Positions 1 through 64,000 of a stretch of 64,000 nucleotides of DNA are shown here, in pieces. This DNA comes from Heliocidaris erythrogramma (taxonomy: Eukaryota; Echinodermata; Echinoidea; Camarodonta; Echinometridae). The notes under the pieces were generated by a model. It was not told where the DNA came from and searched no databases. It saw only the letters and a list, made by a program, of their open reading frames with translations. Both the position numbers and the translations under genes were made by a program. Positions within the stretch are counted from its first letter, which is position 1. Every line of letters begins with the position of its first letter. The DNA is taken from contig CM046857.1 in assembly GCA_025617745.1 (NCBI GenBank), positions 23,963,761 through 24,027,760 on the forward strand. Reading direction: 5' to 3'.

Positions 1-1113
1 ATTGAAAGCAACAACCCAATTACCAGCAAAAAGAAAGTTAATCGAACAGATTTCCATCTTGTATTACAGAGACACTATGTATTTTATGCTTTGCAATTTT
101 GTAAGCATTTTTGTTTAACTTTGGATACAGGCATATACTGTACATGTACATATTAATAAAGATGGAGTGACCATTATTTCCCGCATTTTTAATTTTAGTT
201 TTAGGAATGTGATATTCGATCCATGATTTCTCATATTCTATAATAATTTATTTAGATTTATACCAAACGGAAAGCAAATATCTGGACTCAAAAAAGTTAA
301 AAATTAAAAAGCTAATCGAAGAAAAATTTCGGAGATATCTCAAAATCCGATATTGGATCGCAACTCTTTGAAACTGAAAAAGATGGGCATAAAAACAACG
401 AGACCTAATTTCGCGCACGTGAGCTTACATTTAAGTTATCCAACGTATCAATGCAATAAAGGTAAAATTATTGCCTCATTTGCAAGACAAAATATCAAAG
501 AATCATTTGGTATCACGCTTTACTGACAGGTTTGATGAAATCCTCTCTCAAAATGAGGACTTTTAGACCCTTGTCGTTGACTTTATATTTTCGGAAACTG
601 ACGCAAAAAGTAGCAAAAATTGCCTAACTTTTTTCAAAATCTTCATAATTTCTCACCCAATTCAAAAGAAAATAACGTTCCAATGTATTTTTAGCTTCCT
701 ATATCCAATGGTGCTACCAGAATTTCGGAATCTTTTTTTTTTCTTTGAGATAGGCCTATTGCCTTGTGCCCGAACTTAGGTAACGCGCGAAAATATGGTC
801 ACACCACCATAACGTTATCATGGTTACTGTGTATTAACATAACAGTATGGGTTCAGGTCTTTTAGATAATGGTTGCTCGCAGCTCCTTGTCCCCTTATTT
901 TGACCGCCACAGTGTGATGTTACTAAACAAAATCAAAAATACGATGAAAGGTTATCAACTTGTGTCTATCAGTTTAATAGCAATTATTTTTATCTATGTT
1001 ATCGTTGAATTCTGAAATTCTTAGTGATAAAAATTTTTTTTGGGCCGTTCTGTTTGCCAGTGCCTAGATTCTCGGTAGTGGTTTAAAATTGCTTTATATA
1101 TTCTTATTCACAG
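1..1113 (+). other. intron of the sulfotransferase gene (partial)
   Basis: This is AT-rich non-coding sequence that ends in a normal splice acceptor (AG at 1112-1113) before the first visible sulfotransferase exon. I see no coding exon, RNA gene or recognisable repeat in it. Exons for the N-terminal cytoplasmic, membrane and stem part of the enzyme must lie to the left of the window. Confidence 0.6.
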
Positions 1114-1480
1114 GTTTTCAAGAAAATTCCTCGCCAGTTTTTGCCAGAGTATAAGAGTCCATGCTGGTTCAGTAAACAGAAAGAACTTTATTGCTTGCCT
1201 TATTTCTACATTATCGGCATGGCTAAATGTGGCACGACAGAACTGTGGGATAAGATCACGCAACACCCTGATGTAGTGGCAAGTGTCCCCAAGGAACCGC
1301 ACTGGTGGGCAAGGCGTAGACATGGTTTTACTGGAGTGCCCATCCATGGGAAAGAAGTCCATCAAATACGAAAGATGACAGGAAAGAAGGATGATAGGTC
1401 CGTAGACTGGTATCTCAACTGGTGTAAGACTTTCGGGGTGAAAACGATTGAGTCTAATAATCAAACTCAGAACTCAGACG
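1114..1480 (+). CDS. sulfotransferase exon with PAPS-binding loop
   Basis: The exon follows an acceptor ending at 1113 and opens in frame (phase 0). It encodes 122 residues plus one base. IIGMAKCGTTELWDKI at about residues 32-47 of the exon is the 5'-phosphosulfate-binding loop; HPDVVASVPKEPHWWARRRHG after it is typical of the CHST15 branch. The donor is gtgacg. I chose it over the gtaact six bases later because only the first keeps the frame into the next exon (aspartate-glycine-aspartate-alanine-serine at the joint). The reading frame stays open for about 90 bases into the intron, so the open frame is longer than the exon. Confidence 0.85.
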
Positions 1481-4400
1481 GTGACGTAACTTATTCAAAG
1501 GTTTTCGGTAAGCTGTCGAATGGATATTATATTGTGTGCCGAATACATGAAACTAGAATTGCTTATTAGTAAAAGGGCACCAAGGCGAAACAAATACATA
1601 GCATTGACTTTAAAGTATTATACTTAAGGTGATATAATCCTCTGTTTCCATGTACACTGGCATTGCGTCATAATTCGCGGACACAGGATTCTGTGGAATT
1701 GTCAATTTTGTTGTTGTTATTGATCAGGTTTTTACAGACGTGTATCAATCAAATATGATTATTTAATAGGCAAAAAATGGATTCAGAATTTATTGGAAGG
1801 GCCAAAATAATGGAGTTCGTATGCAATTCATGTTAATTTTTGGTAACACTATGAATGTATTCTACTTGGTCCCAGTAATCAGAAAAATTATGCCACTTTT
1901 TATGTTGACCTTTAGTGACCTTAAAGTGTGCCAATCACCAAAAGAAATAATTTGTGTACAGGTAGAATGTAACAAACCAACCTCAAAACAATTTACCTGG
2001 CCTTCTATGAGTTAACGGTTAAGGAGTATGAAGGAAATGAAGGAAAACATAAAACTTTCTCGCGCGGAACCAACTCCGAGTTCGGTTCTGCGATGGCCAT
2101 TTGATGCGAGCGCTTACGGATGCGCCGACTAGTCTCCTCACAAGTCGCTGTTTTGAAATCACAATGACAATTGTGAGTGTAAACCACTTTGCATGTTCCA
2201 AGATGTAAATCTGGATGTATTCTGACTTGAATTTGGCAAAACTTACAGCTTTTACACATTTTGAGGTAGAAACTAAGGCCTATTTTATTCGAGAACAATC
2301 AAGTTGGTGGTAAAACTACCCCCTCTTCAGGAATCTGCCCCTTCTGCGACCAAAAAAATAAACTAAAAAAAAAAATGCCCTTCCAGGTGAATAAAGGACT
2401 GTCCCTCTGTGATACAAAGGCCCCCATAGATGTAAGATTATCGCTTCTTTATCTGTTTTGTATGCATTCTATTATCACTATCTATCTTACAAGAAAGGAT
2501 GGTTTTAGTTACCAGAACTTTGCCCTTATCGGCCAGTCACATTAAATCATAGGAAGAAGAAATATGGTACAGAGGGGAAACGGCAGAATGGAAGGGGGTA
2601 ATTTCCATGTCAGAAAGGGGTACTTTCTCTGTCGCGGGAGGGGCCAGGCATCAGAAGATTGCATTTACAACGGGTAAAAAGATATAATAGTTATTTCCTG
2701 AAAAAAATCATTCCCAGCCTGTTGCCATGCAACCTCGCAATAAAAATCTTTGTCAACCAAATATGTCTTAAAGTTACGGAATAATTGGACAATCAACTGA
2801 AGGAAATGGGCATGATGGGCAAGTGATTATTAACGTCTGTATCTCCTAGTTAATGAAGCCCAATACTTTAATAATGTGATAAAGGACCGTGCAAAGAGAA
2901 CTAACAGACTTCCTATAAAGAAAGCTTCCTAATCAAGCTACATCATGGTCATCAGCTAAACTCTTTTTTTCTTGTAAAAAGTTTACTCGCTTTGCTCATA
3001 ATTATTGCTTACTCGCAAATAGCTAACCAGCTTTTTGCCAGCCTATTGTATCCAGGAAGATGATAATACTGTAATTATATCCTTATATAATTATTTCAAA
3101 ACAGTAAGCCATAGAAATAATACATTCATCAAAAGGAGGAGGGTGGTTCAGGTTGTCATAAAAAGTGATTTCATGACGGTATATATATATCTCTTCCACA
3201 ACTTATTTATTTACTTTGGATAAAAGAAAGGTCTGCCACCCCTGAGAGGCATTAATTCTTGATTGTAACAAGATTGGAGTGCTCCTCTAAAAAAGGCACA
3301 CACAATTTATACTTTATACTTATATGTACAGGTAATTTACTTGTATGATGCAGACTGTATGTTGATTATGATGTATCTCATCAGGTTATTTACATAAATT
3401 TGCATATCACGAACATCTGAGAGGTCTATCAACAAAACAATTGTCATGCATCTATTTCATCTATCTTTATTGAAAGTGAAATTGATTGTAAATTGCTACA
3501 TTGTGATACCAAGGTCGATATAGTTTGAAGGAAGTATAGTCAAGATAATGACCTTTGACATTTGACCTTGGATTTAAGGTCACTAAAGGTCAACATAAAA
3601 ACATTATGATTAGTGGGACGAATTAGAATACATTCATAATGGTTGCCAAAAATTTACATAAACTGCACTTCAAACTACATATGACCCCTACACTGTAAAA
3701 ACTGAAGTGCTGTATATAGCACTTTTGAGGGCATGCATAGGGACTGCACTCAGAGTGCTATTGTAATGCACACAGCGTGCTATTTCAGCACTTTCACGGG
3801 AGCTGGACCGGCTCCTTAAACTGCTAAACATTCATTTGAAAGAAATCGTGATTTTGGCGAGCCTCGAACCAGGGTCTGCTGATCGAGAATTGCTGGCATT
3901 ACCGCTAGACTAACTCACATCGTACGATTTAGAGCAGATCATATTGTTACATAGTGAATTTACGACACCACATAGTTCATGTTATCTACTTGACTCCCAT
4001 GACTAAACTGGATTGCAAGAAGCATTCGTTAGTCTATCGGTAACGTCAGCGCCTCTCAATCAGCCGAACCTGCTTCGAGGCTCGCAACGGTCACATTTTT
4101 TTTTGCTGGTAAATTAGCACACTACAAGTGCTAAAACAGCACTTCAGGTGCAGTCACTATACATGGCCCTAAGGGCCTAAAAGTAGCACTTCTGTTTTTA
4201 CAGTGTACTAATTTGTTTAACTAGTATATTTTAGTTCGTTCTGTTTTTTTTTAAATATTCTTCAGCTGTTGTGCACTATCTTGTTTAGGGAGTGGGGGGG
4301 GGGGGGGGGGGGTAGGCTAATGTTGTTGGTTTTCAGAATGTGCAGTATTTATGTGAGAGTGTTTCTTTTTTTTTTAGAATGAGATTAATATTTCATTATC

Positions 4401-7400
4401 TTCGTCTATCCTTTTTTTTCTGTAAGGGGATGCATCGGTCAGCACATCGTTTGATATGTGGGGTACGTGGGGTTCAGAGGAAAGAAAATACACCAATGCA
4501 GACCTGATCCACGCTGTACAACCACATGCCAAAATCATAATGATCGTGAGAGATCCAGTACAGAGGTATATAAATGACTGTGTGTACTAACACTTTGGGA
4601 TAATTATAACCCCCTCCCCGTTTCTTTTCGGAACAATTGCCTCGTCGGACCGTTACCTCTTTCAGTGTTGTCCGCATGATAATTGTCCTAATTTAGTCAC
4701 TGCCCTTGGGTTAGTTGTCAGAAGTTGCTATCAGGAAGGTAGTTAATTCATGAGGTAACTCTCTTAGTCCTCTGGTAGTTCCCTGTGTGGTAGATGTACT
4801 TGGGGGTATTCACCAATGGTATATTATAGTGTGGTTGTTTGGGGATGTTTTTTTTCTTCTTGGAAGTAGGTGTCCGGGTGTAACAGACCGGTGTAGATAT
4901 ATAGGGGAAGTACTCCTGGAGGTAGATTTGTTGGGGGTCTGGTTTTTCCGAAGATTCGAACATGTATTTCCGAATTGTTCTTGTTTTTGTTTTTTTCATG
5001 TCTATGCAATATATTTCTTTATAGATGTACCTACATGTATTGTGGATGTGCCTATTAATTTTGTAGAAGACTAGGTAATTCATCCCTTTCGTGGACTTGC
5101 ACAAAATTACGCGACATCGTGTAGATACTGTCTATGAAATGTCAATGTCACAATTTCTATAACCCCTCTGTCTGTCATGTTTGTAAGAAATGAAAATCTT
5201 GCCGCAGAGGGAGCTATTCAGATATCAACGCAAGTAAATGTACAAATGTACAAGTAACAGTCCAACAAGTAGCTATAGGCCTACATATGGGCTGTGAAAT
5301 GCTAAAACGTTAACAACAACAACAACAACAACAACAAAAAAGGCATTTTCAAGTTGAATAAGGCGCTAGATCAATGACGTGCACGAACGCGCGCTTGAGC
5401 GGAAAATTTTAAAATGTTCAAAATCTACTGGAACATTGGATGATTTCACGCTCGGTGTTGGTGTTTGGTGTTGGTGTTTAGAGCGAAATTCTCATTTCAT
5501 GACTTTTGTATTGTAAATGCTGATTAGAGCTCATCCTGGTAAATGATGTGGATTCTCTGGGTCTTTAACTACGGAATATCTGACGTCATATTTATCAAAT
5601 CTATCTTTAAAAAAAATAAGTAGGATTTTTTATTCACTCCTTCAGCCCAATTAAACAGCAAAAGTAGTTCCTATCCGTGTGCTCTAGATCGAACGATAAA
5701 CCAAATGTTGGCCTAGATCTAATTTCTGGCCTATATGAACATAATACATCTTAAAACCTGTGAAATTACACTTCGAATGAAGCCTACTGTCTTCATTTCT
5801 CATGACTAATCAGCAAAATTTCCCATAGCTAGCAACACCAACACCGACCGTGAAATCGATATTTCTTAATCCCTTTGGCCCGTATTCTGAACTCCGCTTT
5901 AACTTAAACCATGGTCTAAATGTGTGGTTTAACTATGGGCAGCCAAATGTGACACAGATCTCTAACAGTAGATACTCAATTTATCAGCATTTTTTATCGT
6001 GGTTTTTATCGTGGTGTCCAACACACTCGGCTTGCGCCTCGTGCGTATAGTACACCACGATAAAAACCTTTGTGTTGCCAGATCGCACCAACGCACTCCC
6101 AACCATGTTTAATAGTATAATAACCCATGTTCACTCTATTTTAGTCCATTTAGGCATTTTCAATGTTAACTCGCGCATGCACGTACCTGCACCTAAGCTC
6201 GCGTCAAAGAAAAAATTCTAAACAATGCTTAGTAGGCGATGATACAGAATTAATTAAACTGCTCAAAAAGTAAAATAAGAAAAAAAAAAAAGAGAAAAAA
6301 AGAATAGTCATTTATATGCTGTATAAGGCACTCAGGACATTGACAAGCGCCTACGGGAGCACGCGTGATTTTTTTTTCTCCATGAAAACTTCATCACCAC
6401 ACATGTTCAACGTATGTCCATGGGCTGTTTCTACTAGTATTCAATATACTTTTGTATTTATGTTCATGATTCTGAAAAACAAATTTCCCATACAAGAGGT
6501 TTCATAATTACTCTGAAGGTTCGTTATTTCTAAGCTTCGTTTATCTGAAGGTTCATAATTCTGAGAATGAAATAGGGTTTGTAATTCCGAAAATGAATTT
6601 GCGTTCATGATAGGTTCATAATTCCAAAAATGTGAGACAACCCTAGATTTTTTTTTCGGAATTACGAACCTACGGAATAATGAACCTTCTGAGCAAACGA
6701 ACCTTCGGAAATACGAACCTTTGGAGTAAAGAACCATTGGAATTATGAACCTTCGGAAAAGCGACTTTTAACCGATTTTTCGTGGGGTAATGGCCCTCGG
6801 AGATAAGTTGAGCGGAGTGAGAGTACAGAGGGGTTGTCCTTGGGGTATTTTTTCCAGGGGGTGCGGGTAAAGCCCGCATTGCTCAACCTACATGCTTTTT
6901 ACAAATTATCTGTTGTACAAATCATTCCCATTCTCTTCTTGTTATTCATTGTTTCAGATTCTTCTCTTCTTTCAACTACAACGGTAAAAGCCGCGATAAG
7001 AGTTTGGTTACATTTGACAAAGTCGTCCATGATGCAACTCACTGCTTCACACGGTGTCTTCAGAAATATTCAGAGAGATTTTGTATATTCACAAAACAGT
7101 GCGTAAGTTAACCGTAGAACTTTCTTTTGTGCAGTCTCGCTGATGTTGAATAATGTATTTTATGTGCTTGTAAAAACACCACAAGTTGTCCATGCTTTGC
7201 ACCTTTCAATAAACCTACGTTGAGGAATTTTGTTTGCTTGTGTGATTTATAGGCATATCACTTTTCCTACTTACAGACGTTGAATATATTCGGTCTAATC
7301 CTTATTATAACGTTATTTTTGACCACATCAAGTGTACATTAGTGCAACTCCATTTTTTTTTTTTTTTTTTTTTTTGGGGGGGGGGGGGGGTTTAAACCCT

Positions 7401-10400
7401 TCTCACATGTCTAACAAAGCATGGATTTATTGTTTGATTTAAGTTTTGACGGTAAAATATGTGTTTTTGTATTTGTATGTAATAACGTTTTGTTCTGATT
7501 TAAAGCAGGAAATGATACTGTTCTTGTAATTGTATTTGATACTCAACATCATTCTCTTCTTGACCACATTGCCACAACCAGGGTTTCTATAAGGGTCTTT
7601 ACATAGCATTCGCAGAGGACTGGATGAGACTCTATGGTCATGATGGAGTGTATATCTTAAGATTAGAAGATTGGCAACAAAACACTGCAGAAGAGTTTAA
7701 GAAAGTCCTACATTTCTTAGATCTCCGTAAGTACAAACTCTGTCTTTTGCTCTGCATTGATCGTCGTATCTCCCATTAGTTTAGTCGACTACAAATTTTT
7801 ACAACTCCATACGAACCCCCTTTTTTTTCTTTATATCTTCCTCTAGCTCTTCTTGATCATGTTTATATCAAGTGAAAGTAATACATGTATACCCGCAAGC
7901 CAATTCCCACACGAACCGGGTGGTCACTGCATTAAACCTGTATTAAAAGAATCCAGTAGTCAATGGAATTATGTAAAAGAATATGGTGGTACCGCTGCAT
8001 CAATTTTGTGGAACACGTGCGCAAGGACTTTCAAGAAATCAACTCTTGGGTAATTTCAATACCCTATTGCATTTCCTATATAAAACACGGCCCAGTTTCA
8101 TAAAACTTAATTGTTATCAATAACATCTGCCACATATCTATGATAATTTTTTTCTCAGGCAAACTTATTCAAGGATTGCAAGTCAGTAGCTTATAACAAT
8201 AATTGTAACTTGTTATTGATAACAAGCTTCATGAAACGGATTGGGATTATGTACATAATTTATCACTGTTTTTTTTCGGTGATGGGCATGGCTATTGGAT
8301 TATTTGCCCAAAGCTGATTACTGGAAAGTCTTTGTGATCGTCATAATATTATGGTTGCAGTGATGCTACGTCATGACGTCCTGTACATACATATGACCGT
8401 AAGCCAGAGAATGGCCTTGATCTTCCAGCACAAATTTACCGGAGCAAAGAGTAAAATACATGTATACACCAAAAAGGCTTTAAACGTGTATAAGCTGGAG
8501 GTTTAACATATTCAGATGAAATTTGGTATAATTAGGCCTAATAAAGACCAATGGATGCGTCTTGTAAGTTAACGACTTCATGAAAATATATATACTATTG
8601 ACACCACTGGACACGCGTTTTGATTTTTTAACACCCATGCCATAGTGGGATGTTATTTCTTTCCACAACAACCGTGTCCCGCCAGTCTTTCAAAGGAATA
8701 ATAACAGCTACATTTATATTGTGCACATATCCCTCCCAGGGGATGCTCAAGGCGCCTACAAAGTACTGCTGTTACCCTGGCTTTAACCAAGCTGCCCTAA
8801 GGCGCTAAAAGCATTCAAGGAATTAATTCCTACCCATTTGCTACACCTGGGTGGAGAGTGGCAAATGTAGATTAATATCTTGCCAAAGGACATCGGTGTC
8901 GCGGCGGGACTTGAAACGCGAACAGGACATTCAACGTCTATTGACTATTGATTTACGGTTATTGACCTGTTCGTTGTTCATTTCGTAACAGATAATTCTT
9001 CCTAGGCAAGGAAGAATGCCTGTCGAAAGATCATGTTCTTTCTGTTTAACCAATAATGGTTTTCATAGCCTATTGGTCAAGGCATTGGTGTTCTAAATAA
9101 GCCAGTTCGTAGATGCAATCCGAGCATGAGCAGATAAAGGTCATCTGTAACAAATTATAAAACCAACTGACACGAATACTTGGTATGCGCTCATGAATGT
9201 CATGTAATAATTTTTCATTTATGCCTCAATGGTGCATTCCATGCTTTCCAGGTGCAAGTATTCTTTTTAAAGAAGGAAACAGGAATAATTCATGAGGCAC
9301 CTATCACTCCCAGGGTGATTTTCTAAAGTGCACAAAAAGGGGACCCTCCATGTTTGAAATACATGTATCTGTCGATATTTGGGGTCATCTGGGACATGTG
9401 CTAACTACGAACTGGTCTATTGTGCCAGTAACGATGGGATGCTGATCATGATGATAATGATAATAATAAAGATGGTGATGATGTCGATGATGATGGTAAT
9501 GATCATGGCGATGGAGATGATGGTAATGAAATTGTTAGGAATTACCATCCAATATGATCTGAAGTGGAATCTGCACGTGGAAGACATGGTGTCAAAAGCC
9601 ACTCGAAAATTATACACCCCATGTATTCTCAAAAAGTGTAAAACCCCCATTGAAGACATGGTAACTGTACGCTTGTTGTATTAGACCAGTCCTTGAGTAT
9701 GCATGCCCAGTTTGGCATACTTCGCTAACAGGCTCAGGCCGAGAAAATTGAATTTGTGCAAAAGAGAGCACTTCGGATCATCTTGGGAAAAAATTACACA
9801 GGTTATTAGGCTCTTGATGTGTGTAAGCTGCCTCACTCCACTGTCGCCGAGATACCCTTCTTCAAAGTTTTGGCCAGAGATGCTACATTCTGTCAGACAT
9901 TTACTCCCACCAACAAGGGCTAGTACCTGTAGTAGACAGTTACGGGATATGTCTGGCCTTTGTACCATTAAATGCAACACATAAAGATACCGCAAATCAA
10001 CCATTCCCTTTTTGGCTAGAATTATCAAGGTGTAATGTTTTTAATTTCTAACATAAAACAAAAATGTTAAAAAATAATAGATAGAAATACTAACAAATTA
10101 TTGCTATTGCCATAATCCATTAAAACAAAAAATACAAACCATACATTTGACAGATTATGAAATTCAATATTTTATATTTGATTAGTCGATCACATTCCCT
10201 TACTTATATGTATACCTTTGTATTTTTTCTTGTGTGGGTGTCTATGTTTGAGTGTGTGATTGTGGGTGTGTTTAAGCGCCATGAGCACCGAAAGGTGGAC
10301 CTGTGCGCTATACAAGTAGCCACTATTATTATTATTATTATTATTATGCTTGTGTTTACTTTTTAATTAGCTATCATTATTTAAATGTATTGCCTTTATA

Positions 10401-10956
10401 TTTGCATTGATTTGTTTGTCCTTTTATTATTTGTATTGTCAATTGATTGTTATATATCTATGATTTATGTTGCCAAATTTGTAAACTGATCCTTTCAGCT
10501 TGTTTCTGATCAGTAATTGTACATGTATATACCAATAAATAATAAAATAATGACGGTAATGACGACGATAATGATGATGCTGATGATACCGATGATGACG
10601 CTTAGACAATGGCATTAATTGAAGATAAGAATGGCAAAAATCAGAAGACCTATTGATGATTTATACAACGTTTATAAGAAAAAAAATCATCTCATGCTCA
10701 TGGATTTTAAAGAAATACGACTCGGCTAAAAGGAAACAGCTTGGTTGCATTAATGCTTATGTCTTCCCATGCAGCTGCTCTTTCGGACGAGAAAATCCTC
10801 GGGATCACGAGTAGGAAAGCTAAGAACGTGAATGGCAGGAAAGCAAAACGTCCTACTATGTGGAACACAACTCGAAAAGTTTTACAAGATTTCTTCCGAC
10901 CCTACAACAGAAGACTTGCCGACTTGTTGAATGACAAGCAGTTTGAGTATGATTGA
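1114..10956 (+). CDS. carbohydrate sulfotransferase 15-like gene, 3' five coding exons
   Basis: Five exons (1114-1480, 4427-4565, 6958-7102, 7582-7726, 10775-10956) join in one frame to give the C-terminal 325 residues of a Golgi-type carbohydrate sulfotransferase. Family knowledge: CHST15 (GalNAc4S-6ST) moves sulfate from PAPS to chondroitin/dermatan GalNAc-4-sulfate in the Golgi lumen. Seen: a 5'-phosphosulfate loop reading IIGMAKCGTTEL, a 3'-phosphate motif IIMIVRDPVQR followed by serines, a YILRLEDW segment and a C-terminal RPYNRRLADLLND, in the family order. Exon joints have phases 1, 2, 0 and 1 and fit without repair. The N-terminal transmembrane exon is outside the window. The exact acceptor sugar cannot be read from sequence, and echinoderm genomes may carry several paralogues. 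The gene converges with the discoidin gene on the other strand; the stops are about 3.2 kb apart. Confidence 0.88.
1835..1925 (+). repeat. interspersed repeat, copy 1
   Basis: About 90 bases match the reverse complement of 3573-3654, including a shared core for GTTGACCTTTAGTGACCTTA and the stretch around TATGAATGTATTCTA. It looks like a dispersed repeat seen here in both orientations. The family is not identified. Confidence 0.6.
3573..3654 (-). repeat. interspersed repeat, copy 2 (inverted)
   Basis: This is the reverse-complement partner of 1835-1925. It is preceded by GACCTTTGACATTTGACCTT-like text, which recurs in repeats near 20340 and 25240 and is a common theme of dispersed repeats in this genome. 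Confidence 0.55.
3689..4207. mobile_element. MITE-like fold-back element carrying two inverted tRNA-like segments
   Basis: The ends are inverted repeats of about 23 bases (ACACTGTAAAAACTGAAGTG at the left, its near-complement at the right), with TA at both outer edges, consistent with a TA target site. Two segments inside look tRNA-derived and face each other: 3857-3920 on the - strand and 4027-4086 on the + strand. Each has an A-box-like GTTAGTCTAGCGGTAA or GTTAGTCTATCGGTAA and a B-box-like TTCGAGGCTCGC. No transposase frame is present, so it would be non-autonomous. It sits in an intron of the sulfotransferase gene. Confidence 0.6.
4294..4312 (+). repeat. poly(G) tract
   Basis: This is a run of 19 G. 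Similar G or C runs of 13 to about 28 bases recur through the window (for example 7376, 18700, 18921, 33781, 50101, 50236, 58370, 59692 and 63102). Confidence 0.9.
4427..4565 (+). CDS. sulfotransferase exon with 3'-phosphate-binding motif
   Basis: The exon lies between an acceptor (AG at 4425-4426) and a GTATAT donor. It enters with two bases that complete a glycine codon and leaves in phase 2. It encodes GDASVSTSFDMWG, where related enzymes have a conserved serine-threonine-phenylalanine stretch, then HAKIIMIVRDPVQR, the PAPS 3'-phosphate site. It is 139 bases long. Confidence 0.85.
5442..5856. repeat. interspersed repeat with inverted ends (family also at 12.3 and 62.2 kb)
   Basis: The left end reads GATTTCACGCTCGGTGTTGG and the right end is its near-complement. 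The interior (the GGTCTTTAACTACGG region, then TTCAGCCC and AAAAGTAGTTCC) is recognisably shared with about 12430-12735 and with the duplicated copy near 62340-62645. Homology runs about 20 bases past the right arm, so the arms are not the exact element ends. Confidence 0.6.
6498..6762. repeat. degenerate short repeat array in both orientations
   Basis: Units resembling GGTTCATAATTCCGAA occur in the left half and as their reverse complement (GGAATTACGAACCTTC) in the right half, switching near 6650. The whole stretch can pair with itself. No coding sense is apparent. Confidence 0.6.
6958..7102 (+). CDS. sulfotransferase exon, central helical region
   Basis: The acceptor is TTTCAG at 6952-6957 and the donor GTAAGT follows directly. 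The first base completes the arginine codon of the 3'-phosphate motif. The exon adds 48 codons starting with two phenylalanines and two serines and ending CIFTKQC. The family has a variable sugar-binding segment with conserved cysteines here (cysteine before a tyrosine/serine, arginine, then cysteine-valine/isoleucine), which this exon keeps. Confidence 0.82.
7353..7390 (+). repeat. poly(T)-poly(G) junction
   Basis: About 23 T are followed directly by 15 G inside intron 3. It is simple sequence of unknown origin. Confidence 0.85.
7582..7726 (+). CDS. sulfotransferase exon with RLEDW segment
   Basis: The acceptor is AACCAG and the donor GTAAGT. It enters in phase 0 and leaves in phase 1. It encodes GFYKGLYIAFAEDWMRLYGH and then VYILRLEDWQQN, matching the family pattern of a glycine-leucine-tyrosine helix followed by a strand ending RLED, and then a KVLHFLDL helix. 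Confidence 0.87.
8089..8240. mobile_element. short MITE with inverted ends
   Basis: The left end CCCAGTTTCATAAAACTTAA with TTGTTATCAATAAC pairs with the right end GTTATTGATAACAAGCTTCA and TGAAACGG. It is about 150 bp and non-coding, typical of a small non-autonomous DNA element. I could not define a target duplication. Confidence 0.55.
9430..9528 (+). repeat. ATG/ATA-rich microsatellite
   Basis: An imperfect (GAT/ATG)n tract. It corresponds to 60965-61040 in the duplicated block and is interrupted on its right side by the retrotransposon at 9529. Confidence 0.75.
9529..10548 (+). mobile_element. 5'-truncated non-LTR retrotransposon (reverse transcriptase C-terminus)
   Basis: Three frames together give a decayed C-terminal half of a non-LTR reverse transcriptase: LGITIQYDLKWNLHV (family form LGVTI-DLKWN-HV), then, in shifted frames, the PVLEYA/VWH-like region near 9690-9720, a KIEFVQKRALRIIL-like stretch near 9745-9785, and LLPPTRASTCSRQL at about 9900. 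An (ATT)n stretch lies at 10325-10346 and the end is A-rich with AATAAA. The copy is broken by frameshifts and stops, so it is dead. The duplicated locus at 61040 lacks the insert. Confidence 0.72.
10775..10956 (+). CDS. sulfotransferase terminal exon
   Basis: The acceptor is CCATGCAG (ends 10774). Two bases complete a proline codon, and 60 codons including the TGA stop follow. It encodes LSDEKILGITSRKAKNV, then KRPTMWNTTRKVLQDFFRPY and NRRLADLLNDKQF, which is the normal C-terminal end of the CHST15 family. The open frame extends upstream of the acceptor but loses similarity there. This exon is missing from the duplicated block at 61.1 kb. Confidence 0.86.
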
Positions 10957-11210
10957 TAAGAATATCAGATGCCCGAGTCATATTTATTTGATAAAATTAC
11001 GAGTTACGATAACATTGTTATTAGCAACTGAAATAAGAGCGCGTGGTGGGTTGTTGACGTATTTGATTCTTTGTTATTTCAAACATTTTCATATATCATA
11101 GAACGGTAGCATCGGAAGTTATAAGATGGAGACTGCACACCACAGATTTGTCCTACAGAAATGGTGTAATGCTTCTATATATGTTTTTTAGGCATGGAAC
11201 CTAGATGGAA

Positions 11211-14112
11211 CATCAACTCGGAGATACTAATTATCTTTGGAAAGGACTAATTCGAAGAGATTCCATGTAGCCGCTTTTAAATTGTTGCCATATAAAGATT
11301 CATTAGAATAATTATTGGTTGCAAAGTGCACAGCTGTTTTTCAAGTGATATGTTTTAATTTCCAAACTGCAATAGTATACACACACACACAAACACACAC
11401 ACTCAACAACCTCTTGTCTCATAAACACACATTGCGCCTCTTTCTTTCTCTCATAGCCGTCCACATAAAATTATTTCGAACAATTTAGGCCGTAGAACCG
11501 ATTCTCATTATACACTTAAATGTATCCCCAGACGTTTTGTTTATGTTGTATTAGCTCATATATCCGATGTCTCATTGATTCAAATAATTGGTTTTCAACT
11601 TCTTTTTCCTATTTTGTGTGAATACCACATCCGAATGATGCATTAAGACTAAAGAGACCAGTGGTGATATTCTGAGATTCATTTTCTTGATTTTAGTGAA
11701 AGGACTTTAATTGTCATAACAAAATGTTCACTTATGTGGCATCATTGGTTGATGTAGGAATAAGACATCTGTGAAAGACATCTGTGCAAACACGAATGAA
11801 ATGTTGCAATTTAAAATTAAAAAATCTTTCACTAAAAACAAGAATTCTCAAAATACCACCCAGGCACTTTAGAAAAAGGGTGAACTCGATCATCAAGTAA
11901 CAAAATTATGAAATTTTTCTAAATGAGGAAGCAAAAATTGAAGATATATACCTTTAAACGAATAAGTAATAACTGCTGTATGATTAAAGATAAACGCATA
12001 AGACAACGATTGAAAGTAATAAAATACAACGTAGTCTGTTCACATGTTTTGCAAAGTAGTCTATATTTGAACAATAAATTGGAGCATAATTCCTTCACCC
12101 TCCACAAGTAGAAACGATTTTGAAATATCTAAAGCATTATTAACGAGTATTTTCAGCCCATGCTGTGAGACGCACAATATGTTTTGTTTACCCAGGGAAG
12201 CCACATCAATAATAAAATACAAATGTAATAAAACTAATGCATCAAAATGATCGCAAGAAACACATATACGAGTGTTCAATTATCCACCTTCTATTATCAG
12301 GACACTGCAAGGAAAGCTCCTGCAGCTGGAAGCCGGATCGAACGGCGCGGGGCGTACATGGTAAACATCCAAATTTCGCTCATCGGATCAGATTCATGAC
12401 TTGTATTGCGCATGTTGATTTAGAAGTCATCCTAATTATTAATATAAATTCTCTAGGTCTTTACTACGGTTAATCTAATGTCTTATTCATAAAATATGTA
12501 TTAAAGGAATATTAGGTAGGATATTTCATTGACTCATTCAGCCCCGATAAAAGGCAAAAGTAGTTCCATCTCATTAATGGTGGTCTAGGTCTAAAGTTGC
12601 GCTTGTATGAGCGTACTTCATAATGCCTGTAAAATTTTGATTTACTCCTATTTCTCGACTTACCACATTGATTTCCTATATCTAATAACACCAACACCAA
12701 TAGTGAAATGAACATTTCTTAATCCCTATGGGTATAGGGTTACTTTATAATGTAAAGCTAAGTTTGAAAAAATCGGAACAAAGAGAAGTCCAGAAGACAA
12801 TTTCCAATAAACCCTTTCTAAAATTCGGCAATAATCTACATCTTGCTGTATACATAAACTTTATGAAAAGAGAAGTTTTGTATGATATTCATGTCGTTTA
12901 TAGTTCGATCAATTCCACTGCTCTTGCACAGCTGCTATGTTGTTCATTCACACTGCAAAATAAAGAGGATAGTTCAATAGAGATTAAATACATGTATTGC
13001 CTAGATGGGGCAGGAGACAAACTAAATGATCTTTAGATAGTGACATCCAAATGACCTACATATTGAAGGACATACTGACCAAAAACCGCCTGGATTGAAA
13101 ACAGATGTCTTACTCTTGCAGTAGTAACACAAATATGTACGTCTGGATCAAGATAACTAACCCTAAAGCTATCCCCAGCCCCTCCGACAATTAATCCCTG
13201 TCGAAAATCACCCCGACAACCACGCCTTTACCATCCATCCAGTAAGTTATCACCTGGGTTGATATGATTGCCCATGGACATCTTCCTCTATCGTTGAGGC
13301 AAATAACACAACACCCCCGACCACTACCCTATTTCCAGATGGCACATCTACATCCCAGGACAATCCCCATCCCTTTCCTATGGCAATAATATTCTGGACA
13401 TTGAATCACCATAGCAAATACCTTGTTGATACTACCCTATTTTTAAGGCATACTTGTTTTGGGATCAGACTGACATAAAATAAAAAGGTAGTGTAAGTGA
13501 TAGACTGCCTCCAAAGATTGTTTGAATCTGGCTATTATCAGCCTTGCGCCAGAAGGTTCTTAATAAATGTTGACAGGATACCAGCTTGAGAGATTTTTGT
13601 GGCACACGATAACCTAACTTTATTCCTGGACCTACTGTATTAAAGGGAAATGCCGCCCTATATAATGGCAAGTTGCTCTGAAAGAAAGATTTAAAAAATC
13701 ACAGAAGCAGATTGGTGAAAGTTCGAACGAAATCGGACAAGGAATAAAACAATTTTGGAAAGTTTCTTAAATCACTATACATATGGAATTTCAAAATTGG
13801 CCGAATCTATAATGTAACTGATGTGGTTGCGGACAACTTCCCCAATTGCTTTAACACACAAAAATGTATCAGTCCGTAGGATCCTAATAATAATATGCTT
13901 TCTACAATATATTATGAGTACTGCCCCGGGGGAAAAGGCGCTTAGAAACAGCTAATTAATGATATCGTGTATGACAAGCAGGAGAGTTGACCACCAAAAC
14001 GTCACAATCCACTCACCAAGTTGCCAATTTGAGATTTGCATAGATTTAGTGATCTCATTTTTTAACCATCCATAAATTCTTCATCCATCTTCTTGTCTGA
14101 TTTATTTCAAAC
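11211..14112 (+). repeat. segmental duplication, copy A
   Basis: It matches 61102-64000 in the same orientation almost base for base (I estimate well above 90 percent), with a few small indels. It extends beyond copy B's visible end. To the left, homology resumes at 10549-10606 and 9430-9528 after skipping 604 bp that carry the sulfotransferase terminal exon and the 9529-10548 retroelement. Confidence 0.9.
14101..14106 (-). terminator. candidate polyadenylation signal of the discoidin gene
   Basis: AATAAA on the - strand lies about 52 bases after the proposed stop codon at 14158-14160. The matching position in copy B reads differently (the hexamer is lost), just before the window ends. Confidence 0.4.
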
Positions 14113-14157
14113 TTCCACCATCCTTTTTTTTTTTATTATTTCTTATTATTTTGCTGC

Positions 14158-14228
14158 TTACACACAAATCATCGTATTACTAAGGTTGGATTGCCCTTTA
14201 AATCTGTAATCATAATCATATACCTCAT
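14158..14228 (-). CDS. proposed terminal exon of the discoidin gene
   Basis: After a TTTCAG acceptor (- strand, AG at 14229-14230), two bases complete an aspartate codon in the right phase, and 22 more codons rich in tyrosine and aspartate lead to TAA at 14158-14160. An AATAAA follows at 14101-14106. No domain is recognised in this tail. The gene could instead continue past the left edge of this interval, but no seventh discoidin domain is visible before the sulfotransferase stop. Confidence 0.4.
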
Positions 14229-17200
14229 CTGAAACCCAATCGCAAATCAAGCAGTAAGCATTTGACAAAATGAAACCTGAAGTAAATATCACTGCGGAAA
14301 ATGATAGATCGATCACGACTAAAAAACTAACCTGTGAGAGGGCCTTCTCCGTACAGCTCCATACGAAGGCTGATGTGGCTACTCCAGGTTGCGGGTAGAA
14401 GACGGACATAGCGGCAAACCTCTGGCACAGGCAGAGTGTTGGTCGCAATAGTGTTGCGGTCAGCATTGCCTGTGAAAACCTTTAATGAAAAAAGAAATAT
14501 AAATCAACTTTTTTGAATAATTCAAAGAGGATCCAGTTATATATGAACCCATGTCATCTGCATAATGACACCTCCGTTGTTTTAAAACCTGTACATTGTC
14601 ATTGAATTGAACAAAAAAGTAATTGCCTCTTGTGGTACACCTTATACTAAAATTACTGTTGACCCAAAGTTGGTCCAAATCTTTGAAACAGAAATGGATA
14701 ACCCCAAAAAGCAGATACTGCTATTAAAATTGAAACGTGTTAAACATATATATCTCGATGTAACCTACCCTGTCAGCTCCAGCGTTGGTACATATGCCCT
14801 GAACAGTATCAAAGGTCACACCATCATTGCTGCAAGCAATCTTGTAGCTTGTTACCCATTGACTAACATCCTCACGGCCTTGAGTTGCCACAGCAATGAT
14901 GCGGTAAGGGTTCAAAAGGTCCACCTTGGAAAAAGAAAAATCAAATGAGGAATACGTTAGGACCATCCCCATTAACCAACTGACATTTATTCTGGTGGCA
15001 AATTTTTCAAACCATCAGCATTGTACCTAAATGTTTAACTTCTAATATTTTCCAACTAAAATACAACACTCTTTCACAGATATTACGGGTATTAACCGAG
15101 TATCACTGTTCTTGGCTATTAGGCTCAACTGCTCCATGGAAAATATTTCAATTGTAAATTTTCCGTACACATACAGGACTAAGGAAAGTCCCATTCTTAG
15201 CCCTTGTGAAAAAGTACTGCAATTACTGCAGTACTTGTACTGCAGTAGTACTGTATTAAATTGGACCCAAGTACTGCAGTACCTGTACTGCAGTACTACT
15301 GCAAGTAGTGCAGTAATAATGCATATATTACTACTGCAAAAGTACTGCAACAGTACCACAAGTACTGCAATGTACTGCAGGAGTATCACGAGTACTATGC
15401 AAGTACCTCAAAGTTTCTACACTACTGCAGTACTACCTCAGAATGTACTGCAAAAGTACTATGAGTATTGCAAGTACCTCAAAAATATTTCGAGTACTGT
15501 TGTAAATTGGACCCAAGTACTGCAGTATTACTGCATTACTTTGCAGTATTTTTTTACAAGGGAGGTCATCTATATTAAAAAAAAAATATTTGCCAGCCTG
15601 TTCAAAATATCTTGAAAATACCCCGATTTGATTACTCAGTTAAGGAGAACGATCTCTCAAAATATAATATCCCATGGGGGCGGCCATTTTGATAAACTGA
15701 TGTCATAGAAGTACATGTCCATTTTACACAATAGATGTTGCATAATGAATAGCTATTGTACAATTAAAGCCACCCCTTGCAAAATGGCAGCCATCTTGGT
15801 ACCCCATTGTCTTGCACATGTGATATCTAAGAGCAGTTGTATAGATTGTCACTTCTTTGAAGAATTAATAAACCTTTGTCTGACCAAGCAACAACTTATG
15901 CATACCAAATTATGCTTAACAAAAGAAAGAGCCGAAACAGATATTTCGACACAAACCATATGACACGATAAAAGTATCTCCATTTGAATGTACATGACTA
16001 CAAAAATGGTTCAGAGAAAAACAGGTCATGCATTCCAAAGGTGATCATAGTGTCATTGTAGCTAGTGTACAGGTCAGTGGGTAGCTCACTAATAGAACTG
16101 CTCTATGGCAGCCACCATGGGATAATGTCTAGCAAGGAAACTGCAACTCTTTGAGACAGTGATCTTCAATAATCAAATATGATTAATTTCAATACATTTG
16201 TAATAGGCCGACAATTATCAACATTATTATAGGCTAATGTTGTTGCCTTTCGTTCCCCCTTAATATCTTGCTAAATGATACAAGTATTGTATTTACATAC
16301 AAAAAGGATGAAAGCTCTGAAGGTTTATTAAAGACCTCAGCCTGACCGAATATTGAAATATACCCTTTATTCATCCACGGGGAGCTATATATTTTCTGAA
16401 CAAATTGAAACCAACTTCATGAGATTCCGTTTCCTGTGGAATGAGTAACAGCGTCCCGAATGTTGAGCCCCGGTGGTTTGGGCCCCGTCTCTGAGGAACG
16501 CTACTTTGCGGGGGGTGAAAATTTGATGACGACATATCGTGTAGACGCACTCGGAGCTGTATACATGACATGTCGTCACACGTCTAGCGACCCCCTGCAG
16601 TTTTACGCCATAGGGAGGGGGTGGACCAAAAACAATCATCTTTTTTATTTTTTATGGATAAACGGAGACGAAAATTTATGAATAACCAGGGTAATTATAT
16701 TCTTTGTTTACTAAGCTTTACGTCAATATATGGTTGTTTTGGGTCAGGCTGAGGTCTTTAAGATATGTCATAAAATCAACATTTTGTAGAGAACTAAAAT
16801 AAAATGGCCACTTGTAGGTGAATAGGGGGGAAAGAATAGCGTGTTTTGACTCCATTTTTCACAGGGAGTGAAGCAGACCATTTCCATTTATTTCATTAAT
16901 CATGACTGAGAACCAAGAGTAGGCTGTGCATCATCCCTGGGAAAGGAAATTATGTATTTTCTAAATCTTAAGTTTCCAGTCACATATGTTTCATATTCAC
17001 CCTGCTTTTGGTAACTGTGCATATCTCTCAGGACCCCCTAATCTTTGTCTTTAGAAGAGCAAGAAGAAACTCCGAAATGATAATCTTAAAAATGTAATTC
17101 AGTTTTGGTAAGCGCTTACAAACTTTGTCAGATTTTTTTGTTTTTGTTAATAAACATATTAGCAATACTAAGAAACTGGAAAGATTTCGCCTCCCAAAGT

Positions 17201-20200
17201 AGAATACTAAATAAATGAGGCAAAAAATAATTTAGACTCCGGCCAGGGAACGGCAGCTTCCAATATACACTACACTACTATGATGGTGTGTATCCTACAC
17301 AGAGTGACACACACAAATTATTTCCATGCCAAACCAGAAGATTGTTGTGCGGGGAGAAGGTCCTGGCGTAGGGCAGTATATTCACGTGATCTAGCGTTCC
17401 TTAGGTATATTATACACTAGAATTCACCGGAAAAATGTTTGGAATACCAAATGAGTACAAGAACATGCTACTATAAATATTAAACACGTTTCTTACTAAT
17501 ACCCCCTTTGCCAAACCCTACCAAAACCTTGATTCTGCATGTCTGAATGACCACTTAAAATCCATTCTTACTTGTATCCACTGGTTGACATTATTTGCTT
17601 GTGCCGACCAGGCTCCTCGCAGGTTGCCTACTCTGGCTAGATTGAGACGAGCTCTCTTTGGTCCATGGTCAGCATTCCACTCACTGGAAGCCGTCAGACT
17701 TGAATCAGGGATGACTCCACTCTCAAGTCCAAGCGGAACAGGGTCATTCAAGATGGCTGTTGGCAGAAAGAATGAAAATATACAAGAAACATAACGAAAG
17801 AAGGATTGATACAGTCAGATGGATTAACTTGCAATTGTCTGTAAAATGTAGTCTTGTGTCCCATTTTGGCCCTGATGAGTGGTGTATAAAACAAACGCGT
17901 TAAAATCATTTAGTTCTGGTAATCAAACACATGATCCAGCAACACATGCTATGTTATATTTTGTCAAAGACATAGGGTTAGGGTTATTGTTGTGACTGAG
18001 TTTCATGTGAAGTAAATGTTTAAGGTCAGGTTTTCATTTTGGGTTTTTATTTCTTAAATGTAGGGTAAGGGAAGGGTTAATGTTAATTTATTATTAGAGC
18101 GGAAGTTAGGATATTGGTTAGTGCAAAAAATGACCGTGAAGCAATTGTCGCTGGAGCATGTTTCGTAGAACCTTTCGTCCCTCACCTGCTACAGGTCCAG
18201 CTCCGAGGAGTTCCAAACGCATGCTGATGTGTCCATGCCACATAGAGGGAAGAACTCTGACAAAACGAGTGGTCAGCGGTGGGGCAAAGTAGTGAGTTAC
18301 CTGGGTAGATCTGTCATTGTTTCCACTGAAGACCTATAGAAACACAAATTGAGCGGTATGGTCAATTAACCTATTGCCAAAACATGATCTCAGGATTGTG
18401 TGCCCGAGACATAACGGTCACCAAGGATTCTACCTTCCTTTGGACACCCCTCCCCCCCCCCCCCAAAAAAAAAAATAAATAGCCCCCAATAAAAGGATGG
18501 TTGATATTAAACAAGGTAGTATGTATAATGAGCAACCAGTCCTTTTGATTGTGTATCCCATCGTTGCTACCACGCCAATTAAAGATAATTATACACATTG
18601 GACTATTTAGATTTATTGTGACTCGAGCTGATCATAGCCGATCAAAATGCCTTCTCAAAACAAGGAACATCTCCCTGCACATAGCCATACGGAGGCGTTG
18701 GGGGGGGGGGGGGGGGGTTAGTCTGGGGATGGTTTTCCTGATATGGTAGCTTTAATAACTGCTTTAGATAACATCATTTGTGATACAGATTGTCTGAACT
18801 GTCTAATATGAGATATTAATACGATCTAAATGGAGTTGAAAAAACATCAAAGGGAGACAAAAATTTATACACATTGGAAAAGGTCAGTAGATTCAGGTTC
18901 TCTTTAGCGCTGACTGTACTGGGGGGGGGGGGGGGGCCTCGCTGCTCCCCCCCCCCCCCTCTAGAAAAAAAAAATCGCCGCTCATTTTGAACTGCTACAT
19001 CTCACATCACGCAAAACTTTCAGATTTTTCTCTTTTAATGTCTTGCGCATCTTTTGCCACCAAGTTGACAAAAATCGGTCATACTGTTAGAGTCACGTGA
19101 CCTTTTATGACCTCATGTTAGGCCGAAAACTAAGGATTTATGTACAAAACGAAAAAACATTTCCTCATGTTCCTCCTATATCACCTATAATTTTTTTCCT
19201 TGAGCTGTAAATATCTATTCTAACTGCAGATTAGAAAAAAAAATTAAAATTGAAAAACAAAGAAATAACAAATTTGTAAAACAATAACATTTTCAAAATG
19301 TATTCTTATGTAATAATTTTACGGTTTAGAAAGAACGACTTGCATTAAAATTTTATTTTCCACTTGTCACTAGAAATGTATATATTTGTTAAATTATGCA
19401 TATAATTTGCATAAATTATATGAAACGAAAAAGATAAATTTTTACATAAAATAATCTATACGCAATTCTAGGTCTGGTCATGTCGCGGCCGGTATCAGGG
19501 GGCTGGGGCCTCGAAGCCCCCTCCCTCCAAGTCAGAGGGGAACTTGAAATAACCCATTACATTAAGGGTTAAATATGTTTCAAAGAGGACAAAACATGTG
19601 GTCTTTATAGCAAAGTCCAGCTCTCAGTGGGAAATTCATTCAGACGAGTGAAATTACCTCTTTATACTGAATTTAATTCAATTCATTTATTTCACATTTG
19701 CATAAAAAACAAGACAAAATAACATACGTAAATACATAGTCGAGTTTACAGGCATAAAATACAAAGAATACAAATGTGCGGGACTTGCAAAGGCCATAGG
19801 CCGATCACAGGCTAATCCCCCCAAAAAAATATAAGTGAACCAGAATAGCCTGGTGGTTAAGTCGCTGCCCGGCAGGCAGTAGATGACAGGTTCGAATCCC
19901 GCTGGTTCCAATTTTTTCTGACTTGTGTTTTTCATTACAGATCGAGCATACGATCTTTAACACTGGGAGTAATATGCCGAAAGATTTGTTTACAAATTAA
20001 AAATTCCTCCCCAGTCAAGCTTCTTCGTTTACTAAAAAATATAAGATAATACAAAAAAAAATTATGCCTCCGCCATCACCAGATTGGAAATGTATGGCAT
20101 ACATGTACACTCTAAAAAGGATTGGTCCAACAAAATTAAAAATCTTTTGACTTAAAAAGCACAGGAGACAGAAAATTAATTTCATTTTCAAATAATAAAA

Positions 20201-23200
20201 CTTACCATTGATGACTTACAATCATCAAATACACCAAGGAAATAGATTTTATAGCAAATAGACCACTGTCCCCTTGAAATTTCTAAAATGGGTAGACCTA
20301 GACTCCATACATCACGAACAATTTTTATGTATATAATGACCTCTATGACCTTTGACCTTGAGAACCCAAAATCTAATCGTCCCTCACATATGCATACATG
20401 GGCCAAGTTACAAAATGATCCCCAAAACAGTTTTGAAGTTATCGCGAGAACGAGAACGAAAAGGGACGGACAACCCGAAAAAATCATGCGTCCGGCACCA
20501 CCTATGGTGGGAGGAGCCATAAAAAACGGCATCTTAAAAACAAATTACGAGTCAATGACAAACCTTTTATATCTACGTTTAAAAGGGTTAAGGGAAGGGC
20601 AAGATTTAAGTGCCCTCGGTAAGCTATTCCAAAGGGTGGGTCCATTTGGTAAATGAAAGTTTTCGGACTGTCTAGTATTTTATTTATTTAGAAATTCATT
20701 TTTTACAAATAAATGGTTATAAAATGGAAGTGAATTTCGAACAAATGAAAACATAAAATTTGCAGTTTGATATTTGTTGATATTATGTACAAACAGTAAA
20801 TTTAGTTTTCTAAATAATGGCTGTGTACTTGGTCGTGGGGGAGAATTGGTAATAGCTCTGACTGCACGCTTCTGTAAAACAAATATTCGGTTCAAATGAA
20901 CAATCGCAGAGTTACCCAAACGTATATTACAGTAATTAAAATATGGCAAAACTATTGATTGATTGATATAACATCAAAATTATGTTTAATGGGATTGATA
21001 CCTTGTTATATGAGGGCTAAAAAAAGACCACCCTAATGAAATACAAAGTGGAACCAGTTAAATCACCTTGTTATTACGAGTTTGTTATAACAGTAATTTT
21101 TTTATAATGAAATATACCTTGTCTTGCTGCGAGCCAGGAGACAGCACGGTGGTGAAGTCTTGTCCATTCAAGCTATGAGTCACCTTATAACTGGTCACCC
21201 ACTGGTCGGCAGCAGCGCGTCCTTGTGTGATTATTCCTGTAACCCGATAGGTGCCTCTCAGGTCTATCTGTAGCCACTGGCTATGGTCTAGGGTGAGTGC
21301 AGACCAGGCTCCTTTGAGGGCACCCGACAGTGGAAGGTTTAAGCGAGCTCGTCGTGGTCCATGGTTTGAATCCCATTGTGAGGAAGCAGTCATGGCACTG
21401 TCCTGGATGCGGTAGTCCTCAAGTCCAAGCTTTTGAGAAGCACTTGCCACTGCAGGATACAGACAAATTTGAGTGACTTGACGGTAAATGCTCAACATGT
21501 TCATTATGCAGCTGAATTCAATTTTATTTTCATTCTCAATTTTCAAAAGGACCTGAATACATACTGAATGCATACACTGTAACAGAGCATTCATTAGCGA
21601 ATGGTTCAAGTAATGTTGGTCTAAAGCGTTTGCATTCATGACCAAGGAGTAATTCTCGAAATATACTGCTTTCAGTCGCTGTAAGTCAATAAGAACCATA
21701 CCTCTTACCTCCTCCAGCCGATATATTCACAGCAAATAATGACAGTAAGTTTACATTTAAGGACAACAATTTAAATAGGTATGTCAGAATAGGTAATAAA
21801 ACCATTACCAAAATCATAAAACGATAAATCCAAACAAGACATAAAAGTGAATATTGCTTCAAAAACGGCATAATAGAAACGCAAATTTGTAAGTTTTGTT
21901 GATATGATGCAGATATACAGCAGGGTGCGAGGCCAACAGACCTCAAGTCCATCTCATACTTTGCTGGGTTGGGTGCAGATTTCTTCCATGCATCAGGTTG
22001 CATGAGCTTGCAACTACAATTCAGATTAATATCAATCACAGCAGTATCACAAGAAGCTATATTTAAGTCCAACCCCAAAACATGTGAGGGGTCATTAAAT
22101 CGCTTACATGTGAAAGGACCCTCGCCAGTTAGTTCCCATCTCAGACTAATATGGTTATTCCAAGTTAAGGGATGAAGACGGAAGAACCTAGCTGTCACAG
22201 GTGGGTTGATGGCATTTTCAACAAGACTGTCGCGATCAGCATTGCCTGGAAAGATCTGTAATATAAAATCACAGAATAAAATATAAATAGGGGCATGTGC
22301 ATTGACTGGAAAGATCTATAAATGTACGTGAAATCACATAAGATATAAATATGGGGAGATATCCAGTTCACAGAACTTTATAGTTTCATGGTGGAACAGC
22401 TGAAGTACAGAACACCAGAAAACAGGCATACAAAATGTTGATAGTTTGCTCATCTGAATGACGTTTTAGTCTCACCTTTGTTCCTGTCTGGCAGTCTCTC
22501 ACCAAGGTCCAGTCCTTCCCATCAATGCTATAGGAAACCTGATAAGACCTGACCCACTGGTCGTAGCTGTTCCTGCCTTGTGTGAGGATCCCTGTTACCT
22601 CAAATGCAGCACGAAGGTCAACTTGTATCCATTGGTTTAAATCATTAGTCTGTGGAAGAGAGGGGATCATAGTGAGTGCAAAAGTGGACAGCACTAGTAT
22701 AGTGCTGATGTTTATGTAATATAATCATTCTTCACCTGTGAAACAGTCTTTATGAGCAGTTTGGGTAGAAAGGAAATGCGATCAATACATTGTAATATGC
22801 TATGCTTTTACCATTACTGTTATTATTTAGTGGGGACTTTCCACAGAATATCTTCTTGGATGCATGTGTGCGGACAAAATTCAATACAGAGGAAAGCAAT
22901 TAACATTTCGAAGAGTAATTATGAAGATTACGCACTGCAATATTTTGGCTGAGGGTATTAGTTATGCAATCTTGAACAATTGTGGCGAAATTAGGATGCA
23001 GTTCTATACTTACTAAAGCAGACCAGGCTCCCCGAAGAGCTCCCACTTGAGGCTGGTTGAGTCTGGAGCGAGCAACACAATGATTGACATCCCAGCAAGA
23101 TGAAGCAGAGAGACTAGTAGTAGCTACGCGACCATCTTCTATACCCAGCTTTCCAGGGATGGAAACAACTATGAGAGGCAATCAAAAGAAACTAAATTTA

Positions 23201-26200
23201 GAAATAGCATGACCTCACTCCTAATTTAATTCAAATTGCATTCTTAAAAAAAAAATCTTAACTGGTTGTGTTGTCACTGTTATTCTGATCTTTTAATTAT
23301 GAGTTGGTCTCAATATTTTAGATTGTACACAGGAGTACATTGATAACGAGCTTTAAAACGGCTTACAGCAAGATATTAAAACAATTAAAATGCTAAGAAA
23401 AGACTATCATACTTAATTTTGGTGTTCATTTTCCTTTGATGAGCATGGAAGGTTGCCTATTTATTCGAAGGTGAGATTTGTCCATTTCCATCATGAATTT
23501 TAAAGAAAACCATATCTGCATTAACCTCAAGATATACAGTTACTTCGAATGCCTCCGGGTATGACCTTACCACTGATGGGTCCTTCTCCAAGCAGCTCAA
23601 AACGCATACTGATGTGACCATTCCAATTTTCCGGATGGATACGAACATAACGAGCTGTAACAGGCAGAGCTAGCATGTTGATCACTGGACTGTCCCTATC
23701 ACTATTGCCTGGGAAGATCTGATGATGAAACATATAGTAGAGTATGTTAAGCTATCCTCAGATTTACGAGATCTTGGATAATTGGAAATTTGATAATGAA
23801 ATTGAAACGATACTCCTTCACTCTACCATTAGCAAGGCTTTACTTCTTTATGTTGATAAAACGCTGGTGTGTTCAACGTGCCATCCAAAATACTACTAAC
23901 TCCCGGATGTTGATTCTTAAACCATGGTCACACACATGGAACAATTAGAAATTTAATCCGCAAATGTGCATTGTCCCAACCTACAACCCTTGAGCATGTA
24001 TAGTAATGTGCTAAGCAACTTACCAACTAGTACTAACAAAAGTTTTTAAAAGTTTAGTTGTGGTACCTACATAACCTTGCTATAAATGTTTACATAAAAA
24101 AAAAAATCATTGCTATTTGACAAAATTTCATAGAGGACACAAATAATTTATTTTTTCAGAGACCATTCCGACTAGTAACTAATCCCAACTTTAGCCTAGT
24201 TAGAAACATGAAAAGTTGAATGGTCAAGGTAAAAATCGCTTACCACAATGGCTCCATTGTCGTCCACTACATCTATCAAGGCTGCTTGTCCATCTGGTCT
24301 GTACTGAAGGCTGAAACTCGTCACCCACTGGTCATAATCTGACCTACCTTGGATCACAATGCCTTCGAGCTTATAGTCAGTTAGCAGATCAACTTGAAAC
24401 CACTGTGAGTGGTCATTGGTTTGGGCAGACCAAGCACCTGTCCTTCCACCACCTTCACAGAAAAATGGTATTCAACAATTAACCTTACTGTGCTATAGGA
24501 AGTTTAAACTTTACAAATTTTAGAACAAAGAAAAGCCTTTTAAACTTAGTCTGGCGGGGAGAAATCTACCCTAAAGATCGGGTTTGGCAATGTGAAAAGG
24601 GATCCGATATACTTTGTATCCTCCATCAAATCGGGCAAGGATTGGCCAAGAATATCTCACGTGGCATTAAATACTTTCACCATGAATGAAAAAAGGATAT
24701 CGCGTGACGTAAGACCTCCGTATATTTTTCGCTATACAGATATTGTCACTTTTTTATTCTGGATATTCTCGATTCGATATATCGCGACAATATAGACTGC
24801 GATAATGTTTGTGCCTGACTGACGAGCCTCTCTACTCTGATTCTACATTTAGTTTTTATTTTGAATATATCTAGGCTTACTCTAGTAGGATATAAATCAA
24901 ATGCACCATATTTTTTTCGAGGCACTAGTTGAAATTAAGGATTTTTTGGTGACTGACATAGTTATGTATTCTTTGGAGCTGCCCCCTACATAAATGTTAT
25001 GCCAGTCACTTCAGAGAATCCATAATTTCAACTGGAGCCCTCAGTACAAGGTATATTTGACGACTGAACATGAGAACAGGTAGATAAATAATTCATAGTA
25101 GCATATTGTATTTTCTCCAATTCGACTGCGTCTCCTATATGCCTCCGCCTAAATTCAGTTAAGTTCATGACTCAACTGTTCTTGAAACATTGTGATAACC
25201 ACAAAAAAGCTTATTACATGTTAATTGACCTCTTTTACCTTTGACCTAAGAAACCAAAAGTGCATGCATAGTGCATGCATATTGACCTCTATGAACTTTG
25301 CCATTTGACCAACAAACAAATCTAAACAGTTCGTCTCAATATGGTGATGCATACTAGTATTAAGTTTGAAGTTAATGGCTCAAGAGATATTGCAATTAGG
25401 CTAAAACCCGATATTTCATGGTAATTGACCTGTGACCTACGCACACCGAAATACCTCAAATGGTTATCGAGATATCCCATTAACGAGGCTAAAACCTGTA
25501 ATTTCAGAAATTGATCTGTGACCGTTAACCTTTCACCTTAGTTACCCAAAATAAAATGAGATGTCTTCCCATGACTATACATAACGGGTTTGAAGTTCAC
25601 TCCTCAAATGGTATTTGAGATCTCCTTTACAAGAAAGTGGGACGGACGGACGGCCAACCTGAAACATAATACCTTTGTCACACTGAGCTCTACCACCTGG
25701 ACGTTTCATTGGCTCAGAGAAGTGAAGTCGTGGTCCGCCATGTTGCACTTCTGAAAAATCAACGCGCAAGAAAGCTGGAATACAGACTTGTCAACAATCA
25801 TGCGGACGCCCATGGTCAAAACGCGCAGACAAGTACAGATGTTCAGTGCGTAACGTGTAATAAACCACATCGCTCTCGGAAGAGTAACATGGCCGCGCCC
25901 ACTTCTAAGTGCTCGCACGCGCGGGAATGGGCGATGATCCGTCCAGGTGGTAGAGGTCAGTGCTTTGTCACCACCTTTGGTAGGCGAAGTCATAAAAAAT
26001 CTTTACATTAGTTCCTTAGCACAACCAACAATCCCAAAAGGGTAATCACCGAAATTGTGACTTCTGGAACTAAACCAACATACAAGTAGATGTATCAGGC
26101 CTTATTAAAGAAAAAGTGAGTTATTTTCCCAGAACTTTGATATCTAAATTTCTGGAAATACCCCAAGTCTTTGCAGAATTGTGACATTTTTCTTAATAAG

Positions 26201-29200
26201 GAATATCTTTTAGTCGATAAACAAACATGAACCTAAAATATGACATCGTCATTATGTTTGTACATACCTGCTACTTGGTTGAGTCTTGCCCTGTCAACAC
26301 AGTGATTTGCATTAAAACATGTGCTTGAAGAGAGTTGGCCGTCTGCGATTCGACCATCTTCCATTCCAAGTTTCAGTGGCTCAAACCGATGACCTGATGG
26401 TAAATCGTATCAATAGTAGCAACAATGGGGACACGGAAATAACATTAAAGATAATTATTGAGAATGAAACAGGTGGGTTATTTGGACCAGCATATCAAAA
26501 ACAAAATCATAATATTAACTCATTTTCCCACATGGTGATGCGAGGGGGTCGGGATAGACAACTAGATGTCATTATTCTTCTTCTCTTATACCTTTTATAC
26601 CAAATATATTTGGCAGCTATCACCATTTGTAGTCTTGAAAATTCAGGATACCATAATTTCAGATTATGTTGAGTTTGTATAAATACTTATATCCCAAGAT
26701 AACATTTAACAGTAATCCACACCATTGTCATAAATATAACCCAGATGTGCCGTTTTTTTACTGGAATCTTTCAGTAGTTTAAGTGAAATTCCGTATTTAT
26801 CACATAAACAAAATAGAAGCCCACGGGCACTGGAACTTTGAAATACATTTCTTGGATAAAACATGCACGTTTCTCAAAGTCGCGTATCAAATAAACTTCA
26901 GTACCATTTTGGGCACTGCATGGATTCACATATTTATATGGGTTTCAACTCTCCTTGGAATAAGTAAACTGATGCCTCTTTTTGTTTCCCTTTTTTTTTC
27001 GTAAAATAGTATTTCCTATCTTTTGTAAAGGATGGCCCAAGTCCAAGACTTGGGTCAGTTTTACATTCATGTCATAGCGCCCTCTCATCGCTCCTTGTCT
27101 AACCTTATTATACCTGATTCAGTACCAATCACTATGAACCTGACGAACAAAGAAGCGGACAATTTATGCAGCTCCTCATTGTACCCTTCACAATTGCACT
27201 GGTTAACAAAAGAATATCCATTCTTTGCTATCCTGTAAAAATATGTAGAACAGGTGTCACATAATAGCAGTGAAGGGATGTCCTTTTGTCTACTAGAGCT
27301 ATTGTGGAGGGTACAATGAGCTGCATAAATTGTCCGCTCTTTGTCATCGTGTTCATAGTGAATAGAGCACTCCTCAAATGCAATATTGTGAATAATACAG
27401 ACGTATTGGGGCCTGGGGGCATCATCTGGTATGGTTCATGTTTTCAGTGCGCATGGATTGATTGATTGATTGATTGTTAAAAGTTTAACGACACTATCAA
27501 CACAACAGTGTCATATAAGTGTCTGACATTAATAGATACAAAGTTAAACATTTCATTAAAACGTTAAACTTTACATAAAAATTTTGACTGATGTTATACA
27601 TGTATATGAAAGTCTTAAGTTCTGAAATTCAGATCACAATGATTGGTAATGTATACACTTTATTCAATGTCCAAGTGGACTAGCATCAATAATTTATATT
27701 CAGTTCGTATAGATCATAAAATAGTATAAAAGATTTTCTTTCCACCAAGGACTTCCTTCTCAAGTAGATCCCCGAGTTACTGAGTTACTAGCCAACTGGG
27801 CGAGAGCTAGAACCTAGCCACTCCCAATGACTAGCCGAGAAGGATCAGACACCAACCACCGACCATCGTGATAAAACACCACCACGTATATGATCTGTTG
27901 TGGGAGGAGTGAGAGTCCAACCGATGACCTACAGCAGATGAGTATCCACCATAGGCCCCAGCACCCGGTTCACTTATAACATTTTCCTTTGTAAAACAGA
28001 GTGCATGTTTTAAGCTTTCATTTTGTTCAAGTTTAATATCCATAGTACATAAAATTCCATGAGTAGAAATACTTTAAAAAGGACTTAAAAAACAAATGAT
28101 ATTTGTGTATGCAATTAACTTTCTTTTGGATGTTTTGGACGAACTTTCTGTATGGTAGATGGTACGGATCCCCTACCCCATCTAATGTGCCATCTTATCG
28201 GCTCTTACAAGGTATGTTATGTGTATAGCTAATCAGGGACTTAAGGCCCCCTAAGATAACTCAAGCACGGACCAGAGGTCGTCCACTCTACCCAACATAC
28301 TCGATCGTTGTCTTAAGGAAGACATTGACGTTTAAAAAGAATCAAAAAGATGCAATTTGAAATACCATAAGTTTTCCCTCGTACAGAGTACTCATGAATA
28401 ATATTACCATGTTAAAAGTATTACATATTGTGTATGTATTGGGTTGCATTGCCCTTTTTTAATAAATGTTCGATTTGAGATAAACATGCATATATTAACA
28501 TTGTTTTACTTAAAATAAACTTCCAGCTTTTCAAAAATGCATAAAAAGTTTAATCTCTTTAAGATATTCTATTATATTTGATTAAGGAATATCTCTGAAT
28601 AATGTCTTCAAGTCGGAAACTTGTAAAATCAGCACTGATTTTCTTATTTACTATATAAATCTATATACCTACCTATTATGCCTGTAGTCTTGACTACGGG
28701 ACCCCTTCGAGAATTATCACACATGTGTCACAATATTGTGCGCACCCCCCGTAATCCTATTGTCCCCTTCGCCACTCACGCGCGTCAATACGCTACGGCC
28801 ATCTTCCTCTTGCGAGCAACCCCAAGAAGAAACATGTTGCTTGCAAGGAGCGGGGAAGGAGGGAGGGTCATAGGTAGGTATATAGATTTATATAGTAAAT
28901 AAGAAAATCAGTGCTGATTTTACAAATTTACTGCAATAAATCATATATACCTACCTATTATGCCAGACCAGCGCCAACTCAAAGACCGGGAGGCATGTTT
29001 CGAGCGGAAGGAAATAGGATTACACCAAAGACTACAAAGAAGACACAGCGGCCTTCAAGGTGGCTGACGCAAACAAAGCTTCACCTGCGGGAATATCCCT
29101 AAGGTAGCAAGAAATGAAGGAATTGGGCGAACGCCAATAAGCAGCCTTCAAAATATCAACAAGCGCCACACCTTGAAACAGAGCCCAAGAAGTGCTGACA

Positions 29201-32200
29201 CTACGAGTATCATGAGCACGAGGCTTACTGTCGGATAAAAGAGCCTCTGTGCCAGCGGCCCTAATAGCTTCAACGATCCATCTAGAAATGGAATCAAGAG
29301 AGGCAGGAGAAAAAGGCTCTCTAGTGATCAGGAACAACTGATCATCCTTACGATAAGACTTAGTCTTATCAATATACCATTTGAGAGCCCTAACAGGACA
29401 CCAAACTTTGTCCTCACGCACCGAAGAAAAGTCAGAAAGCGGACAAAGAAAAATCTCAACAGGACCGGAGGTAGCTGTCTGATTCTTGGCAACGAAAGAA
29501 GCCCTAGGAATCAACCTAACACCTTTTCTCTCCCAGCGAACATGACCAGGAGTAAGACAGAGAGCATGAAGAGTACTGCGCCTCTGCCCAGAGGCAATAG
29601 CTACCAAAAAGAGCGTCTTAACCGTAAGATGATGAAGCGAAGCTTCACCTAACGGTTCAAAAGGAGGTTTCGCCAAGGCCTCCAGGACCTTAGGCAGACT
29701 CCAAGACGGCACTAACTTAGAAAACGAAGGTCGTTTCAGAAAGAACGAACGAATCAAACCACTTAGCAGCGGGGAATTGGAAATCCCCGAACCATCCGAA
29801 AAACCCGAATGAATGGCCCCGATCGCCGAACGGTAGCCTCGGATAGTAGAAATAGATCTCCCTTTGTCAAATAACGAGATTAAGAAATCCGCAATTGAAC
29901 CAATAGGAGCCTTAGAAGGGGTTTGATTTCTCTCTTTGCACCAAAGGAAAAAGACCGAGAGACGGGAATTGTAAATTTCCCTAGTAGAGACCCTACGACT
30001 GGACATTAAAAAGTCCGCGGCTCTATCAGAGAGACCCGACTGTCTTGCAGATTCCCTGACAGGGGCCAAGCAGTCAAATGAAGAGACTCCGGATTGTGGT
30101 GAAGAATCCCCGATTAGGGGCTGTAACACCAGATCCGCTCTTAACGGGAGAACTAACGGTTGAGCCCTTAGAAGGCTCATAAGTTCCGGAAACCAATTCC
30201 TCCTGGGCCAAAAGGGAGCTATTACAAGCACCCTCGCCCGATCTTCCCTGATTTTCCGCAAGGCACGCGGAATCAATTGGAAGGGAGGAAAGGCGAATCC
30301 CTGAAGGTTCTCCCAGCTGAGGGAGAAAGCATCGAGAGCCCATGCTCCCTGATCGCGAACACGGGAGCAATACTTCGGCAGCTGGTGATTTAGCACCGAC
30401 GCAAATAGATCCACTTCCAGTGGACCTAGGCAACTGCGAATGCGGCAAAATACCTCCGGATGGAGCATCCATTCCGATGGAAGATACCTGCCCGGGACAG
30501 AAAATCCGCAATGAGGTTTTCCCGACCGGGGATGAAAGAGGCCACGGGTGTGATTGCCATGCGACGACACCACCTCCACAGCTGAGCTGCTAGGGCATTC
30601 AGGGCAACCGAACGAGTGCCTCCCTGCCGATTGATATATGCCGCCACAGTAACATTGTCCGTGAGAATCAGAACCGAACGACTGAGAAGTCGACTTCTGA
30701 AATGGAGCAAGGTCAACAGAACTGCCATAAACTCCAGGACATTGATATGAGGAAGAGTCCCAAGATGAGACCAATCCCCCGCAACCGTGCTGCCGTTGCA
30801 GTGTCCTCCCCACCCCAACCGAGAGGCGTCCGTCGAAACCGATATCGACGGAAGAGGGGCAGAGAAGGACCTGCCTCGCGCGAGAAACACCTCGCTCGTC
30901 CAACAAGCGAGAAGAGACTTGATCTTTACTGGTACTGGAATCCAGACCAAAAGAGAGTCTTTTCCCGGCTTTAAGAACCTGAGGAGATGTCTCTGAAAGG
31001 GTCTCATGAGGAGCCGACAGTCCTCTAAAACATCGACTAGACTGGCTAGATAACCTAGAAACTGAAGCCACTGTCTGGCCGAGACTCTTCTGGCCAGCAA
31101 GAGCTTGCGAGCCGCAGAGACAATGGTGAGAATCCTGTCTCGACTGGGCCGAGCTAACTGATTCCTTATGTCTAACACCGCCCCCAGAAAAACTGGGCTG
31201 CGAGTGGGGACTAACTCTGACTTTTCCAAATTTATTAGGAAACCTAAGTCTTGAGTAAGAGAGACTAGCAACGAGTCTCGTCCAACAAACGATCGCGCGA
31301 CTCCGCAAGGAGAAGCCAATCGTCCAGGTAACAGAACAACCGCAGGCCGCGACGCCTCAGAAAGGCCGCTAGCACCGCTACAACTTGAGTAAAAACCCGA
31401 GGGGCCGGGCGCAGCCCGAAGGGAAGAGCCCGAAACCGGTAAGTCTCCGAGAGGAAGGAGAACCCCAGAAGATCGCGAGATGCGCGATGAATGGGAATGT
31501 GAAAGTACGCGTCCTTGAGATCTATCGAGACCGCGTAATCTTAGCTTTTGATCAACGGAAGAATGGAGGCAAGAGTCTCCATACAAAAATGAACCGGAGG
31601 AATAAATTTGTTTATCCTCTTTAGGTTCAGTATCAAACGAAGTTTTCCCGAGCGCCTGGGAATAACAAAAGTCGGAGAAAGGGAAAAAGGACAGCCTGTG
31701 AGGTGTCCAAGTTCCTATAGCACCTCCGGGGAGCGGGGCGGACAGATCTATGAAGAAACCGTCTCGTCCGCCCGCTGCCTGAACCCAAGCAAAGTCGAAC
31801 CCTGCGCGCGGGTTGACTAAAAGTCAGGGAAAGTTTAGAACAAAGCAATCGCTTCTACCCCACAAAGGGAGAGCAACTAAGGCTCTGCCTGCCCCAGCGA
31901 TTCGGAGACCGAAGCTAGAGAGGCCGCTTCCAAAACTGGATCCGCCTGAAAAGATCGTGACAAAGAATCACGAACAAAGGCCGAAACGGTCGGATTCACG
32001 CATGAACCGCCATAAGCCTCCTCACCCGACGGAGCCCCGAGGCTGCGAGACTAGGAGGCTCATGTGATCTCATCACAGACAAAGAATAAACCATAAAAGG
32101 CTAATTAGTCTCGATGTCCGACCCAAAAAAGGGACAAGAGCAGGGGATGTGAATCCTGGTACAAGGAACCAACCCTGAGTCTGGGCAAAGCCCATCTCAC

Positions 32201-35200
32201 ACTGAACATCTCAGCTTGAGAGACCGAAGGGTTAGCTAAACCCGATGGGCAAGAGGCAGACAAAGCCTTGCCTCTTTTAGCCCCTTCCCTAGGCTTCTGA
32301 TTGGCCCAAAAAGAGCCTAAGTCGAAACCCGCTTTTCAGAGCGTTTATCCGTTTCGTTCGGATCCCCGAAGCCCTTCGGGAACACGAACCGAACCCTCCA
32401 CTGAGGGACGCTCACCTCCCTTTATGGGAGAAGTGCGCTGAGGGTATTGAACCCAAAGACGCGCACCAATTACCCATATCGGCCGAGCAAGGGGATGCAA
32501 CAGCCATGGGCCGGACGCCAAGGCGCCCAGACTCAGCAGAAATCCCGCTGCTTAAACCAACGCGAAGTCGAACCCTGCGCGCGGGTTGACTGAACTTCAG
32601 GGCGATATTTGGACAAGAAAACAATCGCTTCCACTCCACAGAGATTGAGCGATTGAGACTCCGCCTGCCCAAGCGATTCGGGAACCGAAGCTTGAGAGGA
32701 CGCATCCAAATCTGGTTCCACCCGAGTGGAATGAGACAAAGGAACGTTAACAAAGGCCTCCGCAGGCGGGTCCCCGCATGGCTCACCAACAGTCTCCTCG
32801 CCCGGCGGAGCCCCAAGGGCCGCGGGAGTAGGAGGCACATGCGAATCAGTCTCAGACAAAGAGGAATCAAACACAAAAGGTTGATTAGTCTCAAAGTCAG
32901 ACCCCTGAATAGGGACAGAAGTCAGGGTTGAAGTAGCCGGTACAAAGGACCAACCCTGATTCTGAGCAAAAGCCCGCATCATGCTGAACATGTCAGCTTG
33001 AGAGGAGCTAGCTGGGTTAGCCAGGCCAGACGGGCAAGAGGCCGGCAAAGCCTTGCCACTTTTTGCCTTCTTCTTGGCCTTTTTCTTGGCTGGCTCGACA
33101 AGAGTCGTAGCCGAAACCCTTTTGTTAGAACGCTTAATCGGATTCATTCGGATCTCCGAAGCCACTTCGGAAACACGAACCGATCCCTCCGCGGAGGGAC
33201 GTTCACTTCCCAAAAAGGGATTGGAGCGCTCATGGCGTAAGCCTAGAGAATCGCCCAAATCACCCATATTGGCTAAGCAAGAGGATGCAGTAGCCATGGG
33301 TTGGGAGCTAAAAGCTCCCAGTGCGTGGGCAGACCGAGATGACTCGGTATGTGCCCGATGACTACTAAAGGCATGTGAACCCACTATTGGACCGCTCGAA
33401 AGCGGCAATAGGGGAGTACTAGTAGTCACGCACTCAGGTGAAAACACCTGTTGCTCCAAAGAGCGTCCATAATTGTTAGCTCGAGCATTCCCATCAGCTG
33501 GCAACTGAGACAGCCCAGAAAGTACTCGTTCCCCCATATGGCGTTTGCCGGGGGCTAGGGTTTGTGAACCCAGACCAACATTGTTAGCTCGAGCATTCCC
33601 ATTAGCTGGCAACTAAGACAGCCCAGAAAGTACTCGTTCCCCCATATGGCGTTTGCCGGGGGCTAGGGTTTGAGAACCCAGACCAACATGGACTAAGCCC
33701 GTGGGTTGCCCTGCAGTAGTGGGGCGCGTCTCCCCTAACGGATCAGAGCGAGTGAACGCTACCGTACGGGAAACAACAGCCCCCCCCCCCCCCCCCCCCC
33801 CTGGTCTCAGCGACCGGGGGATTGGATTCGAGATATCCAAACCACTAGAATCTGACGTCACCCACCCCGAAACCACAGGCTTCGGAGTTGACAATCCCGA
33901 TTCAGTTAACGCCACCCGTCCCGAAGCCGCAAGCTCCGAAACTGGCAAACTCTGCAAGGGAACACCACTAGGCAACTTACCTTTAGCCCTCCTCCCTCCC
34001 CCGCGTACCGCTGTACTCGGGGAAGTTCTGGAAGGCCGAGTCGTCTTGCTAGATAACTCTTCGGAAGAAGCAGGTCTCCTTGACCCAGCTGCTTCTTCTT
34101 CCGAATTCATACCACTGCAATAAAACAGACAATAAAGTATACTTTTCAAAATAAGAAAAACTTCAACTGCATGCAGTAAATAAAACTAAAGTTTATTTGG
34201 GAGATACGCACTAAAGAAATTTTCACAGCCTAAAAACCGTAAGAACAAACACCGAACCCGAAGGCTCGGTGACAAATGGAAACACCCGCAAACACGGAAA
34301 TATCTACGTGGGGCTGACCGTGAAAGAGAAAAATAAATGCCAAGAAAGGGAATCAAAAAATCCCTTGCAATTGGCAAGAGTGACTACTAAAACACAAAGT
34401 ACTATAATCTAAACGAATATAGGTACCTAAAAGTGCTTTAACTATGTGAAAAAGCGCACCAAAAAGATACTATACGACCTGATTTCAGGAGCGCTGTGAC
34501 TATACGTCCTAACTCGTCGGGGGCGAGCAAGAAAGAGGAAGATGGCCGTAGCGTATTGACGCGCGTGAGTGGCGAAGGGGACAATAGGATTACGGGGGGT
34601 GCGCACAATATTGTGACACATGTGTGATAATTCTCGAAGGGGTCCCGTAGTCAAGACTACAGGCATAATAGGTAGGTATATATGATTTATTGCAGTAAAT
34701 AGTATAGTACTTGGTTCGAATTGGAGAAAAATCAACACAATCAAGAAGAATGTGTTTAACTGTGAGTGGGCAGTTACACGGTATACAGTTAGGTGGGTTT
34801 TCAGCTTTAAGTAAATATGATTGTGTTAAATATGTATGACCAATACGAGCCCCTGGTCAAAACAATGTCCTCTCTCCGGCGAGACAATGGAGATGTGTGG
34901 CGAGGTTCAATGGAAGGTTGAAGTTGATAGAGTTTATTCTTGGGATGAGAGTTCCATAATGCTTGCCATTTCTTTTTAATGTAACTGTTGATCTTTGTTC
35001 TTAAATCACTGCAAGGAATGTGGGTATTTGTAATATCCTCATTTAAAGCTTCTCTTGCCAACCTATCTGCAGTTTCATTACCTTTAATACCTGTATGAAT
35101 TGGAATCCAAGCAAAAATTACACTTTTCCCCATAGCATTTATCTTAAACTGTGTTTTTAATAATTGACTAACATATGGGTGTTTATGACATCTTCCCTGT

Positions 35201-38200
35201 ATTGCTGTTAAGCTCGACAGGGAATCTGTAAAAATGATGAAACGCTGTTCATCGCAGATTTCTATAATATCAAAAGCTATCCCTAGGGCCACTAACTCGG
35301 CAGAAAATATAGATGAACTATCTGGCAATCTTATTTGTACTTGCAACGAACTGCTTGTAGCTGCTGCACCTACTTTATTTTGGTACTTTGACCCATCTGT
35401 ATAAATAGCACGATAGTTACAATATTTATTCTTAAGTTCAAAAAATGCATTTTGGATCAGTGCGCATGGAGTCATTAAAGTATGTTTTGAATTTGAGTAA
35501 AAACAAGTGCTGCAGTGCTGATTGGAAAGGAAATGATTTTTACGATTGCTGGTCATACATGTAGTTTGCATATGGTGCAGTAGTACGTGTACATGCAAGA
35601 GTAAAAAGATAATGTTGACTCGTGTGTGTGTGTGTCCTCGGAAGCCGGACAATAGTCCTCGAACGTCGAACAATGAATTTGTGCTTTATTCCGTCGACTG
35701 TCCGAGGACGAGTAACAATAGAGGAACAATAGTTATCCTCGGAAGTAAAGCCATGTAAACCTGTGTGTTAGAGAGAGAGAGGGTGTGTTTGTGTGTCATT
35801 TTTGGATGCAAGACACATAGTGTCCTCATTTAACACACACACAATCCCATAAATTAACATGCGAGGTGACGAGGGACATTGTGCCGTAGTATAAGCAACC
35901 TACGATTTGTAAGCCATACTGATTAAAAGCTGAAAAAAATAACTATTATGAATTCTTTTTAGAACCCTACTAGAGTAGCTTACTCTGTATATGATTTTTT
36001 TAAAAACCCCACAAGTAACGTGGACGTAATTATGATATCAATGAACATTTAACCCTTTGACTACTGAATTCTTTTAACTCTCATAGGCTTAATACAGGAG
36101 CAACCCGGTTCCCATAGTATATGGGTTAAACCTGTATTTACGATGTTTCCTTACCATCATAGTCAAATATAATCATGTTATTGGACAAATAAAAAATATA
36201 AAGTGTTTTAGTTTACTCGAAATGACCTGCCATGGACTTGGGGCGTTTTTATATTTAGATACTCAAACACTTTACTTGAAAATGCATTAATATTTGTTGT
36301 TATGTTGTTATTAGTTTGTAAAATATGTTTGAAGAAAAAAGAGATAAAGAAAAAATGCATACATAAACAAATTTCCAAAAAAGATTATAAAACTATCATG
36401 AGAGGTTTTATCTATGATTTTAAAAGGTGTCAATTCTAACTTACTGGCCACGGCTCCCTTTCCAAGAATCTCAAGTCTCATACTGATGTGACCATTCCAA
36501 GCGGTGGGGTGAATGCGTAGGAAACGGCCAGTGATTGGCCGAGTAAACACTGTTGTCACCTTGCTATTGCGATCCGTGTTTCCGGTGAAAGCCTATTGAC
36601 GAAAAAAGGGTTCACAATGTTTGGTTCCTCTTGAAATATTATTGTAGTAAAAGCACTCAAACAACTTATACCAGTTTAAAAAAAAAAAAAATTTATGACC
36701 ATTAAACCATGGTAATTTATTCCAGTCTTGCTTATCAGCAGAGCGAGTAACTATACCTTATCATTTCCACTGCAATCCTGAATGGTGTTCCAGTTGATTC
36801 CATCATCACTGTAGGCTACTTTGAAGGCTGTTACCCACTGGTTGATATCCTGTCGACCCTGCGTGATGACTCCGGTTATAATGTAGAAGCTGTTCAGGTC
36901 CACCTGCAACCACTGGTTGACATTATTTGTGAGTGCTGACCACGCACCCTTTCTACCACCACCTGTTATTGTAAAGGATTACCGGTAATAGCATTGCTCA
37001 ATGTTCATAAGATGACCATGCGCTTCAACCACCACCGACTGTCATACAACCATGACAACTACAGGAGTATTAAAGGCATTAAAGGGAGTGGCAAGTCGTA
37101 ATCCATGGGCCTGACCAGTTGGCCTGACTCGGGGAAATTCGGATACAATCAGGTCCAATCGTGCGCTACCGAAGGAATGTTATTGCCGAATTCCTCGCGT
37201 GATCGTTAACTCGAATCCCTACATACGTAACCGACCAATGAGATTCAAATACTGGAACAAAGAACGAGCGATCTTGTTTACTCAAATTTGGGTCAATGTG
37301 CGAACTTTTATTAGCTGTGCGCGATTGAAGTCGCTTTGATCCAGAGAAAGGAGCAGCCAACTGTAAAACCGCCCACTGATTGCGACTTGTCGCTCCCTTT
37401 AAGGTATGAGCTCACCACACCCCTTTTCTACCTTAACCGTTGTAAAATCACGGGAGATTGTTGGTATCATGCTGTTTTCCTAGAAACATGGTAGCCTACA
37501 TGTAGTTACACGAGTATTATACCATTTATTTGTATGGACTAACCACCGCCCTTTCTAACCACCATCTGTAATAAATCAAAGGAGTAAAATGCATTACTTC
37601 TGAACTGACAATACTCATATATAGCTACCACCGTCGATTGGTGTGAGCTGACCATACCCCTTTTCGATCCTACCATTTACCCGTTAGAAAATTCACAGAA
37701 CAGCATTATGGGTATGGACAAGCTAATACACTTTTTTAAAAGGCAAGTACCTCTTCAAATCAAAGGTAAAATTCAAACACTTTTTAGTTGTCTGCATAAA
37801 ACACAACTTACTAGCAACAGTGTCTAGACGAGATCGTTCTGCTCCATGGTTAGCATCATACTCAGATGAGGCTGTGATAGCACTGTCTGGAATTTGGCCC
37901 TTTTTCATACCGAGATCTTTCTGGGGGCCTTCAATCTCTGTAGGGGGAAAGGAGAAATTAAAGTATGATATATACTCTGGCATTATTAATGTAATGATTC
38001 AAGTCACTACACAGATTTGTGTGCATGCTGATGGGTCCATATTTCTCTCTTGGGTAGAGTAGAGAAAAAAATATACCATACAATGTGACATAATATGGTG
38101 TGAATCTGGATCAATTATTCTTCACCTGGATTATCCACAACTACAGATATCGCCACCTTTATGTTAAAGCATTATCTTTATCATGACTTAAGGATAGAAT

Positions 38201-41200
38201 AGTTTTCCTTATATAAAGTTTGCCTTTAAAGTAAAATTATTTTGATAGAATGTAATTTTCAAAGTATCAAATTTTTCTTTTTCCAATTTGTGAAATCATG
38301 TGAATAGAAATACATGTATACTGTATCTTGTTCCATCCAATTGCGGCCACCCATATACCTTTGCATCCCACCATCTTTTGGACTCACTTTGTCAACATGT
38401 TCTTTTCAAAAGCCAATAATTTTATTAACCAATGAACCTACTTGATGTAACGCTGCCAAGGAGTTCAAATCTCATGCTGATATGGTTTGCCCACGACACT
38501 GGTTCAATCCTGATAAACCGCGCTACGATGCTGGTGGAAAAGTCATTCGTCACGATGGTGTCCCGGTCCGTATTGCCATTGAAGATCTGGGGAAAAGCAG
38601 TTGGTATTCACGCTCATCTTCAGGGACTTTAAAATATACTACATATTATATAAGACACTTAAAGTCAACCACTGTTAAACTGATTATTCAGTGTGATTTG
38701 TTTTTTCATTTGGGCATTCAATAGACCGCTTCTGTAATGTATACAAATTTATGCACCTATGAGCACCTAGTGACGAGCTATTCCATGAACCTGCTTTTTA
38801 TAAATGAGCCTCAATGTTTGGAATCTAGTTTGCATACTCTATTTGTAGCTATGGCCGGCAAGCTTTCAGGTTGTCAAGAACAACCTTTGTTTGAAAGGTA
38901 TGCATAAGATATGCATAAGATATGCATAAGATTTGCATACATTACCGAAGTACTGGGGGCATGTGCCCCATATTATACTACTTATATTTTAGGTTTTAAA
39001 CTCACGTCACTGCCAGCCATCATGGCATTCTCTGCAGTAGTCCATGTCAGCCCATCCAGGCTGTAAAGCAGCTTGAATGTCGTCACCCATTGGCTGTGTC
39101 CATTGCGACCTTGGGTCATGACCCCAGTGACTTCATGCAACTGCCTCAGGTCAACTTGGATGTACTGCTCCTGGTTATTATTTCTTGCACTCCATGCTCC
39201 CTTCTTAACACCACCTGAACAAATTTAAGAGCAACAAATTCATCAATCCATTATTTATACCATTAAAGAAATTAATATCTTGACATGATTTTCCCCCTCT
39301 TCATTTCGATCTGTTATAATTCTTGACATTTTCTTACAGGATGAACGTGAGGGACTAACTTTGTCCCATTAAACACGGCCTAACGTTAGTATGCTTCTAT
39401 AAATACCGGCCTTTCTAATTTAATTACTATTCTGTTATCAGTATTTTTCTCCAATAAGAAACAAAAGGCAGTTCAAAGTTAAGAAAAGTTATCATAAAGA
39501 CAGCTAGTAAATGTATACATGGTTCAGCTTATAAAGTCACATCTCCCCCCCCCCCCCTTCCTCCATCTCCCCCTCCCCTTCCTCCATCTCCCCCTTCCTC
39601 CATATCCCCCTTCCTCCATCTCCCCCCCCCTTCCTCCATCTCCCCCCCCCCCCCTTCCTCCATCTCCCCCCCCCCTTCCTCCATCTCCCCCCCCCCCCTC
39701 CATCTCCCCCCCCCTTCCTCCATCTCTCCATCTCTCTCTCTCTCCCCATTTCTCTTTCTCTCGTCTTCAGTGAATTTGCTTTTATTTTTCAATTAACGCA
39801 GGTTCTCTTTTTACTCCATGTTCATCATCCCAAATGAAACCATCCTCGTTTTCTTACTTTGCGGTTGGTTTAGCCTGGCTCTGTCCGTGCAGTGATTACC
39901 ATCATAACAGCTACTAGCTGTGATCTGTGCGTCCGTGAGGCGGCCATCTTCCATCCCCAACTGTGCCTGTAATGATGCGGCTAAAAGATTGAAAGATAAT
40001 TAAATGGCGTAAGTACTAAGTAGTATTTATACCAAGGAGAACTGAACAAATAGTCACTGGTCACTTGCAGGATTGATTGGCAATGTATACACAGACGCCG
40101 CGTGTCCGGACAGCCGCTAACCGGACAGATAAGACACACAAGCCCCAATCCTATCACGGTATCACCGCTTCTCAATCTTCACGGGCAGTAGTTTTTGATA
40201 CCACCGCACTTCGCGGAGCATGGACTGGTACTCAGATGCTTGCTGCAATTACGGTTTAATGATATTTCAAACAAGCAAACTTGCACCAAGGAACTTCAAA
40301 CACAAAACTCCTTGTTTGCACTAGTCTTACACTCGCGAATAAAGCCATCGTTTAAACCATAGATATTGGTCTTTATTATAAATAGGCCTGCAGGACGGAA
40401 ATAATCATATGCAACAGTCAAACGAGTGATCAATGAGACTTGCTCCATGCTGGATGAGATGTTCATGGTTGGTGATTCGTATACGTACATCGATCATCTC
40501 TTATCTCCGATCCGCAAAGAGAGCGAGAGCTGGCCGAGTATTAGCGTACTGACGTGGCCCCAGTGTGGCCCCCATTAATGGGCACACGATTTCGGTCTCT
40601 AATTGGTCAATTTGCATAGAGAATGTAATTGGTTGAAAGTTAATCGCGCGTAGGAACGAAGACAAATGAACGTGACCGTGCAATGTCCCTTGGACATTAG
40701 ACAGTTCGTTCTACAACCGTCTGTAGAGAGTTTACACTTGAGCATCCTATTGTCTGCAAATCCTCCATGTATCAAATTTATTCCCCCGTTCGGAGGGGTT
40801 TCTTTCAGTCTGTATCCCCCTTGCCCTCTACGCCATTGAACTGAAAGCCGGAAGTGGAAACGAGTTTTGTAACATTCCAATTTTCATAGTATGCCAAAAA
40901 AAAAAACCCCGAAACGAACAAAAAGCAAACAAACAAAACAAAAAAGGAGATTCAACATATAGAAATGGTCTGTCTTAGGAAGATAAATTGCGAATCGGCT
41001 TTAAGGTTTTATTATAAAGAAACAAATGATATTCCGTTTATATCTGTTTGAAGTCACAAAATTACTTTAATTTTCATACATGTCCCGTCAAAACAGCTGG
41101 AATTTTGATGTTTAAAAAAAATCAAGGCTTCTGTGTTTTTACATGGGTTGAAGTAGAGTCACCTTGTAGCATTTCATATTCACGTAGACCTGTTTTGTAC

Positions 41201-43640
41201 TGACAAGATATATTGATTTAATCAGGTTTCTTTGAAGGAGAATGAAACCCACCAATTATTAGCCGATAATCATGACTCTGGAAAATTGTCAGCCTGTTCA
41301 ATCTTGAAAATACTATTTGGAAGAAATATCTCTAAAGTTTGGAGATTCCTTGCTAGATATCTCTTGGGGGCTGGCATTTTGAAAAACTGATGTCATAGTG
41401 GTACATGTCCATTTACTTGTACACAATGGATGTGATGTTGCACACTGACTAGCTATTGTACAACTATAGCCACCAATGCAAAATGGCAGCCATCTAGTAC
41501 GTACCCCCATTGTCTCGCACAGGTGATAGAGCAGTAGTAGGTTTTTGTCACTTCTTTGAAGAATTGACAAACCTTTGTTTGACCTAGCAACAACTTGTGC
41601 ATGCCAAATCCTGCTTAACAAAAGAAACGGCTAAAACCAAATATCTGCCACATTATAGGTTATATGACAGGATAAAAGTATCTTCATTTGAATGTACATG
41701 ACTACAAAAAGACTACAAAGAATAGTTTATTATGAGAAAACCTAGCTGTGCGAGCTCCTTGGCTTATCACTCTGGTACTGGCCACTCACGGGTACATTAC
41801 TGTAAAATAGTTGGTATTTTCTGTCGCATGTACTAAAGGTATGGGGGGGGGGGAAATAAGATAAATATTTTAAATACTTGCTTTCAAATTCAGCCCTTAA
41901 AAATCTCACTCCTACCTCAAATGGCCGTTAGGAAGAACTTTTGATATTTACAGCAAAATCCAAAGTCAAAATCTTGTCCAAAACCGGAGAAATCCCCGCC
42001 GATTTGTTTCGCGATCGCGTGTTGTTTACAAACTGCCGATGTCTTAGACTAAAATCGGCCAATATAATTTTTGTCCACGAAGAAACTCGGGATCGCAAGG
42101 GCACATCGATCTTTACGATCGCGCACACAGAAAATCTGAACTTTTCCGTGTACGCCATAGGGACCGAATTTTTGAGGACAAAACTCTTTTGGGGAGATGT
42201 CAGCGCCCGCGGCGACCAGGAAATGTACACAATGACTCCGATAGCTCGTTTCGCGAGAATCAACAGTAAATTACGGATTTCATTTTTGTAAATATCTTTT
42301 CCAACATTGGTGAGTTGAATTCATTGTATTTCTTGGATATTTTGGGGTCGGTTTTGGAAAATTAAATGCCGATTTTGAGTGAATATTGGTGACTTTTGTG
42401 CAGTGGTGTTTTAAAAAGATGAGGTGTATGACTGCCTACATTATACACACGAAGTATAGGAATGTAGCTATGAGTGGTACTGGCCTACGGAGCTGTACAT
42501 GGGATGCATATGTGTGTGGAGGGAGATAAACAAAAATAATCTAGATCTAAATATCACCATTTCCCACATACTGTAAGCCATGCAAACCACCCTCGGAGTT
42601 TGCTAAAGGGATTATCTTCCAGGATCAATTAAGATTGTAAAATTGAATTTAAAAAAAAAAGAGAAAAAAACCCCACAAAAATCGGCAGGTGTGATCAGGT
42701 TTTTTTTTTACCTTGCATGTGTAAGTTGTATATATGGGACTACACAAATCTTACCTTACATGTGTAGTCCCATATATACAAGTTACATGTGCAAGGTAAA
42801 AAAAAACCCTGATCACACCTGCCGATTTGCGTTTTTTTTTTATTCATTCAATCTTAGTTGATCCTGGAAGGTAACCCCTTTAGCAAACTGAGGGTGGTTT
42901 GCATGACTCACAGCATGTGGGAAATGGTGATATTTAGATCTAGATTTTTTTGAATATCTCCCTCCACAAACAGTATATGCACCCCATGTACAGCTCCGTA
43001 GGCCAGTACCAGCTTGATAAGCCAAGGAGCTCGTACAACTAGAGAAAACCCAGTGTCATGCATTCCACATGTAATCATGAGTGTCATTGCAGCTAGTGTT
43101 CAGGTCAGTGGGTATCTCACAAATATCTCACAAATGGCTCCCACGGGATAATTTCTGGGAAGGAAACTAACTTTGAGACACTATTCTTCAATTATCAAAT
43201 AGGAATAATTAAAAAAAATAATTGTAAAAGGCTGCCAATTACCTACATGATTATAGGATAATGTTTGTTGCCTTTCATTCCCCTTTAAATGTATGCTGAT
43301 CCGTTCGGATCATAGGTCTAGAACCAAATCAGAGTAAGTCTGTTGTTCCTCGAGTTGAAAATGAAATGAATAAACTAGCGTGGTAACAGAATATATTGAA
43401 GGAGGTGGTTCGGAATCCATTTGATTCACATTTGATTGGTTTCCCATTGCAAGTACCGATACCTAAGTCACACCGCCAAACCGACTTCGCACCAATTTCA
43501 AACCGACCGATTTTTGGTCATTCGGGTAATATAATTGTTCTTTGTTTTATTTTGTATTGTTTATGTTGTTGGATAAAGAATAGCTTACCAATCATCATCT
43601 TGACCAGGACAACCGCTAATACTAACTTTCGTATCGCCAT
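14158..43640 (-). CDS. secreted protein with six F5/8 type C (discoidin) domains
   Basis: Nineteen coding exons on the - strand join without a frame error into 3009 bases (1002 residues): signal peptide (1-18), six discoidin domains at about 18-176, 177-336, 337-497, 498-656, 657-816 and 817-979, and a 23-residue tail. Domains of this family fold as jelly-roll sheets that bind sugars or phospholipids; the protein should be secreted. Each domain keeps ITASS or a variant, RARLN, GAWSA, WIQVDL, VTGIITQGR, QWVTSYKV, GNTDR and HISMRFELLG. Domains are bounded by phase-1 introns, so each is a symmetrical module that can be duplicated in frame. Domains 1, 3 and 4 have a cysteine pair (SSCYDGNHC type) that is absent from 2, 5 and 6. 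Size and domain make-up recall sea-urchin echinonectin, a hyaline-layer lectin of about 116-kDa subunits (recalled, inference). The last exon is the least certain part. Confidence 0.85.
14332..17756 (-). CDS. discoidin domain 6 (three exons)
   Basis: The exons are 17572-17756, 14769-14924 and 14332-14479. The first carries SGVIPDSSLTASSEWNADHG, KRARLN and GAWSAQANNVNQWIQ and ends in phase 0 directly before VDL. The second carries VATQGREDVSQWVTSYKI. The third carries VFTGNADRNTIATNTL and WSSHISLRMELYGEG. The first internal intron is at a different place from domains 1-3. Both enclosing introns are phase 1. Confidence 0.87.
15215..15560. repeat. degenerate AGTACTGCA-rich tract
   Basis: About 350 bases are dominated by overlapping AGTACTGCAGTAC-like words, which are their own reverse complements. 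An almost identical stretch, AATTGGACCCAAGTACTGCA, occurs at both about 15257 and 15507. It is within intron sequence of the discoidin gene, between domain 6 exons. Confidence 0.8.
15591..16262 (+). repeat. interspersed repeat R, uninterrupted copy
   Basis: About 670 bases match, at roughly 75-85 percent by eye, 41288-41733 followed by 43051-43286. It has no coding content. It serves as the empty-site reference for the element inserted at 41743. Confidence 0.75.
16263..17571 (-). other. discoidin gene intron, no further feature
   Basis: This is intron sequence between domain 6 exons 1 and 2. A G-rich/CpG-containing patch at about 16440-16640 holds open frames in several phases without recognisable protein similarity. 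I see nothing else I can name. Confidence 0.5.
18186..21449 (-). CDS. discoidin domain 5 (two exons)
   Basis: The exons are 21118-21449 and 18186-18333. The first two parts of the domain, separate in domains 1-4 and 6, are one 332-base exon here: KLGLEDYRIQDSAMTASSQW, RARLN, GAWSALTLDHSQWLQIDL, VTGIITQGRAAADQWVTSY. The last exon has VFSGNNDRSTQVTHYF and WHGHISMRLELLGAG. Phase is 1 on entry, 0 inside and 1 on exit. The fusion points to loss of an intron in this domain only. Confidence 0.87.
18700..18717 (+). repeat. poly(G) tract
   Basis: A run of about 18 G in the intron between domain 5 exons; another poly(C) run lies at about 18449-18463. Confidence 0.85.
18921..18959. repeat. poly(G)/poly(C) hairpin
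   Basis: Sixteen G, a 10-base spacer (CCTCGCTGCT) and 13 C can fold into a G-C hairpin; each strand could also form a quadruplex or i-motif. A similar arrangement occurs at about 58880-58919. Confidence 0.8.
19837..19910 (+). repeat. tRNA-like segment (SINE head)
   Basis: GAACCAG at 19837-19843 pairs perfectly with CTGGTTC at 19902-19908. There is an A-box-like TAGCCTGGTGGTTAAG and a B-box GGTTCGAATCCC. The anticodon loop lacks the usual T33 and the T-stem has mismatches, so I read it as a tRNA-derived SINE head, not a working tRNA gene. It lies in the intron between the domain 5 exons. Confidence 0.6.
20330..20533 (+). repeat. interspersed repeat G, uninterrupted copy
   Basis: GACCTCTATGACCTTTGACC and GGGACGGACAACCCG, then CACCACCTATGGTGGGAGGA, are shared with 25235-25672 plus 25971-26000. 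That second copy is split by a MITE; this one shows the original junction. Confidence 0.65.
20545..20955 (-). mobile_element. non-LTR reverse transcriptase C-terminal remnant
   Basis: On the - strand, YFNYCNIRLGNSAIVHLNRI, LQKRAVRAITNSPP, KLNLLFVHNINKYQ and, further on, GPTLWNSLPRALKS with KRRYKRFVIDS and a stop are the usual C-terminal end of a non-LTR reverse transcriptase (CR1/Jockey-like). A stop interrupts the frame around 20680, so it is a dead 5'-truncated copy. Confidence 0.7.
22108..23168 (-). CDS. discoidin domain 4 (three exons)
   Basis: The exons are 23014-23168, 22476-22649 and 22108-22255. The domain opens KLGIEDGRVATTSLSASSCW with DVNHCVARSRLNQ (cysteine-pair type) and GAWSAL. 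The second exon starts TNDLNQWIQVDLRAAFEVTG and holds ILTQGRNSYDQWVRSYQV and the VRDCQTG cysteine. The third has IFPGNADRDSLVENAI and WNNHISLRWELTGEG. The first internal intron is phase 0, a third position compared with the other domains. Confidence 0.88.
22239..22350 (-). repeat. small tandem duplication at an exon start
   Basis: The 5' edge of the last domain 4 exon and its acceptor (22239-22290) is repeated with changes at about 22299-22350, inside the intron: GCATTGCCTGGAAAGATCTG against GCATTGACTGGAAAGATCTA. The intronic copy has lost a usable acceptor at the same place. Confidence 0.6.
23571..26393 (-). CDS. discoidin domain 3 (three exons)
   Basis: The exons are 26268-26393, 24244-24452 and 23571-23718. 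First: KLGMEDGRIADGQLSSSTCF, NANHCVDRARLNQ (cysteine-pair type). Second: GGRTGAWSAQTNDHSQWFQV with the LEGIVIQGRSDYDQWVTSFS region. Third: IFPGNSDRDSPVINML and WNGHISMRFELLGEG. Phases are 1, 1, 0 and 1. The first intron of the domain carries repeat G and the MITE at 25681. Confidence 0.88.
25235..25672 (+). repeat. interspersed repeat G, copy split by a MITE
   Basis: It shares TTGACCTCTATGA, GGGACGGACGGACGG and AACCTGAAACATAATACC with the copy ending at 20533. Its continuation is at 25971-26000, after the MITE. Confidence 0.6.
25681..25962. mobile_element. hAT-like MITE, 282 bp
   Basis: The terminal inverted repeats are 23 bases long with one mismatch (25681-25703 starting CACTGAGCTCTACCACCTGG, and 25940-25962). 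They are flanked on both sides by CTTTGTCA (25673-25680 and 25963-25970), an 8-bp target duplication as left by hAT and a few other superfamilies. The interior is CpG-rich and has no transposase. It interrupts repeat G in an intron of discoidin domain 3. Confidence 0.82.
27130..27360. mobile_element. fold-back MITE, copy 1
   Basis: The ends CACTATGAAC and GTTCATAGTG are inverted repeats, and the arms pair for about 100 bases (CAAAGAAGCGGACAA, CAGCTCCTCATTGTACC, AGAATATCCATTC and so on). It is the same family as 50447-50712. In this copy the second arm lacks the GTGACACCTGTTCTAC tip, so the loop region is shortened. Confidence 0.75.
27455..28620 (-). mobile_element. RNase H-type non-LTR retrotransposon, 3' piece
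   Basis: On the - strand the piece begins with the end of the coding region (VSDLKTLFRDIP, one stop, SNIIEYLKEIKLF), then about 1 kb of 3' untranslated sequence. It ends in GTGTCGTTAAACTTTTAAC and an (AATC)n tail at 27455-27476. It continues in frame the coding sequence found at 34701 and above; the DIRS element separates them. The ORF at 27831-28043 is not recognised. Confidence 0.75.
28621..28813. repeat. DIRS inverted terminal repeat, left in the window
   Basis: From about 28664 inward it matches the reverse complement of 34533-34676 (including CTACGGGACCCCTTCGAGAA). The outer 40 bases differ from the other end, as expected for the non-identical ends of DIRS elements. Confidence 0.88.
28871..28964. 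repeat. DIRS internal complementary region
   Basis: Two adjoining segments are the reverse complements of the two element tips: 28871-28925 pairs perfectly with 28621-28675 (55 bases), and 28926-28964 with 34662-34700 (39 bases). It lies just after the recombinase gene, as in the DIRS family, and serves as template for a circular intermediate (established for DIRS-1; inferred here). Confidence 0.88.
29032..30510 (-). CDS. DIRS tyrosine recombinase (C-terminal part of a 758-codon frame)
   Basis: The open frame runs from 31308 to a stop at 29032-29034. Its first ~265 codons only shadow the reverse transcriptase/RNase H region. From about 30500 it reads PSEWMLHPEVF, VDLFASVLNHQLPKY, FPPFQLIPRAL and APFWPRRNWFPEL, the conserved linker after DIRS RNase H. 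It then gives a phage-type tyrosine recombinase: a SAM-like N-terminal domain (STREIYNSRLSVFFLWC), a catalytic arginine in SGQRRSTLHAL, histidine-x-x-arginine in AHDTRSVSTSWAL and the nucleophile tyrosine in SFISCYLRD. All four catalytic positions are present. The role is integration of the circular DNA copy without a DDE integrase. Confidence 0.85.
   Translation of the reverse strand, partial: CGFSVPGRYLPSEWMLHPEVFCRIRSCLGPLEVDLFASVLNHQLPKYCSRVRDQGAWALDAFSLSWENLQGFAFPPFQLIPRALRKIREDRARVLVIAPFWPRRNWFPELMSLLRAQPLVLPLRADLVLQPLIGDSSPQSGVSSFDCLAPVRESARQSGLSDRAADFLMSSRRVSTREIYNSRLSVFFLWCKERNQTPSKAPIGSIADFLISLFDKGRSISTIRGYRSAIGAIHSGFSDGSGISNSPLLSGLIRSFFLKRPSFSKLVPSWSLPKVLEALAKPPFEPLGEASLHHLTVKTLFLVAIASGQRRSTLHALCLTPGHVRWERKGVRLIPRASFVAKNQTATSGPVEIFLCPLSDFSSVREDKVWCPVRALKWYIDKTKSYRKDDQLFLITREPFSPASLDSISRWIVEAIRAAGTEALLSDSKPRAHDTRSVSTSWALFQGVALVDILKAAYWRSPNSFISCYLRDIPAGEALFASATLKAAVSSL
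30426..31750 (-). pseudogene. DIRS reverse transcriptase/RNase H, broken
   Basis: On the - strand from about 31690, LKRINKFIPPVHF, SIDLKDAYFHIPIHR, ALPFGLRPAPRVFTQVV and the catalytic YLDDWLLLA follow each other in one frame. That frame contains a stop between the first two motifs and shifts near 31290 into a second one, which carries LGFLINLEKSELVPT, FLGAVLDI, then the RNase H part: VSTDASRLGWGGH, HINVLEFMAV, ILTDNVTVAAYINRQGG and FIPGRENLIADFLSR. Another frame change near 30495 leads into the linker read with the recombinase. The first two breaks look like decay. The last could be a natural overlap between ORFs, which is common in DIRS elements. Confidence 0.82.
31792..33330 (-). repeat. 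tandem duplication of ~770 bp in the DIRS gag region
   Basis: 31792-32540 and 32565-33330 are diverged copies with a 773-base period; both contain GTCGAACCCTGCGCGCGGGT and a CATATTGGC/CATATCGGC-AAGCAAG region in the same order. The copy closer to the reverse transcriptase has lost its open frame; the other remains open. Confidence 0.75.
32533..34149 (-). CDS. DIRS gag-like region
   Basis: Two abutting open frames (34149-33613 and 33612-32533) cover the position of the first DIRS ORF. They are rich in serine, alanine, glycine and proline and contain a basic lysine-rich patch (AKKKAKKKAKSGK). No zinc knuckle is seen. A 108-bp tandem duplication (33473-33688) straddles the break between the frames and keeps phase (36 codons). 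A run of 20 C at 33781-33800 encodes glycine on the - strand. The gag identity rests on position only. Confidence 0.55.
33473..33688 (-). repeat. 108-bp tandem duplication inside the DIRS gag region
   Basis: Two near-identical 108-base units start at 33473 and 33581 (TTGTTAGCTCGAGCATTCCC in each). In one of them a change creates a stop that splits the open frame. Confidence 0.85.
33781..33800 (+). repeat. poly(C) tract in the DIRS element
   Basis: A run of about 20 C within the gag-like frame. Length variation here would shift the frame. Confidence 0.85.
34533..34700. repeat. DIRS inverted terminal repeat, right in the window
   Basis: This is the reverse-complement partner of the left repeat. 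Its tip 34662-34700 (GGCATAATAGGTAGGTATAT at the inner side) recurs inverted at 28926-28964. On the - strand it is the upstream end of the element. Confidence 0.88.
34701..35560 (-). mobile_element. RNase H-type non-LTR retrotransposon, RNase H piece
   Basis: The - strand encodes a type I RNase H: YRAIYTDGSKYQNKVGAAA, FSAELVALGIAFDI, FIIFTDSLSSLTAI and HTGIKGNETADRLAREAL keep the four acidic catalytic positions. A one-base shift at a G run near 34853 leads to the usual RIGHTYLTQSYLL, NPPNCIPCNCPLTVKHILLD end. The upstream endonuclease and reverse transcriptase are absent (5' truncation near 35560). The coding end continues at 28620 and below, across the DIRS insertion. Confidence 0.82.
36445..37937 (-). 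CDS. discoidin domain 2 (three exons)
   Basis: The exons are 37812-37937, 36757-36962 and 36445-36592. First: DLGMKKGQIPDSAITASSEY and NHGAERSRLD (no cysteine pair). Second: GGRKGAWSALTNNVNQWLQV, FYIITGVITQGRQDINQWVT and NTIQDCSG. Third: AFTGNTDRNSKVTTVFTRPI and WNGHISMRLEILGKG. Phases are 1, 1, 0 and 1. A 26-base partial echo of an exon 2 acceptor-like text is seen near 37540-37565, with no exon behind it. Confidence 0.88.
38442..39980 (-). CDS. discoidin domain 1 (three exons)
   Basis: The exons are 39858-39980, 39006-39214 and 38442-38586. First: QLGMEDGRLTDAQITASSCY with DGNHCTDRARLNQ (cysteine pair). Second: GVKKGAWSARNNNQEQYIQV, HEVTGVMTQGRNGHSQWVTT and the LTWTTAEN strand. Third: IFNGNTDRDTIVTNDF and WANHISMRFELLG. 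Phases are 1, 1, 0 and 1. It follows the signal-peptide exon across a 3.6-kb intron. Confidence 0.88.
39541..39760 (+). repeat. polypyrimidine minisatellite CCTTCCTCCATCTCCCCC
   Basis: About 220 bases are almost wholly C and T, made of irregular 15-20-base units. It lies between exons 1 and 2 of discoidin domain 1, so the nascent RNA of this - strand gene carries the purine complement. It may form a triplex (inference). Confidence 0.88.
40000..41287 (-). other. discoidin gene intron, no gene seen
   Basis: This is the first part of the intron between the signal-peptide exon and domain 1. Short open frames are present on both strands but none looks coding. A short A/C-rich patch lies at about 40890-40945. 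Confidence 0.5.
41743..43041. mobile_element. 1.3-kb terminal-inverted-repeat element with 9-bp target duplication
   Basis: GAGAAAACC flanks both sides (41734-41742 and 43042-43050). The inverted ends are about 27 bases: TAGCTGTGCGAGCTCCTTGG at the left, TAGTTGTACGAGCTCCTTGG read from the right. Its right part contains a long palindrome (42476-43010). The left part holds a 116-codon + strand frame (41941-42291) and an overlapping - strand frame, neither recognised. A 9-bp duplication fits Mutator-like or Merlin-like elements, but no transposase is seen, so the class is open. Confidence 0.78.
42476..43010. repeat. large inverted repeat (hairpin), ~260-bp arms
   Basis: 42476-42746 and 42761-43010 are near-perfect reverse complements with a central gap of only about 15 bases; for example GGTACTGGCCTACGGAGCTG at the left and CAGCTCCGTAGGCCAGTACC at the right. 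A transcript of either strand would fold into a long double-stranded RNA stem. Confidence 0.88.
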
Positions 43641-43648
43641 CTTGGTAT
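43589..43648 (-). CDS. signal-peptide exon of the discoidin gene
   Basis: The acceptor TATATTTCAG precedes 8 untranslated bases (ATACCAAG) and the start ATG at 43638-43640. Coding MAIRKLVLAVVLVKMMI then ends in phase 1 at a GTAAGC donor. A basic start and a hydrophobic core make a signal peptide; cleavage probably falls near the following alanine-alanine-serine encoded by the next exon. An upstream ATG in the same open frame lies in the intron and is not used under this model. Confidence 0.75.
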
Positions 43649-45025
43649 CTGAAATATAATTGTAAAAACCATCATCGTCATAATCATCAATTATCACCAA
43701 CATCATTCCATTTTCTGTAACTTTCAATACTCAGAAAATTATCTGATCAAAATCTTAAAGACGTACAATTTTTTTTTTTTGCCAAGCGGACATATTGAAT
43801 TTGAACTATCGTATTCACTTGCAATCATGCAGGTGTGTTAGAAAGAATAGTTCCAATAAAAAACAGAATTTTGGTAGTCATTCAAATTTCGATATTTTTT
43901 TGTGAAAATGAACTAAACGAACGAATGCATGAACAAACATGTGCTTCTTTGTATGATTAGCTTACTTCCGAACTTGATTTGTATTTGAAGTATTCATTCT
44001 CAATTTGAAATAGTCGAACTCCCTTAAAAGGGGAATTAACCTCAAAATATAAATGTGCTTATATTCCAAGATGTAATCTGTTCCTTTCTGTTGTCTTACG
44101 TAGTTTTGCATTGAAATATACGAGATGGGTATAATTAAAGATTTTCTCAGCAAAATTTAGCGACTGCTAGATACGGGGGGCTGCCCTTTTCTTGAAGTGT
44201 ACATGAAAATATTAATCCGAATGCAATATTGTCTTTCTTCCCGATACAAAATCGAATTTGAGATTTAAACCATTTAACAGGTATATACATAATTATTTTA
44301 AAAACGTAAATGTTTTATATTTCTTCGAAAATTACTATTTTACTAAATATAAATCTGTTTTCCTGATATGACGTACACGGAGCACATTCAAATTTATGAA
44401 TGATAACTTTCCCGAGCGTCAATAGTGTAAAACTATGCATAATTAACCTGCGTTGAGATATTGGACTTCAATAGTCTGAATGTGCGTTGGATAAACTATG
44501 TTCTGTTCTGCCAGGCAAGCCCAAGAAATCAATTTTTATTTAGCAAAACCGGAGAATTTAAAAAGAACTCTATAAATTTCAAAATTTTGAATACAGATAT
44601 ACATCTGTTATGTATTTTCCATCATATATGGGGATTTTTTTGTAACGAAGAGAAGCAATTCAGTTCTAGGATTAAAAATATCTTCCAGACCGGAACGGTT
44701 TCCAATGGTTTTTGTACAACTCCATATCATCAACAAAATGGCAGCCCCCATGTATTAGCAGATGATACCGTGTGCTAGAATGTCTTGATTTAAACTCTTT
44801 TCTAATATTTTGTTTCTAAAGTGACACGGGCCATAAGGAATTCTTGCCAAGAATATATTACACCTTTGAACAGGAGTACATTAATATTCTGGGGCTAATT
44901 CTCCTTTAAGCAGATCGAAAATGAAAGTATGAATTAAGTCGTATCAGTCATTCAGCATGATACAGCAGATTCATTCAATTCGATAGCTTATTTTTAATTA
45001 TCAAAAGTTGTTACTATTGACTTAC
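43649..45025 (-). other. putative first intron of the discoidin gene
   Basis: AT-rich sequence without recognisable genes or repeats. It is an intron only if the 45026-45070 exon is real. Confidence 0.35.
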
Positions 45026-45070
45026 CGCTTCGCCTAAATGAGAACCCTCTGATGCTCACTCCAAAGTGCG
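45026..45070 (-). promoter_or_regulatory. candidate 5' untranslated exon and promoter of the discoidin gene
   Basis: On the - strand a sequence ending TTTAGGCGAAGCG is followed by a clean GTAAGTC donor at 45025. It could splice to the acceptor before the signal-peptide exon. A TATA-like TTAAATA lies upstream at 45094-45100, so transcription could start near 45065. This is a model from signals only. Confidence 0.35.
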
Positions 45071-45100
45071 ATTAATTGGGATCAGAACACTTGTATTTAA

Positions 45101-46031
45101 CCATAAAAATGACCAGCAATAATAGTAACTGCGAGCCAACTTGACTGATAAGAGGGTATCATTTCATCGCACGCTCGCAAACACGTCAAAGGGCCAAGGA
45201 TACGGAGTGTTTCTGTAGGAGGTTAAATCTGTTGTTCTGAGTTATTCAAATTGTTTTCCTTCATTTACAGCTGTTCCATACTCTATCTCATTTCCATTTT
45301 CTTTTCATAATCTCCATGCCCAGCTCATGACTCTTTTGTTCATCCTTCATTATTATTCAGAACGTTCATCCCTGCTTATACTCATCCCATATCATCCTCA
45401 TTGGTTCACCTTTCACCCTTGGTTATTCTACTTTCTAGATTCTTCCATTCTCTGTACTTTTATTGGTTACTTGATATTTCTTTTGCATGTATTTGAATAT
45501 ATTTTGTAAGGATGTGAATTGAGGTTTTTTGAAATTAAACCACTCCCACAAAATTAACAGTAAAAATTCAATCTACCCAAACTTTAAACTTAATTTCCGG
45601 GATGTTATTTCTTACATTCCTAGCCAAATCAGTTAACGCGACCTTGTGAATATATTATTCAAGGATAGATTAACCGCTTTCGATCACAGATCCATTGATA
45701 TACCTCTTGTATAAAAATGATAATAATGATAATAAGAATCAGATTTTAACATCACTAATTCAGGTCAATTCTCATCATAAAGGCTTTATTTTCATATTTT
45801 CGTGTGTACCATGTTGTGATCATAATATTCTGTGAAAAAAACGGATAATTTGTCAAGCGAATATAACTTAAAGATATGTACATGATACATGAGCCTTCAA
45901 AGTACTTTGCATTTTTCTCGAACTTATAAATTAATTTCAATTCAACTCAACATTTATTGTAAATAATTACGTCTACATTCCATAAGGAATGCGTTTTTAA
46001 GGAATAAATCCTACCCGGTAACGACACTTGC
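45101..46031. other. intergenic, no feature seen
   Basis: It has pyrimidine-rich and AT-rich stretches and a short ATAATG tract at about 45716-45735. There is no coding sequence with a recognisable product. Confidence 0.5.
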
Positions 46032-46462
46032 ATGGGTAGGGAGAGGCAAATCATGTTCATTTTTCATAAGGCCAAAGACTAAAATATCACGACCCTTTTC
46101 TAATCTTTTCTTGTCACCAAAACCTCTCTATTCCAGAAGCTTCAGCTTTCGTCACTTTTGAAATACGAAACTGGCGCCAATTTAAGGTAAAGAATCTCTT
46201 AACCTTGACTAGTCAAGCAAAACAGCAGCAAAAGAACGCTCGAACGCTCGATGGGTAGGGAGAGGCAAATCATGTTCATTTTTCATAAGGCCAAAGACTA
46301 AAATATCACGACCCTTTTCTAATCTTTTCTTGTCACCAAAACCTCTGTATTCCAGAAGCTTCAGCTTTCGTCACTTTTGAAATACGAAACTGGCGCCAAT
46401 TTAAGGTAAAGAATCTCTTAACCTTGACTAGTCAAGCAAAACAGCAGCAAAAGAACGCTCGA
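46032..46462 (+). repeat. 219-bp tandem duplication
   Basis: Two almost identical units start at 46032 and 46251 (ATGGGTAGGGAGAGGCAAAT in each), differing at only one or two bases. The duplication is therefore recent. The join reads CGAACGCTCGATGGG. Confidence 0.92.
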
Positions 46463-46589
46463 CTGCTATTAATTTCTAATTTATCCTTGATCTGGATCCT
46501 GGATCGAGATTTATAGTGACATCTATTCCTTAAACTTTGGCTGGCAGTACAGTGAGCTTACGTCATCAGTGGCGTAGGTAGTGATTGAT

Positions 46590-46735
46590 GGATTTTTATT
46601 TAATTTTTTTTTAATTTCATATTTTTATTTATTTAATAATTACTATTAATATTTATTTATTAATTTATTTTCTTTTTATTTTATTTTACTTTATTTTATT
46701 TTATTTTATTTTATTTCATTTTTTTAAATGGGAGG
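46590..46735 (+). repeat. TTTTA-rich low-complexity tract
   Basis: An A/T tract with an (ATTTT)n core at about 46676-46725, followed by G-rich unique sequence. Confidence 0.85.
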
Positions 46736-47907
46736 GTGGGTGGGGCACATGGGTGAGGCACGTGAGGGGCCAAATTGTGAAAAGAAGATGATGTGATCCC
46801 CACACTATCCCCTAACTCGATGGCCTCAGGCTCTTGCATTTCATCCACCTAGGAAGACCAGTGTCCGCCCCGCCCCCGCCGCCGCCCCTATCCTAATGAC
46901 ATCGCTGCTGCATGACATTTCAATGATCACAATCTGGGCCCTCTTGCACAAAAAAATACACAATTTTTTTGTTTTAGGATTTTCCGCCCCAGTATACTAC
47001 GGTAAATAGTTGTTAAATAGGCTTTTAAATGGCCCAACATTTGAAGAAAAAAAAATAATTCTCGTTTCTTTGCTTGCATGCTATATAAGTAGGTTTCATC
47101 AGGCTCTTGTTAGATATTGCGCCCCCAATTCAGGAGCAAGTGTATAAGAGCATTTGCAAAGGGTTAACATTTGAAAGAAATCTAAAATTTCGGTCGTCTT
47201 GCTAAATTCCTCGAGTAGTTATCAAGGGTTTTCGTTCATTTTGCTTTCAATTTGAGAAGGGAGTGAACAGAAAGCCGTTTTTCAATGTAAAATTTCGAAC
47301 TTCTCTACCGCTCAATAATTGCCGCGCAAAATTTCTTAGGTAAAATGGGCAAGAATTTTTTTTTCGCTCCGTCGCTTGTACAACAACTGAGATATGTTTG
47401 GGCATTTGGATGTGGAAGGGGGCATGCAACTTCATGGTTTGCCCTGGGCTGCCTTATCTATAGATACGCCATTACTTATGAATATAACTGTGGTTAATAT
47501 AGGGATTAAAGATACTTTCTTCTTTGAAGTAGGTGGGCCCATATAGATCTACATATAAATGTTCGTAAATCTTGTAAACTAACCTAGAATCGTGATGTCA
47601 ATGTTTGAAAACAAGCAGTCAGTTCATAGTAGATTGGGTCATGTACCACGGTAATTTTCTTCAATACAGTTGAACCGAGGTCATATCTATGTACTTGGAT
47701 TGATTTTTACCCTAATTGTATTTTGACTGGTAGTATTCTCTTTCATCCATGTACACGAGACCACAAAGTAGAGTTTACTAAATCTGCATGGATTTGAATT
47801 TGTTACAGAAAGCTAAAACAAGCAATGTTATTTTTTTTTCTTCAAATCTTGATTTCATGCTTATAATGGTTACAATAATTATTGTTACAGTAGATTACCG
47901 GGGGAAA

Positions 47908-48170
47908 GTGTTGACGTCAAGCCTCAGTGGTTTAAACACTGTCTTGACTAGAGGTCCGCAGGTCTTGGCTTCGAGCCCTGGCGCGGCACTAAACCCTCTG
48001 GCAGGACGATAATCTGTATCTGCCACTCCATACTCAAGAGAGGGGCGGCGGAACTTAGTCTTACACAGGGGTGAGATTGTCCGTGAAAGGAAAACCGGCC
48101 CCCTTTTAATAGGGAGGGGTAGAATACAAAGGACTGGAGGATGAGGTGATGAGTTATCACAAATAATTAA
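47908..48170 (+). repeat. tRNA-derived SINE
   Basis: The head (about 47908-47989) has an A-box-like AGCCTCAGTGGTTTAAACAC and a B-box GGCTTCGAGCCCTGG. A non-tRNA body then runs to about 48170. It differs from the heads at 19837 and 50321. Confidence 0.6.
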
Positions 48171-48269
48171 AGGGTACCTTGCACCAAAATATAGTTTGCT
48201 CTGTATATTGGAGTATCTATGTCATTATACGATATTCAAAATGTGGGCTATAAAGATAAATGGGATAAC

Positions 48270-49266
48270 CTCGCTAGTCATAAGGACCGCTAATCATAAC
48301 GTGTAATTTCCTATACCTATAGGGTCGCTATTCATAAAGCGAAAAGGGGATCACTATTCATAAACTCATAAGGAGCATTATTCATGAGGATTGCTATTCA
48401 TAATAGGAGAAGAGGGTTGCTATTCATAATCGAAGAGAAGGGTCATTACTCATAAGGGCCGCTATTCATAATAAGTCATAAGGGTCGCTATACATAATAC
48501 AGATACAGGGTCGCAATTCATAATACCAAATCGGGGTCGTTAATCATAAGGGTGGCTACTCATAATCGAAGAAAAGGGTCGCTATTCATAATAGAAGAAG
48601 AGGGTCGTTATTCATAAAGGTCAATATTCATAAGGGTTGCTATTCATAATCGGAGAAGAAGGTCGCTATTCATAATCAGAGAAGAGGGTCGCTATTCATA
48701 ATCAGAGAAGAGGGTCGCTATTCATAATCGAAGAAGAGGGTCGCTATTCATAATCAGAGAAGAGGGTCGCTATTCATAATCGAAGAAGAGGATCGCTATT
48801 CATAATCAAAGAAGAGGGTCGCTATTCATAATCAAAGAAGAGGGTCGCTATTCATAATCAAAGAAGAGGGTCGCTATTCATAATAGGAGAAGAGGGTCGT
48901 TATTCATAAAGGTCAATATTCATAAGGGTTGCTATTCATAATTGGAGAAGAGGGTGGCTATTCATAATCGAAGAAGAGGGTCGCTATTCATAATCGAAGA
49001 AGAGGGTCGCTATTCATAATCAAAGAAGAGGGTCGCTATTCATAATCAAAGAAGAGGGTCGCTATTCATAATCAGAGAAGAGGGTCGCTATTCATAATCA
49101 AAGAAGAGGGTCGCTATTCATAATCGGAGAAGAGGGTCGCTATTCATAATCGGAGAAGAGGGTCGCTATTCATAATCAGAGAAGAGGGTCGCTATTCATA
49201 ATCAGAGAAGAGGGTCGCTATTCATAATGGAAGAAAAGGGTTGCTATTCATATTCGAAGAAGAGGT
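48270..49266 (+). repeat. 26-bp minisatellite, array 1
   Basis: Units of the type TCATAATCAAAGAAGAGGGT + CGCTAT are regular from about 48640 to 49266 (about two dozen copies with A/G variants at a few positions). From 48270 to 48640 units are shorter and degenerate. The same unit in reverse complement makes array 2 at 56283-57280. Confidence 0.93.
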
Positions 49267-49439
49267 AAGGGTTAGGATTATTTGTAAAATATTGTAATAT
49301 GATTTTCATTGTTCAAATATGAAAGAATATGAAAGATTTAATGAGACACACCCCACGGCTGTGTCGAAGAAATACGGGAGGGGCCATGAAACCAATACAC
49401 CCCTGGCCTAGCCAGGCGGGAAAAGTGGGGGGCATGCCC

Positions 49440-50122
49440 CCCCCCCCCCTCCCCCCTCTATTCAGCCCCTTTAAAAAATGCGAGAGCGAAAAAGCGGAGG
49501 AGGCGGTGGAAGAGAAAGATAAAAGCCTAAAAAGGCGCTACGAAATTTGTTAAAACGTCAACGTTTTCGCGCTTCCCGCGGGAAGGGGGAAGTAACTCCC
49601 CATCCATGCATCCACCCCTGATACATACAGTGCAGCATTGCGTCCAATAATTGAAAGCAGTCCGGGTGTCGAACTAACTTTCTGCCTAAAAGAATGTGCT
49701 ACATGTACGAGCTGCTTAAAAAACGTCACAGCGGACAAATTGTAAAGCAGTCTATGCCTATAACTTTCCGCCTAAAAAGAATTGTTTGCTATCTTTCTTT
49801 ATCTCTCTCTCTCAGATTTGCTACAAAACGTCAGAGCTTTGCGCGGGAAGGCCCCCCCCCCCCCTCCATGCACCCACCCCTGTTACAAACAGTGCAGTAT
49901 CGCGATGAGCCTTTATCCTTATCTCTGGTTTTGCTATAAAACGTCAGAGTTTTCGCACTTTGCGCGGGAGGGGGGAAACCAAAGAGTTACTTACCCCTAA
50001 CAACTCTATGGGGAAAACTCCCCCTCCCAACACCCACCCCCCTGGAGAGCACGCGAAGAGTGCTCATAACGCCCCATATTGAAAAATCCTGGCTAGTCCC
50101 CCCCCCCCCCCCCCCCCCCCCT
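49440..50122 (+). repeat. diverged tandem units with poly(C) runs
   Basis: Three related units begin around 49550, 49825 and 49937 (AAACGTCA, then GTTTTCGC and GCGCGGGA, then CACCCCTG and a CAGTGCAG text). C runs lie at about 49437-49450, 49852-49864 and 50099-50121. The open frames are not convincing. Confidence 0.55.
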
Positions 50123-50235
50123 ATCAGTCCGACTACGTTGCGTCATTCGACCCATCTTGCCTCGGTACAAGCACATAGTACTGACAATTTTCGTCAAAGT
50201 AATTCATAAATGGCATAGCCTGTGTGCGGGTGGTG

Positions 50236-50263
50236 GGGGGGGGGGGGGGGGGGGGGGGGGGGG
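50236..50263 (+). repeat. poly(G) tract, about 28 bases
   Basis: The longest G run in the window, just left of a SINE head. Confidence 0.85.
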
Positions 50264-50320
50264 TGTAGTAGGTGTTGCCACCAGGTGTTGTTCTATCATG
50301 TTCATAATCCTCAGAGAAAG

Positions 50321-50440
50321 GCGAGATAGCTCAGTGGACGAACAGTGGCCTCGTAACTGAATGACCAGGATTCGAAACCACTCGTGTCCTTTGGTAAGGC
50401 ATTAACCCCAAGTCCATCGGAGGAGACTTAAAGCCGTTGG
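50321..50440 (+). repeat. tRNA-derived SINE fragment
   Basis: GCGAGATAGCTCAGTGGACG is a clear A-box region, GGATTCGAAACC is the B-box, and CTCG after it can pair with the 5' end. It is followed by the SINE-like TCCTTTGGTAAGGCATTAAC. It abuts fold-back MITE copy 2, which probably cut it short. Confidence 0.68.
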
Positions 50441-50446
50441 TCCTAT

Positions 50447-50712
50447 CACTGTGAACACGATGACAAAGAGAGCGGACAAAATATACAGCTCCTCTTTGTG
50501 CCCTACACAATTGCCCTGGTAGACAATAGAACATCCCTTCATTGCTATTATGTAAAATAAGTAGAACAGGTGAATATGCATGTGACACCTGTTCTACATA
50601 TTTTTACATAATAGCAATGAAGGGATGTTCTTTTGTCTACCAGGGCAATTGTGGAAGGTACAATGAGGAGCTGTATATTTTGTCCGCTTCTTTGTTCGCC
50701 ATGTTCATAGTG
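50447..50712. mobile_element. fold-back MITE, copy 2
   Basis: The arms 50447-50572 and 50586-50712 are near-perfect inverted repeats (ACAATTGCCCTGGTAGACAA on one side and its complement on the other), separated by about 13 bases. It is the same family as 27130-27360, which has a shortened second arm. Confidence 0.85.
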
Positions 50713-50731
50713 TATGGTTGTTTACATACAA

Positions 50732-51112
50732 GCAGTATGCTTTACAGTATACCATTTGCAAATGATGGAATAATGTCATGTTGATGCTGAAGTTTAAAGA
50801 AATGTTATACATTAATTAATTGTATACATGATAATTTATCATGATAATGTACATGATAAATTCAAAGCTAGTTCTAAAACTCAAATCGATCAGAATATTT
50901 TTTACAATTTATATATTTGTATGCAGTATGCTTTACAGTATACCATTGGCAAATGATGGAATAATGTCATGTTGATGCTGAAGTTTAAAGAAATGTTATA
51001 CATTAATTAATTGTATACATGATAATTTATCATGATAATGTACATGATAAATTCAAAGCTAGTTCTAAAACTCAAATCGATCAGAATATTTTTTACAATT
51101 TATATATTTCTA
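50732..51112 (+). repeat. 191-bp tandem duplication
   Basis: Units at 50732 and 50923 both begin GCAGTATGCTTTACAGTATA and are almost identical. Each contains the palindromic GATAATTTATCATGATAATG region. Confidence 0.92.
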
Positions 51113-51769
51113 TGTGTAATTTTGATTAATTTTCTGGGAATGGTTTTTGCTGGAAATGGGAATAAATTGGATTGAATTTAATTAGGTTCAAAGCAAACAT
51201 AGAAAAACCATGATACACAGGCCCTTATTATAGGGGGCGCTGGCGAGCAGGGTCCGCTTGAACAAAACAAAAGAATGCAAAACAAAAAAGGGTCCAATTA
51301 TTGTCTTATTTTCCCTTCCTTTTCCTCTCCCTTATCTTTTTCTATTTTCTCCTCTTTCATTATTTTCTTTTTCCCCATCCGATTTGTGGGGCACGTGCCC
51401 CATACCCCCTCGTAGTTAGTACTAGTTACGCCTCTGTTTTTGCTTTGTTTTCATTATTTTGCCCCAGTATAATTATGTTAAAGCACATAAAATCGCATTT
51501 TCAATGTTCTATGTACATTTGAAAGAAATATCAACTTTCGGTGGCCCTCCGAAATCCCCGTATTATTTCTCACTTGTTCCCCCATTTAAGAAAGAAGTGG
51601 GAAAATGAACTTTTATCAATGTTCAATATTTAGATCTTGGCCTAAATCGCAGTGGTTATTTGCGAATTTTCCTTAGTACATCGAATAAGAAATGACGTTT
51701 TTGCAGCTTAAAAATGCCAAAAATAAAAAAAAGCTTGTACAATTCCGTAGATAACTTGGAGGGGTATAT

Positions 51770-51900
51770 AGGCGTACAAAGGGCTGCAGCCCCTTGAGGA
51801 TTTTGAGAAGGGCAATATTGGCTCGACTATTACTTCAGCCCCTCCCAAAATTATGCATTTACGCCTATGGGGGAGGTCGAACACGCAATCCCCCCCCCCT
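51770..51900 (+). repeat. interspersed repeat shared with 59480-59740
   Basis: TGCAGCCC-TGAGGATTTTGA, an ATATTGG/ATATTAGG step and ACGCCTATG followed by C-rich text occur in the same order in both places. The family is not identified. Confidence 0.55.
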
Positions 51901-52004
51901 CCACTTCAGCGCCTATGAACGCATCCTACATCTCAGTTAGGTTTAAATGACGTCACAGTTTATGGCAGGTTTCTTCCCCAAAACCGCACCCTTCTGGAGA
52001 AAAC

Positions 52005-52780
52005 TAGAAGAAAAATATAAAACAAAATCATACAAAATGAAAAAGAAAGAAATAAAGGAAAAATACTGAAAACATAAAAGAAGGAAAGAGAAGATGATGC
52101 TAGAATAAGAAAGTCAGAATAGAGAAGATTATAAAGGGAAGAAACAAAGAATAAGAGATAGAGGAAAGATCAAAAGAGAAGATAAAAGGAGAATAATGAA
52201 GAAATACACGGGGTAGGGAAGAACAAAAATGAAGATATGAAAGAAGGAAAGAATAAAGGAAAACATAATGAGAGAAAAAGACAAAATGATGGAAGGATAA
52301 AACAGAATAACATTTATAAGGGAAAGACAGCAAGAGAAGATAAAGAAAGGGAACAAAGAACAATATATGGAAAGACAGAAAGAGAAGATCCAAGAAAAAT
52401 CAAAATACAGAAAGAGAAGAACAATAAAGTTCAAAACCAAAAAAAAAACATGAGAGAAGACAACAAGAGAAAATGAAGAAAGAACAAAGCAAAGAATAAC
52501 AAGAAAGGACAGAAAGAGAAGATGAAAAAAAAGCCCAAACCAAAGAATAACATAAGCAAAGAAGGAAAGGAAGAAGAAAATAAAGAGAGACGAATGGCAG
52601 GCTAGAAGTAAAGAAGAAGGGGGAAAGATAAAGATAAAGATAAAGATAAAATGATACTAAAACAAAAAATAACATAAAAGTTAGGGAAAACAAATGCAGA
52701 AAGATAAAGCAATATTAAGTTTAGGACAGAAGAAAAGATAAAAAAGGATGAAAATATGAACGAACATAAGGAAGAGATGT
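52005..52780 (+). repeat. long purine-rich tract
   Basis: About 770 bases are dominated by A and G (GAAAGA, AAGAGAAGA and similar), with only scattered pyrimidines and no regular unit. The long open frames on the other strand here are phenylalanine/leucine/serine-rich translations of this composition and are not genes. Confidence 0.85.
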
Positions 52781-52909
52781 CGTGGGGTTAGTTGACCTAA
52801 GGGGGTAGTTGTCTGGGGGTAGTTGTCCGGGGTAGTTGTCTGGATACAATATATACGTGTATACCTTCACTTCTTTTTCAATTAAACGACGGTTCTAGTA
52901 GTAGAATTG

Positions 52910-53860
52910 TGTATTTTAAAGTAGAACATTGATGATTTTAAATATTGGCTTAATACTTATTATTGCATAGATGGCATAAATTAAACAAGGTTATCCAAAT
53001 TTAAAGCTTGGAAACATTTGAATTAATGATTATTATCAATTATAAAACGGTAAAATACAGCCCCCGATATAGCAGCTGAAAAGCTCCTTGAACGCTGCTG
53101 AGATGTGTGACGACACAAGAGGGGCGAGTCCTGTCTAAGCAGACGATGTCCCATAACATTATACACATTTTTCAGTGCCTGTTTTGTCATCTCCTCTTCA
53201 CTTATTTCTCTTACTTGACTAGCGTCAGTCTTAATGTTAGTCTGTTGCCTCACTCTTAACTTCGTGTATGGTATTATTTTGATGAAAAATGCAGCGTTAA
53301 TAAAATAAAGGAATCAGTCACTTGTAAACAAAATAAGACGTCATTGTATTTTCAGCTGCTTGCACCGCGGCATGTTCGGCGTTTCAAGAGGGAACGAATA
53401 CCATCCAGCTATTATTCGCAGGGCTTTTCAATTTGAAAATGGGGTTTATTTCATTGATCATTGACCCTTCTCCTGTGTATTTACAATCAAACGGTTTTAG
53501 TTATCAGAATCAGTTCACTTTCCCTTTTCGAATGGTGTGAAATAAGGTCATGTTTAAATGTACCAAACTCTTTATAATTTGATAAATAATTGCATTGCAA
53601 TTACGTTCATTCATTATAGGACGTCGTCTGCTTAAGCAGGATCGATCCCTCGTATGACGACATCAAAACATCGCTATATTTCTGGCGAATCCTCGGATAT
53701 TCCACATGCTGAGAAGAGCTTTTATTTATGTTGTTTTTATAATCATCATATACGCAGTTGACATAAAACTTATACGATTGCCATCTGTAAGCTTCCCAAT
53801 TTCTAGTGATACATTAATTGCCATATTTGTGATTTTCTTGAGTGTTCTACTTTAAATGCT
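52910..53860. repeat. large diverged inverted repeat
   Basis: TTTTAAAGTAGAACA near 52913 and its complement near 53845, and AAGCAGACGATGTCC near 53140 against GACGTCGTCTGCTTAAGCAG near 53621, are inverted partners in nested order. This suggests an old palindromic element about 950 bp long. The 76-codon frame at 53023-53253 (-) is in its left arm and not recognised. Confidence 0.5.
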
Positions 53861-54056
53861 GTGGAAGCATGGATATCAAAATGTGTGATATATTCCCCAA
53901 ATAATGCAGGAGGGGGGGGGGGGGGGGTGGTGGCCTGTAGGATTGGCCTGTATCATCATCCCCCTCCCCCCAGCAATAATTCACCTTCAATAAATGACAT
54001 GATCAAATAATATGATCAGGAGGAGGAGGAGGATGACCATGATGATTATTATTCAT

Positions 54057-55263
54057 ACACTCTTAAAATGGTAATCATGGTTTGTGAAAAAAATGCCCAA
54101 CGAACTGATCGCCTAAGGCTTTCACCAATTTGTGGCAAATAAATTTACACAACTGCTGGGCTCATATTTACCAACAGCATTGGTTAAATCTAGGTTGGGA
54201 ATATTTGCCTCGTAGTTGGATAATTGGGAATGAGTTCCTCTTTCATGTTGCGGAAAAATAGTTGGACATAGAAAGGTTGGTCGAAATCTATGAGGAAAAT
54301 TTTGCCATACAGAAGTTTACCTAACAGTTGGGTAAATTTTGCACAAGATTCAGGGAAAATATTAATTTAAGTTACACTGCAAAAAAAAAAAAAAAACCCA
54401 ATATTGCGGCAATCGTCAACCCAACCAACTGTTTGGCAATGTTTGCCTAATATTTGTCCAACTGTTGGGTAGTTTTCCCCAAATCTCTAACATACGGCAA
54501 ACATTGCTCAACAATTACTCAAACAGTGCCCTACAGTTGCACACTCTTAAAATGTTGGGCGAATTAAGTTGGGCAAACACGAGTTGGTTAAAAGTTTACC
54601 AAGTTATTTTAACCAACTCAGCTAGCCAAAGCTTGACCAATTTGTGGCAATTGCATTCACCTAATAAATGGGCATGTATGATAAAGTTAAATATGAATAT
54701 TCATGATGTTAAGTTGCGTACGGTTTGGGGTGGGCCAGATTTACTAACTGTCACCTAATGCATAACAAATATCTTTGTGTGAAAGAAATTGTTGGGCAAT
54801 AATTACCAGTATTTGGGCATTTTGAGAGTTAGGCAAATGTCTATTTCAGAGAAGTGGTTTGGCAAAAATTACCTAATTATGAGCGTTTTGAGAGTTGAGA
54901 AAATGTCTTGTTGTGGAAACAAAGTTTGTTCTTCAGTTGGCTTACCCAACAGTTGGTAAAGTACTGGGTATTGGGTAATATAATATAATAAATTTTACCC
55001 AATAATATTATTATAATATTATAATTTGTTGGGCAATAAATTAACCGACTAAATGTAGGCCTATAACCAATAATTGAGAAATAAAAGGTTGGGTAAATGT
55101 GATTGGTGAACAGCTGTTGGGCAATTAAACTTGCCCAACTACAAAGCATTTCAGTTACCCAACATCAGTTGGGGCATATTTTTACCAACAGTTAACAGGT
55201 CAGTATATTGCCCAGTGTTGGTTAAAAATTGGTTAATTATTTGCCCAACACTTCTAAGAGTGT
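54057..55263. mobile_element. MITE-like element of TTGGGTAAA/TTTACCCAA-type repeats
   Basis: The left end ACACTCTTAAAATGG and the right end CACTTCTAAGAGTGT are inverted. A second left-type end with the internal GTTGGGC lies at 54540, so one copy may be nested in another. The interior is filled with short words such as GTTGGGCAA and TTGCCCAAC in both directions. It has no coding capacity. Confidence 0.65.
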
Positions 55264-56282
55264 AGGATCACGATTGATCAACATGGTCATAATTTTTGTC
55301 ATGATTTTTGTTAAATTTATGATAAGGAAGACCGAAATAAGGATTTAAAATAATATAATGAAATTAAGCAAGTTAGTAATTACCATGAAACCACATGGAC
55401 TCAAATGCTCTGAAAGGTGATTTTAACTCGGGGAAATTTGAAAGTCCCAACCGTGGGAGGGGATACTTCATTCCCATCCATGCCCGTAAACAGGGGCACA
55501 CTGTAAGAACGGTAGATGCCAATGAATTGTACGTTACTAAAATCACGTATTATGAAAATACTACTACCCCACCCCAAAATATACACAAATTAAAACAAAA
55601 ACAAAATTTCTCGCGGCAATTTCTAAGCCCGTATCCGGACAACTACCCCCAACAACTAATCTCCAGGACAACTACCAAAGACAATCCCACCCCCCCCCCC
55701 TCAGCTCCCCCAAATGGACGATTGCTGGAACTTGAGATAAAGGCTAAGGATTAGGACTGAGAAACGGGAAGATCTGGATGATTCAATGATTCATTTATTG
55801 TCATGCAACAAGCATTTCCAAACATAAAAATACATATCAGGAAAATTGCATTAAGAATAAACAGGCATGACAATATAATACCTCATTATTCCATGATAAA
55901 TCTACATAAACAGTATACAAAAGGAAATAGAGTACAAGCAAGAGGTCCATGTCTTGCAATAAACCATGCAGAAACAAAGAAACAAGAAGCTGGAAAAAGA
56001 AGGAAAGAGAAAGAGAGAGTGAGAAAAGGAGGAAAAAGAAAAAAAAAGAAAGAACGAAAATGGGTAGGCCTACAAACATAGGTAAAATAGATAACCAGTA
56101 CTTCCCCTAACTCTAAAACAGGTGTGGCAATGACACTCCAATATTCAAAACAAAGAACATGTCTGCGTGTGTGTGGGTGTGTGGAGAGGGAGGGGGTCCT
56201 CTCCTCCCACGTAGATGTAAGGATTAGACATCGTTTTTTAATTATTAAGGCACTGGCAAAGCGCCTTTCAAAGTGAAAAGAC
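55264..56282. other. intergenic, no gene seen
   Basis: It contains a short ACAACTACC-type cluster at about 55635-55675 that is inverted relative to GGTAGTTGTC units at 52800-52845, a C run at 55689, and a purine-rich stretch at 55985-56055. The frames at 55395-55754 and 55803-56081 are low-complexity translations. Confidence 0.5.
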
Positions 56283-57280
56283 GACCCTCTTCTTTGATTA
56301 TGAATAGCGACCCTCTTCTTTGATTATGAATAGCGACCCTCTTCTTTGATTATGAATAGCGACCCTCTTCTTTGATTATGAATAGCGACCCTCTTCTTTG
56401 ATTATGAATAGCGACCCTCTTCTTTGATTATGAATAGCGACCCTCTTCTTTGATTATGAATAGCGACCCTCTTCTTTGATTATGAATAGCGACCCTCTTC
56501 TTTGATTATGAATAGCGACCCTCTTCTTTGATTATGAATAGCGACCCTCTTCTTTGATTATGAATAGCGACCCTCTTCTTTGATTATGAATAGCGACCCT
56601 CTTCTTTGATTATGAATAGCGACCCTCTTCTTTGATTATGAATAGCGACCCTCTTCTTTGATTATGAATAGCGACCCTCTTCTTTGATTATGAATAGCGA
56701 CCCTCTTCTTCGATTATGAATAGCGACCCTCTTCTTCGATTATGAATAGCGACCCTCTTCTTCGATTATGAATAACGACCCTCTTCTTCGATTATGAATA
56801 GCGACCCTCTTCTTCGATTATGAATAGCGACCCTCTTCTTCGATTATGAATAGCGACCCTCTTCTTTGATTATGAATAGCGACCCTCTTCTTTGATTATG
56901 AATAGCGACCCTCTTCTTTGATTATGAATAGCGACCCTCTTCTTCGATTATGAATACCGACCCTATTCTTCGATTATGAATAGCGACCCTATTCTGCTAT
57001 TATGAATAGCGACCCTTATGAACATTGACCTTTATGAATACCGACCTTTATGAATATCGACCTTTATGAATAGTGACCCTGTTTTCGTATTATGAATAGG
57101 GACCCTTATGATTAACGACACTGATTTGGTATTATGAATAGCGACCGTCTTTCCGTATTATGAATAGCGATCCTTATGTCTTATTAGGAATGGCGGTCCT
57201 TATGAATAATTACCCTTATGAATAGCAACCCTTATGTCTCATTATGAACAGCGGTCCTTATGACTAGCGAGCGGACCCCA
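56283..57280 (-). repeat. 26-bp minisatellite, array 2 (inverted relative to array 1)
   Basis: ACCCTCTTCTTTGATTATGA + ATAGCG is repeated about 27 times almost without change from 56284 to about 56985. Shorter degenerate units follow to about 57280. Read on the - strand it has the same order as array 1: degenerate end first (CTCGCTAGTCATAAGGACCG in both), homogeneous core last. Confidence 0.94.
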
Positions 57281-58130
57281 TTTCAATTACACTCTATATA
57301 AGCGTAAAAGCGACTCGTGAGTAGACTACTTCGACGCACCCGATGGTAAATTCATCTTATTTGAGTATATTCTACATCTATTTTGTTTCTTTAAAAAATA
57401 AAATTGTTCCATGAATATTATCAGTTTGAGGGGCAAGCATTATGCTAGAGGAGCGTTATTCCCTTAAAGTCATTCGCGTAGATAAATAGGGGGCAGGGGT
57501 GGGGATATGTGAATGTACATTAGATTTTTTTTATTGTAGAAAAATAATCTCAGTGTAGATAGCACTAGCAGGGGTTAAAGATGGGATGGGTGACGCGGGA
57601 TTATGTGAATGCATCAATCATTTTTATTTTCATTGTATTTGGGACCTTTCTATGCCACCGGATGAAGTAAAGTGAGGGCAGGGGCATGATAGGGCCTGCC
57701 TTCACCATCCACCATGTCCAACGGTGGATCCAGGATTTTGTGAGGGAGGGGGCCTAATATTCGGAAATTCATACTTCTATTTTTTTTAAATACTTTTAAT
57801 GTTTATTGTAGGATGTGATTGAACGCATTTATTGCTCATACATGTGTCTCACTGAATTTGAGATATGTGTAGGTGAATTTTCGCTCGATTACTTATAGAA
57901 AATAGATAACTACTATGACCGACCTCTACGATGACAATATTCCGTACACAAAAATCTTCATAACTAGGCCATTAACTTGCTAATTAATTTTACAACTATA
58001 TTTAAGTTGTCTTATAATAAAGCGAAATGGAAACACTGACATCAAAAGAAATTCTTTTATCTCTATTCCACTCTTTCTCTTTCTGTTATGTTTATATTCT
58101 CTACATCAATTTCTCTCTCTTTTCTGTCTA
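57281..58130. other. intergenic, no gene seen
   Basis: Unique-looking sequence with G-rich patches (57480-57500 and 57740-57755). I see no gene. Confidence 0.5.
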
Positions 58131-58136
58131 CCAACA

Positions 58137-58200
58137 TACTTTCTCTCTCTCTCTCTCTCTCTTTCCCTCCCCTCTCTCTATTTCTCTCTCCCTCCCCCTC
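58137..58200 (+). repeat. CT-rich microsatellite
   Basis: A (CT)n core with C-rich continuation. A (GA)n plus poly(G) tract follows at 58336-58392, so the two could pair with each other. Confidence 0.88.
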
Positions 58201-58639
58201 CCCCTTATGTCATAATGATATCTAAGATAGAATTAAAATATATTCTGTACATTACATAACATTATACAATGTTTTTAACTGAGTATGTGTGGGAAATATG
58301 AGAGCGAGAAAGAGAAAAAAAATAGACACGCACAGGAGAGAGAGACAGAGAGAGAGAGAGAAAGAAAGGGGGGGGGGGGGGGGGGGGAGGGGGTTAGCTG
58401 CTGTGATGAAAAGTGATAAGATTTGTAGGGCTTCCACTGGCATGTTTAGGTTTCTGATATGTTTTCCCTGGTAGGTTAAGTAGTTATGCATCGAAGGAAT
58501 TGATAAAAAATCTTAGAACATACACTGAAAATGTATATCTCATGGAACTCGTGCATCTTTTAAATGTTATATGGGCATCTTCACTTATTAGAATACAATA
58601 TTCACTTTCCATTCAACAATATATTGCATTGGAAGATCC

Positions 58640-59060
58640 AGGGGCATTTCCGTCCCATGCCCCCCCCCTTTTTTGGAAGAAAAGTATGCATTTTGACCAT
58701 AAAGGATCCGCCCTTAACCCTTTTGTCGATTGTGCCCCCCCAAAAAAAAAATAATAAAAAATACGGTCTACCTTTGACAAAACCTTGACAAACCTGCATT
58801 AGTGTGCCCCCCCTTATACTAAATCCTGGATCCGCCCCAGATATATTGACAGATGTATGGTAGATCAATGGCGGATTTATGGGGGGGGGGTACATCCGGC
58901 CGTCTCCCCCCCCCCCCCCAATTGGAAGAAAAGTATGCATTAATTGTGCCCCCAACCCCCCCCCCCCCTTGAACGAAAAAACTTTTTTTTCTTTCTTTTT
59001 TCGATTTTTTTTGCTTGTCAGAGAGGGAAACTGGACCCCATAACCCCCCCCCCCCCACCC
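58640..59060 (+). repeat. two diverged C-rich repeat units with G/C hairpin
   Basis: TTGGAAGAAAAGTATGCATT occurs at about 58674 and 58922, each after a C run and before GTGCCCCC. Between them, a G run at 58880-58889 and a C run at 58906-58919 flank TACATCCGGCCGTCT and can pair. Confidence 0.65.
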
Positions 59061-59295
59061 CACTCGACATCGAAGCCGAAATAGAGCCTTTTTCTAATGT
59101 TCGATGTGATGGGATGTGACTGAAATTTAGGTGCTAGTTGTACTTGTAGTTCTAGATTCAGGCGGGATGTGAATTAGCGCAGGCAATTTCTGAATGTTGA
59201 ACAATTTTCAGATTAGATCTAACCAAAGCTACAATAGCTCCATGATCTAACGTTACATGTACCACGGAGTTATCATAGACCTGTGATAACTACTT

Positions 59296-59346
59296 GGTAG
59301 AATAGAATAGAATAGAATAGAATAGAATGGAATAGAATGGAATAGA
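59296..59346 (+). repeat. (AATAG)n microsatellite
   Basis: About nine pentamers AATAG with two AATGG variants. Confidence 0.9.
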
Positions 59347-59479
59347 AATCTCTCCAAATGTGAACCTGGTTACCTGATGGAAGGTCGATGATGATGACTT
59401 TAAAGGTAAGATAAAGTTCTGATAAAGGAAGCAATATTGGGAAAAATTTGATATGTAGTACATAAACATCGGTGTATAC

Positions 59480-59740
59480 TACCGTGGGGGGGGGGGGGGT
59501 GCAGCCCTCTGAGGATTTTGAAAGTGCCGATATTAGGGCAATTACCACCTCATATTCGGGCAGCCAGGTTCTCGAAATATTTGATTAGTTTTATTCATGG
59601 ATATCTAATTTTTGTACATTTTAGTTACAAAAGCGTTATTTTTTTTTTTGCTAATGTAGAAACTAGAAAGCTGGTATTCGGGAAAAACGCCCCCCCCCCC
59701 CCCCCCCTCGCGAAAATGTGCCATTACGCCTATGTATTCT
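59480..59740 (+). repeat. interspersed repeat shared with 51770-51900
   Basis: Same order of GCAGCCCTCTGAGGATTTTG, a GATATTAGG step and TTACGCCTATG as the earlier copy, with poly(G) and poly(C) runs added at 59486 and 59692. Confidence 0.5.
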
Positions 59741-59746
59741 GCGAGG

Positions 59747-60960
59747 TTTTAGAATCATCAAACTAAGAAACTAAGAAAGATGGCTGGCAGTCACAGTATT
59801 ATAGAGGTGGCATGAAAGTTCTGGTTTAAACTCATCAGCTTTGTTCCAGATTTGAGGGCATTTGAAGAGCAATCCTTTTGAGGTAAAATTTATTCTGTGG
59901 CATTCTTCAAAACTAATTTGAAAGTCGATATGTTTAATGGATTAAAATGTTTTTTTTTCTGTTAATACTCTGTCTCGATGCCCTAGTACTTATTAGCTTC
60001 TGAGCTGCTGTTCTTTAAAAAAACAATGTCAAGGAAGAAAAGACAAGGGAAGGTTAGTGATGTATACACCCCACCATAGCTCTCTTTTTGAAAGCTAATT
60101 GGCTCAAAATTTGGAAACAAAGTCCACTATTCTTATTTTTTTTTCTTTCAATAGAGGGGTAGATAAGAGAAAAATCTTGAAAGAATTTTAATTTTTTATT
60201 TGTTACAAAATCACAAATGTAACATTCAACCCAGCATAGTCTCGACATTGAGTCAAAATGATGTTAAGGACGATTTTATCATAATTCCTCAATACATCGG
60301 GTCCAATATTTGTTGTACTTTTTACTCACTGTTATAGATACAATCATTTGCAAATCACAAAATCAAGGGTACAATATTTCTAGGAGAGTGTTTGTACTAT
60401 TTTACTCACTGTTCTACTCAGATACTTACAATAATTTGCAAAGCACAAATACATTAACTTAAAAAACTTAAAACTTAAAACAATTAATCATAGAAACATA
60501 TTAATTGCCCAAGCAGCAAGAGAAAGTGTTTACAGTAACATTTGGCACAGGTGCCTTGATCTTTCGACAAGGACTTGAAGGATCCTTCATGAGAACGCTC
60601 TGAATTACATGGTCATCACGAGGAGGAGGAGGGAGTAGTGTTAATGGATACCTAATCTTTCAGGTTAAAAAAATCGGCCATTGTCTTGATATTCTTGAAA
60701 TTTTGAAGTGGCATTATGCACAACAGTCTTGCAGCAACCGATATTCTTGCTAATTTGATGTTCAGACTTTCAGAGTAGGGTCACTTTAGGGGCCCTCCGA
60801 ATATTGCTTCTTTTTTGTCATGTGGCATTACAAACAAAATATTTTACAACAGCTCCCTTGACAAAATAAATGTATTTAAATAGAATGAATGGTCTATTAT
60901 CATCAGAGTAGTGCAATGTAAAATACATAATGTTATCCTTCAGTGAGAATATTGTGGCGG
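59747..60960. other. intergenic, no gene seen
   Basis: AT-rich sequence left of the duplicated block. No recognisable coding exon of the sulfotransferase gene (exons at 1114-7726) is repeated here. Confidence 0.5.
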
Positions 60961-60964
60961 CAAT

Positions 60965-61097
60965 GACGGGATGCTGACGATGAAGATGATGATCATGGTG
61001 ATAATGATGACGATGGTGATGATGACGATGATGGTAATGACGGTAATGACGACGATGATAATGATACCGATATTGATGATACGGATGATGACGCTTA
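60965..61097 (+). repeat. ATG/GAT-rich microsatellite, copy B
   Basis: GGGATGCTGA followed by GAT/ATG units, then ATGACGGTAATGACGACGAT. It matches 9433-9528 joined to 10549-10606, that is, without the retroelement that interrupts copy A. Confidence 0.75.
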
Positions 61098-61101
61098 AAA
61101 C

Positions 61102-64000
61102 CTACATGGAACATCAACTCAGAGATACTAATTATCTTTGGAAAGGACTAATTCGAAGAGATTCCATGTAGCCGCTTTTAAATTGTTGCCATATAAAAAA
61201 GTGATTCATTAGAATAGTTATTGGTTGCAAAGTGCACAGCTGTTTTTCAAGTGATATGTTTTAATTTTCAAACTGCAATAGTATATAGGCCTACACACAC
61301 ACACACACACTCGCACACAACCTCAACAACCTATTGTCTCGTAAACACACATTGCGCCTCTTTCTTTCTCTCATATCCGTCCACATAAGATTATTTCATT
61401 TAGGTCGTAGAACCGATTCTCATTATACACTTAAATGTATCCCCAGACGTTTTGTTTATGTTGTATTAGCTCATATATCCGATGTCTCATTGATTCAAAT
61501 AATTGGTTTTCAACTTCTTTTTCCTATTTTGTGTGAATACCACATCCGAATGATGCATTAAGACTAAAGAGACCAGTGGTGATATTCTGAGATTCATTTT
61601 CTTGATTTTAGTGAAAGGATTTTAATTGTCATAACAAAATGTTCACTTATGTGGCATCATTGGTTGATGTATGCATAAGACATCTGTGAAAGACATCTGT
61701 GCAAACACGAATGAAATGTTGCAATTTAAAATTAAAAAATCTTTCACTAAAAACAAGAATTCTCAAAATACCACCCAGGCACTTTAGAAAAAGGGTGAAC
61801 TCGATCATCAAGTAACAAAATTATGAAATTGTTCTAAATGAGGAAGCAAAAATTGAAGATATATACCTTTAAACGGATTAGTAATAACTGCTGTATGATT
61901 AAAGATAAATGCATAAGAAAACGATTGAAAGTAATAAAATACAACGTAGTCTGTTCACATGTTTTGCAAAGTAGTCTATATTTGAACAATAAATTGGAGC
62001 ATAATTCCTTCACCCTCCACAAGTAGAAACGATTTTGAAATATCTAAAGCATTATTAAAGAGTATTTTCAGCCCATGCTGTGAGACGCACAATATGTTTT
62101 GTTTACCCAGGGAAGCCACATCAATAATAAAATACAAATGTAATAAAACTAATGCATCAAAATGATTGCAAGAAACACATATACGAGTGTTCAATTATCC
62201 ACCTTCTATTATCAGGACACTGCAAGGAAAGCTCCTGCAGCTGGACGCCGGATCGAACGGCGCGGGGCGTACATGGTAAACATTCAAATTTCGCTCATCG
62301 GATCAGATTCATGACTTGTATTGTGCATGTTGATTTAGAAGTCATCCTAATTATTAATATAAATTCTCTAGGTCTTTACTACGGTTAATCTAATGTCTTA
62401 TTCATAAAAAATGTATTAAAGGAATATTAGGTAGGATATTTCATTGACTCATTCAGCCCCGATAAAAGGCAAAAGCAGTTCCATCTCTTTAATGGTGGTC
62501 TAGGTCTAAAGTTGCGCTTGTATGAGCGTACTTCATTTACTCCTACTTGATTTACTCCTACTGACTATTTCTCGACTTACCACATTGATTTCCTATAGCT
62601 AATAACACCAACACCAATAGTGAAATGAAAATCTCTTAATCCCTATGGGTATAGGGTTACTTTATAATGTAAAGCTAAGTTTGAAAAAATCGGAATAACA
62701 AAGAAGTCCAGAACACAAATTCCCATAAACCCTTTCTAAAATTCGGCAATAATCTACATCTTGCTGTATACATAAACTTTATGAAAAGAGAAGTTTTGTA
62801 TGATATTCATGTCGTTTATAGTTCGATCAATTCCACTGCTCTTGCACAGCTGCTATGTTGTTCATTCACACTGCAAAATAAAGAGGATAGTTAAATAGAG
62901 ATTAAATACATGTATTGCCTAGATGGGGCAGGAGACAAACTAAATGATCTGTTGATAGTGCCATCCAAATTACCTAAATTTATATATTGAATGACTTATC
63001 TGACCAAAAACTGCCTGGATTGAAAACAGATGTCTCACTCTTGCAGTAGTAACACATATGTACATTTGGATCAAGATAACTAACCCTAAAGCTATCCCGA
63101 GCCCCCCCCCCCCCCCCCCCCCCCCCCCCGACAACCACGCCTTTACCATCCATCCAGTCAGTTATCACCTGGGTTAATACGATTGCCTATGAACATCTTC
63201 CTCTATCCTTGAGGCAAATAACACCGACCACTACCCTATTTCCAGATGGGACATCTACCTCCCAGGACAATCCCCATCCCCATGGCAATAATATTCTGGA
63301 CATTGAATCACCATAGCAAATACCTTGTTGATACTACCCTATTTTTAAGGCATACTTGTTTCGGGATTAGACTGACATAAACTAACTAAAGGTAGTATAA
63401 GCGATAGACTGCCTCCAACGATAGTTTGAATGTGGCTATTATCAGCATTGCGCCAGAAGGTTCTTAATATATGTTGACAGGATACCAGCTTAGAGATTTT
63501 TGTGGCACACGATAACCTAACTTTATTCCTGGACCTACTATATTAAAGGGAAACGCCGCCCTATATAATGGCAAGTTGCTCTGAAAGAAAGACAAAAAAA
63601 AATCACAGAAGCAGATTGGTGAAAGTTCGAACGAAATTGGACAAGGAATACAAAAATTATGAATTTTGGAAAGTTCTAAAATCACTATACATATGGAATT
63701 TCAAATTGGCCGAATCTATAATGTAACTGACGTGGTTGCGGACAACTTCCCCCATTTGCTTTAACACACACAAATGTATCAGTCCGTAGGATCCTAATGA
63801 TATGCTTTCTATAATATATTATACTGCCCCGGGGGAAAGGCGCTTAGGAGAAACAGCTAATTAATGATATTGTGTATGAAAAGCAGGAGAGTTGACCGCC
63901 AAAACGTCACAATCCACTCACCAGATTTGCATAGATTTAGTGATCTCATTTTTTAACCATCCATAACTTTCTTACTATCTTCTTGTCTCATTTCTTTCAA
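61102..64000 (+). repeat. segmental duplication, copy B (runs off the window)
   Basis: It matches 11211-14112 in the same orientation to the last base of the window. Differences are small indels, single-base changes and a run of 28 C at 63102-63129 that replaces about 40 bases of copy A (about 13172-13212). It lacks the 604 bp of copy A with the sulfotransferase terminal exon. Confidence 0.9.
63102..63129 (+). repeat. poly(C) tract in copy B only
   Basis: 28 C. The matching place in copy A is ordinary sequence with short C clusters, so the run arose or expanded after the duplication, or is an assembly artefact. Confidence 0.85.

Follow-up and report, generated by a model that had tools for sequence, protein, structure and literature searches.

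Structure and boundaries of the element

The window, the whole 64,000-nucleotide stretch of Heliocidaris erythrogramma DNA that was analysed, carries a 6,080-bp element at positions 28621 to 34700, with its coding strand on the minus strand. An earlier note had proposed a DIRS-type element with differing tips at this place, and its limits proved correct to the base: the ends, determined from the match to the internal complementary region (ICR) and from sister copies, are the same in 17 of those copies. Directly to the left, at 28618 to 28620, comparison of sister copies and flanks identified a retained target triplet, AAC.

The left tip in window orientation (28621 to 28675) is the 3′ end of the element, and its outer ~25 nt form a right extension (rE) that is missing from the other tip. 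The inverted terminal repeats (ITRs) lie at 28646 to 28811 and at 34533 to 34700, the latter terminating ...GCAGTAAAT, which is the 5′ start of the element; when positions 26–191 of the left end were aligned with positions 1–168 of the right end there were 165 identities, no mismatches and 4 gap positions. A repeat search of the window also recovered these repeats as an inverted pair without gaps (28662–28830 and 34514–34682; 169 nt, 95%).

The ICR, at 28871 to 28964, is a copy of the circle junction. As the earlier note had read by eye and a letter by letter check confirmed, its reverse complement consists of the right tip (34662–34700, 39/39) followed directly by the left tip (28621–28675, 55/55), and base 28676 is already outside the match. 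The repeat search likewise matched the internal region to both tips as inverted repeats (28617–28676 with 28870–28929, 60 nt, 98%; 28926–28964 with 34662–34700, 39 nt, 100%). An exact composite match of 94/94 nt is far beyond chance. The ICR was identical in 21/21 copies, window included, and a copy only about 91% alike in the recombinase region had the same tip and ICR; the identity and low divergence describe a biased sample, because the copies (L001 to L050) were those that ranked highest in a search with the left end including the ICR, a query that did not contain the core triplets. A 45-mer across the ICR junction had 2251 exact matches genome-wide, a figure that is silent on how often ICR junctions differ, as the pattern itself requires AAAT.

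The element is almost certainly a DIRS1-like tyrosine-recombinase retrotransposon, a kind already known, and belongs to an abundant family. Within it, the copy falls in a mosaic subfamily, probably non-autonomous, in which the cis sites (tips and ICR) and the recombinase are retained and the end of gag and the start of pol are missing. The DIRS1-like assignment follows from the ITRs and an ICR that overlap on the circle junction, the reverse transcriptase (RT), an HDTR motif with a later tyrosine, the lack of a target-site duplication and the long overlap of pol with the recombinase frame. The tyrosine recombinase predicted here would be shared with Ngaro/PAT elements and Cryptons; the former have split direct repeats, whereas the termini and ICR here are inverted, and the latter are recombinase transposons without an RT, whereas this element contains an RVT_1 match. 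A search of viral and bacterial or archaeal contigs gave no confirmed relative.

Coding regions and the mosaic subfamily

The putative tyrosine recombinase (YR) region (29032 to 30189, minus strand) is open over 385 codons and has GQRRS (29575–29589), HDTR (29203–29214) and CYLRD (29095–29109), so that HDTR and then a tyrosine follow in the expected order. HDTR here corresponds to the HSTR motif given for DIRS1-like recombinases in PMC3266345. ORF analysis places this region in a 774-aa open frame (29035 to 31356, minus strand) that overlaps the RT/RNase H frame. The earlier description of an apparently intact recombinase was supported: in none of 107 scored genome places, window included, was there a stop within the matched stretch. 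The recombinase call rests on these motifs together with Pfam matches below the cut-off (E 0.13 and 0.14) to the SAM-like domain at the N-terminus of tyrosine integrases. In sister copy L042 the complete YR frame matched no Pfam model; recombinase searches of NCBIfam were likewise negative, those of PDB sequences yielded nothing credible, and a single-sequence AlphaFold model (pLDDT 35) was too poor for a fold search.

The remaining pol frame (30429 to 31823, minus strand; 465 aa) covers the RNase H region, for which profile matches were only sub-threshold (RT_RNaseH E 0.08, and 0.21). No Pfam methyltransferase model matched after RNase H in the window or in L042. A partial RT domain including YLDD (31265 to 31540, minus strand; RVT_1 E 1e-13, profile 69–166 of 205) is broken by a stop and frame breaks; sister copy L042 has the whole RVT_1 domain (profile 1–203 of 205, E 8.1e-21). 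The gag region (32536 to 34185, minus strand), delimited by ORFs and sister-copy comparison, is split into two frames, 33616–34185 and 32536–33612. A second, diverged gag-region segment (31785 to 32510, minus strand), which matches gag-region sequence of sister copy L035 at 75%, is a mosaic insert that replaces the end of gag and the first 150-odd codons of pol. The loss of the pol start ends before the RT domain, which is still there as DNA.

The earlier note had called the RT decayed, which would make the broken RT the ordinary decay of one insertion. This is partly borne out by comparison with the closely related copy L060: the in-frame stop in the RT domain of the window, and further frame breaks in its pol, are missing from L060 and represent private decay. 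However, two pol frame breaks are common to the window and L060, the subfamily shares the lack of the end of gag and the start of pol, and the mosaic structure has been amplified. L060 carries it over the full length at 98.6%, the diagnostic mosaic segment occurs at 99% in 39 further genomic places among 40 scored, and a 34-mer across the mosaic junction has 241 exact genome matches; the 40 scored places are spread over many contigs, which speaks against segmental duplication of one insertion. The shared structure and the private breaks together indicate that decay was added to a structure already inherited and amplified, and decay of a single insertion as the whole explanation is improbable.

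Junctions in the genome are one-sided

More than 2,000 copies are present in the 1.06-Gb genome, and the circle-junction model can therefore be tested by counting. With genome-wide patterns that left the core open, the right ends retained the element's AAAT in 2,005 of 2,090 cases, and the left ends were preceded by AAT in only 676/1,999, from a list that contains some altered ICRs. The first 100 right and left ends listed, all on contig C1, gave AAAT in 96/97 and AAT in 29/95 unique ends respectively, after one ICR-like row had been removed from the right ends and repeated flanks, likely segmental duplications, had been merged. The 85/2090 right ends that were not AAAT are read as putative later mutations; one listed end was AAAC and occurred in no pair.

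The two ends were then considered copy by copy. Among 53 unique coordinate pairs on C1 the left triplet was not AAT in 34, each with AAAT on the right; these pairs were assigned by coordinates, mispairing is possible in clusters, and in one cluster a single right end is paired with two left ends. The 18 two-ended copies provided by the fetched sequences and the window included 13 without AAT on the left, again each with AAAT on the right, and seven further right ends were AAAT in 7/7, with the left not AAT in four of them. Thus, in two-ended copies with a non-AAT target triplet, target bases stood on the left and element bases on the right in 51/51 (p 1.4e-14 against 50:50 for the first 47 of these cases). 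The fetched copies had been retrieved with a 344-nt element end as query, the 94-nt ICR alone having returned nothing. AAAT was part of the exact right-end search of these copies, but of neither the relaxed search nor the open patterns. Copies L040, L046 and L048 stand outside the two-end count, having no right end within 9 kb even by the relaxed tip search without the core, as do two of nine further stretches that had no right tip.

Target sites

Empty homologous sites were obtained for five of seven flank pairs tried (18 were available; L050 and L043 yielded none), and at these five neither duplication nor loss of target bases had occurred. Once the flanks of the element in the window were joined, an open frame ran across them. 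The empty sites corresponding to insertions with TAA (L047, L034) and GAT (L031) have such triplets in the uninterrupted target homologues.

The flanks, for which statistics were taken on C1 only, revealed a target half-site preference: T at −10, A at −4 to −2, and T or A at −1. Among the first 100 listed, A stood at −2 in 89/95 left flanks; the base at −1 was T in 49, A in 35, C in 8 and G in 3 of 95, and that at +1 was T in 51, A in 25, C in 16 and G in 5 of 97. Neither side of the join thus has a fixed target base, and what the published model describes as an identical 3-bp overlap amounts here to a preference only.

Discussion

How the junctions may arise

The best reading, to which we give an even chance, is a recombinase exchange that is passed on by one strand, perhaps an integron-like exchange of single-stranded cDNA. 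In integron cassettes (attC x attI), one-strand exchange produces one-sided junctions, and a single strand can serve as substrate once folded; the likeness is one of outcome only, with no evidence here of an attC-like recognition code or of recombinase kinship. The inherited ICR would act as template and splint, joining the cDNA tips as ...GCAGTAAAT|TTGTAAAATC..., as in the published model. The recombinase would pair the right-tip arm with a similar target half-site and cut both directly 3′ of the arm; the free TTGT end would pass to the target arm, and the downstream side of the target to AAAT. We infer that the circle would be single-stranded, either folded or paired with the ICR, that only its cDNA (antisense) strand would be exchanged, and that a one-strand loop would be left and made double by replication, as for integron cassettes. 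The junctions would be one-sided because only one strand is exchanged. One-sided products agree with such an exchange without proving it, as genomic copies record neither the strand exchanged nor the strandedness of the circle.

A more specific version is tentative and somewhat doubtful: a single-stranded cDNA circle may be inserted by one-strand exchange, the ICR serving both as splint for circle closure and as a complementary strand without which the junction would not be a site that the recombinase can use, with only the junction strand productively exchangeable. This would account for both the one-sided junctions and the exact match of ICR and tips, and insertion of this kind would be the eukaryotic equivalent of what integron cassettes do. 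In favour of one-strand exchange in general, the 94-nt junction strand is predicted to fold (−21.5 kcal/mol, z −8.6); the inner 40 nt alone fold hardly above chance (z −1.65; 14/200 shuffles equally good). The folding power of the junction is due to the ITRs, and its use need not follow.

Directional mismatch repair yields the same picture. The alternative is an ordinary two-strand exchange in which the circle is double-stranded, the overlap is short and repair of the mismatched overlap always favours one strand, for instance if the other still has nicks left by reverse transcription; this is somewhat unlikely. Known tyrosine recombinases cut with a stagger of 6–8 bp, and such staggered cutting, as well as the bias of the bases left of the join toward the circle sequence AAAT, as overlap homology would produce, speak for it. 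However, repair would have to have run in one direction in 51/51 cases, and the variation at −1 and +1 leaves no stretch identical across all sites. That variation bears also on the published model as written, recombination of the 3-bp junction with an identical genomic 3-bp sequence (PMC3266345). AAT is indeed the commonest target triplet both among the first 100 listed on C1 and genome-wide, and no duplication is made, yet roughly two in three left ends carry another triplet, and TAA and GAT stand in the empty target homologues; the strict rule is contradicted for the present family, where it holds as a preference, and as the mechanism here it is very unlikely. Insertion without the recombinase, in which linear cDNA enters chromosome breaks through end-joining or homology repair, would give the blunt-looking product without target duplication, but scattered ends and deleted bases would be expected, whereas nearly all copies share the same joining base, and the target motif, above all the A at −2, is strong. 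We consider this extremely unlikely.

Relation to known elements

The element resembles DIRS1-like elements, as described in PMC3266345, in its ITRs, an ICR overlapping on the circle junction, the right extension at the 3′ end, the 5′ start ATT and the junction AAT, as well as in the pol/YR overlap, the lack of target duplication and a size near 6 kb. There, the AAT junction is given for AcaDIRS1-2, LgDIRS1, LgDIRS3 and SkoDIRS1, and the overlap is reported in half of 28 DIRS1-like elements. By our own tally of its Table 3, the junction triplet lies at the 5′ start in 7/8 published elements with unequal ends, AcasDIRS1 having the opposite polarity. Set against these published elements, the present family differs in that target identity over 3 bp is not strict, that the one-sided inheritance of the core could be counted, on about 2000 right and about 2000 left ends, and that there is a mosaic subfamily in which the end of gag and the start of pol are absent. 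The literature covered on DIRS circle junctions, circular intermediates, insertion sites and integron-like exchange contained no description of such one-sidedness, key specialist papers lying outside that coverage.

A model once read off a few sequences thus becomes a countable test in a genome with this many copies, and what is counted is a join at one base step and its one-sided inheritance, together with a target that offers a half-site in place of an identical triplet. Whether one strand or two are exchanged, and whether the cDNA is single- or double-stranded, thereby becomes directly testable for DIRS elements.

Dictyostelium DIRS-1, as described in PMC5633606, similarly uses the ICR as template for a missing terminal repeat. 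Its insertions are reported to lie within DIRS-1 copies already present, with no sequence preference apparent, whereas the insertions here are in varied DNA and have a half-site preference. Both are clustered regionally, at centromeres in Dictyostelium and, in the present genome, in a 4-Mb cluster of copies on C1.

Structure and classification of the element

The element under study (28621-34700; 6,080 bp; coding strand minus) was found to be a DIRS1-like copy with inverted terminal repeats (ITRs) at its ends; in window orientation its left tip is the element 3' end and its right tip the 5' start. The reverse complement of the internal complementary region (ICR, 28871-28964) opens with the right tip (34662-34700, 39/39) and continues without a gap into the left tip (28621-28675, 55/55); the same counts, made by eye in the earlier note, proved exact on letter-by-letter comparison. 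The tips differ by about 25 additional outer bases on the left tip and by small gaps in the repeat, the extra bases being a right extension in DIRS nomenclature (PMC3266345). Layout, ITRs, ICR, overlapping frames and missing target duplication all fit the DIRS1-like elements described there and support the DIRS-type classification proposed previously. The element belongs to an already known kind, and its contribution is to sharpen the integration model with genome-wide data.

The gag region of the window copy lies in two frames and contains a 108-bp tandem duplication (33467-33682, 95%). Its pol is in pieces, with part of the reverse transcriptase (RT) domain within one frame (RVT_1, E 1e-13, profile 69-166 of 205) and a sub-threshold RNase H match. 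The putative tyrosine recombinase (YR) was called from motifs and from weak Pfam hits on SAM-like integrase domains (E 0.13, 0.14), its frame holding HDTR and, later, Y. This frame is open, in line with the apparently intact recombinase of the earlier note, and the matched stretch was stop-free in all 107 places scored, window included (the best 107 of 11,603 candidates).

Target DNA at the left end and element DNA at the right end

The ICR predicts a circle junction of ...GCAGTAAAT/TTGTAAAATC... (slash, join). In all 18 two-ended copies examined (17 of the 20 fetched, and the window) the right end read GCAGTAAAT followed by varied sequence, and the left end was varied sequence followed by TTGT. 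Empty homologous sites were obtained for five of the seven flank pairs tried (sister copies L047, L045, L034, L039 and L031), and at these five sites the left and right flanks were directly adjacent, with neither target duplication nor loss. When the window flanks were joined, one minus-strand frame was open across the join (...CVDFSPIRTKYYT/VSDLKTLFRDIP, then a stop), in which the target triplet of the window copy forms a V codon. The empty sites and this open frame therefore show that the left triplet is target DNA and the right AAAT element DNA. We take the open stretch to be the end of a LINE protein; RNase H is encoded in the flank adjoining the copy (E 2.3e-12). The surrounding DNA (34701-35685 and just below 28620) seems to be the 3' part of a degenerate LINE-like element, into which the DIRS copy was inserted. 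The L047 copy (L018/L047, G000:C3 at about 49.94 Mb) lies within locally repeated sequence, and its empty site is the neighbouring unit.

Ends were then counted genome-wide with patterns in which the core (AAAT at the right end, AAT as the corresponding triplet before the left TTGT) was left open and intact ICRs were excluded through one distant base. AAAT was read at 2,005 of 2,090 right ends, the remaining 85 differing, and AAT preceded 676 of 1,999 left ends, a figure that includes some altered ICRs. For the flanks, the first 100 listed right and left ends, all on contig C1, were reduced to unique ones, giving AAAT at 96/97 right ends and AAT before 29/95 left ends. The 53 unique pairs in this subset included 34 with a non-AAT target triplet, and all 34 had the triplet at the left and AAAT at the right. 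The same arrangement was seen in 13 of the 18 two-ended copies (the other five had AAT on both sides) and in four of seven further copies, so that target bases lay left and AAAT right in 51/51 non-AAT pairs, and the reverse in none. The counts exclude that a mismatched overlap segregates equally (p 1.4e-14, first 47 pairs).

The simplest chemistry for this product would be a one-strand cut just 3' of the arm in both partners with crosswise joining; its main rival is an ordinary two-strand exchange followed by directional mismatch repair. Under the one-strand scheme, the strand exchanged would be plus in window orientation, that is, the antisense, first-strand cDNA, and if the donor were a single-stranded circle, one exchange would leave the element looped out on the target strand, with replication completing insertion. 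As single-stranded DNA the 94-nt junction strand is predicted to fold strongly (-21.5 kcal/mol, z -8.6), as is inevitable for a head-to-head joint of ITR tips; the fold of its inner 40 nt is not outstanding (z -1.65). Alternatively, the junction strand could be paired with the ICR over 94 bases.

Target preference and published elements

Target base preferences were scored against local background in the C1 flanks (95 left, 97 right). The left flank favoured T at -10 (59/95), G at -9 (33/95), A at -4, -3 and -2 (53, 63 and 89 of 95) and T at -1 (49/95), and the right flank T at +1 (51/97), with little preference farther right. At -10, -9 and -4 to -1 the preferred bases equal those that the right tip itself has at matching positions left of the join; this match suggests that the recombinase accepts target sequence left of the join in place of the right-tip arm. 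The preferred +1 base is that of the left tip. Mismatches to the right tip occur at -6 and -11, where the target favours A (50/95 and 48/95). Recombination between identical 3-bp sequences is the published rule (PMC3266345); in the DIRS family here it is only a preference, since bases vary at -1 and +1 and no stretch is identical across all sites.

By our own tally of Table 3 of PMC3266345, both end triplets equal the junction complement in 18 of 28 elements, two have a 2-bp junction and eight have unequal ends. Seven of these eight have the junction triplet at the 5' start, as does the Heliocidaris element. AcasDIRS1, one of two elements with a left extension only, has it at the 3' end. The section containing Table 3 does not comment on sidedness.

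Within the Heliocidaris genome, a copy interrupted by another (L030) matched the window at 91% across 1,499 bases in the YR region and was identical in tip and ICR, so that in this one comparison these sites appear to be held fixed while coding sequence drifts.

Sister copies and a mosaic subfamily

With the left end as query, 40 full-length places were scored, comprising the window plus 39 others at 99% (the best 40 of 1,687 candidates in the 1.064-Gb genome). A right-tip 20-mer had 5,018 exact matches, a count that covers both the right tip and the ICR, and a 45-mer across the ICR junction had 2,251. Two-ended sister copies differed from the alignment reference, L035, at 0.34% to 2.27% of aligned positions, a range that understates family divergence as the copies compared were best matches; the window differed by 3.89%, diverged segment included. 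Other copies with an open RT, which the earlier note had suggested looking for, do exist: L042 pol holds the entire RT domain (E 8.1e-21, profile 1-203 of 205), and some copies have the complete three-ORF layout (in L043, 777, 721 and 974 codons, stop to stop).

The window matches L035 at 1-2038 and 3112-6192 (coding orientation). Between these it carries a second gag-region segment, just 75% alike, in place of the end of gag and roughly the first 157 codons of pol, the replaced stretch stopping just short of the RT domain. This segment was found at 40 places, one being the window and the others 39 copies at 99% (the best 40 of 1,402 candidates); a mosaic junction 34-mer had 241 exact matches and a 32-mer from the region absent in the mosaic 518. 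A further copy, L060, has the mosaic structure end to end (98.6%). Window pol has one stop plus frame breaks, two of them common to L060. The RT had been described as decayed, which holds for the private stop and two private breaks, but the other two breaks and the mosaic structure are shared and inherited. Because of the 39 further places, the junction matches and the structure and breaks of L060, we regard the window copy as a member of an amplified mosaic subfamily with private decay added on top. Full copies probably support the subfamily in trans.

Overlapping reading frames

A long pol/YR overlap as such is already known (PMC3266345). Over the 721 pol codons, the YR frame of the four open-pol copies L042, L043, L044 and L050 contained 1, 1, 1 and 0 stops, respectively; synonymous shuffles gave about 34, and the other shifted frame had 49-50. 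Between L042 and L044, 5/27 differences alter both proteins, compared with 48% of possible changes (p 0.0014), and the corresponding figures for L042 against L050 and L043 were 4/26 and 2/8. As the YR frame is nearly stop-free and changes to both proteins are depleted, the overlap of about 2 kb is probably read in both frames.

In L042, L043 and L044, gag and YR are in one frame with a single TGA between them. Among 19 copies examined (L032-L050) the place was found in 14, with TGA in 11, TGT in one and CGA in two. The first Met of the L042 YR frame is codon 496, with none among the first 495. Stop read-through at the gag/YR boundary is possible.

Genomic clustering and other repeats in the window

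The listed right ends span the first 61 Mb of C1, and the stretch from 42.6 to 46.6 Mb held 53/99 right ends (6.5 expected) and 39/100 left ends (5.8 expected), a centromere-like cluster. The window also contains two oppositely oriented 26-bp tandem arrays (48366-49314 and 56126-57262), which are separated by about 7-8 kb and whose longest pairs are 92-95% complementary, and a direct duplication (11198-13698 and 61099-63601) whose copies lie about 49.9 kb apart, with blocks 92-99% identical.
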